Shown: piece by piece, positions 1-64,000 of the stretch
Position numbering within the stretch: position 1 is the stretch's first letter
How the letters are laid out: every line of letters starts with the position of its first letter
From: Diphasiastrum complanatum
Lineage: Eukaryota; Streptophyta; Lycopodiopsida; Lycopodiales; Lycopodiaceae
Length of the DNA: 64,000 bases
Direction of reading: 5' to 3'
NCBI GenBank assembly: GCA_029204225.1
Contig: CM055097.1
Coordinates: 13,748,721 to 13,812,720 of the forward strand
Translations under genes and position numbers: made by a program
Notes under the pieces: model-generated
The model's input: the letters and a program-made list of their open reading frames with translations, nothing else
The model's database searches: none
What the model was told of the DNA's origin: nothing

Positions 1-233
1 TTCCTTTCGCGGAATCTTTGAGCTCGGCGAATGAATCTTCCACACTGGACTTGAAATTGGCTAAAGCCAGCTTTAATTCATCCACTTCTATTATCAAGTA
101 GAGATACTGCTCCTTGGTAATCAAATCGTCTAGTTCTTTGGCGAATTTCTCTTTACTGAAAACCAAAGCTTCTATTTCCAATTCGTCGATGCCTCTCTCC
201 GAGGGTTGATCAGGTTCCTGAGGAGTGGTCATT
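1..233 (-). pseudogene. LTR-retrotransposon gag N-terminus, cut by the window edge
   Basis: An open frame starts at the ATG at 233-231 and runs off the left edge (about 77 codons). It begins MTTPQEPDQPSERGIDELE and continues as an acidic/lysine-rich segment likely to form a coiled coil, as in the N-terminus of many plant Gypsy-type gag proteins. The assignment rests mainly on context: a primer-binding site and an LTR lie upstream on the same strand (1058-1069 and 1071-1422), so this is the first ORF after a leader of about 820 bp. No capsid or zinc-knuckle motif is visible in the short part present. Whether the full ORF is intact cannot be seen; pseudogene is used only because it is partial here. 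Confidence 0.55.
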
Positions 234-1057
234 TTTGGAACGAAAAAAGATGTACTTTAGATTCTGACTAGCAAGAAGAAAGATTGCTTGAAACTAGAAA
301 AAATGAAAGGTAGAGTATTCAGCACTGTCTCAGGTCTGTACTTCCAAAGAAAAAGTAAGAAAACTCCTCAATCTTTTTGTGGCTGACAAAACTGGCTCCC
401 CACACTGCATGCAGGATCCACTGCAAGGAAGAACTGGTTGAAGGTAGTTTGGAAGATTTATCTTCAGATTGGCCGAAAAAACCTGGCTATTAGGTTGTAA
501 GCTGGTTATTATGGAAAAAAAAGAACTCAATTTTTCACCAAAAAGAGTGAAAAAATAGCCTAATGTCTGTCTTTGAAGCGAGTAGGAGCTATAGCTGAAG
601 TAGGTCATCCTTATTTGAGGATTCTTTGTTCCAAATTTCAGGTTAAACGGACAAAAACCCAAAAAGTTATGTGCCTTCAATTGCAACAGCCCTGAAAAAT
701 GTTCAAAAATTGATTTTTTGCGATATCTCCACAACCACAGCTCCAAATCAGGTGAAATTAAGCTAGCTAAGGGCGCCCTAATGTTGTCCACCTACTGTCA
801 AAGTCTCAGAATGATCTGTCACATATGGGAAAAGTTATGATCAACTAAAGTGCTGAATTTTTCTCTTTTCTAGGCAGCGATGGACCTATAGAACTTTTTT
901 GAGAAGTGTGAGGCTGGAACAACAACACTAGAGGTTCCATAACACCTTAAGAAGCTGTCTCCACCTTTTTTCCCACCAAAATCATCAAGAAACAAGCAAA
1001 AATTGAAGATTTCTTCATTTTGTCTCTTAGAACAAGCTATTCTCTCTCTAAAACGAG
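234..1057 (-). other. Untranslated leader of the left-edge LTR retrotransposon
   Basis: Between the primer-binding site and the gag ATG there are about 820 bp. Two open frames exist here (330-791 and 870-1118, minus) but neither resembles a known domain and the second runs across the primer site, so they are treated as chance. A leader this long is common in plant Gypsy elements. Confidence 0.5.
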
Positions 1058-1069
1058 GCTCTGATACCA
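1058..1069 (-). promoter_or_regulatory. Primer-binding site, initiator tRNA-Met type
   Basis: On the minus strand the sequence reads TGGTATCAGAGC, the standard match to the 3' end of plant initiator methionine tRNA. It lies one base inside the LTR end (…CTTACA-C-TGGTATCAGAGC). This fixes the orientation of the element and the inner LTR boundary. Confidence 0.9.
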
Positions 1070-1070
1070 G

Positions 1071-1422
1071 TGTAAGAAAAACCACAGTAGGGCAAACACT
1101 AACTGATCCACCCAACATTGCCTACTCCCTGATATGGATTAAGCCCTTCCTAGCCCAATGTGAGGACCGGTAGCATGCATATTACCAAGTGTCGGCCACG
1201 TGGCACTGACGTGGCCGACTGCACATCGGGATCCAACGTGGGGCCCTATCCTGCTGACAGGGTCTCTATGTTGTGTTAGGCCCACCATGGCTATGGGCCG
1301 TGCCGGGGCACACTACTCACACTGTCTTGTCCTGTTGGATGTGTATGCTGGACACACCCCTAACTGTGGTATTTGACTCCCTGAGTTCCTTAGGGTTCGG
1401 CACTGGTTACAGGCTCGTAACA
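1071..1422 (-). mobile_element. 5' LTR of the left-edge retrotransposon
   Basis: On the minus strand this segment starts TGTTACGAGCC and ends TTTTTCTTACA, giving the TG…CA termini expected of an LTR, about 352 bp. The inner end is set by the adjacent primer site. The outer end at 1422 is chosen as the nearest TGTTA…/…TTACA pairing; the partner LTR lies outside the window, so it cannot be confirmed here. The LTR is GC-richer than the AT-rich flank to its right, which supports a boundary near 1420. Confidence 0.7.
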
Positions 1423-4369
1423 GAAAACCCCTAAGGTGAGGATAGGGAAATCCAAAAATACTTTTAGAAAATCTCATTTCTATACCAAAACTGGTTCTCT
1501 TTCAAAAACTATACAACCAATAGGTCTTCAGATAGAATTTTATTCCATCACTTCACCCCTCCTTTTAAAGAAATTACCAACTTCTATAAAAGTTAACTAG
1601 AAAAATGATATATGAAAATATATAAATCTATAAAAGTTAGTAATAAGTGCCTTCCATAGAAAAGAATTCACTCTATTACAATTAAAAGTTTTCCTTTGAA
1701 TATTTCCAACCCGAGCAATAATAACTATCATTCCTCTAAAATCCATTTGTGCGATAGAGATCTCCTAGGTTTAAGAAATTGAAACACGATCACCTTAGAA
1801 TTTATCTGAATTCCAAGTCTATTCACACAAGTAGTGATTCATATGATATAACAGTCTTCCAAACAAATAACTTCATGCTGGAAAGAATCATGTAAACCGG
1901 TTTAATGTCTAATCTTCAAGAAATTACTAAGAAGTAAAGGATTAATTAAGAAAGTGAGAAATAGATTTAAGGGTTTCCGATTTTGTAAATTAAGAGGTAC
2001 CTCATTGGGATCCGGATTAAACCTCAAAATTTCACAAAATACTCCAATATTTAATCAATGGTCTTTTTTTCCCATATCACAAATAGGTACTCAACTTCAC
2101 CACTAATAATTAGATCTTTACAATCCTAGAATTCCCTTTCAGAAATTATTGATGTCCCATACCACCAGCTCTTCCTTCCAGAAAATCCTTAACCCCACAT
2201 TTGACATTCCATAATTCAACTAATTCATCTGGATTTCCTACACTAGTTATAGGCCCATATCATCATAATCAAACATTGGAGAATCCATAAATCTTTCTTC
2301 CAGATGGATAACAATAATCCATTTATGACATGGCAATTCACAATAAAGCTCCACACATGGGTTACCATCACATTGTAGATTATTTCTAGTTAGTAAAAAG
2401 CTTTACCACTCAAAGATCATTATCCCTAAAAAAAAGTTTTTTCCTGTACTAACAACTTAAATGTGATCCATGTGCTAAGAAACTCATTTATCCAAATCAT
2501 ATCAAAATTTACGGTCATTCTCATGGTAATATATGATATCTACTATGAATTCAATTAAATGAACTTCATTAAACAATTTTATTATGGAATTCCTCCATAA
2601 TTGGTATTATGCAATTTTCCATCGGAGAAACCCAACTGCATAATGTCTACATATTTACTATCTATGATGTCCTTTTTTTCCACCCTTAAAAATATTCCAG
2701 TTCCTCGAAAATTTCACAACCGTTGTACTAAAATATCTTTTGGATTTATGCTCTCTATAAAGGTATGTAACAAAATATATATTTCGTTAAATAAAGAGTT
2801 TACTTCATTTTTTGGTTATTTCATATTATATTAAAATTTAATATCACATTCAATGAGTTTCATCCAAAAAACTTTCGTTCATTTATTCCTATTGATCTTC
2901 ATCAATTAGAAATAAAATCACAAAACAATCGGTTTTTAATATTTTACTGATAGAGAAGGAAAAATCAAAATATTTTTTAACAAATATTCTGGGAGCAATT
3001 CACATCTCCAAGGCTTTAAAAACATTGAGAACCAAACACCAAAAGACCGAAATTTCCAAACCAGTGTGCTAGTAACTTGAACACTCTAAGTCAATTTAGA
3101 GAACTCCCAAAAATCCTCTTTCTAAATCAACTCATAGTTACTATATGTTATTAATATTCCAGCATGTATTACATTCACATAGTCAATTTAGGTAGATTTT
3201 TTAAGAAAAACCCACCCTTCCAAATCAACCAAGGACTTTACCAAAGTAATAACAGTGGAAAAATCTTTGCAATCCTGGGCTATTGGCATGTCACCTACAT
3301 ACCAGACCTGATAGCCATGCATCGACAAAAACATTTATTCACCATGCACAGATGCCACCTTAGGAAGAAGACAAATTCATGCAAGTCCACAAAAATTCAT
3401 GCTAAATAAAACAAGTAAAAAGTGACCGAGGCTACATGGCCCTGTCCGGGTTAAAACATATTTTAAATAGGTTTGTTTTATAGAATATGGTGAGTACATA
3501 TAATGTACATGTATATATTTTTATAGAATTTATTGATCATTACTAAAATAAAGTTTCTTTGTATAAGTAAAGATTGTATAGGTTGTATTTGTCACTTTTG
3601 TTGTTTTTTAAGCGGAGTTACCTGTATGTATATGTGGGGGAACTTTAGTTTTTTATCTAACATGTTAAGGGGGAAAAAAAATCCCTACCTATTTACTTTA
3701 ACATTTTGAATGTAATAAATATAGAAACGTTTTTCATAATGTGTCAAGGTACTTGTTCACTGATATATTGCATGTGCCAGCAAGCCATAATGTGTTTGTT
3801 TTTTAATTCTATAAACACAAAATAAAATCTAATGTATCAAACTTAAATTTGTAACGATAGTATAATAGTAATTGTGTGTGTTTTTGTTTATAATGATAAT
3901 AATATGGTCATTGTAATATGTGTACACTATTTGGTAATAAAAATAGTCTAAACATGTAAACATGCTAATTGTCATTATAAATTTATATTAATTTGTTTGG
4001 AATATGTAATAAACAGGAGAGTATAAGCATGAAGTGAGATAAGAGAGAGAGAGAATGCTTCTCCTCACATGTGTGTACAACTATATATAGCAGATCCATG
4101 ACTCATTAATAAGTTTGGTTTCCCTCCATCACAAAAACCCTAGCATTAGTGTGGACTAAATTCAAATGTCTCCACATTCAAACTTGAATTTCTAAAACTC
4201 ATGCACTACACTTTTTCACACTTTCTAAAAGTGTTTATTCAAATGCTTTTAGACTAATATAACTTTGAAAGTCAACTTCTAAGTCTAATATAAAAACTGG
4301 CCTCAATTGCCAAATAAACAAATGTAGAATTTGACTAAACTAGTTGAAATCTTTCACAATCATCCTCAA
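1423..4369. other. AT-rich intergenic sequence, nothing recognised
   Basis: No ORF with a recognisable domain, no RNA gene and no repeat boundary was seen on either strand. Short open frames (2601-2834, 3164-3409) have no protein-like features. Confidence 0.5.
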
Positions 4370-5060
4370 AGATGACTGAAAATCCAAAGAGTACAAGTCA
4401 AGCTAAGATCAACATGCTAAAGGAGAAGTACCATCAAACACCAGTTCACGAGAAGCCAGAAACCTTCAAAAATTATATCTTAGACGATGTGGTAGTCATG
4501 ATGCCACAAGCATAGAGAGAACCTGATCAGAATCAAGAACCAGTGGAACAAGTCTTGGAAGAGGACCTGCATGGACACAACCTATGAACTTAGTTGAGCC
4601 AGACAAAGAAGAAAAGATTGTTCATGTGGGAGAATAGTTGACACACACTCAATTCAAGAGGCTACGAGCTTTGCTGGTGGAATAAAAGGACTGCTTCGCA
4701 TGGACCTACAAGGATTTGAAGGGTATGCCACTGAACCGTAGTCCAACATACCATATCCTTGGTGGATGGAGCAGTCTCCAAGGTAAGTCGCTATTATCAC
4801 TACAATCCTAACTACATAGAGTTGATCAAACAAGAGTTGCAAAAGCTGCTCGATGCCGATTTCATTTATGAAATCGAGCACATATAATGGGTATCATCGG
4901 TAGTCATAGTACCCAAGAAGAATGACAAAATGAGAATTTGTGTGAACCTAAAAGTTTTGAATGTAGTGACAAAGAAAGATCATTTCTCCTTACCTTTCAC
5001 GGAAAGTGTTTTGGATCGGGTAGTAGGAGCATAAGCTTATAGTTTTCTGGACGGCTTCAG
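4370..5060 (+). pseudogene. Ty3/Gypsy pol fragment (start of reverse transcriptase), broken
   Basis: Plus-strand translation, with several stops, gives the block that precedes and begins a Gypsy reverse transcriptase: a KDCFAWTYKDLKGMP-like segment near 4690, then LIKQELQKLLDADFIYEIE, VVIVPKKNDKMRICVNLKVL, and finally YSFLDGFS near 5040. Homology stops at SFLDGFS, before the catalytic YxDD box. The order matches the family, but in-frame stops (near 4683, 4885 and 5032) show it is dead. The part before 4640 is probably the spacer between protease and RT. The fragment ends about 10 bp before an unrelated minus-strand endonuclease fragment. A related Gypsy pol lies at 61.5-63.2 kb on the opposite strand. 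Confidence 0.8.
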
Positions 5061-5068
5061 CGTGTTGA

Positions 5069-5465
5069 TCATGAGGTACATTTGAAGTTTTGGTTGTTGG
5101 TCCATATAAGCTCTAGTTGACTTCCATACACAGTTGTTGGATTTTGAAATCGTAATTTAAAATCATGTTGTTGCATACATTTATAAAGTGCATTTGAATG
5201 GTCATTTTGACATAGCATATCGATATTAAAGTCACCGAGACTAATGACAGGAATATGTAACGCAATGTTTGAAAGAATTTTATCTAATGTTTGAATAAAA
5301 GATGTTAGGTTTGAATGTGGTTTTCAATATAATGTCATGATACATACATGTAATAATAGGCTGGTATAAAATATAGTGTATAAAATTTCTACAGTTTCAG
5401 TATTATGCATTGTGTATTTTTTAAGTGTTTGATTTTCCTTATGTGCTATCATTAGGGGAAATATG
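5069..5465 (-). pseudogene. Endonuclease/exonuclease/phosphatase-domain fragment (Helentron- or PIF1-associated type)
   Basis: One minus-strand frame runs from about 5465 to a TGA at 5071-5069, with a single internal TGA at 5326-5324. It contains MTLY.KPHSNLTSFIQTLDKIL, then SLGDFNIDML, then NPTTVYGSQLELIWTN. GDFN(I/V)D is the metal-binding motif of the EEP endonuclease fold, and the TT..GS.(L/I)(D/E)…I(W/Y)TN motif is typical of the C-terminal half. This spacing is familiar from endonuclease domains of Helentron-type rolling-circle elements and PIF1-helicase-linked endonucleases, and less like plant L1-type LINE endonucleases. The final SDH motif is missing because the frame ends early. No helicase or Rep domain was found beside it. 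Confidence 0.65.
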
Positions 5466-6569
5466 GGCTCAAAATGGGCCCTTTAATAAATTTCACTTTA
5501 GAGAGAGGTTACGTAGAGAGAAAATGAAAACCGGTAACTTCTGGTCACCGTTTTCTGAGTTTTCAGCCTTGTCCGACATTTAACTAGTATGGTTAACTTC
5601 AGACAATAGTTAGTTAAGCATGAGATGTAATAACTTCTCTTCATGCTCGTTCCAAAACTAAGACATCTTGAGTTTATGTTCAGGAGAATGAGCTAATTTG
5701 GTCTCGATATAATATTCGCTATTAAAACTAGAAATCATGATGTATATAAACAAGTACTATGATATATATTTGAGCGTGGTAGGAAATCAAGAGAACATGA
5801 AAAGAGGGGTTTCACAAATCTTAAACTTATAAAAACAAATATTGAACTTGGCATAATTCTTTCCATCATGGTCGTATGTCAAGTTCTTATGTAGATATTA
5901 TAAAATATACGAATTCATGTTAGCATTCAACATTTTGAATATCGAAATACCAGTTAGACAATACACGGATAAATGTCTAAAATTATACGAAATATTTTTA
6001 AGTTCAAATTGAAACTAGATTGCGAATAACTAAACCAAGACATGATTAAATTGTAATTATATGAAGCGACTAATTTGGTTTCAAATATATGAAATGGATT
6101 TGTCAAAAAATAATTGATAGCTTATAACAAATTGACCTAGTTATTTTTTTTCGACATGCATGTGCAAAAAACATGCCTTCTACTGCTCCTTTTTTTTTTT
6201 ATGTATTGCTATGACAAACAAGGTACAAATTTTGAGTATAATAGTTATAAGTGAAAAAATGACTCCCAATTTAGCCATGTAGTTTATAACAACATACTAT
6301 TTATTTTTGGCACAAAATAAAAAACATTTTCAATGTTTGTTTGATTTTTTATGATAACCAACGTTTTTAACCAGATTGCATTTTAAATAGCTGGCTTTTT
6401 TTTTATATAAGAACATAAGCAATCTTTTATTTAAACAACTAATATTGTAAATATTTAATGTTTTAAAATCACAAGTATCAATTATTGAAAAAAAAAAAAC
6501 TGTTATGCAATATTCTTTCAAAGCAACAAGTATTTTCAAACGTGTTTAAATTTTATATGTCATTGTATT
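5466..6569. other. AT-rich sequence, nothing recognised
   Basis: Poly-A/T runs and stop codons occur in all frames. The continuation of the endonuclease frame upstream (to about 5500, minus) soon loses any family likeness. A short open frame at 6330-6539 (minus) has low-complexity AT-driven composition. Confidence 0.45.
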
Positions 6570-7820
6570 TTACATACTCGTTTGTAACGCACGGTAACAC
6601 AAAGCCATGAGTTCGAAGTAATGATCCCCCAAATTTCCTAAACATTCATGTTCAATTTCTAAGAATTTTTGTTGCACCATTCGTTCAAATAGTACATGTT
6701 CTTCAATTGGTAAATCTCGGATTTTTATGTATAATAATATATCTACTCCATCTGTTAAAAGTATATTTGGATTAAACCAATCTTGTATTTTTGGACAACA
6801 TCCATTGGGTAACTTGCATGGAATCCATTTGATAAGAAAACCAGGATTAGAATCCGGCAAGTCGAATAGTTGGATCTAAACAGTGCGTGGCTTTGTCAAG
6901 AAAGACTTGTAAGTTTGACATTGTCTCCTTAAACGTCGTAAAATTTCCTGGAATAACAAGCCAACGAAATAACAAATCGCTATAACTAGAACTGGGTCAT
7001 TGTATTTGGAATGTTTCCTCTGATACTGGTTGTTGTAAAGGTGGAACGTCAATGTTCTCACGTAACATGTACAGTTTATGTTCAATGGTTGACAATTCTC
7101 TTTTCAAAACAGAAATATCAGCTTGTAGTACAATCTTTTGTCTTTCTAGTTCATCGACAGCACACAAACGAGATTCAACAAATGCAACCGGAGAAGATTG
7201 TACATGGGAATCCATACAAGTTGATATCACATGTCCACCAACACCTTGATAATAAGTTGGGCCAGAACTGCATCATTCAAATAAAATAATTAATATAAAA
7301 TGACATTGTTTTCTATTTAATAATTTTAGTTAAATAATTTAAACTTGTACAAGGTCTTTTATTGAAATAGACATACCTGTTTTGCTTTTGGCACGTTTGG
7401 TATTCAAGTAAACTAAGAATGTATTCGGTAGTTTCCACGGATATGTCAATGTCTGTAGCAATTTTGTAATGACGTTGTTGTAAATCACGATGCACTACAC
7501 GAACAATGTCAATGATGCACAAATTTCCAATGGTCGAGCCCAATTGACAGCTATAGTATTTGTCGTGGGGTGTTTTCCCTGATAGATACAAGCTGCAATA
7601 CTGCTCCAATGCATTTTCAGCTTTGATTCATATGAACAGACTATTTTGTCGACAATAAAATAACATAACGCCTGGAATACACGGTTTGTATTTTTGAGAC
7701 ATCTAGGAGGTCTTTCTCAATAAAAGGCAGTTGTTCACCAACCATGGAATTGCAATCATTTTGTGTCAATATCGAAAAACTAAAAACATCCGGAATTTCG
7801 TACGGAATATTGAACAATAC
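6570..7820 (-). pseudogene. Unrecognised coding island, several minus-strand segments with a possible intron
   Basis: Four protein-like minus-strand segments follow one another. (1) 7820-7641, starting VLFNIPYEIPDVFSFSIL, ends at TAG. (2) 7632-7377 joined to 7267-6997 by a GT-AG intron (7376-7268, donor GTATGT, acceptor GATGCAG) that keeps the frame; the second part carries a leucine/charged stretch (VDELERQKIVLQADISVLKR) likely to form a coiled coil. (3) 6993-6847. (4) 6875-6570, ending at TAA. Segments 3 and 4 overlap in different frames, which suggests a frameshift or a mis-drawn splice. Codon use and hydrophobic periodicity look like real protein, yet no family is recognised. It may be one decayed multi-exon gene or a cluster of element-encoded genes related to the endonuclease fragment to its left. 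Confidence 0.4.
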
Positions 7821-7844
7821 TCAAAAATGACAAACACCAGAACT

Positions 7845-7898
7845 TAGAACTTCATTCTTAGTTCTTACCATATATAGATAGTATTATTAGTAAATAAC
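7845..7898 (+). repeat. Copia LTR scrap
   Basis: This 54-bp stretch (TAGAACTTC…AGTAAATAAC) matches 12,752-12,804 in the Copia LTR downstream with only a few differences. It marks a fragment of a related LTR just before the first motif array. Confidence 0.75.
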
Positions 7899-7916
7899 TA
7901 CCTTTATGATCATTGC

Positions 7917-8455
7917 TTGCCCGACAGAATTGTTTGCGACAGATTATTGTTCGCGACAGTTTTGACAGGATCACTTCTGGATTGTTGTTGTCTACAGATC
8001 AATCACATACCTGAAAGGTTACTAATTCGTGAAAGATTTGCGAAATATTCGAGATTCGCTACAGGCAACAGACTAGGCGAAAGCTTCAAGATTAGGTGAC
8101 AGAGTTTTAAGATTCGCGACATCTTCGGGTAGTGCCTTCTCAGCATCGGCATCATCTTCTGGTAGCGCCTTCTCAAAGGAAAAAGATTTTTGGTTTATTG
8201 ATTCAGGAGCTTCAAAGCACATGACACGTTGGGAGACTGGTTATCTAATTCGCGAAAACTTCGAGATTCACAAAAGCTTCGAGATTCATGACAAATTCAA
8301 GAACAATTCGCGACAAATTTGAGAATATTTCATGACAGATTCGAGATTGGTGACAGAAAGGCGACACATTCGCAAAAGATTCGCGACATGGCGACAGATG
8401 CGTGAAAGATTCGGAATTGGTGACAGAAAGGCAACAGATTCGCAGAAGCATTGTT
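7917..8455. repeat. Degenerate TTCGCGA/GATTCG motif array A
   Basis: The segment is built from short variants of GATTCGCGAAAGATTCGAG, GACAGATTCG and ATTGGTGACAG, in irregular order. There is no fixed period, so it is not a classical minisatellite. A Copia protease scrap interrupts it (8154-8250). The same vocabulary recurs at 9760-10,090. The open frames on both strands here are by-products of the repeated motif. Confidence 0.75.
8154..8250 (+). pseudogene. Copia protease scrap with intact DSGAS motif
   Basis: Plus-strand translation gives SGSAFSKEKDFWFIDSGASKHMT, matching residues around 11,010-11,085 of the Copia element downstream. DSGAS is the expected retroviral-type aspartic protease active site, whereas the longer element has DSRVS. 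The scrap therefore comes from another, less damaged copy. Confidence 0.8.
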
Positions 8456-8459
8456 TATA

Positions 8460-9037
8460 AATTCACACCACCATAATTTTGGATTTCTCAACGAGTATCG
8501 ACCTGATACACATAGTTGAAGTGTCGTTGCATTATTTGCTAAATGTAACATTATTTTTCAACAACAATCATGCTTCAATAAGGATGAATCCGGTAACAAT
8601 AAGAACCATCTACAAGCAGATAAAATGTTTTTTTCCTTGCGCAAGCAGATAAAGTTGCATAAACATCTTTGTACATTTGCTTATAACCCTTGGACGGCTA
8701 AACTATAGATCTCAAGAAAAACCGAAGATCATCAGGGTAAATGCCACTGACAATCATAGCTAGAAGTACATTTACATTTTAACAAGCATTTACCAAGCTT
8801 AAACATCGTGTATAGCAACCTAATGAAATAAATCGAAACGAGACAACAAGATCACTTGCAAAAGGGTAAAGGGTCGGCCATGGCCAGTGATTGCCAAGCT
8901 TCTTGCATAGGTTAAACATCATCTGAATAACTTACGGTCTAAATTTTTTTCATAATCAACCATGTTTATCAAAAACTTTTCGCCAATCACAGAATCTGAT
9001 TTTAACTAGTTTCGTTTGTTTGCAATTTGTTTTGCAG
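8460..9037 (+). other. Possible intron or flank before the transporter exon
   Basis: No coding signal is visible. The end (9015-9037) is a T-rich tract closing in TTTTGCAG, a good plant 3' splice site, so at least the right part may be intron of the nodulin-like gene. No upstream exon was found in the window. Confidence 0.4.
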
Positions 9038-9619
9038 GTCGAGAGGGCTAAGAAGACTAGTATGGCTAGAAGCCTCACAAATACTAATGATAACAGCCTT
9101 CATATTGCTGGCTATGGCGGCACCAGGATCGCTATACCTGGGCTCGATGGTGGTGGGCATCAGCTATGGCATGAGGTTAGCGATCAGCGTGCCCATCGCA
9201 TCAGAGCTTTTCGGCCTGAAAAACTTCGACATGCTCTACAATTTTCTCATACTCAACATCTCTCTCGGCTCCTTCCCCTTCTCTGGCCTTTTGGCAGGCT
9301 ACCTTTACGATGGAGAGGCCCCCAAACCCTTTCTGGTGGCCAATATTTGGCCATGCACGCCACATTTAACGATACCCCATCCATCCAATATGGCGGTGTT
9401 TTTGCCTCATTTGGCACACACCAACCCTTCATCTGCATGGGTGCTTACTATTTCCAATTAGTGTTTATCATAATGGCAGGCATTTGTGTATTGGCCTTGG
9501 TATTTGACATTATTTTTATATGGAAGACCAAGGTCCTCTATTCATCCCTAGGTGGGGTTACCAAAAAGAACAAAGATACGGCCAAGGGCAAAGCCAAAGC
9601 CAAGGCCAGGTCTACATAG
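9038..9619 (+). pseudogene. Nodulin-like/NFD4-type MFS transporter, terminal exon with frameshift
   Basis: After the splice acceptor at 9036-9037 the frame reads LVWLEASQILMITAFILLAM, then APGSLYLGSMVVGISYGMRL, ASELFGLKNFDMLYNFLILN and SGLLAGYLYDGEA. These are hallmarks of the C-terminal half of plant nodulin-like major facilitator proteins (NUCLEAR FUSION DEFECTIVE 4-like), with four or so membrane helices. Around 9320-9350 the match moves to another frame, which continues with CMGAYYFQLVFIIMAGICVL and a lysine-rich tail to a TAG at 9619. One frameshift therefore separates the last helix. No earlier exon is present in the 9 kb upstream, so this is a dead fragment or the tail of a gene whose other exons lie beyond the window. 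Confidence 0.8.
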
Positions 9620-9759
9620 TCCCCTTATCTTCTTTTGCCTCAATCCACTCCCTTTACTTACTCACCCCTAGTATGTGTAAGGAACACAAGTATGTGCTTT
9701 ATATACCAGTCCATCAAGATTCATAACTCATTAACTTATAGCATATGTTGCAAGGCAAA

Positions 9760-10090
9760 ATATTTGTAGAAAGGCGACAAATTCGTGAAAGATTCGCGAC
9801 AGGCGACAGATTCGCGAAAGATTCGATCTTGGTGAAAGATCTGCGAAAGATTCGTGACAGATCAGGCGAGAGATTCGCGAAAGATTCGAGATTGGTGATG
9901 GGTTGCTAACAAAAAGGCGACAGATTCGCAAAAGATTCACGTTACGCGATAGATTGGGCGACAGATTCGAGATTGGTGGCAGATTAGTGACAAAAAGACG
10001 TCACGTTTGTGAAAGATTCGCAATAGGCGACAGATTTACGAAAGATTCGAGATTGGTGACAGATTTACGAAACATTCGACTGTTGGTGGA
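9760..10090. repeat. Degenerate TTCGCGA/GATTCG motif array B
   Basis: Same vocabulary as array A: GATTCGCGA, AAAGATTCGAGATTGGTGACAG, GGCGACAGATTCG, in irregular order over about 330 bp. It ends some 25 bp before the Copia gag start, so it occupies the place where a 5' LTR/leader would be expected. Confidence 0.75.
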
Positions 10091-10116
10091 TCCGAGATTT
10101 GTTACAGATCAGAATA

Positions 10117-12603
10117 ATGACAGGATTGAATGACGCTGGGTTGCCAGAGTCTAGCTGGCTAGATGGAACGAACTACAACATATGGAAGTTCAAGATGCAA
10201 AATATTCTCCAAGATAGAAAATATTGGGAGATCATCACAGATGTCGAGATACTTCCTACCATTGACAGAGAGTTGCCGGAGTATTAGAGACGTACAAGAA
10301 AAGCTCATTATATCATCAACTTATCAGTGAAAGATATAATTATATCTCATATCAGAGATGCTGCTGGACACAAGGAAGGCTTGGGATATACTGAAGAGCT
10401 TGTATGAGACAGTAAATCAGTCACGAATCCTGTTCTTGACTAACAAGCTTCACACGTTGAAGGTGGGTTCAGGTGAATCAGTAACGGACTACTTTACTTG
10501 AGTGGAAGATCCGAGGGACCAACCTATCACAGTTAGGGAAAGTATTCAAGATTCAGTTTTGGTATCCATTGTACCTAATAGTCTACCTTTGGCCTATCAA
10601 AATTTGTAATGATGCTATCATTAAAAGAAACGAGGCCTTCTTTCGATGACCTAAATGCCATCGTACTACAGGAAGAAATGAGACGACAAAATATTGTCAA
10701 CAAGGACGATTTCAAATAACAGACATTTTTGGCAAATTAACAAGAGCAAAGTTCTAAGAAGGGTGACAAAGGAAAGAAGAAGACTAAAAAACAGCAAGAT
10801 ATGGAGGAAAATCAATCAAATCGGTTAGAAGATGGAAATAAAGTGGTTTGAAAAGGAAACTGTTTCATTTGCAAAAAATCAAGACATTATGGAAAGGAGT
10901 TCTAGCATCAAGGATGAAAAATTTGTTGAAGAAGAAAAAACTTATAATGCAAAACTGAGTGCTTTAGATTTTGAAGACTATGAGTTGTTCTCGACATCGA
11001 CATCTTCTGGTAATGCATTCTCAAAGGAAGAAGATTTCTGGTTTATTGATTCAAGAGTTTCAAAGCACATGACACCTAGGCGAGACTGGCTATCTAATTT
11101 TCAAAAATTAGATGATGGGTCAAATGTGAAGTTGGGGGACAACTACACATATGATATAAAGGGAGTTGAAAAAGTACAAGTACAACTACCTTCAGGGAAG
11201 ATTGGAAATATAAAGGATGTGCTTTATGTACCAGGAATCAAGAAAAATTTGCTCTCAGTATCAGCTTTTGCAAAGCAACACATGGTGGTGCAGTTTGATG
11301 AACAGAGGTATCTCATCAAGAAGAAAAGTGATGAAGTAATAGCTGAGAGCATACTTGCAAGGCGGCTGTATAAACTTCAAGCTCAGGTGATGGATCATCA
11401 TGCAAGTGTTGCAAATACTAAATCATTGAGTAAGTTATGGCACGAGAGGTGTACACATCTCAATTCCAAAATTCTACAAGTCTTAAGGTAATTTAACAGG
11501 GTTACAAGTCTATCTCAAGTCGTTTCTGATCACAAGGTTTGTGGAGGTTGTGTCTTAGACAAGCATCATATAAAGAAATTTTTGTCTAGTACATTCAGGG
11601 CGAAAAATGTTCTAGAACTTTTTCATACAGATTTGTGTGGTCCTATGAAGACTCAATCGTATGGAGGAGCAAGTCATTGTATGGTGTTTGTAGATGATTA
11701 TTCTAGAAAGACGTGGATATATCTTCTGAAGAATAAAGGTGAAGCTTTTAAATATTGCACATGGTTTAAGATACAGGTGGAGAAAGAAACAAATAGACAA
11801 TCAGAGAAAGCTTACACGGGTCAGAAGCCAGATGTAAGTCATTTGAGAGTGTTTGAAACTATTGCTTATTCTTGCATACCTAAGGATTCTAGGAGCAAAT
11901 TGGATTCTAAGATGACCAAGTGTTTATTTCTTAGTTATGATAATCAAGAGAAGGGATACAAGTTATATGACTTGAAGGGTAAGAAAATAATCATAAGTAG
12001 GGATGTAATCTTTGATGAGGAGGCAACTCATAAAGATGTAGAGATATATTTTGATAAAGATCAAGATGGTGGAATTCCTATATTATGTGACGAGTTATTA
12101 CAGAAACTTGAATCGATATATGTATCGCCTACGCCAATTCAAGATCCAAAAGTGTCTTTGGTTGAGATAGGAAAGAGGAAGGAAAGGTCAAGTATATGGG
12201 ATACTTATTCACCTCCTACTTCACCAAGCAAGAAGCATCCTACACCAAAAACTAGAAGATTGCCTAGATGGTACTATGAAACTATCAAGGATGGTGTTTA
12301 TGGAACAGGAAAAATCCAGTACACAAGGGACTAGAAGATCAGCTAGACTTGAAAGCAACATGAAGATCAGGGTCGACGGGAGGATCAACAAGAGGATCAT
12401 CATAAAGATGGGGATGTACACTTTGCTTACATGGCTACAGTATTGGAAACCAAGGATCCATATACTTTCAGGGGAAGTGGAGCCTACAGAAAAACAAGTT
12501 GCAGATATCTTTACCAAAGGTCTTGGCAACAAAAAAGTTCAGAAAATTAGAGAACTTCTAGGAGTAATAGATAACAAAGTAAATATTAAGGGGAAGTGTT
12601 AGG
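10117..12603 (+). pseudogene. Ty1/Copia gag-pol, non-autonomous (RT/RNase H deleted)
   Basis: The order of remnants is Copia. Gag starts at 10,117 (MTGLNDAGLPESSWLDGTNY, then WKFKMQNIL) and is soon broken by stops. A lysine-rich region and a worn zinc knuckle lie near 10,850. Protease (10,832-11,491) has FWFIDSRVSKHMT, where the active-site DSG has become DSR. The GAG-pre-integrase motif LWHERCTHLNSKIL follows at about 11,440. Integrase (11,582-12,334) starts ELFHTDLCGPMKT and FVDDYSRKTW, but jumps at about 11,795 to the C-terminal part (GQKPDVSHLRVFETIAY), losing part of the catalytic core. The whole reverse transcriptase and most of RNase H are missing: at about 12,470 the frame passes from YMATVLETKDPY-like RT start to the RNase H end EKQVADIFTKGL. 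A polypurine tract and LTR follow at once. Confidence 0.9.
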
Positions 12604-13027
12604 AATTAATGTTTATTTGACACCCCTTAATGATAGTTTGGCCATGCCCGTGTGCTATTTTTAGGGGTCATTCTATTTATAATAAATTTGTTTTTTATAC
12701 TTATGCATGTAGGTGGGTGCACTATAAATAGAGTAGGATCTATTTAGTACGTAGAACTTCGTTTTTAGTTCTCACCATATATAGGTAGTATTATTAGTAA
12801 ATAACTTTTTGCTATTTTGCCATTTACTTTAGGCTCATTAGCTTTAATCAATCATCAGAGAAACTATATAAGAAGATTGGTGCCCCACCTCAATTATTCC
12901 ATTCAATTCAATGAGCTAGAGCATTTGCTCAGTTCTCCTATGATCTGTTTTCTCTCTGTGTTTGATTTTGTGTGAACACTAGTAAGACTAGTATCTCCAT
13001 CTAGAATTTGTATTTCAAATTCTGACA
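12597..13027 (+). mobile_element. 3' LTR of the Copia element
   Basis: It starts TGTTAGGAATTAATG directly after the polypurine tract AAGGGGAAG and ends AAATTCTGACA (TG…CA, 431 bp). A TATA box TATAAATA lies at 12,723-12,730, with the transcribed region beyond it; the stretch 12,752-12,804 recurs as a scrap at 7845-7898. No full 5' LTR is present; motif arrays occupy that position. Confidence 0.85.
12723..12730 (+). promoter_or_regulatory. TATA box of the Copia LTR
   Basis: TATAAATA sits 126 bp into the LTR, the usual place for the U3/R promoter of a plant Copia element. Confidence 0.6.
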
Positions 13028-13689
13028 TGGTATATGGTATTTAGTAGCACACATGAAATACGTAAAAGGTAATAGAGTAATTTTAGTGAAACTTTTGCAT
13101 TGATCAGGTATTTATAACAAGAAAGAAGACCATATGCCAGAAGGTTGTTTATTCTAGGACCTAACAATAGTAAAAATTATAATGTAATTTCTGTGATATT
13201 TGGTCATTTTATTAAATTGATTATATTGCTTGTTGTTTAGATAGTTATGAAATCGCCTAATTCAATTTAAGCATGTAGTATCTAGATTCTAGCTATGGTT
13301 CTATACAATGCTCAACGATTATACATTATAAAAAAACATGCAATAGAAAACTAAAATTCTTGGAACAAATAAATAACGAAAAAGAACTGAGATTTATTAA
13401 CATGCGATATGTACTTAAATTACATAATTTGCACAGTCATTATTTATTTAAAAAGAAAACTTAAATGTCGGTGCTATTTGCGAAGTCATCCTACTATCTG
13501 CATAGTCATAGACAATGCGTTTAAATACACATAAGTATATTAAAAAAAATTCTGATATATACTAAAATATACGTACCGTTGATATTTTAAAATTATTTTT
13601 TGGTTTTCCTAGTTATCATGTTACGAAAATATGAAATTCACCTCTTTCACGTTGTTTCCACGTGTCCGTATTTGATGCACTGTACGCTA
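13028..13689. other. AT-rich sequence, nothing recognised
   Basis: No coding signal or repeat boundary was identified. Confidence 0.45.
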
Positions 13690-14102
13690 TCAAACTTCGA
13701 TTTGTCCAAAAGAAACGTGGCCAAAAATAGTTTTTGGCGACGCTGCAAATTGAATTGGATTGGCCTTTTTCCAGACGCCCAAATTTCGTATACTGTACAT
13801 ATATTGTTGATTGTTATAATATTCATCAACGATTTTGTTATAAGTCACTTGGGTGTCCTCCCAAAATGTTATCTGTGAAATATGGTGCCAAGACCATATA
13901 CGTAAATATATAAACATACAATATATTCAAAGCAACAAATACGAATATTTTTTTTATGTACCTGTGCTTGATCCTGTTCTTCAAAGTCGTCAGCAACCGT
14001 TAACACACAACGACGATGTTCGTTAGTAGTAATGCCAATGATAACAACAGCGATTGTGCCTAAGAGCAGTGAATTGTGTATGTCTTTGTTTTTGAGACTC
14101 AA
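13690..14102 (-). CDS. Small putative spliced gene of unknown function
   Basis: Two minus-strand exons, 14,102-13,962 and 13,872-13,690, join in phase 0 across an 89-bp intron with consensus ends (CAG|GTACAT … TTTCACAG|AT), giving 107 residues and a TGA stop. The N-terminal part has a short hydrophobic segment (LLLGTIAVVIIGI) followed by NEHRRCVLTVADDFEEQDQAQ. The second exon (FWEDTQVTYNKIVDEYYNNQ…) has aromatic/charged spacing that looks like folded protein. No family is recognised. The first codons (ATGAGTCTC) fall in the edge of the neighbouring GAGACTC array, so the true 5' end may have been lost. AT-rich composition and style resemble the island at 6.6-7.8 kb. It could be a decayed fragment rather than a live gene. 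Confidence 0.4.
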
Positions 14103-14745
14103 GTTTTGGAAACTCCAAATTGTCGAGACTCAATTTGTGGAGGAACGAATTTTTTGAGACTCAAGACACGAATTTTTGGAGACTCCAAATTGTCGAGACT
14201 CAACTTGTGGAGGAACGAATTTTTGGAGATATTTTCGAGATATATTTCGAGGTTTCAATTTTTGGAGACACGAATTTTTCGAGACTCGAAACTCAAATTT
14301 TTGGAGTGCCTCCAAATGTTTGAGACAATTTGTGGAGAGATCAAATTTTGTGGATAGACTCGAAACTCGAATTTTTGGAGTCTCCAAATTTTCGAGACTC
14401 AAGTTTTAAAGTCTCCAAATTTTCGAGGTACATTTTGAGGGTCATTGTCAATTTGTGAAGACGAATTTTTGGAGACTCAAGACACGAATTTTTGGAGGTA
14501 CTTTCGAGGTACACAAAATTTTCGAGACTCAAAACTCGAAATTTTGGAGACTTCAATATTTTGAGTCTCGGGAGGCACGAAATTTTCGAGACTCGATCCC
14601 CACATTTTCGAGACACAATTTGTGTGGAGACGAAATTTCGAGTCTCGAAATTTTCAAAACTCGAAACTCGAAAAATTTTGAGACTCGAAACTCGAAAAAT
14701 TTTGAGACTCGAAACTCGAAATTTTCGAGACTCTTTTTCGGGTTA
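14094..14745. repeat. Degenerate GAGACTCGAAA/TTTTTGGAG motif array C
   Basis: About 650 bp made of variants of TTTTCGAGACTCGAAACTCG and AATTTTTGGAGACTCAAGACACG in irregular order, partly self-complementary (TTCGAG/CTCGAA). The right end has near-perfect 25-bp repeats (AAACTCGAAAAATTTTGAGACTCG). Overlapping open frames on both strands arise from the repeat and are not genes. Confidence 0.85.
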
Positions 14746-16317
14746 GTCTAAAACTTGAAAAACGTATTTTTCAATTAGTAGGGGCCAGCCCTCATTGTCT
14801 TCCTACTCCTACGGGTGAGTTGAGTCGGGCGGTGAAAGTTACTTCACCTCGCACACTAGGTCTAAGCCACACTCCTTAGTCCTTAACGTCGCTTAGGCCA
14901 AGTCTCTGTACCGATAAATTTTTATGGTAATAAACCGTCGTTTCTCGATGATATATTTGTCTACAGACTAAAGAAAAATTAAATCTCCTAGCTAACGAAA
15001 AGGAAATACCCTCAAAATGACTTCAATGGTTTGTCCACTGACCGACTTTGATTGAATTTTGCCTTTTCACCAATACTGATGTTTTTCTTCCCCGAAGCGT
15101 TACTAGTTTTATCTTCGACAAGGATATAAAAGATGCAGAAGATTGGAGAATGGTCGTATATTTACTCGATGTGTCTTTCATTTATAAATGCCACATTTTA
15201 CTGTTGAAGTGGTTTGTATCAGCTCTAGTGATAAAAGAAAGTGTGGGATCGCGTCTTCGGCTTCCGCTAGATAGAATATTCAACACGTGTTGCAGAATCA
15301 ATGTCTTTATCATGAAGATTATTGAAATGAGGATGTTTGGGAAGGGAATGAAGGGTGACCATCGGGAACACTAGGTAGGTATGTTTTAGAGTCGAAATGT
15401 GAAGTGTGGTGTGAAATCCAGGAAAAGACAAATATTATTACAATCTAAAAAAGGTTTTTGCTTCACTAACACCGTAATTAAAAAAGTGAAGAAGGCTGAG
15501 GAATTGTATAAGGTGCATATACATTTACGTTATTTATGAAAAGTTAATAAGGAGCAACTGGGCGGGCTACCAAATTCTCAGTGCATGAGTTGGAAGGGTT
15601 CACTATTACCTAAGATAAACTTGCTTACTGTACCAGAAGAAGAAGTTGGATCGACGTAGATGGTAAGCAGATAATCGACGTGATAATCAAGCTCGATTTG
15701 GAATATCAAAGGCGTCATTTAGGTGGAAACGAAAAGTTATAAGTATTTTCTTAATATTTAAAGACAACATATGCGATGGGTGGGAGTGTCTTCAAAATCG
15801 AAAATAGAAAAAAAGAAAAAAAGAGTTGTTGATGGAAATGGGATGACTCCTTCCATGTTTGGGAACGGAACTTTATCCTCACCAACTAGCTGTAGTGTTA
15901 CAAAACCTAAGGTTGAATAGTAACCATATGATCTTAACTTTTGGTGGTAATATTGAATTTTCATTCCCAATTAAGGCGTGTTGCGAAATAAGAGGTTAGT
16001 GTAATTTAGGGAGTAATCTATAAGGTGGGTGGAGCAGCAAGTCCTTTATCACTCTGGGAACACCTTAATGGAGTTAACGTTTGTTTTATTGAAAGGGATG
16101 ATAACAATGAAGTTAGGATTGATAAAGGTAACGTTAAATTGGAATCGAGAGATTTGTAATTCCGTCTTTATGATGACACCGAAGCACCAACGGGTTATCA
16201 AAGTTTATTACTTGGGAAGTTTGTGGGCCTCTCAAGGATTAATCGGAGAAAATAAAAAAGAGATTTTTAAAAGGAGTCTCTGTTCGAATTTCGCTCTTAT
16301 GCGATGAGGGATGCTTT
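14746..16317. other. Unassigned sequence
   Basis: No domain, RNA gene or repeat was recognised. Open frames at 15,048-15,374 and 16,029-16,307 (plus) have no family likeness. Confidence 0.4.
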
Positions 16318-16445
16318 TATTCCGAAGGACTCAAAAAATTCGAGTCCCAACCGGAGGACTCGAAAAATTTGAGTCTCGAAAAAATCGAGTCTCAAATTTT
16401 TTCCTTCGAGTCTTCGAGACTCAAATTTTTTTCGAGGGACTTCGA
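16318..16445. repeat. Motif array D, same family as array C
   Basis: Variants of GGACTCGAAAAATTTGAGTCTCG and CTTCGAGACTC fill about 130 bp and run directly into the leucine-rich-repeat frame at 16,445. Confidence 0.75.
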
Positions 16446-17165
16446 GACAACGAGCTGACAGGATCCATTCCCAATGAACCACGACAGATGACGACTTTGC
16501 AAACACTTTCGTTGAACAGCAACAAACTGGAAGAACCGATTCATTCAACTTTTGGTGGCTTGACAAATCTCACGTCACTGAATTTTTCCAGCAACTCCTT
16601 GATCAATAGTTCAATATCGTAGGAGATGGAGAATTTTTGGCTGCTGGAGACATTGGTGCTATCTGGCAACAATTTATCAAGTACAATTTCAAATAATCTT
16701 GGTAACTATTCAGCTCTTGTAACTATAGAAGTTTCAAACAACAAACTTAGTGGTGGAATTCCAACAACTCTTGAAAATTGCACCAACGTGACACAATCAC
16801 GACTTCCAAATTTGGGAGGAGACTTCTCAATGCAGCTTAACATAGGACAGTTGAAATTGCTTCCAATTTTGTCCATCAACAACAACAGAGTCTCTGGAAG
16901 CGTCCCATAATCGCTCGCCCAATACATCAATCTTACCTTGGTCAATCTCAGCAAAACCAGCCCAACGGAAGTTTATCACTACAACAACACAGAGGACCTA
17001 TCAAATAACAAGACAAGAGAAGACTTCCTCGCTGCCGATACTTCAGACCTAAACCATTTTACAACATTAGCTTTGGATCTTATTGTGCCAGATTGCATGT
17101 TTGAGGCAGTGCAACGTGCACGTGTCTGTATTGGATCCATGTACGAGCCGAAGTTTGTTGGCTAG
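16441..17165 (+). pseudogene. Leucine-rich-repeat receptor-like fragment with two in-frame stops
   Basis: One plus-strand frame carries plant extracellular LRRs: LRDNELTGSIP, TLQTLSLNSNKLEEPI, LTSLNFSSNSLINSS, then after a TAG at 16,620-16,622 LETLVLSGNNLSSTISNNLG, TIEVSNNKLSGGIP and LSINNNRVSGSVP. A TAA follows at 16,908-16,910, after which the same frame resumes with SLAQYINLTLVNLS. This fits the LxxLxLxxNxLxGxIP consensus of LRR receptor kinases. There is no signal peptide, transmembrane segment or kinase domain. The left end is fused to motif array D. The part after about 16,970 no longer looks like LRR. Confidence 0.8.
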
Positions 17166-17478
17166 GGGCTATTCAGCTCCTGAAATAAAGAAGCTGGAAA
17201 TAGTTCATGCTCAATGTAGGCAATTATTGTTCAAGGTGGAGCAGCAAAGTATAAGAAAATGCTAAGCAAGAGTATGCTCACAGGAGTGAAGTGTTGATCA
17301 GATTCTTCTCTCACTTCGGTTCATTGTGTAAAGATGAATGAATCAAACAATAGGTTGCTTGTGAAGGATGAACAGGAAAACGATGAGTCCAGTGAAACTT
17401 GGCAGCAAAGGTGACGGATTCCAACACAAAGGCCATACTCTTCAATGCGTGATTTGCAAAATTTTAATTCCTTCATAA

Positions 17479-17638
17479 GATAATTAGTAAACTGCCATAC
17501 AAGGTCTCAGACTCTTTAGAAAAGTTCATAGAACTTTTTAAATATTTGGTGTGTCCGAGATAATTAGTAAACTGCCATACAAGGTCTCAGACTCTTTAGA
17601 AAAGTTTAGAGAACTTTTTAAATATTTGGTGTGTCCGA
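17479..17638 (+). repeat. Tandem duplication, 2 x 80 bp
   Basis: Copy 1 (17,479-17,558) and copy 2 (17,559-17,638), both starting GATAATTAGTAAACTGCC and ending GGTGTGTCCGA, differ at only about two positions (TTCATA versus TTTAGA). Confidence 0.9.
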
Positions 17639-18646
17639 AGACTTTCGATCTAACTTTTTAACAACCATGTCAAAGCATAACTTGGGAGGCTTATCATTCA
17701 ACGTAAGCCACTGGTCCTTCAAAAAGTATATCTTACAAATCTAGAATCGAAATGCCAGATGAAACGTCATACTCTAGACTGTAGATGGCGGACAACGGAA
17801 TCAATTCAATGTATTTCTTGTAGTTCGAAGCAAATTCTTACGCAGACTCATGATTACAATACAACTCGTACTTTAAAAAAGAGACCTAACTGCAAAAATG
17901 GTACAAGCTCTTGGTAAAACCAATTACAAGTTTGTATCATCGCCTATACACCACCACAAACCGTACGCAAAATTATGAGCATACAATAAATTTGAACTTG
18001 ACAAACTTCAGAACCGCGTGCTATATTGCTTTCCGTTTGTTTCTACGAATCAGATACCCAGATTTTCCTTTCAAAATTACGCGCTTTCAGTTTCTATCAG
18101 TCTGATATTCATTCTTTCTTTTGAAAATCGCTTCTCTATAAATCACAAGATGTAAATCACGTACGATTCCTGGAGGAGACTACGATAGAAATAGTTTGGA
18201 ATGGTTTGTGTGCCATCAGAGCAGATCGTGTAGACCAGATGACGTAGGTGGCACCCAGACATCCACACCCGCGCCTGCATGCAGGCCAACGAGAAGCTCC
18301 AAAAAAGCAAGGAACGTGACAGAGAAATAACAAAACTTTAAATTGTCTCCGTCCACACTGATTTGCGACAGCGTAAAGACTTGAAAAACTTCAAAATACA
18401 ATGTTTTTAAAAACTAAGAACACTAATATGTGTCGACGTCGCAATAATCGTAAGGCCCCTCAAAATATATAAAAAATATTTTTAAAAAAAAAAAAGGAAA
18501 AAACAAAAAGATCGCAGGTTAAAACCAAACATGAAAACAATAAGCCCCTGCCGTAGGCAGGGGCAAAAAAACCCACCAAACCCTAACAAGGGCTAGGGTT
18601 TCCAAGGAAAACAAGGGAACATCTCAACCACAACCCCCATAGAGCT

Positions 18647-18647
<1 letters not shown>
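17639..18647. other. Unassigned sequence with a short perfect hairpin
   Basis: No coding signal. At 18,543-18,563 GCCCCTGCC-GTA-GGCAGGGGC forms a perfect 9-bp inverted repeat with a 3-base loop, followed by an A run; its meaning is unknown. Confidence 0.5.

Positions 18648-18689
<42 letters not shown>
18648..18689 (+). repeat. (GA)n microsatellite
   Basis: About 20 uninterrupted GA units. Confidence 0.95.
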
Positions 18690-18692
<3 letters not shown>

Positions 18693-20870
18693 TTGGATCG
18701 TGCCCAGTTTCAGCCCATGAACAACAGCTCGTGTCAAGCTTGGCTTCAACTCCACGATTCACTATCGTCGTGTTAGAAGCAGATGTCACAGCCATCCCTT
18801 GTACACGTTTTCTAGCTGCAACCAGTGTTCTTATTGCTCTCTGAAGGCCGGAAAACAGCACGTTAGTGGATGATTGCAGGGCCAACTAATTCAGCCTTCC
18901 ACAGCCAGGATCAGCGTCCATTCTCTGAATCAATAAATCCGTGATTCAGCTCCCGCTAGCCTGCTGTGGTGCAAACAGCCCACTAAACCACAATTGTCTT
19001 CCTTCGGGCCTCAGCAGTAGAACAGAAAACAAGACGACAGTAGCAGAGATTCTGGATTTCTGAAAAGTAAGAAATCATCTCACTACCTAACAATCCTATC
19101 ACGGAATAAGAAGGCAGAGGGGAGAGTTTGGTTCAGTCAGTAAATTTCAACTTAATGATTCTTCCAACAGGGTTACTACTCTCATTCTTATGCTACTTTC
19201 AGCATGATATACAACATCATACAGCTTCTATAGGGAATAACAATTCCAGTAAAAAGAACGATCGCAAACTGTCTTAACTTTAAGCTCTACTCAAATTAAA
19301 GAAGTGGCATTGTAACTCTTCCAATCAGTGTTCGTAAACACGCAGATTCACTGGAGGATTTGAGTAAAGAAAAACTTCTGATCCTCAGCATGCAATTCCT
19401 GGAATCATGTTTCTACTTTGCATACAGTTCATATTAATCGGGAAAAATTGATTTGAAATCAATCTTTCAATGAAACAAGCACACATGATTCAGAACCTTA
19501 CGGAGTTATGCTTGTTATTCCAATCCTTAATCCAGCAGAAGCTCACAATAAGACAAGCAAGGAGATCTGTCCATGCATATCATTCTACATCAAACGAAAC
19601 CTTCCTCAAAGCATTAGAAATTTAGGAATGAATTCTTTACTAATTCACAACATCTTTATCAAAATTGTACAAGTAGAAGAGCACTCTACCACCTCTACCA
19701 CCGAATCTTGAAAAGCATGCCTTCTACTAGAATTAGTGAATCCAACTCCATAATTCCCTTGAGAATAGCATTCCAATCTCATCCTGAATCTCATCTTGGC
19801 TGAGCTTTGAGACCATTGTAAAGACCACTAGGAAAAATCCCTAAGATGGGGTAGAGAAACACAAGAGGAGACATATAGGAGCAAAACATTCCCAACCAAA
19901 CCTAGATCAATCTTGGATCTAGCCCCCGAGCCATGCCATGTGAATGCTTGAGGAGAAGAGAGCAACTGGTAACCTGAACCAAAGTTGTCGACCGGAGAAT
20001 CCCTACCCCAATACATAGAGAGTAGATTCATGTGCATGAACCCACGCAATTCCCATGCAGGTCAACTATAAATAGGTCACAGCTCTTCATGCAGTCCTCC
20101 TGCCTATATCCGTCACACGTACATGCATTATTCCATATGTCTGGGTCCTCTCAAAGTCATTAGTCACAAACAGGCCCCGACATGGAATTAAATCTCGGCG
20201 TGGCTAACAAACTCAAATACCGAAGGGCCGGTCTACCATATTAGGACTATTTCATGTCCTTAGCTGAATATGGCCGTAACTCTTATTCTTGTACAATTAG
20301 GAACTTATAAATCATGTGGATCCACTATCTATTTTGATGATTGAGTATATTTTGCATGCATAAACTTGATGGGAAAAAAATACATAGGCATATCGATGAG
20401 TATTTTATTGAGAGTACAATTACTCGTAAGTTAGTAAGGTACCTCTATTTGAGTTCAACTTATTAACTTAGGAAGAGTTAGATGGGATTGAATGTGGTGT
20501 TACATGTGTAAAGGCCTACACCTCAATATTCAAGATATTCTAAATTATACCCAACTAACCGAGTCAGGAGGGATACTTATGTGTTAGTTTGGTGATAATA
20601 TAGTATGAAAGGATTCACCAATATTGTTGGTCACATGTATCGCTTGTAAGTCACAACCATTGTGAATCTTTTTTAGATGGGTTTGTGCTTAGTGCACACA
20701 AGAACTTTTGGTCAGATTTATTTCTTGATTGGAAATAAGGATGGATTTCTTGGAGAATAGCCCATAAACTTAGATAAAGTTGGATATTTAGCACAAACAA
20801 AAAGTTAAAGCTTCACATCATGAAGTTTTATAAGATATTGTTATTCTAGATTAAAACTAAAGGGTGATTT
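18690..20870. other. Unassigned intergenic sequence
   Basis: No recognisable domain on either strand; open frames such as 19,508-19,711 (plus) and 19,828-20,049 (minus) are not family-like. Confidence 0.4.
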
Positions 20871-20884
20871 TGTCTAGATGTATT
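20871..20884 (+). repeat. LINE target-site duplication, left copy
   Basis: TGTCTAGATGTATT, identical to 28,027-28,040, directly beside the T run (20,883-20,895) that is the poly(A) tail of the minus-strand LINE. Confidence 0.9.
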
Positions 20885-20943
20885 TTTTTTTTTTTGATAG
20901 TAAGCAGCAGTTCAGATTTTATTTATAAGAATGGTAAAGTAAT

Positions 20944-22320
20944 TTACAACTGTTGGACTCTAAGTCTGTCCACTACTTTTAGGAACCATGATCTCTTAGT
21001 CTCTAGACTTTTGACCTTAGGACTATCCTTAGACAACTTCTTCTTTAGAAGAGTTTTCCTACAAGACTCAAAGTATCTGTTACTTATGTCCCAAAGACCA
21101 CTAAGTAAAGAGACACGATGTATAGGACTACCAAAAATTTGTGAATTCCTCCATCTCCAGAGGGACCAGAGAATGGGAGCTCTAATGCAAAGCCAAATGT
21201 CCTTGTCTATACTAGTGTTCAAACCAAGAAACCAAGAAATATTGTCAATAACATTAAAACCTAATTCAGAGATACTAAGAATAAAGGAAGTGAGTGGCTC
21301 ATTCTTCTCACAGAGAAGGAAGGTGTGCTGAATGGAGTCCAGGTCCCTGCCACATCTGTCGCAATAGCCATCTATGATGCCCCACTGAAGCCCTGTACTC
21401 CTTGTCCAAATAGCCATGTGGGTAATCCTCCATAGGAGAATAGAGACTTTAGGGTCTAGGAACTTTGCCCATATTGTCCTGAAGATGCCCTCCCATTCCT
21501 TAGAATCCAAGGTGATTCCCCATTTGCCATTCAACTTCAACCTTACCTCTTGAGGAAACAACTTTGCTATTGGAGGCCTTTCCAGGATACAACCCTTCTC
21601 TTCCCAAGTGAATCATTCCTTAGCCCACGTGACTTGTATTGTGCCCTTGCCTTACTTTGGTAAGTCCTCCCAGGCTCCACCTCTCCCAAAGCATATCAAT
21701 TTCCTCTCTCTTGAGGCCCCATTTCCTCTTATTTTTCCTCTTGCTTCTCCATTTCTCTTTCTCTAAGTCCCAAAGATCGGCCCACTTGTTGACTCCTTTT
21801 TTGCTGATTTTCTTTGCCACCTTTATTAAGTTTTCCTCCAAGTGAGTTTCCTCTCTCCAGGCTTAACAGCTCATCTCCAGGATCCCCCCTTTGTCCCACA
21901 ACTCCTTTTCCACTGCTTTTAAGGCATACCTCCCCTTCTTTGACCCCAACCAGAGGCATCGAAAAAAATCACTCCCTTTTCTTTTGAGGCTCCAATTGGT
22001 AAGAAGTAGATCTCTTAGCTCCCAATTTCTCAAGCCTAGAGCTCTCACAGGGGCCCAACAATTTGCTGCCTCTTGGAGAAGGCAAGCCCAGATCTCCTCC
22101 CTTCTCACAACTGCTCTCACAAGCCACCTAACAATACTCCTAGTAGCCAACTGTTTCAGATCCGGGAGACCCAAACCTCAAAAATGCTTAGGTAGAATAC
22201 ATGTACTCCAAGCCACCCCCACATACCCCCCGCCATCAAACTTTGCCCCCTAGAGGAAACTTCTGCAGACCACCTCAAACCTCCTCAAATCACACTCTGC
22301 AAGGTCTCAAGACCATCCTG
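20944..22320 (-). pseudogene. LINE ORF2, C-terminal part with zf-RVT domain
   Basis: The best frame, 21,561-20,944, has the plant LINE C-terminal domain: WEGIFRTIWAKFLDPKVSIL, LLWRITHMAIWTR, and the zinc motif C-D-R-C…H-T-F-L-L-C (CX2C…HX4C). Upstream, across frameshifts, 22,174-21,863 carries GLGLPDLKQLATRSIVRWLV, the block just after the RT domain in L1-type elements. The catalytic YxDD box is not present. Frame changes near 21,600, 21,870 and 22,230 show decay. Confidence 0.85.
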
Positions 22321-22329
22321 ATTAGATAT

Positions 22330-23745
22330 ACTTCATCTAATAATAAACACAAGCTATATGATCCTGATACCTAGCAAATCTTGTATAGTCGGGATATAGT
22401 CTTTATCGAGGATCAGCTCGTCGACATCAAAGGCAAAGATATTGCTCCATGAGAACCTTCATCACCTGCCATTAACATGACTGTCCGAGCTTCTGGCTCA
22501 GGCGTGTCCATTGTCTACCCACTTTTTGACAGCAAATCAGACGAAGACGTTGTTGCTACCCTAAACAAGTCCCAGGAGTGGTTCATCAGTCGAATCCTCC
22601 CAGAAGATCAAGCCGAGTGTGCACACAGCCCACAAGGTATACTCCTGAGTCTACATGTCTCTTGATGTAGGAACCGACGATAGTCGAAGAGGCACTCAGC
22701 CAACCAGACTCTGATCTCTGGAGAGAAGCTGTGGACAGAGAGTATTTCTCTCTGATAAAAAACCAGACGTGGTCACTAATCGAAGCTCCTATTGGCTGCA
22801 ATATCATTGTTTGCAAATGGGTCTTCAAGATTAAATACAATGCCAATGGAGCAATTGATCAAAGGAAGGCAAGATTGATAGAACGAGGATTCACTCAGAT
22901 CCCCAACTTCGACTACAACGAGACTTTCAGTCCAATAGTCAAACATTCGTCGATCCGAACACTCATGTCTTATGCTACAGCTGTCGACCTCGAAGTACAT
23001 CAACTTGATGTATAAACAACTTATCTGAATGTTATTATACAAGAAGACATCTACATGATCCAGCCCCAAGGATACGTTCTGGAAGGTATGAAGAATCATG
23101 TCTGTAAACTCCACAAAGCACTTTATGGCTTGAAACAGTCTGCCAGAGCTTGGTTTCAGAGGATCGACACATTCCTCATTGAACAAGGATTCAAATTAAG
23201 CACCGTTGATCTAGTGCATCTGCTATGGAGATGTCAGCAATGACAATCTTCATCAGCTCAGTGGATATTTTGATGCAAGCTGGGGAGGAGATGTAGACAA
23301 TCGTAAGTTCCACATCTGGATTTACATTCTTCTTCAAAGGCGGTCTTATCTCCTAGAACAGTCGTAAGCAAATCTCTTTCGCACTCTCTTTTACAGAAGC
23401 AGAATACATTGTTGCTTCTCAATCTATTAAGGAAGCATTTTGGTTGAGAAATTTACTGTCAGACATTAATTTGTATCAGTACAACCCCACAATTTTATTC
23501 TGTGGTAATCAGAGTGCTATTGCCTTATCGGCCAACCCTAGATTTCACTCTAGGAGTAAGCACATTGAAATCAGATATCACTACATCATGGGCAAGGTTC
23601 TCAACAAGGAGGTGAGCTTAACGTACTGCAGAACACAGGACATGGTTGTTGATATATTCACAAAGGCATTAAGTGTTAATACACACAACAAATTTTGTGC
23701 ATTATTCAGTCTGAAGATCAAGGCATTTACGGATCCAAATTAAGG
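22330..23745 (+). pseudogene. Copia pol fragment (integrase end, RT, RNase H) nested in the LINE
   Basis: Starts in the integrase C-terminus (SSNNKHKLYDPDT, ILYSRDIVFIEDQ), then RT: DLWREAVDREYFSLIKNQTW, KWVFKIKYNANGAID, FSPIVKHSSIRTLM, QLDV, and LHKALYGLKQSARAWF. The YVDD catalytic segment is deleted: after EQGFKLSTVDL at about 23,210 the frame resumes in RNase H (SGYFDASWGGDVDNRK, SFTEAEYIVASQSIKEAFWL, SKHIEIRYHYI, DIFTKAL) to a stop at 23,741-23,743. A polypurine tract (AAATTAAGGGGGGG) and the LTR follow. The 5' LTR, gag and most of integrase are absent; the left edge abuts LINE sequence at about 22,330. Confidence 0.9.
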
Positions 23746-23750
23746 GGGGG

Positions 23751-24888
23751 TGTTGGATTTATCTCCTCTAATCTCCTAAATCCTATTTTAATTTGCCTCC
23801 AGTCATGCTGTATTTTTACTCATGTTGTCGCACAGTCTACATACTTACATGTAAAATAAGACAGGCAAAAAACTCAACTGTCTACATAAATGCAAGTAAT
23901 TTTCCACAGGCAAAAAATGCAACATTGTGTTTTTACACGTGATTTGTGACAGGCGAAAAAGCCGACACTGCCTTACAAAATGTCAAAGGTGCCCTAGGAA
24001 AAGCGAAGGCACCCTGTAAATCAAATCTTAAGACATTTGTAAGAGTGTCACATTTTTTGTATCTTACGTTCATTTCAACAAAGGTTGACATCGCGGCCTT
24101 TTCACGCTCATCCCATGCAACTGTGCTAACAGATTTGACAACGACAACAACCACCCACGATCACCTGTAAAATTGTGTATATATTGAATGGTGGTATTCA
24201 GAGGGTGTGAAAAATAATAGCATTAGAAGCTTATTAGAGATAGACGAAGTAGATGCCTTGTGCATTGATTCTTTTGTATTGTCAGTAACAGGTTTATTCC
24301 TTTTATGGATTAAATTAGCTTTGTAGAGCACGCGGTTTCGTCCGCTATTGTCTTGTGCTCAACAACATTATTGACATGTATATTTTGCTATACTTAATAT
24401 GATAACAACTCTGTCTCGTTCTGCGTTTAGATTTGTGTCAATATTGCTATGCTTTTCTACATTATGTTTGACTCTCTTATTGCTCAATCTGGTAATCTAT
24501 TCTTAGCGAATTATTATTAGTCTAGTTGTTGATGACTAATATTTAGTCTGGCCTTTCGCGACTAATTCACGATTGATTATTAGTCGAGCTCAGTCTAGCT
24601 CTTCGCGAATCATTCGCAACTAATGATTTGTCTAGTTGTTCGTGACAAATTATTCTTTTGATGTTTTGTTGCTTAATGTTTAGCTACGTAATCAGATCGA
24701 TCGTGATTTCTATCACTAATGTTTTGTTCATTTTTTATAGGCGTAGTCATGCCTAGGGAAAGAGTAATGTAGCTCATTTCGCTACGCACAAACACTTTCC
24801 ATTCGAGTTTCGAGTTTGCTTCTTTTCGTGTTCGTTTCTTTTCGAGCTATTTTAGTTTCTCACACTCACACACCCTCATTCTCCAACA
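23751..24888 (+). mobile_element. 3' LTR of the nested Copia element
   Basis: Starts TGTTGGATTTATC right after the polypurine tract and ends CATTCTCCAACA, giving a perfect 7-bp terminal inverted repeat TGTTGGA/TCCAACA over 1,138 bp. The right edge abuts LINE reverse-transcriptase sequence exactly. The part 24,500-24,660 contains repeated TTCGCGACTAATTC-like words. An inverted, diverged relative lies at about 28,960-29,100. Confidence 0.9.
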
Positions 24889-25945
24889 TCTGTAAAGATT
24901 CTTCCCATACCTGGAGAAGAAGGGGGGCAATTTCTTCTTAAAAGAGAAGGTAAAATTCAGCACCTAGCCCATCCACTCCTGGTGCTTTCCCTCTCTTCTG
25001 CTCTTTGATTGCTTGATGAGTTTCTTGAAGGAAAAGGGGTTCTTCAAGTCTAGCCATGTCCTCCTGTGAGGGGTCTTCATTCTTGCCTTCTGCTCATCCA
25101 CTATTTCTTTTTTTCCCATGAGGCCTTGAAAGTAACTCAAAGTGATGTTTTCATTCTCTTTCTCATTCCTAGCATACTCCTCATTCTCTTTTTCCTAGAA
25201 GGGGGATTTGGTCCATCCGTTGCTTTACTTTTAGTGTTTTGAAAACCTCCTTAGTAGGTCTATCCCCCTTGCCTGCCCACCAATCTCGAAGGAATTTCTG
25301 TAGATGCTCTAGGCTCTCTTCCTCCAGGGCTTTAAGCTTGGATATTTCAGCCACCACTTCAGCTCCCAATCCTCATTGCCTTTCTTAACCTGAGCCTCCA
25401 GGTCTCTTACTTTCTGAAAAGTGTTGCTCTTGCAATTCTCCTTCTTAGAGAGATTTCCTTGTTGAGTTTGGCAAGGTAGCTCTAAGTATCCTTGATTGCA
25501 CCTATCCATCTTTTTGTGGCTGACCCTCTCATGTTGTAGGCCCTTTTCCAAATGTCCTAGATGCTTTCTTTGGTGCCCTTCTTCTCCAGCAGTTTAGGGT
25601 CAGTCCTAAACCAACCATAACTCCTAGGCCTTGCTTCTTGTGCAAGAGTGAAGAGGATGGGCTTGTGATATGAGAAGATGAAATCATGATAGCTCTGATA
25701 CTCCATGATGTCCCACCAGTCTCTGAAGTCTTCAGAGAGGTATCCCCTATCCAGTCTAGCCATCCTGAGTTTCTCCCCACTTTGTTGATTAGACCATGTG
25801 AATTCCTCATCTCCTTGCAATTCTACCAGGTTGAGGTCATCCCTTAGTTTCAACCATTTCTCTAACTCTAGGCCCCTTATAATATTTCCTTTCCCTTTGT
25901 ATCTGTCTCTCTTGAATTCAGGAGATAGTACTCTATTATTGGATC
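24889..25945 (-). pseudogene. LINE ORF2, endonuclease end and RT start
   Basis: Minus-strand frames from right to left give the C-terminal half of an L1-type EEP endonuclease: NNRVLSPEFKRDRYKG, WLKLRDDLNLVELQGDEEFT, TWSNQQSGEKLRMARLDRGY, FSYHKPILFTL. The family's catalytic SDH has become SYH. A helical linker with frameshifts follows (25,551-25,181), then the RT opening KEQKRGKAPGVDGLGAEFY at about 25,000-24,940. The frame stops where the Copia LTR was inserted at 24,888. Confidence 0.85.
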
Positions 25946-25949
25946 CTGT

Positions 25950-26938
25950 TGAGAGTGTGTAGCAACATTTATTTGTTCATCATTTGAGTTTTCTTCACTT
26001 CAAATGTCTTCAATGGGTTCATCCTTGTTGGAACCAAGTGAAAGATTGTTCACTTCAAACTATTCAATTTGGAAAATGAGGATGGAGTCCATCTTGATCC
26101 TTCAAGACGTGATGGACATAGTTCTTGGCCTTGAAGAAGAACCACAAGTTCTTCAAGAGGTTCAAAAATATAAAACGAGAGCTAGGATGGCTCTCCACTA
26201 CATTAAGATGAATGTCTCTAATGAGATATTGAGGGAGATAGGTACTTGTACAACAGCCAAAGAAGCTTGGGATCGTCTCAAGACTATCTATGAGGCTAAG
26301 AATACCTCTAGGCTTCTCACTCTTAGGAATCAAATCTTTCAAAGTAGCCAAAAGAGTGATGAGAGTGCATCTAGTTATGTTTTGAGAGTAAAAGATATTC
26401 ATAGAGAACTTGCTTGTATTGGTGATTCCATCAATCAAAATGAGCTAGTTCAAGTCATTCTCAATGGCTTGAGAAGTGAATTTGATAACCTTGTCCAATC
26501 CTATGCCATTAAGGAGGAGCTACCAAGTTTGAAGGCTCTCCAAAGTGTGCTAATTTCAGAAGAATCAAGACAAGAGTACAAGCTCTTGAGGATGGACAAG
26601 CTTTCTCTCACTCATAATGATGGCAAAGCTCTCTTTGCCAAGGATAAGCACAAAGGGAGGAGCAAGAACCAACATCAACAATCCTCAAGCAAGGACAAAG
26701 TCAAATCCAAAGACAAAGATGAGGAGGAAGATGATTCCTCTAATGGTTCATCATCCAAGCTCAAGAAGAAGAAGATCAAGTGCTTTTATTGTGGCAAGAA
26801 AGATCATTATGCCACCAATTGCTTCAAGAAGAAGAATCAACTCAAGCAAGCCAACATTACCAATGAGAAGGAAGATACTGTTGCAAGTGATGGAGAGGGA
26901 TCTCTTATGGTCTCTAGTTTCTCATCTACTCCTTTCAA
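25950..26938 (+). pseudogene. Copia gag fragment nested in the LINE, open frame fused to LINE antisense
   Basis: The ATG at 26,004 opens a 365-codon frame. Residues 1 to about 310 are Copia gag: a UBN2-type domain (LFTSNYSIWKMRMESIL, AKEAWDRLKTIYEA, LTLRNQIFQSSQK, LVQVILNGLRSEFDNLV), a lysine/serine-rich stretch, and a CCHC zinc knuckle CFYCGKKDHYATNC (CX2CX4HX4C). From about 26,939 the frame runs into LINE ORF1 read backwards and ends at 27,101. No LTR or pol accompanies it, so it is a fragment, yet its reading frame is uninterrupted. Confidence 0.88.
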
Positions 26939-27850
26939 AAAGGACGCTCTGGGTGAAAGGTTTGATCATACTCAAAGAGGAAGATGGAGGAAGCTATGTA
27001 TTGCCAGGAACCTTCTGCTAGAGCTCTTTTGGCACTCACTTCATTCTGAAATACAAAATACAAATAGTTCTTGGACAAAAAATGAACTTTGGATAGCATA
27101 ATAACTTTCATCTCCCAGTGGGAAGTGATCCGCCTCTTCAGCTCTTCCAATGGAGGTTTGGGTCCCATGCAAAGCCCCGACAGTGCTCTCTTCTTGTAGT
27201 TTTCCAACGCTTCCTTCTCTACTGCAAAGGGGCTGGAGTGAAACCTGGAGGGAAGTCCCCATCTTCCTTGGTCTTCTCTTTCAGCCTTTCCTCCCATCTT
27301 GAGATGACCTTTTTAGGTGAAAGTAGTTTCTCTGAATCCAAATCCATCTCCTCATCAGCCCATCTAGCTTGCTTTGGGCCTTGTTCTAATCCTATCTCAA
27401 CCCTAAGGCTCTCTTTCCCTTCCCGGTGTTTCTATTCTGGTTTAGAGGCTTCTTCTTGTTCCTTTTCTTGAATCTCTGGCTGAAAGGTTTGCTTGGCAAC
27501 CTTGCTTAGCTTCCACTTTCCTAGCTCATCAGCCATACTTTTCTTGAGTCTTTCTTTGTGCTCCTGGATGGAAGAATGGATGGAATGGATGGAAGAATGC
27601 CCAAGGCTTTCATTTTGCTGCTTGCTTTCCTGTTCTTTGTTGAGGTAGATCTCCAGGAATTTCAAGAAATCATCTTCCCTCTCTCCTTGAAACTGTTCCT
27701 GGAGCTCAATGAGTGCTTGATTGAAGCTCTTTTCCTCTCTCAGTGGGGTGGCTACACTCTTGCTTGTGCTGCCCTGGTGTGTAGCAGCTTCTTTCCTACT
27801 AAAACCTTGCCCATTCTCAACTCCTTGAGATGGTCGCGCTTCTGCAAAAT
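26939..27850 (-). pseudogene. LINE ORF1 fragment (DUF4283-like)
   Basis: Minus-strand frames carry the DUF4283-like nucleic-acid-binding pattern of plant L1 ORF1 proteins: HWEMKVIMLSKVHFLSKNYL, YFVFQNEVSAKRALAEGSW, and FLFEYDQTFHPERPF. Upstream (27,665-27,432) is a charged, glutamine-rich N-terminal region in another frame. The C-terminal zinc knuckles expected of the family are lost at the Copia gag insertion point. Confidence 0.7.
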
Positions 27851-28026
27851 CGCTCCGTCATAATTAAGACAAGACAATTACAAACATTTTTCCTTTTTAC
27901 ATCAAATCAATCCGACGTTTAGATTGTTCACGACGAGCTTCTAAAGTCTGTAAACCCTGTTTTCCAGCACTAATTTCACATCAAGGTATCCTAGTTTGGG
28001 CAAACTTTTTTGCCCTACCAGCAATG

Positions 28027-28040
28027 TGTCTAGATGTATT
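28027..28040 (+). repeat. LINE target-site duplication, right copy
   Basis: TGTCTAGATGTATT, identical to 20,871-20,884. Confidence 0.9.
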
Positions 28041-28135
28041 CTAGATCGAACTCAATGTATATTAAGAATAAGTTAGAATTGTATGACAGATTTTCTGATA
28101 AGAGTTTGAGGTTGAGTTAATCATTTTAATTCTGG

Positions 28136-28350
28136 AACCGACCTCATCCTTGTAGGCCTTCCAATCTGCCTTGGAACACTAGGCAGACTTCAACTTATTT
28201 GCCTGATATGCATCCTACACTGCCTCCCTCTTATGTCAAATCCATTTGCTCATATTTTTTAATATGGCTCTTGGATCGAACTCAATTTCTTGCAGGAATT
28301 CTTCCCACAACTCCTGCATAATCTTGGATTTTAATTCTCCAATCTTGTTC
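28136..28350 (-). pseudogene. Unrecognised protein remnant
   Basis: A minus-strand frame reads KIMQELWEEFLQEIEFDP, AILKNMSKWI, then stop-interrupted HKREAV and KADWKAYKDEVG. Three stops in about 65 codons, but a strongly protein-like helical composition. The family is not recognised; a mobile-element gene is likely. Confidence 0.4.
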
Positions 28351-28959
28351 CAAAATAACGGGATCATAACAAATGTAATTTATTAATAAAAAAATGTTCT
28401 TTTTTCATCTCTCACTACATCCCCTTCAACATTCAGATTGTGTTATTTGTTGGAAACCAACCGCGACAATTTTTTATTCGATTATCGGTGACCACGCAAA
28501 GGTGGCACATAAGATTGTAAATAAGTGCGGGGGTAGCTGGTGTAAGCCCACCCTGATGAGCACATGTTTGTAAATATTTTTGGTTGTATCAAGTTGGAAT
28601 AAAGGACTTGGCCATTAAGTAGGAATAAGGTAGAAGCTTTAAAGATTGATGGCAACTATCCCATGAGAGCGTTTACTACTCGAAATAAGTCATGACAGGC
28701 AATAGAAGGAAATCTAACGCCCCCCTACAAATTGTAGGCAGGGTTGGAAGTAGACTCGAAGCTAGGAGTTGGAGATGAAGGGCCACATGTGGCGTCTCCT
28801 TGTGTGGTCAAACAAATTCAAAACTACTTTCTTTTGTTTGGATGACATGGATCCTACCAATTCAGTAACGTAATCTTCATAATCCTGCGACGACCGCTAC
28901 TGCTATCGCTATCACTCCCATTGGCACTTTGTCGAAAATAGGTGAGTAATGGAATAGCG

Positions 28960-29100
28960 GAAACTTCCTATTTCTAATGCATGACTACGCCTATAAAAAA
29001 TTGAACAAAGCAGTAGTGATGGGAATCACGTCCAATCTTTAGCAACTAACTTTCGCTAGATACAAAGTGATTATGTAGCCAAACATAAAGTATTGAATTC
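28960..29100 (-). repeat. Inverted fragment related to the nested Copia LTR
   Basis: Read on the minus strand this matches 24,660-24,760 of the Copia LTR (TTTTTTATAGGCGTAGTCATGC, GGCTACATAATCA, CGTGATT…ATCACTA), with small insertions. It is a diverged LTR of the same family in the opposite orientation. Confidence 0.65.
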
Positions 29101-29483
29101 TCAGAGAATTTTTACCAGTTATAAAAGCAATACAAAGATGCATGCATTTTGACACAAACTGAACGCAATAAGAAAATAATATTGATTCAGAAAAACAAGA
29201 TCAGATGCTAATGAGCACAAAACAATAGCGGATAGAAACCACGCACTCTAAGGCTATCTTTGAGTAACTAAGAATAAGTCCGAAATAAGCGACTCTGTTA
29301 ATAAGAGTAGCGCAAACGTAAGAGGAGCAACCTGGTAGAAATAATGGAGTGTGCGCAAGAGCTCTGGATCTCGTTGGACAGGCCACATACATCAAAGGGG
29401 TCAAGCTGGATCAAGAGACGAGCAAAAAAATGGCCCAATTTTATCAGGGATTGTCAAGCATTCTCGGCAGTTAGCTCATCGGA

Positions 29484-29978
29484 ATGTTGAAGGGAAGGTT
29501 GCCCTTGAAGACTTTGTATCAAACATTTGAGAAGTATACCATAATCTTGTTGCGTTCAGATGACACGTTTAATAACTTGTTGGAAGTTATGAAGCGTTAT
29601 GTGGTCGGGTCTCTTCCATACGATGAGCCAGAGTTTGCACCTCAACGTCAAAAGACCATTCACTATCAGATTTTTCAGATCGCTGCGGTACTTGTCGGAC
29701 CCAATTTGTAACAGGTATGCAAAAATCTCTTGGAGAGCCAATTATATTTTGGCAAAAAAAATAAAGAAAAATACATTGAAGATGGTGTGGCGACAATCGT
29801 CAAGGAAACGACAGCTTTGCACATTGTAAAATTTTTTATTTCTTTGGACAATGATCTACCAGCGGATTTGCAATATGACAAAGAGGTAATAAAGCGCCTA
29901 TCCCCTTCTATCTTTGCTTATGATTGGAATAGAGCGGCTACAAGCAGTAGTAGAAGCATATCATCAAAGTTGCAGTAG
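29484..29978 (+). CDS. Two short unrecognised open frames
   Basis: 29,484-29,711 (75 codons; LLEVMKRYVVGSLPYDEPEF) and 29,730-29,978 (82 codons; ATIVKETTALHIVKFFISLD, DNDLPADLQYDKEVIKRLSP) lie in tandem and look protein-like, with acidic/aromatic spacing. A third frame continues the theme at 30,010-30,108 (PSLTQFVEKLKERDRVMVGV), inside the duplicated block. No family is recognised. They may be pieces of one decayed element gene. Confidence 0.3.
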
Positions 29979-30000
29979 AAGCATATCATCGAAGTTGCAG
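29951..30000 (+). repeat. Tandem 2 x 25 bp
   Basis: TAGAAGCATATCATC(A/G)AAGTTGCAG occurs twice in a row, ending where the 305-bp duplication begins. Confidence 0.9.
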
Positions 30001-30600
30001 ACTAATATACCACCCTCTTTAACGCAATTTGTTGAAAAACTAAAAGAAAGAGACAGGGTCATGGTGGGAGTAGCGTCGACACTTCCTGGAGATTTTTTTG
30101 CAAAGTGAAGACCTCCAAAGGAGGTGAAGCGAAACAAAATTTCTAAATAGGAGACTAATTGATAACCCGAAACAATTTTACGACAATTTCTTTATCTATA
30201 GGTAGGACTTACACAGTAACATTGTTCCAAAAATTTCAAGTGAATGATTACAATTAGATAATTATACTATCATTAGTCATAGTAAGGGAGGCCACGAAGT
30301 TGCAGACTAATATACCACCCTCTTTAACGCAATTTGTTGAAAAACTAAAAGAAAGAGACAGGGTCATGGTGGGAGTAGCGTCGACACTTCCTGGAGATTT
30401 TTTTGCAAAGTGAAGACCTCCAAAGGAGGTGAAGCGAAACAAAATTTCTAAATAGGAGACTAATTGATAACCCGAAACAATTTTACGACAATTTCTTTAT
30501 CTATAGGTAGGACTTACACAGTAACATTGTTCCAAAAATTTCAAGTGAATGATTACAATTAGATAATTATACTATCATTAGTCATAGTAAGGGAGGCCAC
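29991..30600 (+). repeat. Tandem duplication, 2 x 305 bp
   Basis: 29,991-30,295 and 30,296-30,600 appear identical by eye, both beginning GAAGTTGCAGACTAATATAC and ending GGGAGGCCAC. Such identity points to a recent event. Confidence 0.95.
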
Positions 30601-31950
30601 AACATGATTAATAGTCTAGGGGGTCACTCGGGAACAAAGACACAATATTTGTCAGTAGTTAAGTCTTGAATAAGAGCTTTCTAGTTGGAATGTGAATGAG
30701 CATTGACATATAGATATAATTTGAAGCTTGATATCAAAACTAATCTTGTGGTATTGATTCATTGATGAATTATACCTTATATTATTAAATCTATTAGATT
30801 TTGCAAGATCATGGCCTTGGCAACGATTTTCACTCAACTCCACTTTGAAGAATGAGTATTGTTCGTAGTTGACTATTAGATGTGTTGTTGTAGTTCCCAA
30901 TTTGCATGTTTCACTAGGTTAAACAATTGAACTCGATGACAATGTATCTGTTTTTTTTTTCATTTGGTAGGCTTGATCGTTTGGATCTCTCAACATTATG
31001 CATAGATTGACACTCAATTTGAGTGACAAATTGTCACCACGTGAACCCTACGTAATATTTAGGTTATAGTCCAAGCATATTTACGGAACTCCATTGGAAC
31101 ACCAAAAACAAGTCCATGACTAGAATCTAGCTTGTTGCTTCTAATGTGTTTAATTTTTCCTATTGCATGGGATAGAGTGAATGTGATAATTGATTCTTGA
31201 GATGATTTACCAGAGACATTAGATGATTCTCTTGAAAGTTATAGGCGTCTTTTCATGGATGAAAATTGTTATCTTGTTGTTGGTGTGAAAAACACCATAG
31301 CACAAAAAATATTTCATAACCAAAAAAAAAAAGCCACCTAGATTGAAATATGACAGATCTGCGAGCTAAAGAATACAATTGCCTCTTTCATAGACTCTTA
31401 CAACTCAAATATCAAACTGTGCACTAGGGAAAGGAAGCCAGAGAATATGCTCATGAAATAGCCTTGAAGCACATCAATAAATTTTAGAACTGACATTTTT
31501 GGATGAGATCATTGTTCCTCTTACTAGACTGAGCAATACTGGAAGCATAATATGCTAGATATTGTAGCAATTGAAAGTCACTTCACTCGAACGCTCCTAG
31601 CCACAAAAACAACACATATTGCAACATATCTCTTCAATTGCTCCTATATTTTTTTTTTGTGTATATAGAGTTACGCAACTAGTAGATAACAAAACATTAG
31701 TCTCTCAACGCCAAGGGAGGAGCAAGCTCCTAAGATGCCACTATGCAGCAGTGGTTGAGATTCGAGCTTGCACCTTGCTGGTCATAGTGAAGTTGTCGAT
31801 CAAAGTGAACAACTTTGCCCATACACCGCATGCAATGGACTTGCTTCTATGTTCTCACTATTCATTCTCTAACGATGTTCCAAATCCAGCCTATTAATCT
31901 CTACCACACTTTCAATATTGCATGATATCATCGTTGGGATGAATGGAAAC
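30601..31950. other. Unassigned sequence upstream of the hydrolase gene
   Basis: AT-rich, with no domain recognised. It presumably contains distal promoter sequence for the gene starting near 32,000, but no core element could be assigned with confidence. Confidence 0.4.
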
Positions 31951-32058
31951 TTAGCATGAGATTAGACACGTGGCATGCTCGTGGTGACACTTTACCTCGC
32001 TATGCCCTTGCATCAAATCAGTCTCAAAAACAAAGAACGAAGGCTTTCTTCTCAAATC

Positions 32059-32086
32059 GCAGCAGCAGCAGCAGCAGCAGCAGCAG
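32059..32086 (+). repeat. (CAG)n tract in the presumed 5' UTR
   Basis: Nine or so CAG/AGC units about 140 bp before the hydrolase ATG. The frame containing them (31,956-32,177) ends before the ATG, so they are taken as untranslated or as part of an upstream ORF. Confidence 0.7.
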
Positions 32087-32224
32087 TACAAAACTACGAT
32101 CCACTGCTCCATGCGCTTTAATTCCTTTTCAGTTTGCAAAGATTTGGGGGATCTTCAGAAGCATTTGCAGATTCTGAGTACAATTCTTTTTGTGGGTTGA
32201 AATTGGCTTGAATTTCATTCTGGC

Positions 32225-32399
32225 ATGGCGCTGTCAGCCAGGGCTTTCAGTGTAATTCCACATGCCTCATACTATGCATCTTGTTGGCAATGCGAAGGTT
32301 GCTGCTGGTCATTGCAATCTATTGCTCCTAAGCAGCAGCTGTCTAACAGACCCAAAGCGCTCAGAAGTTTGAACAGGGCAAGAAAGTGCAAGATATTTG
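32225..32399 (+). CDS. Hydrolase exon 1 (transit peptide)
   Basis: The ATG at 32,225 opens [20 protein letters not shown]; the exon ends after one base of codon 59 (ATATTTG|GTCTGT). It has no homology core of its own. It is assigned because composition fits a transit peptide and its phase-1 end fits exon 2, which starts with two bases. Its link to exon 3, 23 kb away, is inferred and needs a transcript. Confidence 0.7.
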
Positions 32400-35300
32400 G
32401 TCTGTATTTCATCTTTCGCCACTCCTTTTCATTACTACTGGTAGCTATCTATATTATGTAAGAGATGTGATATCTTCTCGGAAAAGAAGTGCAGAATTTT
32501 GTCTATTTTGAAAGGAAATGAAAGAAGCCAACGAAGTTTCATCACAAGTATAATAAAAAGGAAAAAAGCTAACGAAGTTTCATCACAAGTATAATAAAAA
32601 GAAAATTTAAGTTCCTCACTAAATAATATGGAAGGATGGAGGCCAAAGTTTAAGAGTTTCTGGAGTTGGCAAGTATGGAGGCAACCGTTAGTATTGGGAA
32701 TTTGATAGAGTTTTTATGGCCTTTAGAAGGGTAGCATCACTGAACTTTATCACAAGGCTTTGGACATAAATACAACTCTACTTCCAGATTGTGGATTCTT
32801 TCAGAACCTATAGAGCAACGTATGCATGAGACATGAGTTCTACTGGCTGGCAAAGCCTTTTGGTTTATCCCTTCTACATTCTTGCTTTGATATGAATCCT
32901 TTGACTCTTTCAATACATGTTGGTTTTTCCTAAGCTTTACCTACTGGTATCAGTGACTTCGCAAATTAAATTTGTGAATCTGGATATATTCTAATCTCAA
33001 AACTAGAGTCATGCTTCCAGAGGCTAGAAACTCCGGCTGCACAATGCTCAATTCAGAGGTTATTACCTGCTGCTGTGTTTTGTCGACATGCTATCACGCT
33101 GTCTTATAAGCAGCGTACGGCAAAGCAGCATTCAAAGCCTTCAGTTAAATTAGCTTTGTCTCTTCTGCCTTTCTAAGTTCATCTCTAGAATGCAAATGTT
33201 TTGAACTCTTTTTTGAACCTTCAACAACTACATGATGGTTGAGTTGTGGGTGACCATTCGGGCCACTTATTGGCTTTTTGTCTGTATGGTAAAAAGAGGG
33301 AAGAGTTGGTAAGATACATGAGACCAAGGGCTAAGCTCATAATTCGAGGTGATTTGGCTGATCAAGAGGGGGGTTATGGCAGCTTATTTGTCATAAGATC
33401 TTAAGTTAGGGTGGTTTCAGATGAAATGGGGTATTTGCTTTTTAAAATATGCACTTACCCTCCACACCTTCTGTTATGATCACAATCACAGATATTTATA
33501 TTAAATGAAGTATAAGACAACAAAAAGACATTCACAAAGCATTCTCCAGCTAAGAAAATTTCACGAATGTTAATGGCCGTTGATAGCTCATGCAAATCTC
33601 CAACAAGGATGTCCAGTACAAAGATGGAACTTCCCTACAAAGAGCTCAAGTTTTCAAAACAAACTGAGTAATGATAGAATGACGGCTTCTATTGATAGTA
33701 GTTAGGCAATCATTCTAGGGCATCCAGTTGCAGGTCAAATAAGAGCAATAAAACCCAAAAAGTCAACGGCAATAACAACAAAATAGCAGTTAGATTGCTT
33801 GTCAAAAAGTTGATGAGTGACGAAAAGTTGAAAAACAGCCTGTAAATGATTTGTGTGAGAAATCAAGTCATTACTGTAAAAAAAGAAGTAAAACGCAAAG
33901 CGTGTGGGTGCTGGCTTCTTCAGGTTTAGGTGCGAAAAGGTGCGGAATAGGGCCAACACACGCCTCTTCCTGGTAACAAAAGTGACCAGGCGCATGGCCG
34001 TAGAAGTGATCTGAAACACAGACATCCAATAAAAAGTTTAGATGGTAGTTGAGATGTGTTTAGCAGCATGGAGCAGGCGTCAATCAAGATAGCATAGCAA
34101 ATAGAGAAACCAATACCTCTCTGATCCATGGAAGTACACATAGGTCATGGATGAGCAAGTCTATGCAATGTGCAACACAGGGTGTCCACACAATGCGGGG
34201 GTGCTCCCTTATCATAATCTCTCTCATCTGCTTGCAGTTCGAAGCGTTGTCCTTGACAACCTGAACCACATGCCCCATAACATCTCTAATAATCTCTCAT
34301 ATGAAATCGGTTGTGATGGCGTCACCACCTCGAGTGGCATCCACGCCACGTAGGAATAGTGCCAAGCAGACAAGAAACCAAGACATTGATGACGGATCGT
34401 TGACGAATGTCGGTCCATCCATCACTAAATATCGTGCATCCATACTTGCCACAAAACACCCATTAGCCACATGCAAAAATTGTGCCACGAGTAAACCCTA
34501 AACGTATGCAATGGGTTTATGGAAACAAAGTACTTACATCTGCCAAGCTGAGCGAATGGAACTCAGCTCCCGCGTGATGGTCTCCTCCTCCTGACGAAGC
34601 ATCCTGCCTCGCAATGCCTCTCGTCTGGGAGGCGTCCATGTAGCATCCACGGCTGCCACCTATGCGCAAAACTCCCTGAACACCCAAGTGTCAGCAACAG
34701 CAAAAGGAAAGCCGCACTCATAAAAGAACTGGCCAACAAGTCGAGTGCACTGGGCATGCTGCTCTCTCTACCACCTGCATCGATCAAGGGTCTGCTGTCT
34801 GGGCCTAACCTCTCTCTGCTGTGTATATGGCGCTCGTGGTCTAACACGCGAAGTGGATGGCTGATGAGTGGGTGTATCACTCTCTCTGGGAGGACCTGTC
34901 GAAGCATGTCCAACATCTGCCGCCGAAGAAGAGGAGGGACGAGAAGGACCCACTGCCGCTGATCCAACCTGCTCATGTGACGCTCTCCCCTCTGAACTAA
35001 GCCCTGCTGCTGCAGGTGGAACTGGAGCGGCCTCGCTTGGAGCATGCATTGCACCTAAACCCTGCCCAGAACGTGCTGTACTAGCCTCTGCACCCGTAGT
35101 AGGCCGTGCCTGCCTACTTGTGAGCCTTGCCTGTGAACCTGTAGTTGCTCTTTGCTCCTTGTCCCTATCCCTGTCCGGAAACCTGTGATGCACCATCGGG
35201 CCCTTACATAATAGACAACCTCTGCCTCTCCTCATCAAAAATCCTGGGGCAATCAGATATGCCCAATGCCGGCCCACCCGGCCCTCTGACCCTCAGTAAG

Positions 35301-38300
35301 TGAGCCCTAACCCTGGTAAGTGATCCTATGTGCAGAGACCACCACAATGCAAGCATCTCCATCTGCGCACTCCTGTGCCATGGTGTGTAGCCACATCCCT
35401 CTCGGTAAGCTCAACCTCGCCCCAAAGGCCTCGGCCCTGCACCGGCATCGTGTCAACACGAGATCAAACCTGCAAACAAAAATAAGCAGGCAACCGTTCA
35501 GTAGAAGAAAACACACTGCATTGAAAATGGTTACCAGCCTAAAACAGAGCTCAACACATCCGAGCACACGTCACATTGATTCTAGTAAAATCATAGCAAG
35601 TGCCAAAAAACACATGAGATTAGGGCGAGGGATAGAATCATTTCAGTTTGAGCGAAAACGGGCGACTGACGCTAGCGTGGGAGTCCTTGCAGATGTAAAG
35701 GAGTGCAGTGCAGGCCTAAACCACGCTATTGGCAGATGCTTGCACGATGTTCCACGCCTAGACCCTAAAAAACATGGAATTAGGGCATGGAAATTGAAAT
35801 TTGTGATACGGACGTAGATGGGCGGAACAGAGGTCATAGGAGTCTCTACATGCATGTGGAAATGCATTCTAGGCTCAGACATCACCTAAATCGGTTGCCC
35901 ACAAGTCATATGGCAAAAAAACACAAGCATTTGGAATGTGGTGTTCAAATCTCGCGTGCCGTAACGGTTGAAACTGACGCCGTAGGAGTCACCGTGGGCA
36001 TGAAGAAAGGTGGTCTAGAGCCAAACTACACTCGATTTGGTTGCCTACAACTCAATGTCAACACTTGCAAAAAATCAAGCCTATACTCACCAAATATCAA
36101 AATCTGATCGTTTCGCTCTCCACGAAGCTCAGATCCCCCTGGCACCGTGAACACCACCACGTTTTGCCGAGTAGATGCCTGCCGACTATGCACACGCCTC
36201 GATCGGACACCTGTAGCTCAATATAAAGAAATTTACCTCCTCCACGACTGGCGCGATTTTGGCCGTGAGGAGCAAAAAAAAATTTATATATTGTTTCTTT
36301 TTTTGTGCGATTCTAGGAGCAGAAACGCGTTTTCAAAAACGCGTGCCCTCAGAAACGTGTTTCTATGCATCTATGGTTTGAACCATTCGGAACCGGTTCG
36401 AACCAGGGAAGAAAGAAAAAAAAACCCAAAAAAACGTTTGGGATTTTTATTTTATTTTATTTTATTTTTTCTGGTTTGAGCCGTTTTCCGGTTCGAACCA
36501 GCCTAGCCGGTTCGAATTGGTTTGAATTGGTCGAATCGGCCCGATTCGGCTTGTGACCTTGGACTCTCCTATGCATGTGACTCAAGCTCCAAGCCCGCCA
36601 GCGGCTGATATGGAGGAGATGGCGCATGCGATTAATCTGTTGCAACAACAGATGGTCGACATGCGGTCTAAGCATGAACGGGCAGAGGCCGAGATGAAGG
36701 CTATGTCCCAATCTCGGCATGCACTCCTATATCCGATGTTTACTCCAGAATTTTTTACCGGGGAGAAAACGGACATACACTAGGACGTGGTCTTGACATG
36801 GCTTGATTGATGGGGACGTCGCATTTTTGTATGCACGATCTGCTAGACAGCTCCTGGATTGCGACTGTTATTATGTTTTTGCGCGGTGAAGCGTACTTGT
36901 GGTGGCAGGATCTCAAGGAGTGTGCCACAGTCCCAACTACTTGGGATGATTTTCAGGTTGCCTTTATGCCAGTCCTTGACGATTTTGAATATTATCATCG
37001 GTTTGCAACCTTGCAAATGGGGACGAAGCCCTTGGATGTGTACTTACAAGACTTCCAAGAAGCAGCGTCGTGGTTCGTTAACCGGATTGACAAAGTCTTG
37101 CTCAAGCTTGATTTCATTTTGGGTTTGCCCAAAGAGTATCAGCTAGAGGTCCGTTGTAACCCGCCACAGTCCTTTGAGGATGCAGTGCGCTTCGCCAGGA
37201 TTTTTGACAATAAGCACGCGGTAACCCGCAAAGAGCAATAGAGGCCTGAATCCAAGGACAAACCCTCTTCGGGCCTTTCCTTCGAAAAGGGCAAAGAGAA
37301 AGTTGTCAACGTAGCTTCCCCATCGGGAAAGAAAAAGAAACGCCCTCGGTTGGAGAGAGCAGACTTCGACAAGGCCAAGATCGACGGGTTATGTTTCTCC
37401 TGCATGGAGAAGGGGCACCTCTCCAAGGATTGCCCGAAGAAAAGGAAGAAGGCTGGCCACTTCTTCAAGGGACCATGTAATTCTTCAATTTCTGGCATTG
37501 ATGTGTCCTTTAAGGTTGAAACAATTTGTAGTAATTGTTGTTTTATTACCGCGGTTTTGGACCTCACAACCTCATTCGCATGAATGGGCTCGTTGGCAGC
37601 CAGCCCGTGAGTATTTTGTTTGACGACGGTTCTACTCATAATTTTATTAATGCTAAATTGGTGTTGAAGCTACAGCTGGCAACCGCACCAAGTAACCACA
37701 AGTATGTGGTTAAGATGGCGGCATGTGGGGAGCAATAGGTCTGGGACCAGTTTGTCCCTCACGTACCGTTGAGATTCAGAATTATGTAGATAGTTTGTCT
37801 TTCCGTATTATGAATCTTGATAAGGTAGACCTAATCCTAGATAAAGAGTGGTTTATGCTAGGAATGAGTCATTAAAGAAAAGATTATGTAATTCATAGTT
37901 TATCTTTTGCACATAGCTTTGTAGAGATCAGGTTAACTCCTGAACCGTCGTCTATCACGAGTGCTTCTTTAGGAAATTGTCTGGTCCATCTTAAAGGTGA
38001 TGAGCCTGAACTACCTTATGTAACTGCTCATGAAGCGAATCAATGTTTGTTGAATTCTGAGTTTCACTCGTATATATGGTATTTGAAAGATGAATGTTAC
38101 ATGGATAGTTTTGTTACTCAAAATTTTAATGTTGATGTATCGTCTTTCCCTAAAGCTTTGTCTTTTTCTGATGTTAATTTAGAATCAACACCTGAATCTT
38201 TAGGGAGGAATATAGTGATATATTCCCTGAGCAATTGCCTGAGGGTTTACCCCCTCTTGGGGTGTAGACCATCCTATAGATCTCCTTCCCGACAACTCTC

Positions 38301-40613
38301 TTGTATCGCTTTTTCCTTACAAGATGAGCCCGAAGGAAGAAGATGAGGTTGCTAGGCAACTTGAGGAGTTATTACGTAAGGGTCATATTCGACCCAGTAA
38401 GTCCCCTTGGGGAGCTCCTGTTTGTATTGTTAACCGGCAAGAAAGATGGTGGTATATGCCTTTGTGTCGATTACAAAAAGCTTAATAAAATGACTATTAA
38501 GAACCGTTATCCCATACCTTAGATGGACGACTTAATGGATCGATTGAATGGTGCAAAGTATTTCACCAAATTGGACCTTAGGTCCGGGTTCCATCAAATT
38601 AGAATCTACGAGGCGGATGTTTCCAAAACCGGTTTTCGTTCCAGGTATGGCCATTACAAATTCTTAGTTTTAACCTTTGGTCTAACTAATGCCCTGACAA
38701 CCTTCCAACATATGATGAACAATATCCTTCATCCATATCTAGGAAAGTTTTTGGTGTTATTCTTGGAGGACATTTTGATCTATAGTAGGACTCTTGAGGA
38801 GCATGAAGCGCATTTGCGTACGGTCTTAGATATTCTAAGGCAGACAAAGCTCTATGCTAAGGAGTCTAAGTGTGAGTTTTTTCAAACAAGACTCAAATAT
38901 TTAGGACATATCGTTTCCGATCGAGGTCTTGAGATCGATTACGATAAACTTCAGAAAGTTCGTGATTGGCCAATCTTGAAAACCATAAGGGAAGTTAAAT
39001 CTTTTTTAGGCTTCACAGGCTTTTTCCATAAATTCATAAAAGATTATGCTTTAATGGCATTACCTCTAATGAATCTTCTTAAGGGAGTGAAGAAAGCTAA
39101 AAATAAAACTAAAAAGGGTAATAAGAAGAAAGCCAGAAGGCGTTCGAAAATCAGTCCACCTATTATTTGGACCGATAAATTAAATCAAAGCTTTGAGGCT
39201 TTGAAGATGTTAGTGTCTACCGCCCCTATCTTACACATAGTGGCAAACCTTTCCTAGTGGAAACGGATGCTAGTGACTATGCGGTGGGTGCAGTCCTTTA
39301 CCAAGATGGTAAACCAGTAGCTTTGGACCCAGCTCAAAGTAGGTATTCTACTTATGAGAAGGAACTTTTTGCTGTCATCCACGCATTGAAGACATTATTT
39401 ATATGGATCTCAAATCGTGGTTATGATGGACCACGAATCTCTTAAGTTTATATGTGATGCCTTGGACCTCAGGGGTCGTAAGGCCCGTTTGTCGTTAGTC
39501 ATTTCTGACTACAAGCTGAGTTTATGCTCCACAATTGTTCAGGTCTAAAACTGGCTTGTGTGACAACTTTCACATAACTTGTTACTAGTTGATCAAAGGA
39601 GGTCACCTCCCCATTTAAGGACTTTGGCAGCTTGGGTTTACCATTAGCCATTCTTCTCAAACCTTCTTCAATAGCACATTAGCTCAAATAAATTGCCGCA
39701 ATAAAAAGTCCCAATAGCTGATTTTGTGACCTCTTTGATTATAGAGTAGAGCTACATAGTCAAAAAGTTCTTTGGCATCAAGATCCACTGTGACCTCCAA
39801 TGGCTTTTCAGTTTTTCTCCAAAATGATTTGAGACCCATGCATCATGTTCTTTCCAGAGATATTTCCCTTGCCTAGATTGTGCTATGCTTCTCTATTGCC
39901 TGTGCCTCCTTTCTTTCAAATTCATTCGCATTAAGAAACATTTTTCTTGCCTTGTTTTTCTTGATCATTCCAGTTACTGCGAGAGTGGTTGCCTTTCTTG
40001 GGACTCGTTAATCAATTCTACCCAGGCTTTGGAGGGTTCATCCATATCCGGTGTCGTCATACTTATCACTCTCCATTTCAGCTTCTTCTTCTGCGACTAA
40101 GCGTTGGACATCATGTTTAAGCTCATGATGGTCAGTTGCTAAAACTCTACAATAAGATTTTAGCTGACTGCATTTCTTGAAGACCTAAAGCTCCCTCCTT
40201 TAACTGAGGCTTTCTTTAGCCCTTCTCATAGAATTCAGCTTTGATTTCTGAGCCCTTGATGATGATGATTTGCTGTTGGCAGATAATAATTCCAGTTTAA
40301 GCTCCTCTTGCTCAACAATCGAAGTCTCTAACTGATTCAGCATAGCTACAATCTCAACAAGGATTGAATCAAATTTGTCCAGAAAACAGCTTGCCTTTCC
40401 ACAACGTGATTTACTTCTTCTAGTTTTGACTTTCTGTTCAAGCTCCGTTTACTCTTTCATCTCATTGTGACTTTCCTGTTCATGTGATGGGAAAATGATT
40501 GTTTTTCCTATCGGTGTCGGAGATTTCATCTCCCTCACTGTAGCTGAAAATCTGCTTTGGTGTAATCATTAGAGCTTAATCTCCATTTTCTTTCTGCCAG
40601 AAAGTAGCCATTA

Positions 40614-40676
<63 letters not shown>

Positions 40677-42787
40677 CTATCTCACTAAATGGCAAGACAA
40701 TCCATTTGTGGATCATTTTTTCTTAGCTGTTGTAATTATGGTCTAATGAGATCCTATCTATTTTGTTTCATATTTCTCTTTATTTTTTGGTGCAATCTAT
40801 TATTCTATGTGATGATCATTTGTACACACATTATTACAGGTGAATTCAAAGTTTGAGAAATGTTTATTTCATAGCTTGTAATATATGAACTTCAACATGT
40901 TTTACATTATATGCAATGCAAAAGCATGCTTCAATGTTATTGGTAGGTAGTTGTGTTTGCCATGGTTCCTAATACCCTCAATCAAAGGTGGAAATAGATG
41001 TAAGAACGATAATGATTTGTAACCAATTTTCATAACCCTATAGTTTTCATTTTTTCAGTCTGAAAATAGTAAAATAAAACTCAGATGGATCAGGAGTTAT
41101 ATAATCGAGTTGAACCTTTACCTAGCTAATATATTTTGAATGCTCTTGCCCATTCAGATGAACTTGAAATTTCAAGAAATTTCTTTGTAAAAGCAACTCT
41201 GGCAACAGGCATGCTATATTGCGCTTCTGCACTTGCAGAGACATCCACCGAACATGCTTCACAAAATGGTATTTTTATTTCTTTATTTGAAGCTATTTAT
41301 TTCTGGTTTTGTAGTTTTGACTATTATGTGTTTATTGATAAAGCATTCTTTGTATCAATAAAAAAACAATTTATTATTCTTTTGGTCCAGAGCAAGGCAT
41401 ATATGCTTATTGATTTGGTTAGGCTGGCCTTCTATTGGCCTCTACAACGTCAACTATCAAAATCACGAGTTTGTAAATGGTGGATGTTCATTTAGAAATA
41501 AGCTAATGACAAATTTTGTTGATTCCAACACCTTTTCTGCACAAAGAAGGCTTTTAGCTATTGTAACAAATACTGAAGCCAAATCTTTCTTGTAAAAAAT
41601 GTGCCAGTAAGTGTTGCATTTATTCTTGCATCTGTTTAAATGTTTAGTTGACATTGAAAGTGCTATCTTTGGAGCTTTTAAAGTAAGAATTTAAAACTTT
41701 GCGACTTGGTATAAGATAGTGCTTGAATATTAAGACGTTTCTAATTTATTATATTCTTAACAGGTAGAAGCAGTACGTGAGGCATGATTGTACTTTGTCA
41801 TTTGCTTTTCATTGACCATTCTACCAATTTGAACATCCTTTCAGATAGTGATCTCTTTTCACATTTGTCGAGTTTGGGGGAAAACCCTTTCTGCGTAGTG
41901 GGTTTTCAAAGGTAAAATTTTTCTCAAGATGTGAAGCTCGATGCATGCATGCAAGATTAGCCTCCGTTTTGACCACTTGCTCCCATGTTATTATTTGCTT
42001 AAGCAACGTCTCATTTTGCATTTATGGACTCTAGACTTTATGGTTTTTGGCCCAGTTTTTGGTTATTTACTGATTATCATTTGTATTGACATTTGGCTTT
42101 CTGGCCTCATTTGTGTAGATTGATTAAGAGTAAAGCTTAGTCTACTGTATGTTTAGTAGCAAATTATATATTTGTCCGAATGTTTCGGGTACAATGTGGT
42201 CCAATGTGGGTGCAACAATGCCTGTAAGATTCTGTCAAGGTTGAAAGTCAGAGTGGCTTATTGTGTTACTTTTGATGTCTGTTCTGTCAATTCATTTAGA
42301 GCTACTATTGGGTCCAATGAGGCCTACGATTGGCTTTTCAGTTGTTTTGGCAGTTAGGCCTTACTGGCTTTTTTGTTGAGGGTTTATTGGCTTTTTCAGT
42401 TGTTTTGGCAGTTAAGGCCGTACTTAGCTACATTTGGGACCTCAAAAATATGTGAATGCATGGTGTGGCTCAAGTTGATATCCATGGCACAGCCATTTCT
42501 ACAAAACGTTAAGTCGTGGGATGGGAGACTGGAAACTTTTATTGGAAACTATGAATACCATTGATGGGTCCTCGTTTGGTAGCTTTTACTGATAGAGATA
42601 TGAGTTTCTTTGAGGGAGAACTAGGAAAGGAACAGTTTAGTATAACTTGCAAGGCAATGCAATGTCATGAATATCCGTTTTTTTTTTCTTTTTCCTGCGA
42701 TTCTGGTCCAGAAACGCGTTTCTAGAAACGTTATTTCCCAGAAACGCATTTATGTTCAAGTATGATAAAAATATATACATATATATG

Positions 42788-42834
<47 letters not shown>

Positions 42835-43541
42835 CATAGGTGAGCTAAGCTTTTGTGTTGTGAAGTTCACTCCAACCTGCTCATCCAAATCCACCTCGAC
42901 AGTGGAGGTGGGGGGCTCCGGCTCCGGGTGTGTGTCTCTGCGGAGCCTGTCGCAGCATCTCTGCAATGTCTGCCTCTTGCTTCCGATGCCTTTCGTTGTG
43001 CCTTCGGACATCTTCTTCGAGCTTCCTCCTCGCCTCGCCCTCGGGCTTCGGTGGCATGCGCTCCGCCATCTCGATCAACTTTCTCTCACAGCACCTTGGT
43101 TCTCAAACAGGCTCAAACAGCCTCTCACAGCCTCTCATTGTCTCTCGTTGGCTCTCTCACAGCCTCTGAAAATGCCTCTCACAATGGTATAGTGAGTGCC
43201 TATTTATCCCCACAGCTTGTTTGCCCATGTGCAGTTGTTGATGATCCCTCCATGTGTTGCTCCCCCATGTGCTGCTCTTCCATTGGCCCCATGATCTGCT
43301 CCCCCACAGTGCCCATGTGATGTTGTACCTGCCCCCTGACCCCTGTAATGTCCCCTTTTTTTTGCATTTTTTAGGCCTATTTTACTATAAAAGAGCATTT
43401 TTTAATTATAAAAAATATGAAAAATATATATATATTAAAAATGGTACCGCCCTGGTACCGCGGGTCTGAGGGCGGTACTGTACTGGCGGTACCACCATTA
43501 TGGTACCGGCGGTACCATAATGGCGGTACCACCAGGCACTA

Positions 43542-43601
<60 letters not shown>

Positions 43602-46600
43602 TAGGTCCCGCGGTACTGGGTACCGCGGATCCCGATACCGCGGGACCATACTGGTACCGCGGTACCATGATGGTACCGCGGTACCACAATATAATAATAT
43701 ATTTATTATTTAATATTTTTTTAAATTTTTTTTACCTAAACCTACCCGCCCCCCTCGCATTTCCTCTGAAATTTTTTTGCGCCCTCTCCGCCCTGCCATC
43801 GCTGTTGGTTTTTCTTGCCTGCCTTTGATTCTCTGCGTCGCCCATCGCCCACGCAACGCCCTGCCTTGCATCTGATTTCCTTTGCCCTGCATTCGCCCAT
43901 TTTCAGCGTCTCTCCAACAGTGAACCCTGCTGTTTTTTTTCCAGCAATCCATCCCTCATTTCATCTGCAATGGTGCAATCCGACCTTTCCGGTCTGTGGG
44001 ACGAGGTAGACATTGTCAGGCGGGTTGCCGACAAGGCCAACAAGACCGGTCAGAAGATCGTGCGCTGCCGATACTGTCTCGTCGAGTTTGCTGCATCCCT
44101 CACTCGCCTTAAAGGCCATCTGCTCGGTGCACGCACCAAAAATGGTGCCACCTTGAATGCTGCCCCTTGTGGCAGCATGACCGTGCCCGACAGGCAGCGA
44201 CTATTGGACACCTACGGGCCGCGGCTCGTGGCAGGGGAGAACACCATTTCGGAGGGCGTTCTCCGATTTTGCACCGCTCCTTATGTGACTAACCCAGAGT
44301 TGTTGCCTGCTTGGCTGGCACGCACGAGGAGAGGGAGTGCATCCTCCTCTGGTCCCTTTGCCCCTCAGACAGCTCTGCCTCATGCACCCCCATCTGCTCA
44401 GATTCCGGTGGATCCCGTCCCATCGCGTCCGACAGTTGCCACTGCGGTTCCACCACCACCCACTGTTGCTCGCACTCCACCAGTCTACGACTTTCTCATG
44501 GACTCTCCGCCACCCGAGCAGGCCCAGGATGGTACTGGGCGGGCCTTCGAGGACGTGGAAGAGATCCCTTCTTCCTTCCCTTCCCATCCGGATGACCTCC
44601 TCAGCCAGCAGTTTTCGTACCCCATGCCAGATGTTGCCCCTCCACCAGTGCACCCCACCTATGCTGCTGCACCCATCCCTGCCAGTGCATCCCACTCTCC
44701 CCATTCCACGTCTACAGCCGATGCATCCACCAGCGCCCAGCCTGTCGCGTCATCGTCCATTCCCGTCACGGTTGGTGCACCGTGCTGGAGGTCCACCACC
44801 CGTCGTCCACCAGGGAGAGCCCTCGTGCAGCAGACCATTCGCGGCGCGCATCAGCCGCACATGGACAGAGAGGCCACACAGGCCGTGGGTAGTCTAGTTT
44901 ACGAGCTGAACCTGCCCTTTGCCATCACCGACTCTGAGCCCTTCAGAAGGGCCTTCCGCCTTGCACAGTCTGTCAGCCCTAGCTGGAGAGTCCCTAGTTC
45001 AGAGGTTGTCCGCACACACATGCTGAGGGATAGGGTCGAGTCCTTGTCTAGAGAGATGGAGCCTCTGCGTCGGCACTGGGCCACTTACGGTTGCAGCATC
45101 ATGTCCGATGGCTGGACTGATGTCAGGAGGAGGCCGATCCTCAACATACTGGTCTCCAGCTGCATGGGCACACAGTTTTTGAGGGCAGTGGATTGCAGCA
45201 GGGGGGGGAGAGTCATATCTGCAGAGTTCATGTTTGATGTCATCAGGTCTTCCATCCTAGCCATAGGCCCACAGCATGTCGTCACGGTGGTGACGGACAA
45301 TGCCACGAACTGCATTCAGATGGGTGTACTGCTAGAGGCCGAGTTCCCTCATATTGTTCATACCCCCTGTGCAGCCCACGGCATAGACCTTTTGATGGGG
45401 GACATTGGAGCACTTCCCTGGGTTAGAGCCATCGTCCGGGAGGCCCTCTTCCTGGTGACTTTTGTCACCAGAAAGAGGCGTGTTCTTGCCATGTTCCGGG
45501 TGTTTAGCCATCTGGACCTCCGTAAGCCAGCCCCCACGCGCTTTGCATTCGACTTGGTGGTCATCGACCGTTTGATCAGGTGCAGGGCCCAGCTTCTACA
45601 GATGGTTGCCAGTGATCTTTGGGGTGCCAGTACATTTCCGCACACTGAGGATGGGGAGCACTTTTCTTCCACGGTGAGGGGAGACCAGTTCTGGAGGGAT
45701 GCACAGACATTGTCAGGACTGCTTCGACCACTCTACATTGTGCTCCGCATGGCTGACAGCGAGGGGTCGACACTTGGACTGGTGTATGAGCTCATGGACC
45801 GGATTGGACAGTTCCTGCAGCTGCCCATCTTGCAGCCAGAGAGGTAAGCGGTACAGTGTTGCAATTGACCTTTATCTTTTCAGTACTTGGTAGTTTGTTT
45901 TTCTATCAATGTTAAGCTTTTTCGTAATGCCCTAAACCACATGCCCCTCACCTGCAGGATGACAGAGCTGAAGTTCATATGGGAGACGCGATGGAACTAC
46001 TTCCACAGGAGTATCCACAGCGTTGCACACATGCTGCATCCCCTCTTCCTCTCTCCGACACAGATCGCAGACAGGGAGCTCGAGGCCGATTGGCTTCAGT
46101 ACATTCACAGGGTGGGTCCACACATAGGTTTGGATCCTATCAGGCTCATGGAGGAGCTCGCTGCATTTCGTTTCGGCATGGGCACATTCGGCCACCCGGC
46201 TGCCCAGGATCCAGAGAGGAGGCAGCTACCCATTACCTGGTGGACCATGTTCGGTAGCACATACCCATCTATACAGCGTCTTGCACTGCGTGTCCTTTCT
46301 CAGGTATGCATCTCATTTTATCCTCCATTGTTTGTGTTTCGTTGAAGTTTCACCTCTGCCACAATGTGCTGAAGTATTTCAATGCACGCACCACAGGATT
46401 GTGCTGCCTCCGTGTGTGAGCGTAACTGGAGCACATGGGCACTCATTCACACGAGGAGAAGAAACCGGTTGTCAGTGAGTCAGTTGGAGCGGTTGGTGTT
46501 CTGTAGCACCAACGCACGTCTCGCCAGGAGGCTTCCGACCATTACGAGCGCATTGCAGGTGATAAGCTAATCTTTCATAGCATGTTGGTTGACTCCTGGT

Positions 46601-49600
46601 ATGTTGGTTTCATTTCTTGATAAAGTTGTCTCTCTGACATGCAAATTTTAAACCTTGCAGACGAAGATATCTGATTTGGAGCGCCAGGTTGACTTGCCTA
46701 CGGACAGCACCCATCCCATGCCTGCAGATGACCTGGGCACACAGTTGATGGCAGAGAGAGAGAGGGAGCTTGCCGAGATGAGAGAGAGAGAGCTTGGGCT
46801 TGAGCACAGAGAGCCCCCATTGTATGAGGCAGATGAGCCAGTGTCAGAGGATGAGCATGATGAGGATGAGCCCATTCGGGTTGTGTTTGCCAGACCAGAG
46901 AGGGATGAGGCAGATTATACAGGTGCAGGGCACACGCCACGGGCAGGGGTCACAGGTGCATCACGTGGCAGAGGTGGGACACATGGCACAGGTTATACCG
47001 GCAGACAGGCAGGGCACACAGGGGGGGGCAGTGGCATACCTACCTATGTCGACATGATGGAGGAGGCTCTTGATAGAGGGCAGAGTGGTTTAGATGCCGG
47101 TCCCGCAGATGTTTGGATGCGTGCAGCACAGAGTCATGGCCGTTACTACGACAGCACACCAGAGGAGGCACCTGATGACTTTCATTGCACAGATTGGGAG
47201 GCCATGCAGGGTCTACAGGGTGCACATGATGAGGCACGGGATGAGGCTTGGGTTGATTCAGGGGTCGGTGCACAGGATGATTTAGAGGTCGGTGCACAGG
47301 ATGATTTAGAGGCTGGTGCACAGGATGAGTCCCAGAGCCCAGAGCATTTGTATTCGGATGCCCAACTGGCCGACTTGGTTGCCACATTGGATTCAGAGGC
47401 CCAGCAGATGCCGAGTGTCAGGGCGCCCCCATCATCTCTTGCCAGCATGCCACACACAGAGTCCCAGCCAGAGCAGCCGCATGAGGTGCCTACAGTTCCT
47501 CCAGCTCCTCAGAGGGTGTATGTGCGTCGCACAGCTCCTCCAGTGCCACCGATGCCATTTAGGCCTGCAGCCCCTCCATCGCCGTCCACTTCTGCAGCAC
47601 CAGGTCTCCATGGCAGGCCACCATCTGTGCCCAGGTTTTCTCTTGCAGCGCCCACATCCACAGTGGCTCCTCCAGTGGCAGCACCCACGTCACATCCTCC
47701 TCCTTTGGCAGCACCCAGGATGTACCAGTACCGGCCACCACAGCGCCCCTTTCAGTACATATCGCCACTGTACTCGCCTCCTGCACAGCCAGTTCCTCCA
47801 CCTGCAGCAGCCCCACGGGCACACACTCCACGAGCTCATCCTCCTCGCTCAGTTGCACAGGGAGTTCCCTCTTTTGCTTCCCTATCCCAGCCGGCCTCAG
47901 CTTGGGCCCAGCCTAGCCAGCCAGGTGATTTGCATGGGGGTGACGAGGCATTGACAGCTCCTCTTGTCCGCAAGAGACCAGGCAGGCCCAAGGGTGCACC
48001 GAACAAGAAAGGCAAGGCACAGAAACTGCCAGGGAGGAGAGGACGACCACGCAGGGCTCCAGGTACAGGTAGAGGTGCAGTATCACAGCCAGTTGGAGCA
48101 GGTGTTGTTGGTTTGGCCTGCTTGGGGGCTGATGCGGAGGCTGATTGGGAGGATGAGGATGACGAGTCTTCCCCCTCGGATATACAGCCCATGCCAGTTC
48201 CAGACAGGCAGAGATATCGGCTGCGAGAGTCAGCTCGGGGCCCTGAGTTGTCTCCAGAGCATTCGTCTGAGTCAGAGCCAGAGCATTGATTGTGGCTCTG
48301 TTGTTTTAGTTTCAGTAGTTTGTCTCTAGCAGACGGTCTACCATTGTACTCAGATGATTTTTCACATTATATACAGTGTTTGGCCTACATTATTTGCTGC
48401 ACATTGTGCGTATGTCGCTCTGTACATGTGATGCTTTATTTTATGTTGAAGAATTCTATGTGCGTGTGTGAATCCTATTTTCATTTAATTTCGTTTGAAG
48501 TGAATGCTAGCTTCACATATATGCACCTACATCATGAGCACAGCAATCACCCCTACTCCCCAAACGACATTGAATAAACACATGTAATACATCTGCATTT
48601 AAAAAAATTACAGACATTGTATCTTACATGACCAGGCTCGCGTTGCACAAAAAACAACTATGTATATATTCAACCGTTGTATCAAGATAACATCACATAT
48701 ACTGTCATTATTTTAAGCAGCCATCTAGTTATTTGCTGCACCATAAACTGCCGAAAACTACATAGCAACAGTCCGCCACATACGGGTGGACCTCATCTAT
48801 TCTAAACATCCCTCACTGATCCTCCACCGACTCCTCGCCCTCGTCTGGTGCATTGTTTTGTCGCTCTTGTTCTGCCTCCCGGTTAGCCCGAGCTGCCTCC
48901 TGGTTAGCCCGACGTCTGGCCGCCCTTTCCCTGACCATGATGAGCTGCCGTCGTGTGAAATTCATTCCGATCTGCTCATCCAGATCCACCTCGACAGCGG
49001 GGACAGGATCCACAGCGGGGGCGGGTGGCTCCGGTTCCGGATTTCTCTGTCGAGTCTGTCGCAGCATCTCTCGGATATCTGCCTCTTGCTTCCGATGCCT
49101 CTCGTTGTGCCTTCGGATATCTTCCTCAAGCTTTCTCCTGGCTTCGCCCTCGGGCTTCGGTGGTATTCGCTCAGCCATCTCGATCGACCTTCTCCTCACA
49201 GCACCCTGATCCTTGAACACCCTCTCACAGCACCCTGGCTCTCAAACAGCCTCTCACAGCCTGTCACCGGCTCTCGCTTGCTCTCTCACTGTCTATCAAT
49301 AGCCCTCTCACAGCCTCTGAAAATGCCGACCACAATGGCATTATGAGTGCCTATTTATCCCCACAGCCTGATCGGCCATGTGGATCCCCATCATCCCTCC
49401 ATGTGCCTCCGTACCTGCCCCCATGTGATGCTCCCCCCTGTGTTGGTCTCCCATTGGGCCCATGGTCTGCTCACCCACAATGCCCATGTGCCTCTGTACT
49501 TGCCCCCATGTGATGCTACCCCCCTGTGTTGGTCTCCCATTGGCCCCTCGGTCTGCTCACTCGCAGTGCCCATGTGCCATTGCAACAGTCCCCTGCAACA

Positions 49601-52600
49601 TGTACTGTACCCTCTTTTTTTACACCCAGAACCCCCTTTTTTTACATTTTTTTGTCCTTTTTTGGTAGTTAATATGCAAAAAAAAATTACTAAAAATATA
49701 TTAAAAAATAAAAAAAAATATTAAAAATGGTACCGCCCTGGTACCGCGGATCCCAGGGCGGTACCGTACCGGCGGTACCACTGATATGGTACCGGCGGTA
49801 CCATACCAGCGGTACCAGAGGGTACTATGATATATATCATAGATCCAGCGGTACTGGGATCCGCGGATCCCGGTACCACGGATCCATACCTATCCGCGGT
49901 ACCACAATATTTATTATTTTTTAATATATAATATTTTTTAGTATTTAATATATTAATATATTTTTTTTTAACCTAATCTCCCCCCCTCGCTTCATCTCTC
50001 TCCCTGCCCATCGCCTTGCTGTCCGCGCCCTCCCTGCTGTTCGCGCCCTCTCTGTTGTATGCCCACTCCTTGCCATCATACTGTGTTCGCGTTGCACTGA
50101 TCGCGTCCGCCCCTGCTATTGCTATTTCGGCCTTTGTTGTGGTTTTCTCAAGCCTTCCGACTCCTATCGCACTCACAGAGATCTCTGCCTTCTTTCCCTA
50201 GTTCCTTCTACAGAGATGGTTCATTCCAACCTTGCCAATCTGTGGGACGAGGTGGACATTGTCAGGCGGGTTCCCGACAAGTCCAACAAGTCCGGTGCAA
50301 AGATTGTGTGCTGTCGATATTGCCTGGCCGAGTTCGTTGCCACCCTCACTCGCCTTAAAGGCCACCTACTCGGCACACGAGCCAAAGATGGTGGCACACT
50401 GAATGCGGCCCCCTGTGCCAGCATGTCTGTTCCCGTCAGGCAGTGACTTCTGGATACCTACGGGCCACGTCTTGTGGCAAGGGAGAACACCATTTCGGAG
50501 GGTGTTTTTCGGTTTTGCACCGCTCCTTACATGGTTGACCCCGAGTTGCTGCCTGCTTGGCTGGCACACACGAGGAGAGGGAGTGCATCCTCGTCCAGTC
50601 CCTTTGCCCCTCATCCCCCTCAGACAGTTCCGCCTCACGCACCCCCATCTGCACCCATTCCGGTGGATCCCGTCCCATCGCGTCAGCCAGTTGCCACTGC
50701 GGTTCCACCACCACCTACTGTTGCTCGCACTCTCCCAGTTTACGACTTTCTCATGGACTCTCCGCCACCCAAGCAGGAGCAGGCCCCGGATGCCAGTGAT
50801 GAGGCCTTCCAGGATGTTGAGGAGATCCCTTCCTCCCTCCCTTCACATCCGGATGACCTCCCTAGCCAGCAGTTTTTGTATCCCATGCCAAATGTCCCCC
50901 CTTCACCAGTGTATCCCACTTATGCTGCTGCACCCATCCCGGCCAGTGCATCCCACTCTCCCCATTCCACGTCTACAGCTGATGCATCCACTAGTGCCCA
51001 GCCTGTCGCGTCATCATCCATTCCGTCACGTTTGGTGCACCGTGCCGGAGGTCCGCTACCCGTCGCCCAGCTGGGAGAGTTCTTAGGCAGCAGAGCATTC
51101 GCGGCGCGCATCAGCCACACATGGATAGAGAGGCCACACAGGTCGTGGCCAGTCTGATTTATGAGCTGAACCTTCCATTTGCCATCACCGACTCTGAGCC
51201 CTTCAGAAGGGCCTTCCGCCTTGCACAGTCTGTCAGCCCCAGCTGGAGAGTCCCTAGTTCAGAGGTTGTCCGTACACACATGCTGAGGGATAGGGTCGAG
51301 TCATTGTCTAGAGAGATGGAGCCTCTACGTCGCCACTGGGCCACTTATGGTTGCAACATCATGTCCGATGGCTGGACTGATGTTAGGAGGAGGCCAATCC
51401 TCAACATATTGGTCTCCAGCTGCATGGGCACACAATTTTTGAGGGCAGTGGATTGCAGCCATATCTGCAGAGTTCATGTTTGATGTCATCAGGTCTTCCA
51501 TCTTGTCCATAGGCCCACAACATGTCGTCACAGTGGTGACGGACAATGCCACGAATTACATTCAGATGGTTGTACTGCTAGAGGCCGAGGTCCCTCACAT
51601 TGTTTATACCCCCTGTGCAACACACGACATAGACCTTCTGATGGGGGACATAGGTGCACTTCCCTGGGTTAGAGCCATCGTCCGTGAGGCCCGAGGCGTG
51701 TTCTTGCCATGTTCCGGGTGTTCAGCCAGTTGGACCTCAAGAAGCCAGCCCCCACACGCTTTGCATTCGACTTGGTGGTCATTGACCATTTGATCAGGTG
51801 CAGGGCACAGCTTCTTCAGATGGTTTCCAGTGATCTTTGGTGTACGAGTACGTTTCAGCACACTGAGGATGGGGAGCACTTTTCTTCCACGGTGAGGGGA
51901 GACCAGTTCTGGAGGGATGCATAGACATTGTCAGGACTGCTTCGACCACTCTACATTGTGCTCCGCATGGCTGACAGCGAGGGGTCGACACTTGAACTGG
52001 TATATGAGCTCATGGACCGGATCGGACAGTTCTTGCAGCTGCCCATCCTACAGCCAGAGAGGTAAGCGGTACAATAATGTAATTGGTCTTTATCTTTTCA
52101 GTGGTTGCTAGCTTGTTTTTCTGTCAATGTTACGTTTTTTTGTAATGCCCAGGTTTTAACATGCCTCTCACCTGCAGGATGACCGAGCTGAAGTTCATCT
52201 GGGAGACGCGGTGGAACTACTTCCACAGGAGTATCCACAACGTTGCACACATGCTGCATCCCCTCTTCCTCTCTCCGACACAGATCGCAGACGGAGCTCG
52301 AGGCCGATTGGCTTCAGTACATTCACAGAGTGGGTCCACACATAGGTTTGGATCCTATCAGGCTCATGGAGGAGCTCGCTGCATTTCGTTTTGGCATGGG
52401 CATGTTCGGCCCCCCGACTACTCAGGATCCAGATAGGAGGCAGCTTCCCATTACCTGGTGGACCATGTTCAGTAGCACATATCCATCTATACAGCGTCTT
52501 GCACTGCGTGTCCTTTCTCAGGTATGCACAGGATGAGGCACGGGATGAGGCACAGGATGATCCAGAGGATGGTGCACATGATGAGTCCTAGAGCCCAGAG

Positions 52601-55270
52601 CATTTGTATTCGGATGCCCAGCTGGATGACTTGATTGCAGAGTTGGATTCAGAGGCCCAGCAGATGCCGAGCGTCAGGGCACCCCCATCCTCTCTAGCCA
52701 GCATGCCCTACACAGAGTCTCAACCAGAGCAGCTACACGAGGTGCCTGCAGTTCCTCCACTTCCTCAGAGGGTGTATGTGCGCCGCACAGCACCTCCAGT
52801 GCCACCGATGCCATTGAGGCCTACAGCCCCTCCATCGCCATCCACTTTTGCAGCACCAGGTCTCCATGGCAGGCCACCATCTGTGCCCAGATTTTCTCTT
52901 GCAGCGCCCACATCCACAGTGGCTCCTCCAGTGACAACACCCACGGCACGTCCTCCTCCCTTGGCAGCACCCATGGCACCGGCTCCTCCTTTGGCAGCAC
53001 CCAAGATGTACCAGTACCGGCCACCGCAGCGCCCCTTTCAGTACTTATCGCCGCTGTACTTGCCTCCTGCAGGGACGGCCCCTCCACAACCAGTTCCTCC
53101 ACTAGCAGCAGGCCCACGGGCACACACTCCACGGACCTATCCTCCACTATTAGCTGCACAGGGACACCCATCTTTGGCTTCTCTATCCCAACCGGCCGCA
53201 GCTTGGGCCCAGCCTAGCCAGCCAGGTGATCTGCATGGGGGTGATGAGGCATTGACGGCTCCCCTCGTCCGCAAGAGGCCAGGAAGGCCCAAGGGTGCAC
53301 CGAACAAGAAAGGCAGGGCACAGAAACAGCTAGGGAAGAGAGGACGACCTCGCAGGGCTCCAGTTGCTGGTAGATGTACAGTATCACAGCCAGCTGCAGC
53401 AGGTGTTGTTGGTTTGGCTTGCTTGGGGGCTGATGCGGAGGCAGATTGGGAGGATGAGGATGACGAGTCTTCCTTCTCGGATACACAGCCCATGCCAGTT
53501 CCAGACAGGCATAGATATCAGTTGCGAAAGTCAGCTCGGGGCTTTGAGTTGTCTCTGGAGCATTCGTCTGAGTCAGAGCCAGAGCATTGATTGTAGCTTT
53601 GTTATTTTATTTTTAGCAGTTTGATATCATGTTCCGTGTTCGGCGGCCAGATGGTCGAACACTGTATTTAGACCATTTTCCATATTATATTCAGTGTTGG
53701 ACATACTTAATTCGCTGCACATTTTGTATTTGTCGAATTGTGATGCTCTGTTTTCAATTTTATTTCGAATGGTATGTGTGTATTTTGAATTAGTTTCAAC
53801 TGCAGAGATTGATAGCAGATGCACTACAAAGAAATACAACCCCCTTGATAGCATTTCATAAACACATATATTACATTGCAATTTCCTAGGCACGCGTTGC
53901 ACAAAAAACACATTGAACATTAATTCAACAGTGGTATCAAAATAACAATACGTATCCCGCCACATATGGCTGGGGCTATTCTTTACACTATGTTAGACAC
54001 TAAATGCTGCCTCATCTACTCCTGAAAATTACATAACAACAGTCAGCCACATACGGCTAGACCCCATCTATTCTAAACATTCCTATGGATCCTCCACTGA
54101 CTCCTCGCCCTCGTCAGGTGCCCATGTGAAGTTCATTTCGATCTGCTCATCCAAATCCAGCTCGACAGCGGGGGCGGGGGGCACAGGGGGAGCTGGGTGC
54201 TCCGGCTCCGGATTTTTCTGCCGAGCATGTCGCAGCATCTCTGCAATGTCTGCCTCTTGCTTCCGATGCCTTTCGTTGTGCCTTCGGACATCTTCCTCGA
54301 GCTTCCTCCTGGCTTCGCCCTCAGGCGTTGGTGATATGCGCTCCGCCATCTCACGACACCCTGTTTCTCGAACTGGCTCTCATAGCCTCTCACAGCCTCT
54401 CAATGGCTCTCACTGGCTCTCTCACAGCCTCCCTCTCACAGCCTCTCACTGGGTCTGTGACACAGCCTCTCACAATGCCTCTTGATGATACCTGTCACTG
54501 GCTCTCTCTCACAGCCTCTCACAATGCCTCCCACAGCCTCTCACTGGCTCTCTCACTGCCTCGTGAGTGCCTATTTAACCCCACAGCCTGTTTCCCCATT
54601 TGCACTTGATGATCCCATGTGCTACTGTACCTGCCCCATGTATTGCTCCCCCACATGCTGCACTCTGATTGGGTCTGTGGTCTGCTCCTCCACAGTGCCC
54701 ATGTGACGGTGTACCTATCCGGATTTGCTGCTCCCCCACATGCTGCACTCCGATTGGGTCCGTGGTCTGCTCCCCCATAGTGCCCAACGGGGTTGGCTCA
54801 ACTGGTTAGCTTGGCATCCAAAGTTTCTTTGGTCCCAGGTTCGAGCCTCCCCTTGAAAACCAAGAAGCATAGTGCCCATGTGACGGTGTACCTCCTGTCC
54901 GGATTTGCTGCTCCCCCACATGCTGCACTCCGATTGGGTCCGTGGTCTGCTCCCCCATAGTGCCCATGTGACGGTGTACCTGTCCGGATTTGGTGCCCCC
55001 CCACATGCTGCACTCCCATTGACCACAAGGTCTGCTCTCCCACAGTGCCCCCAGTACAGTCCCCTCTGTACAGTAACATCTTTTTTCTAAACCCTAAGCC
55101 TTTTTTTTCCTGAATTTTTTACCCTGTATTAGCCTGTTAAAAGGGTTTTTTTATTAAAAAAATAATAATAATAATAAAAAGTATTATTTTTGTGGTGCCG
55201 CTGGTCTGAGGGCCACACCATAACCGCGGTACCACCATTATGGCGGTACCATAATGGCGGTACCACGTGC

Positions 55271-55308
<38 letters not shown>

Positions 55309-58300
55309 TTTCAGTTCACATTTGATCAACATAGTACATTTCCTATTTTTTTTTTGCATTTTCTTTCAACATTCCCATCATTCATGTGTTGTTTTTGTCA
55401 TAATTTTGTGTCTTGTTAGACATGTTACAAGAGTTGGAAATGCTACCATATAAACGAGAAGGCTACAACTATTGGATGTGGAGGGGTCATAAAGTGCACT
55501 ATGTTGTCAAAGGAGAAGGTCGCCCGGTTGTACTTATACATGGCTTTGGTGCCTCAACTTTTCATTGGAGGTCTATTTCAAACAGGGTCTTCTTTTTCCA
55601 TAGATATTTTAAAGGAAATTATAAGAAGAAAGGATCTAGCAAGAATCTATATTCTTTTTAAAAAAAATCTTGCTTGAATTTTTTGTTGTTGGTGCACTAT
55701 TCAAGTGTAACATTACCTAATTTTTACAAAAGAGTATAGTATTACTTCTGCTTAATTAACATGATTTTCTTGGTTGTTTTAGGTACAATATTCCCGAATT
55801 AGCAAAACATTTTAAGGTGTACGCCATGGATTTGCTAGGTTTTGGGTTGTCAGAGAAAGCACTTATTGACTACAACCCTTTTGTATGGAGAGACCAAGTT
55901 GCTGACTTCGTACAAGAGATTGTTGCAAAGCCGGCTGTTCTTGTTGGAAATAGGTTTGCCTTTTCATATTCGAGTTCCATGTTGGCTATTATGTTAAAAT
56001 TTAAAATATATCCAAGACACGATAGATCCACATTGGTTGCAATAGCACTTGGAGAATGCAATTCAAAGTTAGTTACAGTTGAGACTTCGTCCACCTAACT
56101 TCCTCTGATAATACTTTCAGAGCTTGTTTGACAATGTGGACCCAAAAACTATTGTATGCCCTTTTGAAGGGTCATAGTCAATAATTTTTATGATTTTATT
56201 TCTCAAGTTCTTTCTAGAAGACACATTGTTCTTCTTTGTAGGGAATAATTTAAAAACTATATTTCATGTTCCCTCAATATTCTTAGTTGGAGAATGCTAT
56301 TGCTACATCTGTTGTGGTCTATCATTCTTATGTGATGCCAAATTTGTGAGTCAGTTCATAACATGGTAGAGCACTTTCTTGGGTGCATGAGGATTATCTT
56401 TCTTGCGACTTGCTATGCCACCAATGATTTTTGAATAGTGATTGTTCATAAATGGTCTACCAAGTAGCGTGGTCTTCAAGGTTTTTGATTGGAACAACGA
56501 TCGAGTTTTCATCTTGTCGAAGTTATTTCTATCACATCTGAGGGCAAAGGCAAGGAAAGCACTTTTTAGCATTGTGATACAAGGAAAGCACTTTTTAGCA
56601 TTAGACATGTAGTATATTACATGTCGCACACCAAAGCAATATTCATGATATTGGATTTATTTTCTCTAGCCTCTATGGTCATATGCAAGTTGGTCATTGT
56701 GCACTTTTTGCATGATATGGGACTTGTGCACCAGATTTGGCACAATCCACAAGGACTCAGGTCAAGGCAATCAAATTGGTAGATCATGTGTTGGCAATCC
56801 TCTTTCGTTTGTGTGGATTACCTTGGGTGATTGTGAGTGATCGTGATCCCAAGATGCTATCTTCAACTTGTTGGAGACAAGATTGGCCATGAGTACCAGA
56901 TGGACAAATTGAATAGGTGTACCAAATGGTTAAGGATATGCTTCGCATTTTTTATTACTAATAAAGGAGATGAATGGGATTTATTTATAACAATACAACT
57001 ATTTGTAAGAGTCCATTTATGGATATATATGGATATGGCCTAGTGGCCAAAGGCTCTAGTCTAGATGAACTCGCCAATTGCAAGGTGGAGAATGCAAAGG
57101 AATATTGAATAGATTTGCAAAAGAACTCAATTCTGCCAAGTAAAACATGAAGTGAGCCCAAGAAATTGCCAAGGGCTTTACTGATCAACATAGGAGATGC
57201 TTGAAGTTCTAAGAAGGGGAAAAGGTTTACCATTCCTGTTTCTAAGTACTCCAAGACTCTGCGCACTATCAAGTGTCCAAAGTTTTTGCCTTGTAGTTGG
57301 GATCTTGAAGGTTAAACATGATGAGAAAAAAGTTTTGCATAGTTTGGTTAAGTTGGAGTGAAAATGGTACTGATTCTGAATTGAGGCATTTAAGGTAAGT
57401 GAACTAAGAGCTAAGCATTTGATCAATGAACCAACAATAATAAACCTCATTAGCCTATTTATATCATCCGAGGCTCTAGGTCTATGAGCTACGGCTGGAG
57501 CTCTGATAATGACCATAGAAACTGACTAGTGCCAAGTCTGCTTATTGGGAGCCTAATTGCCGAGAGAAAAAGGTATAGTGTCAAATGATAAGCTAGGGGG
57601 ACGAAGCCCAAGATGTTGCGCATCAAGGACCTACAAGTTATTGAGTATGCCGATTTCTAATTTTATGCATTTTCTTACTTCCTTTAGTCAAAGCGTGGCC
57701 AAGTTGACAATGGTTATATAGAAGTGTAACTCTAGTTTATCCTTTGTATGTGCATGCCCTTCCAATTACTAGTGCCAATTTCGACCAGAAATTAGTGCAG
57801 TCATTTAGTTGGTGGCTACTTTGTAAGTGAATGTTTTGGTAGGAGGAAAAACCTTTGGGTGCTTCTTGAGGAAGTGTGTGTGACATTCTTCATTGAAACT
57901 TGAATCAGAACATGTGCAAGCTAATTGACAAGGTTCTTTAAACTGCATATCTACGTTCATTGGATGGAAACTTAGATCTCTTGAGCTAGCCTAAAAAGGG
58001 GGAACAATTTCATAAAGTTTGAACTAAAGAAAGAATCAGGTGACTAGAATTTGAGAAAAAAAAGTGCTCCAAGTTAGGAACATCTGCGGATAGAAAATTG
58101 TTGACTTACTACCATTCAGATCAGGTTAGTAATATTGCTCTTTATTTATCTTCATCTATCAATTGTGCTTTTGAAACTATTGCAATTTGTGTTGTTTGCA
58201 GTATCGGTGGATTCACAGTCCTTCTGACAGCAGCAGCCTTTCCTCAACTTACTTCAGGGCTGGTCCTTCTTAATGCATCAGGCCAGTTTGAAGTGCCTGA

Positions 58301-59745
58301 TGAACAAAAGAAGCCAGTAATTCAAGAAACAGCTCTTCAAAGACTAGTAATTACTCCATTGATAACTTGGGCACGCCGCTGGGCAATACTCTTTACTTTT
58401 TGGCAAGCTAAACAACCTTCACGGATTCGCTCAGTTCTGAACAATGTAAAAAATCTCTCCTTTGTCAAAATGTCGAAGCTCATTATCCCTGTTCTTGTAA
58501 AACAGTTTTTGCACTGCTGCTTTTTTATAGACTTCATCATGAATGACTCTGCCCTTAACCTCTGGAGAAGTGAGAGAAACTCAGTATGTTGGTCTTTGAA
58601 CAAATGTATGAAAGCTAATATGGACATATGTTTGTGCATGTGACCTCACCTACTGGGTACTATCCTTTACAAATTGTTGATGTCTATATATTCCCTCTAT
58701 CTTCTACATCTGATCCTGAAACTTACTTTTTTATACTGGATGACAATGCATATTGTGGAAGTAGTTTTTGGAGATTACAGGAACGCCTTGAGTTTTTTTT
58801 AGACCTGCATAACCAGTATCTGATTAGAAGATCCAGTTTGGTGAGGTTCATTGCTACTCTATGATGATATATTTGAAGTCTCCTGGATCAAACAATTCTT
58901 TTTTTTCAAATTAGCCCATGAGTTTTTTTGGTAGTCTTATGAGATCATTTGCTTGCATGACCAGGTAGTGGAGATAGTCTGAAAAGCGTAGGAACTGAGA
59001 CATATTGCAGAGTAGGCGTGCCAATGTCACTTTTAGAAAATGGATTGCAGTCATCCTGACACATTCTTCTTTCTCCTCTTTAACATGCTAAGTGTGGAGG
59101 CTTTCCTGGAGCATTCTTGTGAAATAGATCTTAAACTTTTTGGCTGTTGAAACACTAATTGGCAGACTGGCTTAACTAGTCCCATGGACAAGTCATTAAC
59201 TTAAGTGCTATCTTAATGTTTATTTTCTGAGCAGGTCTATGTGGATCGCACTAATGTGGATGACAACCTTGTGCAGTCAATTGTGACACCCGCTCAAGAA
59301 CCCAATGCTGCAGAAGTGTACTACAGGTTGGTAATATATCATGTCTTAAACTGTTTCCAAGTTTACCATATCAACTGTTTGTCACCTAACTAATGCAGTT
59401 ATTGATGTCTAGGAGGTCTTTTTGCATCATTGTCACTGAACCTCTCTTCTTTAGACGTCATGTTTTATAGTTATGACATAACTTCTGTGTATCAGGATGA
59501 TGACACAATTCCTTTCTCGACCATCAGATATAACCTTGAACAAGTTACTGGCTGAACTATCTTGTCCATTGATGCTGTTATGGGGAGATTTGGATCCATG
59601 GATGGGTGCAACAAAGGCCGAAAAAATCAAGCAATTGTATGACAAGACTCTGCTAGTTCGGTTGCAGGCTGGTCATTGTCCTCATGATGAAGCACCTAAG
59701 GAGGCCAATCAAGCTCTAGTTGATTGGATTTCCTCCCTTGTCTAA
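32225..59745 (+). CDS. Chloroplast-type alpha/beta hydrolase, seven exons, 27.5 kb
   Basis: Exons: 32225-32399, 41158-41268, 55420-55570, 55783-55953, 58202-58445, 59235-59326, 59496-59745; 1,194 coding bases, 397 residues. Every junction is GT-AG and in phase. Residues 1-58 are rich in Ser, Ala, Arg and Lys with few acids, like a chloroplast transit peptide. A hydrophobic stretch ending in CASALAE lies at about 71-86. The hydrolase domain runs from about 103: oxyanion-loop HGFG (136-139), nucleophile GNSIGG with Ser203, WGDLDPW with Asp348, and AGHCPHDE with His375, so the Ser-Asp-His triad is complete. Sequence and length resemble the Arabidopsis At4g36530-type alpha/beta hydrolases (from memory); the substrate is unknown. 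Introns 1 and 2 (8.8 and 14.2 kb) hold the transposons described here, yet no exon is damaged, so the gene is probably functional. Confidence 0.9.
32400..33734. other. Intron 1, left part, no element recognised
   Basis: No coding signal. TGGTATCAGTGAC at 32,944 resembles an LTR primer site only partly and has no LTR beside it. Confidence 0.45.
33735..36550 (-). pseudogene. hAT-2: decayed BED/hAT-type transposase, minus strand
   Basis: Pieces of a hAT transposase are readable on the minus strand: a proline/serine-rich region (35,277-34,563), the DUF659-like block around 34,490-34,105 ([58 protein letters not shown]), and [20 protein letters not shown] (34,010-33,940). The last block sits after an intron ending GTTTCAG (about 34,015) that intron-2 element 2 lacks. 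Stops and frame changes show it is dead; the dimerisation domain is absent. The upstream end (36,290-36,550) has AAACGCGTTT and GGTTCGAACC palindromes like subterminal repeats. It is a distinct family from the elements at 42.8-55.3 kb, but clearly related. Confidence 0.75.
36370..36550. repeat. GGTTCGAACC palindrome cluster at the hAT-2 end
   Basis: Variants of CCGGTTCGAACC and GGTTTGAACC recur at least five times in 180 bp. The arrangement parallels the GGTACCGCGG clusters of the other hAT family. The adjacent 36,290-36,366 (CAGAAACGCGTTTT…) matches 42,681-42,756. Confidence 0.65.
36571..39545 (+). pseudogene. Ty3/Gypsy gag-pol fragment in intron 1
   Basis: Gag begins at the ATG at 36,571; the capsid domain (36,807-37,241) has [37 protein letters not shown] and [14 protein letters not shown] zinc knuckle [14 protein letters not shown] (37,390-37,431) and a protease motif [12 protein letters not shown] (about 37,615-37,650) follow. 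RT spans 38,320-39,257: [19 protein letters not shown], then [15 protein letters not shown]-like, and FLEDILIYS, where the first Asp of xxDD has become Glu. Ends with [11 protein letters not shown] and RNase H ([15 protein letters not shown], 39,257-39,445). Integrase and LTRs are missing. Stops at about 36,781, 37,239, 37,737 and 38,484 and frame changes make it dead. Confidence 0.9.
39550..40560 (-). pseudogene. Unrecognised coiled-coil protein remnant
   Basis: Minus-strand frames from about 40,560 give [50 protein letters not shown], and after two stops [20 protein letters not shown]. Downstream, in shifted frames, are [15 protein letters not shown] and [18 protein letters not shown]. Heptad-like leucines suggest a coiled coil. 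It lies between the Gypsy fragment and exon 2. The family is not recognised; a retroelement gag or a host gene fragment are both possible. Confidence 0.4.
40616..40674 (+). repeat. (GA)n microsatellite
   Basis: About 29 uninterrupted GA units in intron 1. Confidence 0.95.
41158..41268 (+). CDS. Hydrolase exon 2
   Basis: Begins after CCCATTCAG and ends CAAAATG|GTATTT; 111 bases, phase 1 on both sides. It encodes [20 protein letters not shown], then [16 protein letters not shown]. This N-terminal part is poorly conserved between species, so support comes from splice signals, phase and position. Confidence 0.65.
41269..42680. other. Intron 2, left part, no element recognised
   Basis: T-rich, intron-like, with no domain on either strand. 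Confidence 0.5.
42681..42756. repeat. hAT-2-like terminal scrap
   Basis: TTTCTTTTT…TGCGATTCT, CAGAAACGCGTTTCTAGAAACG and CAGAAACGCATTT match the hAT-2 end at 36,290-36,366. It stands next to the AT microsatellite that received hAT element 1. Confidence 0.6.
42767..42834 (+). repeat. AT microsatellite, left target of the hAT array
   Basis: An almost pure TA/AT tract ending …ATAATAT directly before CATAG of element 1. Confidence 0.9.
42835..43543 (-). mobile_element. hAT element 1: 709-bp deletion derivative
   Basis: Begins CATAGGTGAGC and ends GGCACTATG, with AT repeats on both sides. It holds only the accessory-gene end of the family: a minus-strand coiled-coil ORF (from 43,078), its TATA-containing upstream region, and the GGTACC palindrome cluster (43,440-43,543). 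The transposase half is gone. After CATAGGT its left end differs from element 2, so an internal deletion just inside the left terminus, or a truncation that happens to abut CATAG, are both possible. Confidence 0.75.
42851..43078 (-). pseudogene. Accessory coiled-coil ORF, copy 1 (frameshifted)
   Basis: Minus frame [20 protein letters not shown], then [20 protein letters not shown]; the frame breaks near 42,940 and the conserved tail ([15 protein letters not shown]) appears in the next frame. Homologous to the ORFs at 48,813-49,178 and 54,083-54,349. Confidence 0.8.
43544..43599 (+). repeat. (AT)28 between hAT elements 1 and 2
   Basis: A pure 56-bp AT repeat, bounded by CTATG on the left and CATAG on the right. 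Confidence 0.95.
43600..43690. repeat. Left subterminal palindrome cluster of hAT element 2
   Basis: GGTACCGCGG and its variants (CCGCGGTAC, TACCGCGGGACC) occur about six times in 90 bp. Subterminal repeats of this kind are transposase binding sites in hAT elements such as Ac; that role here is inferred. Confidence 0.75.
43970..48289 (+). CDS. BED/hAT transposase with proline-rich AT-hook tail, four exons
   Basis: Exons 43970-45843, 45958-46303, 46397-46558, 46661-48289 join in phase across three small GT-AG introns (114, 93 and 102 bp): 4,011 bases, 1,336 residues. A BED-type zinc finger lies near the start (CRYC…LKGH, Cys33, Cys36, His50). A Pro/Ser-rich spacer (about 110-290) follows. The RNase-H-like core has [20 protein letters not shown] (Asp380), [12 protein letters not shown] (Asp443) and [12 protein letters not shown]. 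Exon 3 (741-794) is the hAT dimerisation signature CERNWSTW…HTRRRNRL. Exon 4 is a 542-residue extension with [14 protein letters not shown], long proline/alanine stretches and two AT-hook cores, RPGRPKG (about 1235) and RRGRPRR (about 1255), ending in an acidic tail. Such a tail is unusual for a hAT transposase. The third catalytic acidic residue was not assigned by eye. Confidence 0.9.
48290..48812. other. 3' regions between the two convergent hAT genes
   Basis: AT-richer spacer of about 520 bp between the transposase stop and the accessory-gene stop. It must hold both polyadenylation regions; AATAAA lies at 48,571-48,576 (plus). Confidence 0.5.
48813..49178 (-). CDS. hAT accessory gene: charged coiled-coil protein, copy 2 (intact)
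   Basis: Open minus-strand frame. The start at 49,178 ([20 protein letters not shown]) is chosen because it is conserved in the other two copies; an ATG at 49,220 would add 14 residues. The product is 121 residues, with a long helix [20 protein letters not shown], a proline spacer, [18 protein letters not shown], an Arg/Ala/Glu helix [20 protein letters not shown] and an acidic end EGEESVED. It has no similarity I recognise. It converges on the transposase gene, as the second gene of Mutator does. Conservation of the reading frame in three copies argues that it is a real protein. Confidence 0.8.
   Translation of the reverse strand: MAERIPPKPEGEARRKLEEDIRRHNERHRKQEADIREMLRQTRQRNPEPEPPAPAVDPVPAVEVDLDEQIGMNFTRRQLIMVRERAARRRANQEAARANREAEQERQNNAPDEGEESVEDQ
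49351..49360 (-). promoter_or_regulatory. TATA box of the accessory gene
   Basis: Minus strand GGATAAATAG, about 130-170 bp before the start codon. The equivalent TATA-like box recurs at the same place in copy 1 (near 43,200) and copy 3 (near 54,570). Between it and the ORF are degenerate CCTCTCACAGCC repeats. Confidence 0.6.
49728..49829. repeat. Right subterminal palindrome cluster of hAT element 2
   Basis: Seven or so GGTACC-centred words (GGTACCGCCC, GGCGGTACC, GGTACCGGCGGTACC) lie in 100 bp before the terminal CTATG. The same cluster is found at 43,440-43,543 and 55,200-55,277. Confidence 0.8.
49830..49837 (+). repeat. Shared 8-bp target-site duplication between hAT elements 2 and 3
   Basis: The junction reads ACTATG-ATATATAT-CATAG: exactly eight bases separate the right end of element 2 from the left end of element 3. 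Confidence 0.9.
50216..53590 (+). pseudogene. hAT transposase, copy 3, inactivated
   Basis: Homologous to the transposase of element 2 throughout. Lesions: TGA at 50,444-50,446 where copy 2 has CGA (a CpG transition); a one-base loss near 51,027; a 10-base-scale loss near 51,460; loss of about 33 bp near 51,690; TAG at 51,922-51,924; a small deletion near 52,290. A large deletion near 52,520 joins the start of intron 2 to the middle of exon 4, removing exon 3 with the dimerisation signature. The C-terminal part (52,604-53,590) stays open for 328 codons and keeps both AT-hooks (RPGRPKG, RGRPRR). Confidence 0.9.
54083..54349 (-). CDS. hAT accessory gene, copy 3 (open, shortened)
   Basis: Open frame of 88 residues: [40 protein letters not shown], a proline spacer, [13 protein letters not shown] and the acidic end EGEESVED. 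Compared with copy 2 it lacks, in frame, the Arg/Ala/Glu helix (about 34 residues). Both ends are conserved although the transposase of the same element is dead. Confidence 0.75.
   Translation of the reverse strand: MAERISPTPEGEARRKLEEDVRRHNERHRKQEADIAEMLRHARQKNPEPEHPAPPVPPAPAVELDLDEQIEMNFTWAPDEGEESVEDP
54690..55060 (+). repeat. Local repeats of about 84 bp near the right end of hAT element 3
   Basis: The block GTGCCCATGTGACGGTGTAC … CCGTGGTCTGCTCCCCCATA occurs about three times. The SINE interrupts the first and second units. Confidence 0.8.
54787..54867 (+). mobile_element. tRNA-derived SINE (short) with 11-bp duplication
   Basis: 81 bp with a pol III A box TGGCTCAACTGG (54,794-54,805) and B box GGTTCGAGCC (54,838-54,847), spaced as in a tRNA. 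It is flanked by CATAGTGCCCA at 54,776-54,786 and 54,868-54,878. Only the tRNA-like head and a few tail bases are present, so it is either a truncated SINE or a retroposed tRNA-like RNA. Confidence 0.8.
55278..55305 (+). repeat. AT microsatellite, right border of the hAT array
   Basis: A pure AT tract after the right terminus of element 3; intron sequence resumes with GATTTTCAG. Confidence 0.9.
55420..55953 (+). CDS. Hydrolase exons 3 and 4
   Basis: Exon 3 (55,420-55,570) carries [20 protein letters not shown] and [10 protein letters not shown]; exon 4 (55,783-55,953) carries [25 protein letters not shown] and AVLVGN. The 212-bp intron between them is normal in size. Exon 4 ends with AG, the first two bases of the catalytic serine codon. 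The exon 3 acceptor lies only 142 bp from the right end of hAT element 3. Confidence 0.93.
55954..56750. other. Intron 4, left part
   Basis: No domain recognised. A short direct repeat (GGAAAGCACTTTTTAGCATT, twice near 56,552-56,602) is present. Confidence 0.5.
56750..57340 (+). pseudogene. Gypsy integrase fragment in intron 4
   Basis: Plus-strand pieces in shifted frames: [33 protein letters not shown] (the [12 protein letters not shown] block of Gypsy integrases, including the second catalytic Asp region) at 56,755-56,855, then near 57,170-57,290 a [18 protein letters not shown] and [17 protein letters not shown] segment matching the end of the integrase. Heavily decayed. Confidence 0.7.
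57341..58201. other. Intron 4, right part, nothing recognised
   Basis: No coding signal; ends in GTTTGCAG, the exon 5 acceptor. Confidence 0.5.
58202..59745 (+). CDS. Hydrolase exons 5 to 7
   Basis: Exon 5 (58,202-58,445) begins with T, completing Ser203, followed by [16 protein letters not shown] and [14 protein letters not shown]. Exon 6 (59,235-59,326) carries [16 protein letters not shown] and PNAAEVYY. Exon 7 (59,496-59,745) carries the Asp and His of the triad ([21 protein letters not shown]) and the TAA stop. Confidence 0.93.
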
Positions 59746-61499
59746 AATGAGGTTATGGCTGTGTAGTACTGCAGCTAGAATCACTAATCACCAGAAGTTA
59801 TATTCTGAAAATGCAAAATATTAAAGTATTTGGTATGGTGCGTCTGTACTTCGCAGAACTTTTTGCTCTTAAACAGCTTGTTGATGACTTAATGTAAGTT
59901 CTGGATGATTGTTTCGCTGCTCAAAAGAGGTATGATTCTTTTTGTATTCAGTCAGAATGATGTCACTTATGACATCGGGATGACGAAACCTTTAAACTGC
60001 ATACTGTTTCCCTGGTGTTGGATGTTATGTTTCACATCGGTATCTAACCTATGTAAAGTAAACCTACATCCCTTCTTGCGTTTATTAACACTCACAAAAA
60101 CATTTGAAATTCACTGAAGTTTAAGACTCCAAGCCACATTGATATTGCCATCGAAAATAGTTTCGTATATTTTGGCATTTGAGTTTTTTTTAAATTCTCA
60201 AAGGAATCTATTAAGAGACTCTAGCAGATTCAACTCAAACCCTACGTCGAGCAAGAGCAAAATATGGAGAGTAATTCTCTTAAGAAAAGAATGCTCAAGA
60301 GAGAGTTCAGATTTGAAGAGTCCTACTTGCATAAGGGAATATTCGTTTACTATTCAAGACTCGGACAAGCAATTTCTACAAGCCTAGGTTGCATGAGTTT
60401 ATAGGATTCTATTGACTGCTGCTAGTTATTACCATCATTATAATACCCCACGACATAATAACCATCATACTTTGGTGATGAACAAACAAGACTTTGACAC
60501 AACAATGTGACCATCAAACTCTAGTTTCAATTGGATTTACTTTTATGTTCTCTCATGCCAACAAGGGAATAAACTGCTCAAGTTTCTTTGAGAAAAGTGC
60601 ATAGTTATTCATAAGACAAAGCTTCCCTAAAAATCACTAAGCTAGTCGTTCATTGAAACGGGGCAAAAACGTTAAGTTGTTCTAAGCTCCTTGCGTTTCT
60701 TTCAAACACAAGTCAATTGTATGATGCTATATGGATAGGGGTTCAGGCCACTAATTGTCTAAGGGTTGACTAGGGACTCCTGCCTCCCTCACAAGAACTT
60801 TCATGGTTATGCCTCATCTACCTCAGTTGTGCTATTTCATTTTACCAGATTTTACTAGGCAGACTTAGTAGTAAGTTTGTAAAAGTTTCTCACTTTCACT
60901 AGTCTTAAATTACAAAAGTTGTACCTCTATTTCTCTTTTACCACACCTTGTCTTATTTCCACATTTAAAGGTCTATTTGAAATTTATGAACCAAAATAAT
61001 GGGTCTTTAGAAGAGGCACATTGTGGAAAATAATGTGGAGTCCTCTTGTCGAGCTGTGCTAGTGGTGAGATGAGAGGACGAGCCTTTATTTCCTACATCA
61101 TGTCAATAAATACACATTATCACACATAATGTGTATTGCAAAAATCTACCTTAAGGTGTGTCCATTAGAGAACTGAATTTTTTGGTTCCATCTAAGAGAG
61201 TTTCAAATTGCATCCATGAGGCTTCCCATTTTTCAAGGCTAAAAATTACAGACAACCAAATTTGTGGCACAAAATCAAATTTCGTTATTATGTGATTGAT
61301 AGTGGGGGTCTCCAAACTCAATCTAATCATCCATTCATGTTAGAGATGAGTTAGCACATGTTAAAATATCATATACGCTCTCATGATGAGTCTTTACATA
61401 GTATGCGAACAAGAAGCTTTTGAGATTGACACACGCTAACTCTAGAAAGATTTCAACTCATTGATGCCCTCGGGCCTCCATAATTTGCTAGTAAAAATT
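59746..61499. other. 3' flank of the hydrolase gene, nothing recognised
   Basis: No clear polyadenylation signal was assigned. No domain in the open frames at 59,905-60,117 and 60,139-60,387. Confidence 0.45.
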
Positions 61500-63190
61500 T
61501 TGTGCATTTTGCGAGTTTCTCGTTGTCCATGATTCCACAAAAAGGTTGCACATGGTGCCACTACATGATGTGGTCTAGTAGAAATGAAATGAGCCACTTA
61601 GTGCACCTATCCACCACCACAAAACACTATTAACCATCTTTTGTAAGGTTAACAGTGTTTCTCCCTCTATGAGACACCAACAAATGATTCCATCCCTCCC
61701 TTTTTTATATAGTTGTCCTGCAATGAGGGTGTAGGGAACGGATTTGTAAATCAAGGCATGTTGAACAGGTTTAGGTACATTGGAATCAATTTGGCCTATA
61801 GTAAGATATTCAGTGATTTCGTGGGCCCAAACTTGGGTGTAGTCCACCTGAAATAAGATGGCATCAGGAAGGTCATCATTTACACCTTCTGTTGGTTTGT
61901 CATTGCTAGGGATTCGTGAAAGATGATCAGCTAAAAAATGTTGCTAACCACTTTTAACAACAACACGAAACTCAAATTCTTGAAGTAACAACAACCAGCA
62001 TGCTATGTGTCTAGTGGTGCATGTCTTGTTCAGAAGATTAAATAACGCCTAATGATCGGTATAAAACGCAAAGGATTTTCCTAAAAGATAACGACGAAAC
62101 TTTTGAACTGCATACACCATAGCAAGTGCTTCCCTCTCGGTAGTGGTATAATTCATCTCGGCTGGAATTAGTTTTCTACTTAAGAATCAGATAGGATAAT
62201 CCTTGGAATTTACACCAGGTTGCGTCAAGACAGTGCCAACAATGGCATACTTGGAAACATCCGTGTGCACATGGAATTTCTTGGAATAATCGGGTGCTCA
62301 CAAATGGGGGCACTGGCTAGAGCATCTTTGAGGTCTTTAAATGCATGGCCATGCTCTTCTACCCATTTTGGATCTACAGTTAATTGGTACATCCAATGTG
62401 TCTTACCTGCAAAGTCATGTACGTGACAACGATAGTAAATTGCATGGCCCATAAAGATCGGGACCTCACGCACGGTTCTAGGTGCTAGCATCTCTACAAT
62501 TACTTGAATCTTTTTGGGATCAATAGCAATTCCATTCCAGGATATGATGTGTCCAAGAACGGCACCATGAGTAACCCAGATCTGGCATTTCTCAGGATTA
62601 AGAGAGATACCATACCTTTGGCACTGAATGTATATTTTTTCAAGTAAGTGAACTCCTAGGTCACCTAAATAGACTTCTAGCGTATCTCCTATCAAGTCCG
62701 TGAAGGTTGCTTGCATGACATGTTGGAAGGTACTAGGAGCGTTACATAATCCAAAAGACATAACCTTCCAACAAAATGTTCCCCATTCCGTGGCAAAAGC
62801 AGTTTTGTATTGATCTTCAAGCGCTATTTCTATCATGTTGTAACCGCTAAAGCCATCTAAAAAGGAATAAGCCTCATCCCCAGCCAAATTCTCTAATGTG
62901 GCTTCTCCGAATGGAATGGAAAAATGGTCACTTTTAGTGACCGCATTAAGCTTCTTAAAGTCGACACAAATTCAAAGCTTCCCATTCTTCTTAGTACAAT
63001 TACGATGGGCAACACCCATTCCATATGTTCAACCTCATAGATGAACCTGGCCTCCAGTAGGCATTGTAATTCTTCCTTAATCTTGGCACAGTATATGGGA
63101 TTACATATATCTGGAACTAGATAATCGATATATTCTAGCTAATTGATTATTCCATCCAGAACAACTGTGTGAAACACGATGGATTAGCAT
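61500..63190 (-). pseudogene. Ty3/Gypsy pol (RT, RNase H, integrase start), minus strand
   Basis: Starts at about 63,190 with IKEELQCLLEARFIYEVEHM, then the main open frame 62,887-62,225: AYSFLDGFSGYNMIEIALED, KTAFATEWGTFCWKVMSFGL, and VYLGDLGVHLLEK, where the YLDD catalytic box has become YLGD. RNase H follows: EMNYTTTEREALAMVYAVQK and FAFYTDH, then a tail leading to the integrase zinc-binding region (PYTLIAGQLYKKGRDGIICW) near 61,750-61,680. Stops between RT blocks and the D-to-G change show it is dead. Similar in type to the fragment at 4.4-5.1 kb. Confidence 0.88.
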
Positions 63191-63219
63191 CCATGCTCAA
63201 AAAGTCCACAAACGTCGAC

Positions 63220-63470
63220 AGAATGCATGACATGATCGTTCATTAAAACTCAACGAGTTCTAGATCGGAGATAAGGTCCTCCTATACCAAGACAAAGCAA
63301 AAAAGGGCAAAATAAAGTTTTCCGGACAAGGGCCATATGTAATTCAAAAAATATTTGCCTCTGAATATGTACAACTCCAAACCTTACAAGGTGATAGTTT
63401 AGACATTGTGGTTAATGGAAGCAAATTTAGGAAATATTACGAACCCTATCTTTATCTTGATATGTACTAA
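63220..63470 (+). pseudogene. Gypsy integrase C-terminal fragment, plus strand
   Basis: A frame reads IGDKVLLYQDKAKKGKIKFS, GQGPYVIQKIFASEYVQLQT and DIVVNGSKFRKYYEPYL, the GDxVLL…GPY.V…VNG…Y pattern that closes plant Gypsy integrases. It lies head-on against the minus-strand Gypsy pol, so it belongs to another insertion. Confidence 0.75.
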
Positions 63471-64000
63471 CTTGATTTAATTTCCTATTTATTGTTTTTC
63501 TATTGTTACTTTTTGCTTACTTCATGCTTGCCATTTTGAAACTTTTGGTATGTTTCTTTGTTCTGAACATCAAGATATCATTAGCTTAGTGATTCAATTA
63601 GTCTTTTTCTATGCAACCACAAGATTTCATTCTTTTTTTATATTTTTGATAAAAAATAATACCAGACAGAATTTGCCTAGACCAATTTCACTGTGTACAA
63701 TTCATATGTCACCTTCGCGAATTCTAGTATAGAGTCATGCATTTCAGAAATAGAAAAATCAATTATTTCTCTTCAGATCCTCATTGACAAAATCCGCAGA
63801 CAATTTGCTGAGCCTCAGAACGTGATGCACGATTTCTCTGTCACATCCGGGAATTGTGATCACTTCATTTTTGTACTATAAGAGACCCTTTAGGCTTCCC
63901 CATGATCTCACCACCTGAGAATCTGCACCATGGAAATTCTAACACCTGTGCCAAGCCTAGACTCCTGCAAATACAGCCAACTACATGAAAGCTATAGGAA
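63471..64000. other. Right edge, nothing recognised
   Basis: Possibly LTR or flank of the preceding Gypsy fragment; no boundary could be set. Confidence 0.35.

Follow-up and report, generated by a model that had tools for sequence, protein, structure and literature searches.

AT-joined arrays of hAT elements in the genome of Diphasiastrum complanatum

How related transposons come to lie one after another with nothing but AT repeat between them is the question raised by a locus of Diphasiastrum complanatum (contig CM055097.1). The window, i.e. the whole stretch of 64,000 nucleotides that was analyzed (positions 13,748,721 to 13,812,720 of the forward strand), holds three such elements, E1 to E3, and an alpha/beta-hydrolase gene runs on to the right of them, with exon pieces starting at about 55425. 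The features, numbered from the first letter of the window, are as follows.

42760..42834, no strand: imperfect AT-rich microsatellite left of the array (read from the sequence)
42835..43543, + strand: E1, right-end derivative or remnant of a related element, starting CATAGGT and ending CACTATG
43544..43599, no strand: pure (AT)28 tract, the spacer between E1 and E2 (read from the sequence)
43600..49829, + strand: E2, full hAT element with CATAG...CTATG ends (sequence and copy comparison)
43970..48289, + strand: E2 transposase gene, 1336 residues, frame intact, with four exons (43970-45843, 45958-46303, 46397-46558, 46661-48289) whose borders are predicted from GT/AG and frame
47975..47992, + strand: first AT-hook-like motif, RPGRPK, residues 1233-1238
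48035..48052, + strand: second AT-hook-like motif, RRGRPR, residues 1253-1258
48816..49178, - strand: second, convergent reading frame of E2, 121 residues
49830..49837, no strand: 8-bp junction ATATATAT, the right duplication of E2, abutting E3 (sequence and flank comparison)
49838..55277, + strand: E3, decayed related element with right end CTATA (sequence, broken frame)
55278..55305, no strand: (AT)14 right of E3 (read from the sequence)
55425..55589, + strand: piece of a host alpha/beta-hydrolase exon

A sequence-only reading of this DNA had proposed an array of three elements with CATAG...CTATG ends. The array is real, and it is beyond chance, since ATATATAT is rare in control DNA and AT-linked pairs of end motifs are found across the genome, reversed patterns being absent (see below). 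The description of its members needs amending. CATAGGT of E1 leads straight into sequence like the right-hand part of E2 and E3 (85% and 80% identity, respectively, in aligned pieces); E1 is therefore a right-end derivative or remnant and no whole element. The right terminus of E3, CACTATA, is one G-to-A change away from CTATG, and the proposed pattern fits five of the six ends. The claim of exactly eight bases between the second and third elements was borne out by direct reading. E2 and E3 are ∼87% identical in aligned pieces. The transposase frame of E3 is broken: read from its own ATG, it meets the first stop at codon 77. The E2 frame, in contrast, is intact. E2 appears to be the later arrival: most likely it inserted beside E3, not E3 beside it, and it is probably the youngest of the three.

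hAT elements have short terminal inverted repeats that start with CA and end with TG. The perfect terminal inverted repeat of E2 is 5 bp long (CATAG...CTATG) and has these termini. GGTACC has five copies in the leftmost 300 bp of E2 and seven in its final 230 bp, and is absent from the 19 bins between. The E2 protein contains a DUF659-type catalytic region (Pfam, 4.8e-40) and the hAT C-terminal dimerization domain (Dimer_Tnp_hAT, 2.5e-8), and matches the C-terminus of Hermes at 3e-4. No Pfam match to an N-terminal BED zinc finger was obtained for E2, while PF02892 is present in some DUF659 relatives. The nearest named relatives of the transposase are from ferns, with 37% identity over 64% of the exon-1 query in Ceratopteris and 53% over 18% of the query in Adiantum. 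Eight of 10 database matches are 740–765 residues long, compared to 1336 for E2, in a search unable to return much shorter ones. The tail encoded by exon 4 comprises 542 residues and carries two basic motifs (RPGRPK and RRGRPR) that we take to be AT-hook-like. When the tail was shuffled 20,000 times, two such motifs turned up once, the motif having been picked after the tail was seen. No AT-hook was matched in the E2 transposase by Pfam at an E-value of 10, with filters that discard most weak matches, and the basic GRP motif is found in none of 36 database relatives, many of which are partial gene models. The tail has a dN of 0.075 and a dS of 0.194 between E2 and E3 (313 codons). In the convergent 121-residue frame, dN is likewise lower than dS against E3 (88 aligned codons), and its sole protein match is from D. 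complanatum itself (86%).

The 18 near-full-length copies of the family in the genome differ by 0.67% on average in pairwise comparison, and nine of them keep the whole transposase frame. The family is apparently young, recently active and still capable of movement. With 45 departures from the majority sequence of the 18, E2 is more diverged than 15 of the 17 other copies and is not among the freshest.

Flanks were tabulated, as had been suggested, with a query shorter than the proposed 150 bp, for 40 genome copies, 36 of them with both ends readable, and for 60 further left ends. Identical 8-bp flanks, the target-site duplication expected of a hAT element, were found in 34 of the 36. Of the remaining two, one has a single difference in the eight bases, and the other could be matched only to a diverged (84%) and probably foreign left end. 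The proposed insertion into AT microsatellites was upheld: the duplicated octamer is ATATATAT in 23 of the 34 copies with matched flanks, and 39 of the 60 further left octamers are the same. Control DNA (101.3 kb) contains 15 starts of ATATATAT, corresponding to 0.005 expected against the 23 of 34 seen; the control stretches were drawn at random from C1–C6 only, and the comparison is with such random DNA. The single long AT tract in this control DNA (L081) itself adjoins a family end. Non-AT 8-bp duplications at random frequency, which the sequence-only reading had named as contrary evidence, were not seen among the examined copies.

Where the flanks are pure AT repeat, matches of 8 bp and of other even lengths look the same, and thus only the irregular sites prove that the duplication is 8 bp. 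All 11 matched flank pairs other than ATATATAT match at 8 bp (L022 also at 15), and insertions into irregular AT/GT/AC tracts retain matching 8-bp flanks. Four sites (TGTTAATG, GTCCATAA, ATTTAGAC and AAATAAAT) are non-AT and have matching 8-bp flanks with no AT tract. Because of these tract-free copies, we reject the idea that the element brings along or generates the AT tract itself.

Insertion into the repeat occurs in a single phase. The out-of-phase octamer TATATATA is found in none of the 34 matched flanks, and none of the 60 left ends, and across the genome it does not precede any of 619 exact left ends; the right flank of one copy whose left end falls in a gap (L014) is TATATGTA, which is out of phase. 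Among 16 non-microsatellite octamers picked by eye (four matched on both sides, 12 from left flanks only), T at position 2 and A at position 7 occur together in eight, against 1.46 expected (P = 3e-5). ATATATAT obeys this rule and TATATATA does not. The same bias at both positions is described for Hermes in PMC8721813, and we infer that the insertion phase in (AT)n stems from this hAT target rule.

The array in the window is one of many. For 24 of the 40 copies, BLAST finds a family end no more than 200 bp away on one or both sides (23 if one 19-bp match is dropped); on the left side alone, this holds for 21 of the 60 further left ends, compared to six of 240 random 200-bp pieces. End motifs joined by AT repeat with spacers of 12–42 bp give 189 pattern matches genome-wide, tail-to-tail junctions being counted on both strands, and none for the reversed-pattern control. 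The 41 short junctions have spacers of 1 bp (two), 2 bp (two), 8 bp (six), 10 bp (two), 12 bp (seven), 14 bp (eight) and 16 bp (14). Thus, 37 of the 41 are even and at least 8 bp, none is 3–7 bp, and the four of 1–2 bp need a deletion or another route. This 8-bp minimum supports the earlier suggestion that arrays grow by re-use of the duplicated octamer. One 8-bp junction, on C3, is non-AT (GTTTGAAG); as no outer copy of GTTTGAAG occurs in 13.5 kb around it, this junction alone is no proof of re-use. Arrays combine different orientations and different subfamilies: from the left-end table, 13 of 21 neighbors read as head-to-tail, five as head-to-head and three as unclear. Two copies sit within the AT-rich subterminal part of a relative.

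In our judgment, these results very probably reflect a recently active hAT family whose transposase presumably made the insertions. It would move by ordinary cut-and-paste with an 8-bp target duplication, mainly into (AT)n microsatellites. Each insertion would copy ATATATAT, so that the new copy would itself be flanked by target; relatives could then insert again beside it, in either orientation, and arrays would grow.

Other routes to such arrays have to be weighed. Insertion may have taken place at short ATATATAT sites, with expansion of the flanking tract during or after insertion, as reported for maize TAFT in PMC5907723. Where pure AT borders a copy on both sides, the tract obtained by joining the two flanks measures at least 24 bp, which is compatible with later growth. 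However, a related repeat copy that is empty already holds (AT)22, where the inserted copy is flanked by 20 and 22 bp, although the similarity that identifies the empty site is short: next to the tract, 11 bp are shared at one end, and at the opposite end 16 bp followed by a gapped alignment. In addition, of 8,746 ends of (AT)15 or longer tracts followed by C or G, 2,054 run into CATAG and 6,692 do not, some of the latter possibly being far ends of occupied tracts. The irregular sites with intact 8-bp matches and the four non-AT sites, which grew no tract, also speak against expansion, and we regard it as rather improbable. Random insertion with survival only in harmless AT repeats would draw on the presumably low cost of microsatellite sites, but it faces a thousands-fold enrichment over control DNA in copies that are so similar, and it cannot yield a phase preference; it is the explanation to which we give least credence.

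Two further possibilities both seem to us very improbable. PMC5907723 puts forward, for Mutator-like arrays, extrachromosomal circles with AT filler that enter microsatellites by homologous recombination, which here would need no transposase. Recombination gives no ground for one phase or for a stop at 8 bp, and these features, together with the 8-bp flanks at complex sites and the T2/A7 rule, look transposase-made. Tandem duplication by unequal crossing-over between AT tracts could account for the few junctions at which the same unusual spacer occurs twice (two on C9, two on C13, and one each on C79 and C1672), and these may be duplicated segments. As a general origin, it is at odds with the five head-to-head neighbors and with the distance between E2 and E3, which are adjacent and yet far less alike than the dispersed copies.

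Transposase-made insertion being preferred, the extra strength of the AT preference might come from the long C-terminal tail, with its two AT-hook-like motifs gripping the AT-rich minor groove; the correlation makes this conceivable, though we would not presume it. More tentatively still, an acquired two-AT-hook module could tether the transposase to (AT)n, and element and microsatellite would enlarge each other in a self-reinforcing niche. About one in four of the long-tract ends tested already adjoins an element with such ends and would belong to this niche; the figure suggests that stacking elements can adjoin a large share of the long AT tracts in a plant genome. A carrot MITE paper (PMC8227079) describes as unclear what directs transposons to TA microsatellites. 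Here a targeting family has young copies that encode an intact transposase, and a single protein with a single deletion of its tail would be enough to test the targeting.

Hermes, hobo and Ac share with the E2 family the 8-bp duplication, the T2/A7 target bias, the hAT dimerization domain and the CA...TG ends; to our knowledge, neither microsatellite targeting nor such arrays have been described for them. No hAT precedent for microsatellite arrays was found among the matches listed, in open-access literature and abstract openings. For Mutator-like elements, stacking through microsatellites is already published (PMC5907723, PMC8449440). SaTar of guayule and rice inserts into (TA)n and forms end-to-end arrays joined by microsatellite, with some copies at ordinary sites flanked by duplications of the length typical of the superfamily, as in the E2 family. 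According to PMC5907723, SaTar is Mutator-like and mostly non-autonomous, has 10-bp duplications, uses other microsatellites as well, and forms >300 clusters without an interrupted element. In contrast, the E2 family is hAT, has 8-bp duplications and full coding copies, and includes two copies within relatives. The Ac-mMITEs of pineapple likewise target (TA)n and expanded in a young burst, and adjacent insertion has placed 46.1% of their full-length copies in clusters, but they are Mutator-derived, 210–570 bp long and flanked by 9/10-bp duplications, and their authors found no autonomous partner (PMC8449440). MuTAnT of Medicago targets (TA)n and has a putative autonomous member, but belongs to the Mutator-like elements and makes 9-nt duplications; the text of PMC4486113 does not mention hAT. 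Rice Micron and maize TAFT are cited as further elements that target (TA)n. The E2 family shares with these microsatellite-targeted Mutator-like elements insertion mainly into (TA)n with arrays, and differs in having 8-bp duplications and hAT domains in place of 9–10-bp duplications and a Mutator-type transposase. We conclude that it works like SaTar, the mMITEs and MuTAnT and is no member of them. Stacking in AT microsatellites, known for Mutator-like elements, is here seen in hAT, which suggests that it arose in a second superfamily, with a phase predicted by a known hAT rule.

Three related hAT-type pieces, E1 to E3, lie in a row in the window, as the sequence-only reading had proposed:

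42835-43543: E1, right-end derivative
43600-49829: E2, complete element
48816-49178, minus strand: second, convergent open reading frame of E2 (121 aa)
49838-55277: E3, a decayed element whose frame meets its first stop at codon 77; right terminus CTATA

Read from the sequence, the E1/E2 spacer is (AT)28, the E2/E3 spacer is exactly the AT-repeat octamer ATATATAT, and (AT)14 follows E3 on the right. The CATAG…CTATG ends that had been assigned to all three elements fit at every terminus except the right end of E3, which is CTATA. Exon pieces of an alpha/beta-hydrolase gene are located rightward of the array. Retrotransposon gag/pol-like open frames were noted by eye at 11582-12334, 26004-27101, 38523-39257 and 62225-62887.

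Once three predicted introns are removed, the E2 product is an unbroken protein of 1336 aa, in which Pfam identifies DUF659 (4.8e-40) and a hAT dimerisation domain (2.5e-8); the dimerisation region also matches the hAT element Hermes (3e-4). E2 carries five copies of GGTACC within its first 300 bp and seven within its last 230 bp, with none across the 19 bins between, and these clusters resemble the subterminal repeats that are also present in other hAT elements. The 121-aa frame has a shortened 88-aa copy in E3 and a 62-aa remnant in E1, with dN of 0.10 and dS of 0.47 between E2 and E3 over 88 codons. No Pfam domain was found in this frame, and its sole database relative is from Diphasiastrum complanatum (86%).

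The E2 family is young and numerous. An exact search of the genome for its 29-base left end gave 619 matches (backward control, 0), and the 40 of 1,502 candidates that were scored in the first genome search all show identity over 301 bases. E2 was compared with 17 of 20 fetched copies, three having been removed by a length or end filter; these 18 near-full-length sequences have a mean pairwise difference of 0.67%, and nine of them keep the whole transposase frame. E2 is among the more diverged, with 45 differences from the majority. The copy at locus L009 lacks ~2 kb from the left side of E2, yet the same non-AT octamer, TGTTAATG, lies at both of its ends; this suggests that internally deleted forms have moved, if the deletion did not arise afterwards.

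The flanks of E2 and 39 other copies from the first search were tabulated, as had been suggested from the sequence alone (38 left ends and 38 right ends could be read, and 36 copies had both). The flanking 8 bp are identical on either side in 34 of these 36, confirming the expected duplication, and the octamer is ATATATAT in 23 and another in 11. One exception reflects a single-base difference; for the other, only a diverged left end was found. In one copy whose left end falls in a gap, the right flank is TATATGTA, out of phase, and four copies outside any AT tract are flanked by TGTTAATG, GTCCATAA, ATTTAGAC and AAATAAAT. A second sample took 60 of 77 listed exact left ends outside the first, all on contigs C1-C3, and includes junctions of two left ends already met as neighbours at loci L032 and L062. 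The left octamer is ATATATAT in 39 of the 60 and the opposite-phase AT octamer TATATATA in none; nor was TATATATA found preceding an exact left end genome-wide. Control DNA of 101.3 kb (20 random 2.5-kb stretches of C1-C6 and the window outside the array) contains 15 ATATATAT and 13 TATATATA starts, so that ATATATAT would be expected 0.005 times among 34 flanks (P 1.6e-84, computed with 24, one above the true count of 23). Ten of the 15 control ATATATAT starts sit in one tract, itself by a family end: the random control stretch L081 carries this long AT tract, of 26 bp, and a family left-end match within a single 200-bp piece.

Hermes is reported to have a target bias of T at position 2 and A at position 7 (PMC8721813). 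This rule is fitted by ATATATAT at every other position along an AT tract and never by TATATATA. Among 16 octamers outside microsatellites, chosen by eye (four with matching flanks, 12 represented by the left flank alone), both bases occur jointly in eight, against 1.46 expected (P 3e-5). On its own the rule fits ~9% of random positions, so that it would account for the phase, but not for the strength of the AT preference.

A candidate cause of the AT-site excess is located in the transposase tail. The E2 transposase runs on for 542 aa in exon 4; eight of ten database relatives have a total length of 740-765 aa. The E2 tail contains RPGRPK and RRGRPR, which we take to resemble the AT-hook core, with no Pfam match to an AT-hook in the E2 transposase. 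Two such motifs arose in 1 of 20,000 tail shuffles, the motif having been picked after the tail was seen. Both are retained in E3 (tail dN 0.075, dS 0.194 between E2 and E3), and a basic GRP motif was found in none of 36 database relatives, many of them partial. A tail of this kind may tether the transposase, which would be a natural explanation for the surplus of AT sites.

Genome-wide, 8,746 (AT)15 tracts are followed by C or G and 2,054 by CATAG (backward control, 4); 23% of the tested tract ends adjoin elements with CATAG ends, the subfamily not being told by CATAG alone. The flanks of the copy at L060/L059 resemble another repeat, of which the L039 copy is empty and carries (AT)22, compared to 20+22 bp of tract at the filled site. 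The borders are similar, with CGCTTCCTTAG on one side and CAAACATGAGGGTCCG on the other; the shared stretches are short, and the empty site is a paralogue of the filled one rather than an allele. The word GCTTCCTTA adjoins the AT tract at four loci (L039, L060/L059, L015 and L052), and a different repeat family that carries its own (AT)n may thus have offered a target for insertion.

For 24 of the 40 copies, a BLAST match to a family end (terminal 200 bp of E1-E3) lies no more than 200 bp away on one side or both; one of these matches is of 19 bp, and L028 and L054/L053 adjoin each other. A left-side match, each at least 55 bp, is present for 21 of the second sample of 60, and 13 left ends are linked to CTATG by pure A/T; of 240 random 200-bp pieces, 6 gave a match, mostly of 15-30 bp among those listed. 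Genome-wide, a right end, AT repeat (spacer 12-42) and CATRG follow one another 189 times (control 0), with fewer distinct junctions since tail-to-tail junctions match on both strands. One exact pattern for short right-to-left junctions (spacer 0-16) occurs 41 times (control 0), with spacers of 1 bp (two), 2 bp (two), 8 bp (six), 10 bp (two), 12 bp (seven), 14 bp (eight) and 16 bp (14), and none of 3-7 bp. A floor at 8 bp is what a re-used 8-bp duplication predicts, in agreement with the earlier proposal that arrays grow through the duplicated octamer. One of the six 8-bp junctions is non-AT, GTTTGAAG, and no outer copies of it were found around the junction. The 1- and 2-bp spacers (T, AT; L149 on C9, L150 on C13), each present twice in the genome, may reflect deletion, imprecise excision or duplicated segments. 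Array neighbours vary in subfamily and orientation. The copies at L020 and L058/L057 each lie in an AT tract within the right-hand part of a relative; therefore, nesting also occurs.

Stacked (TA)n-targeted Mutator-like elements are reported in guayule and rice (PMC5907723) and in pineapple (PMC8449440), and Medicago has a (TA)n-targeting Mutator-like family with a putative autonomous member (PMC4486113). No hAT case of microsatellite targeting with stacking was found in the open-access literature searched. Thus, microsatellite stacking is known for Mutator-like elements, and the hAT instance is new as far as the literature was searched: the E2 family shares their strategy by function, but by membership it is hAT, not Mutator-like.
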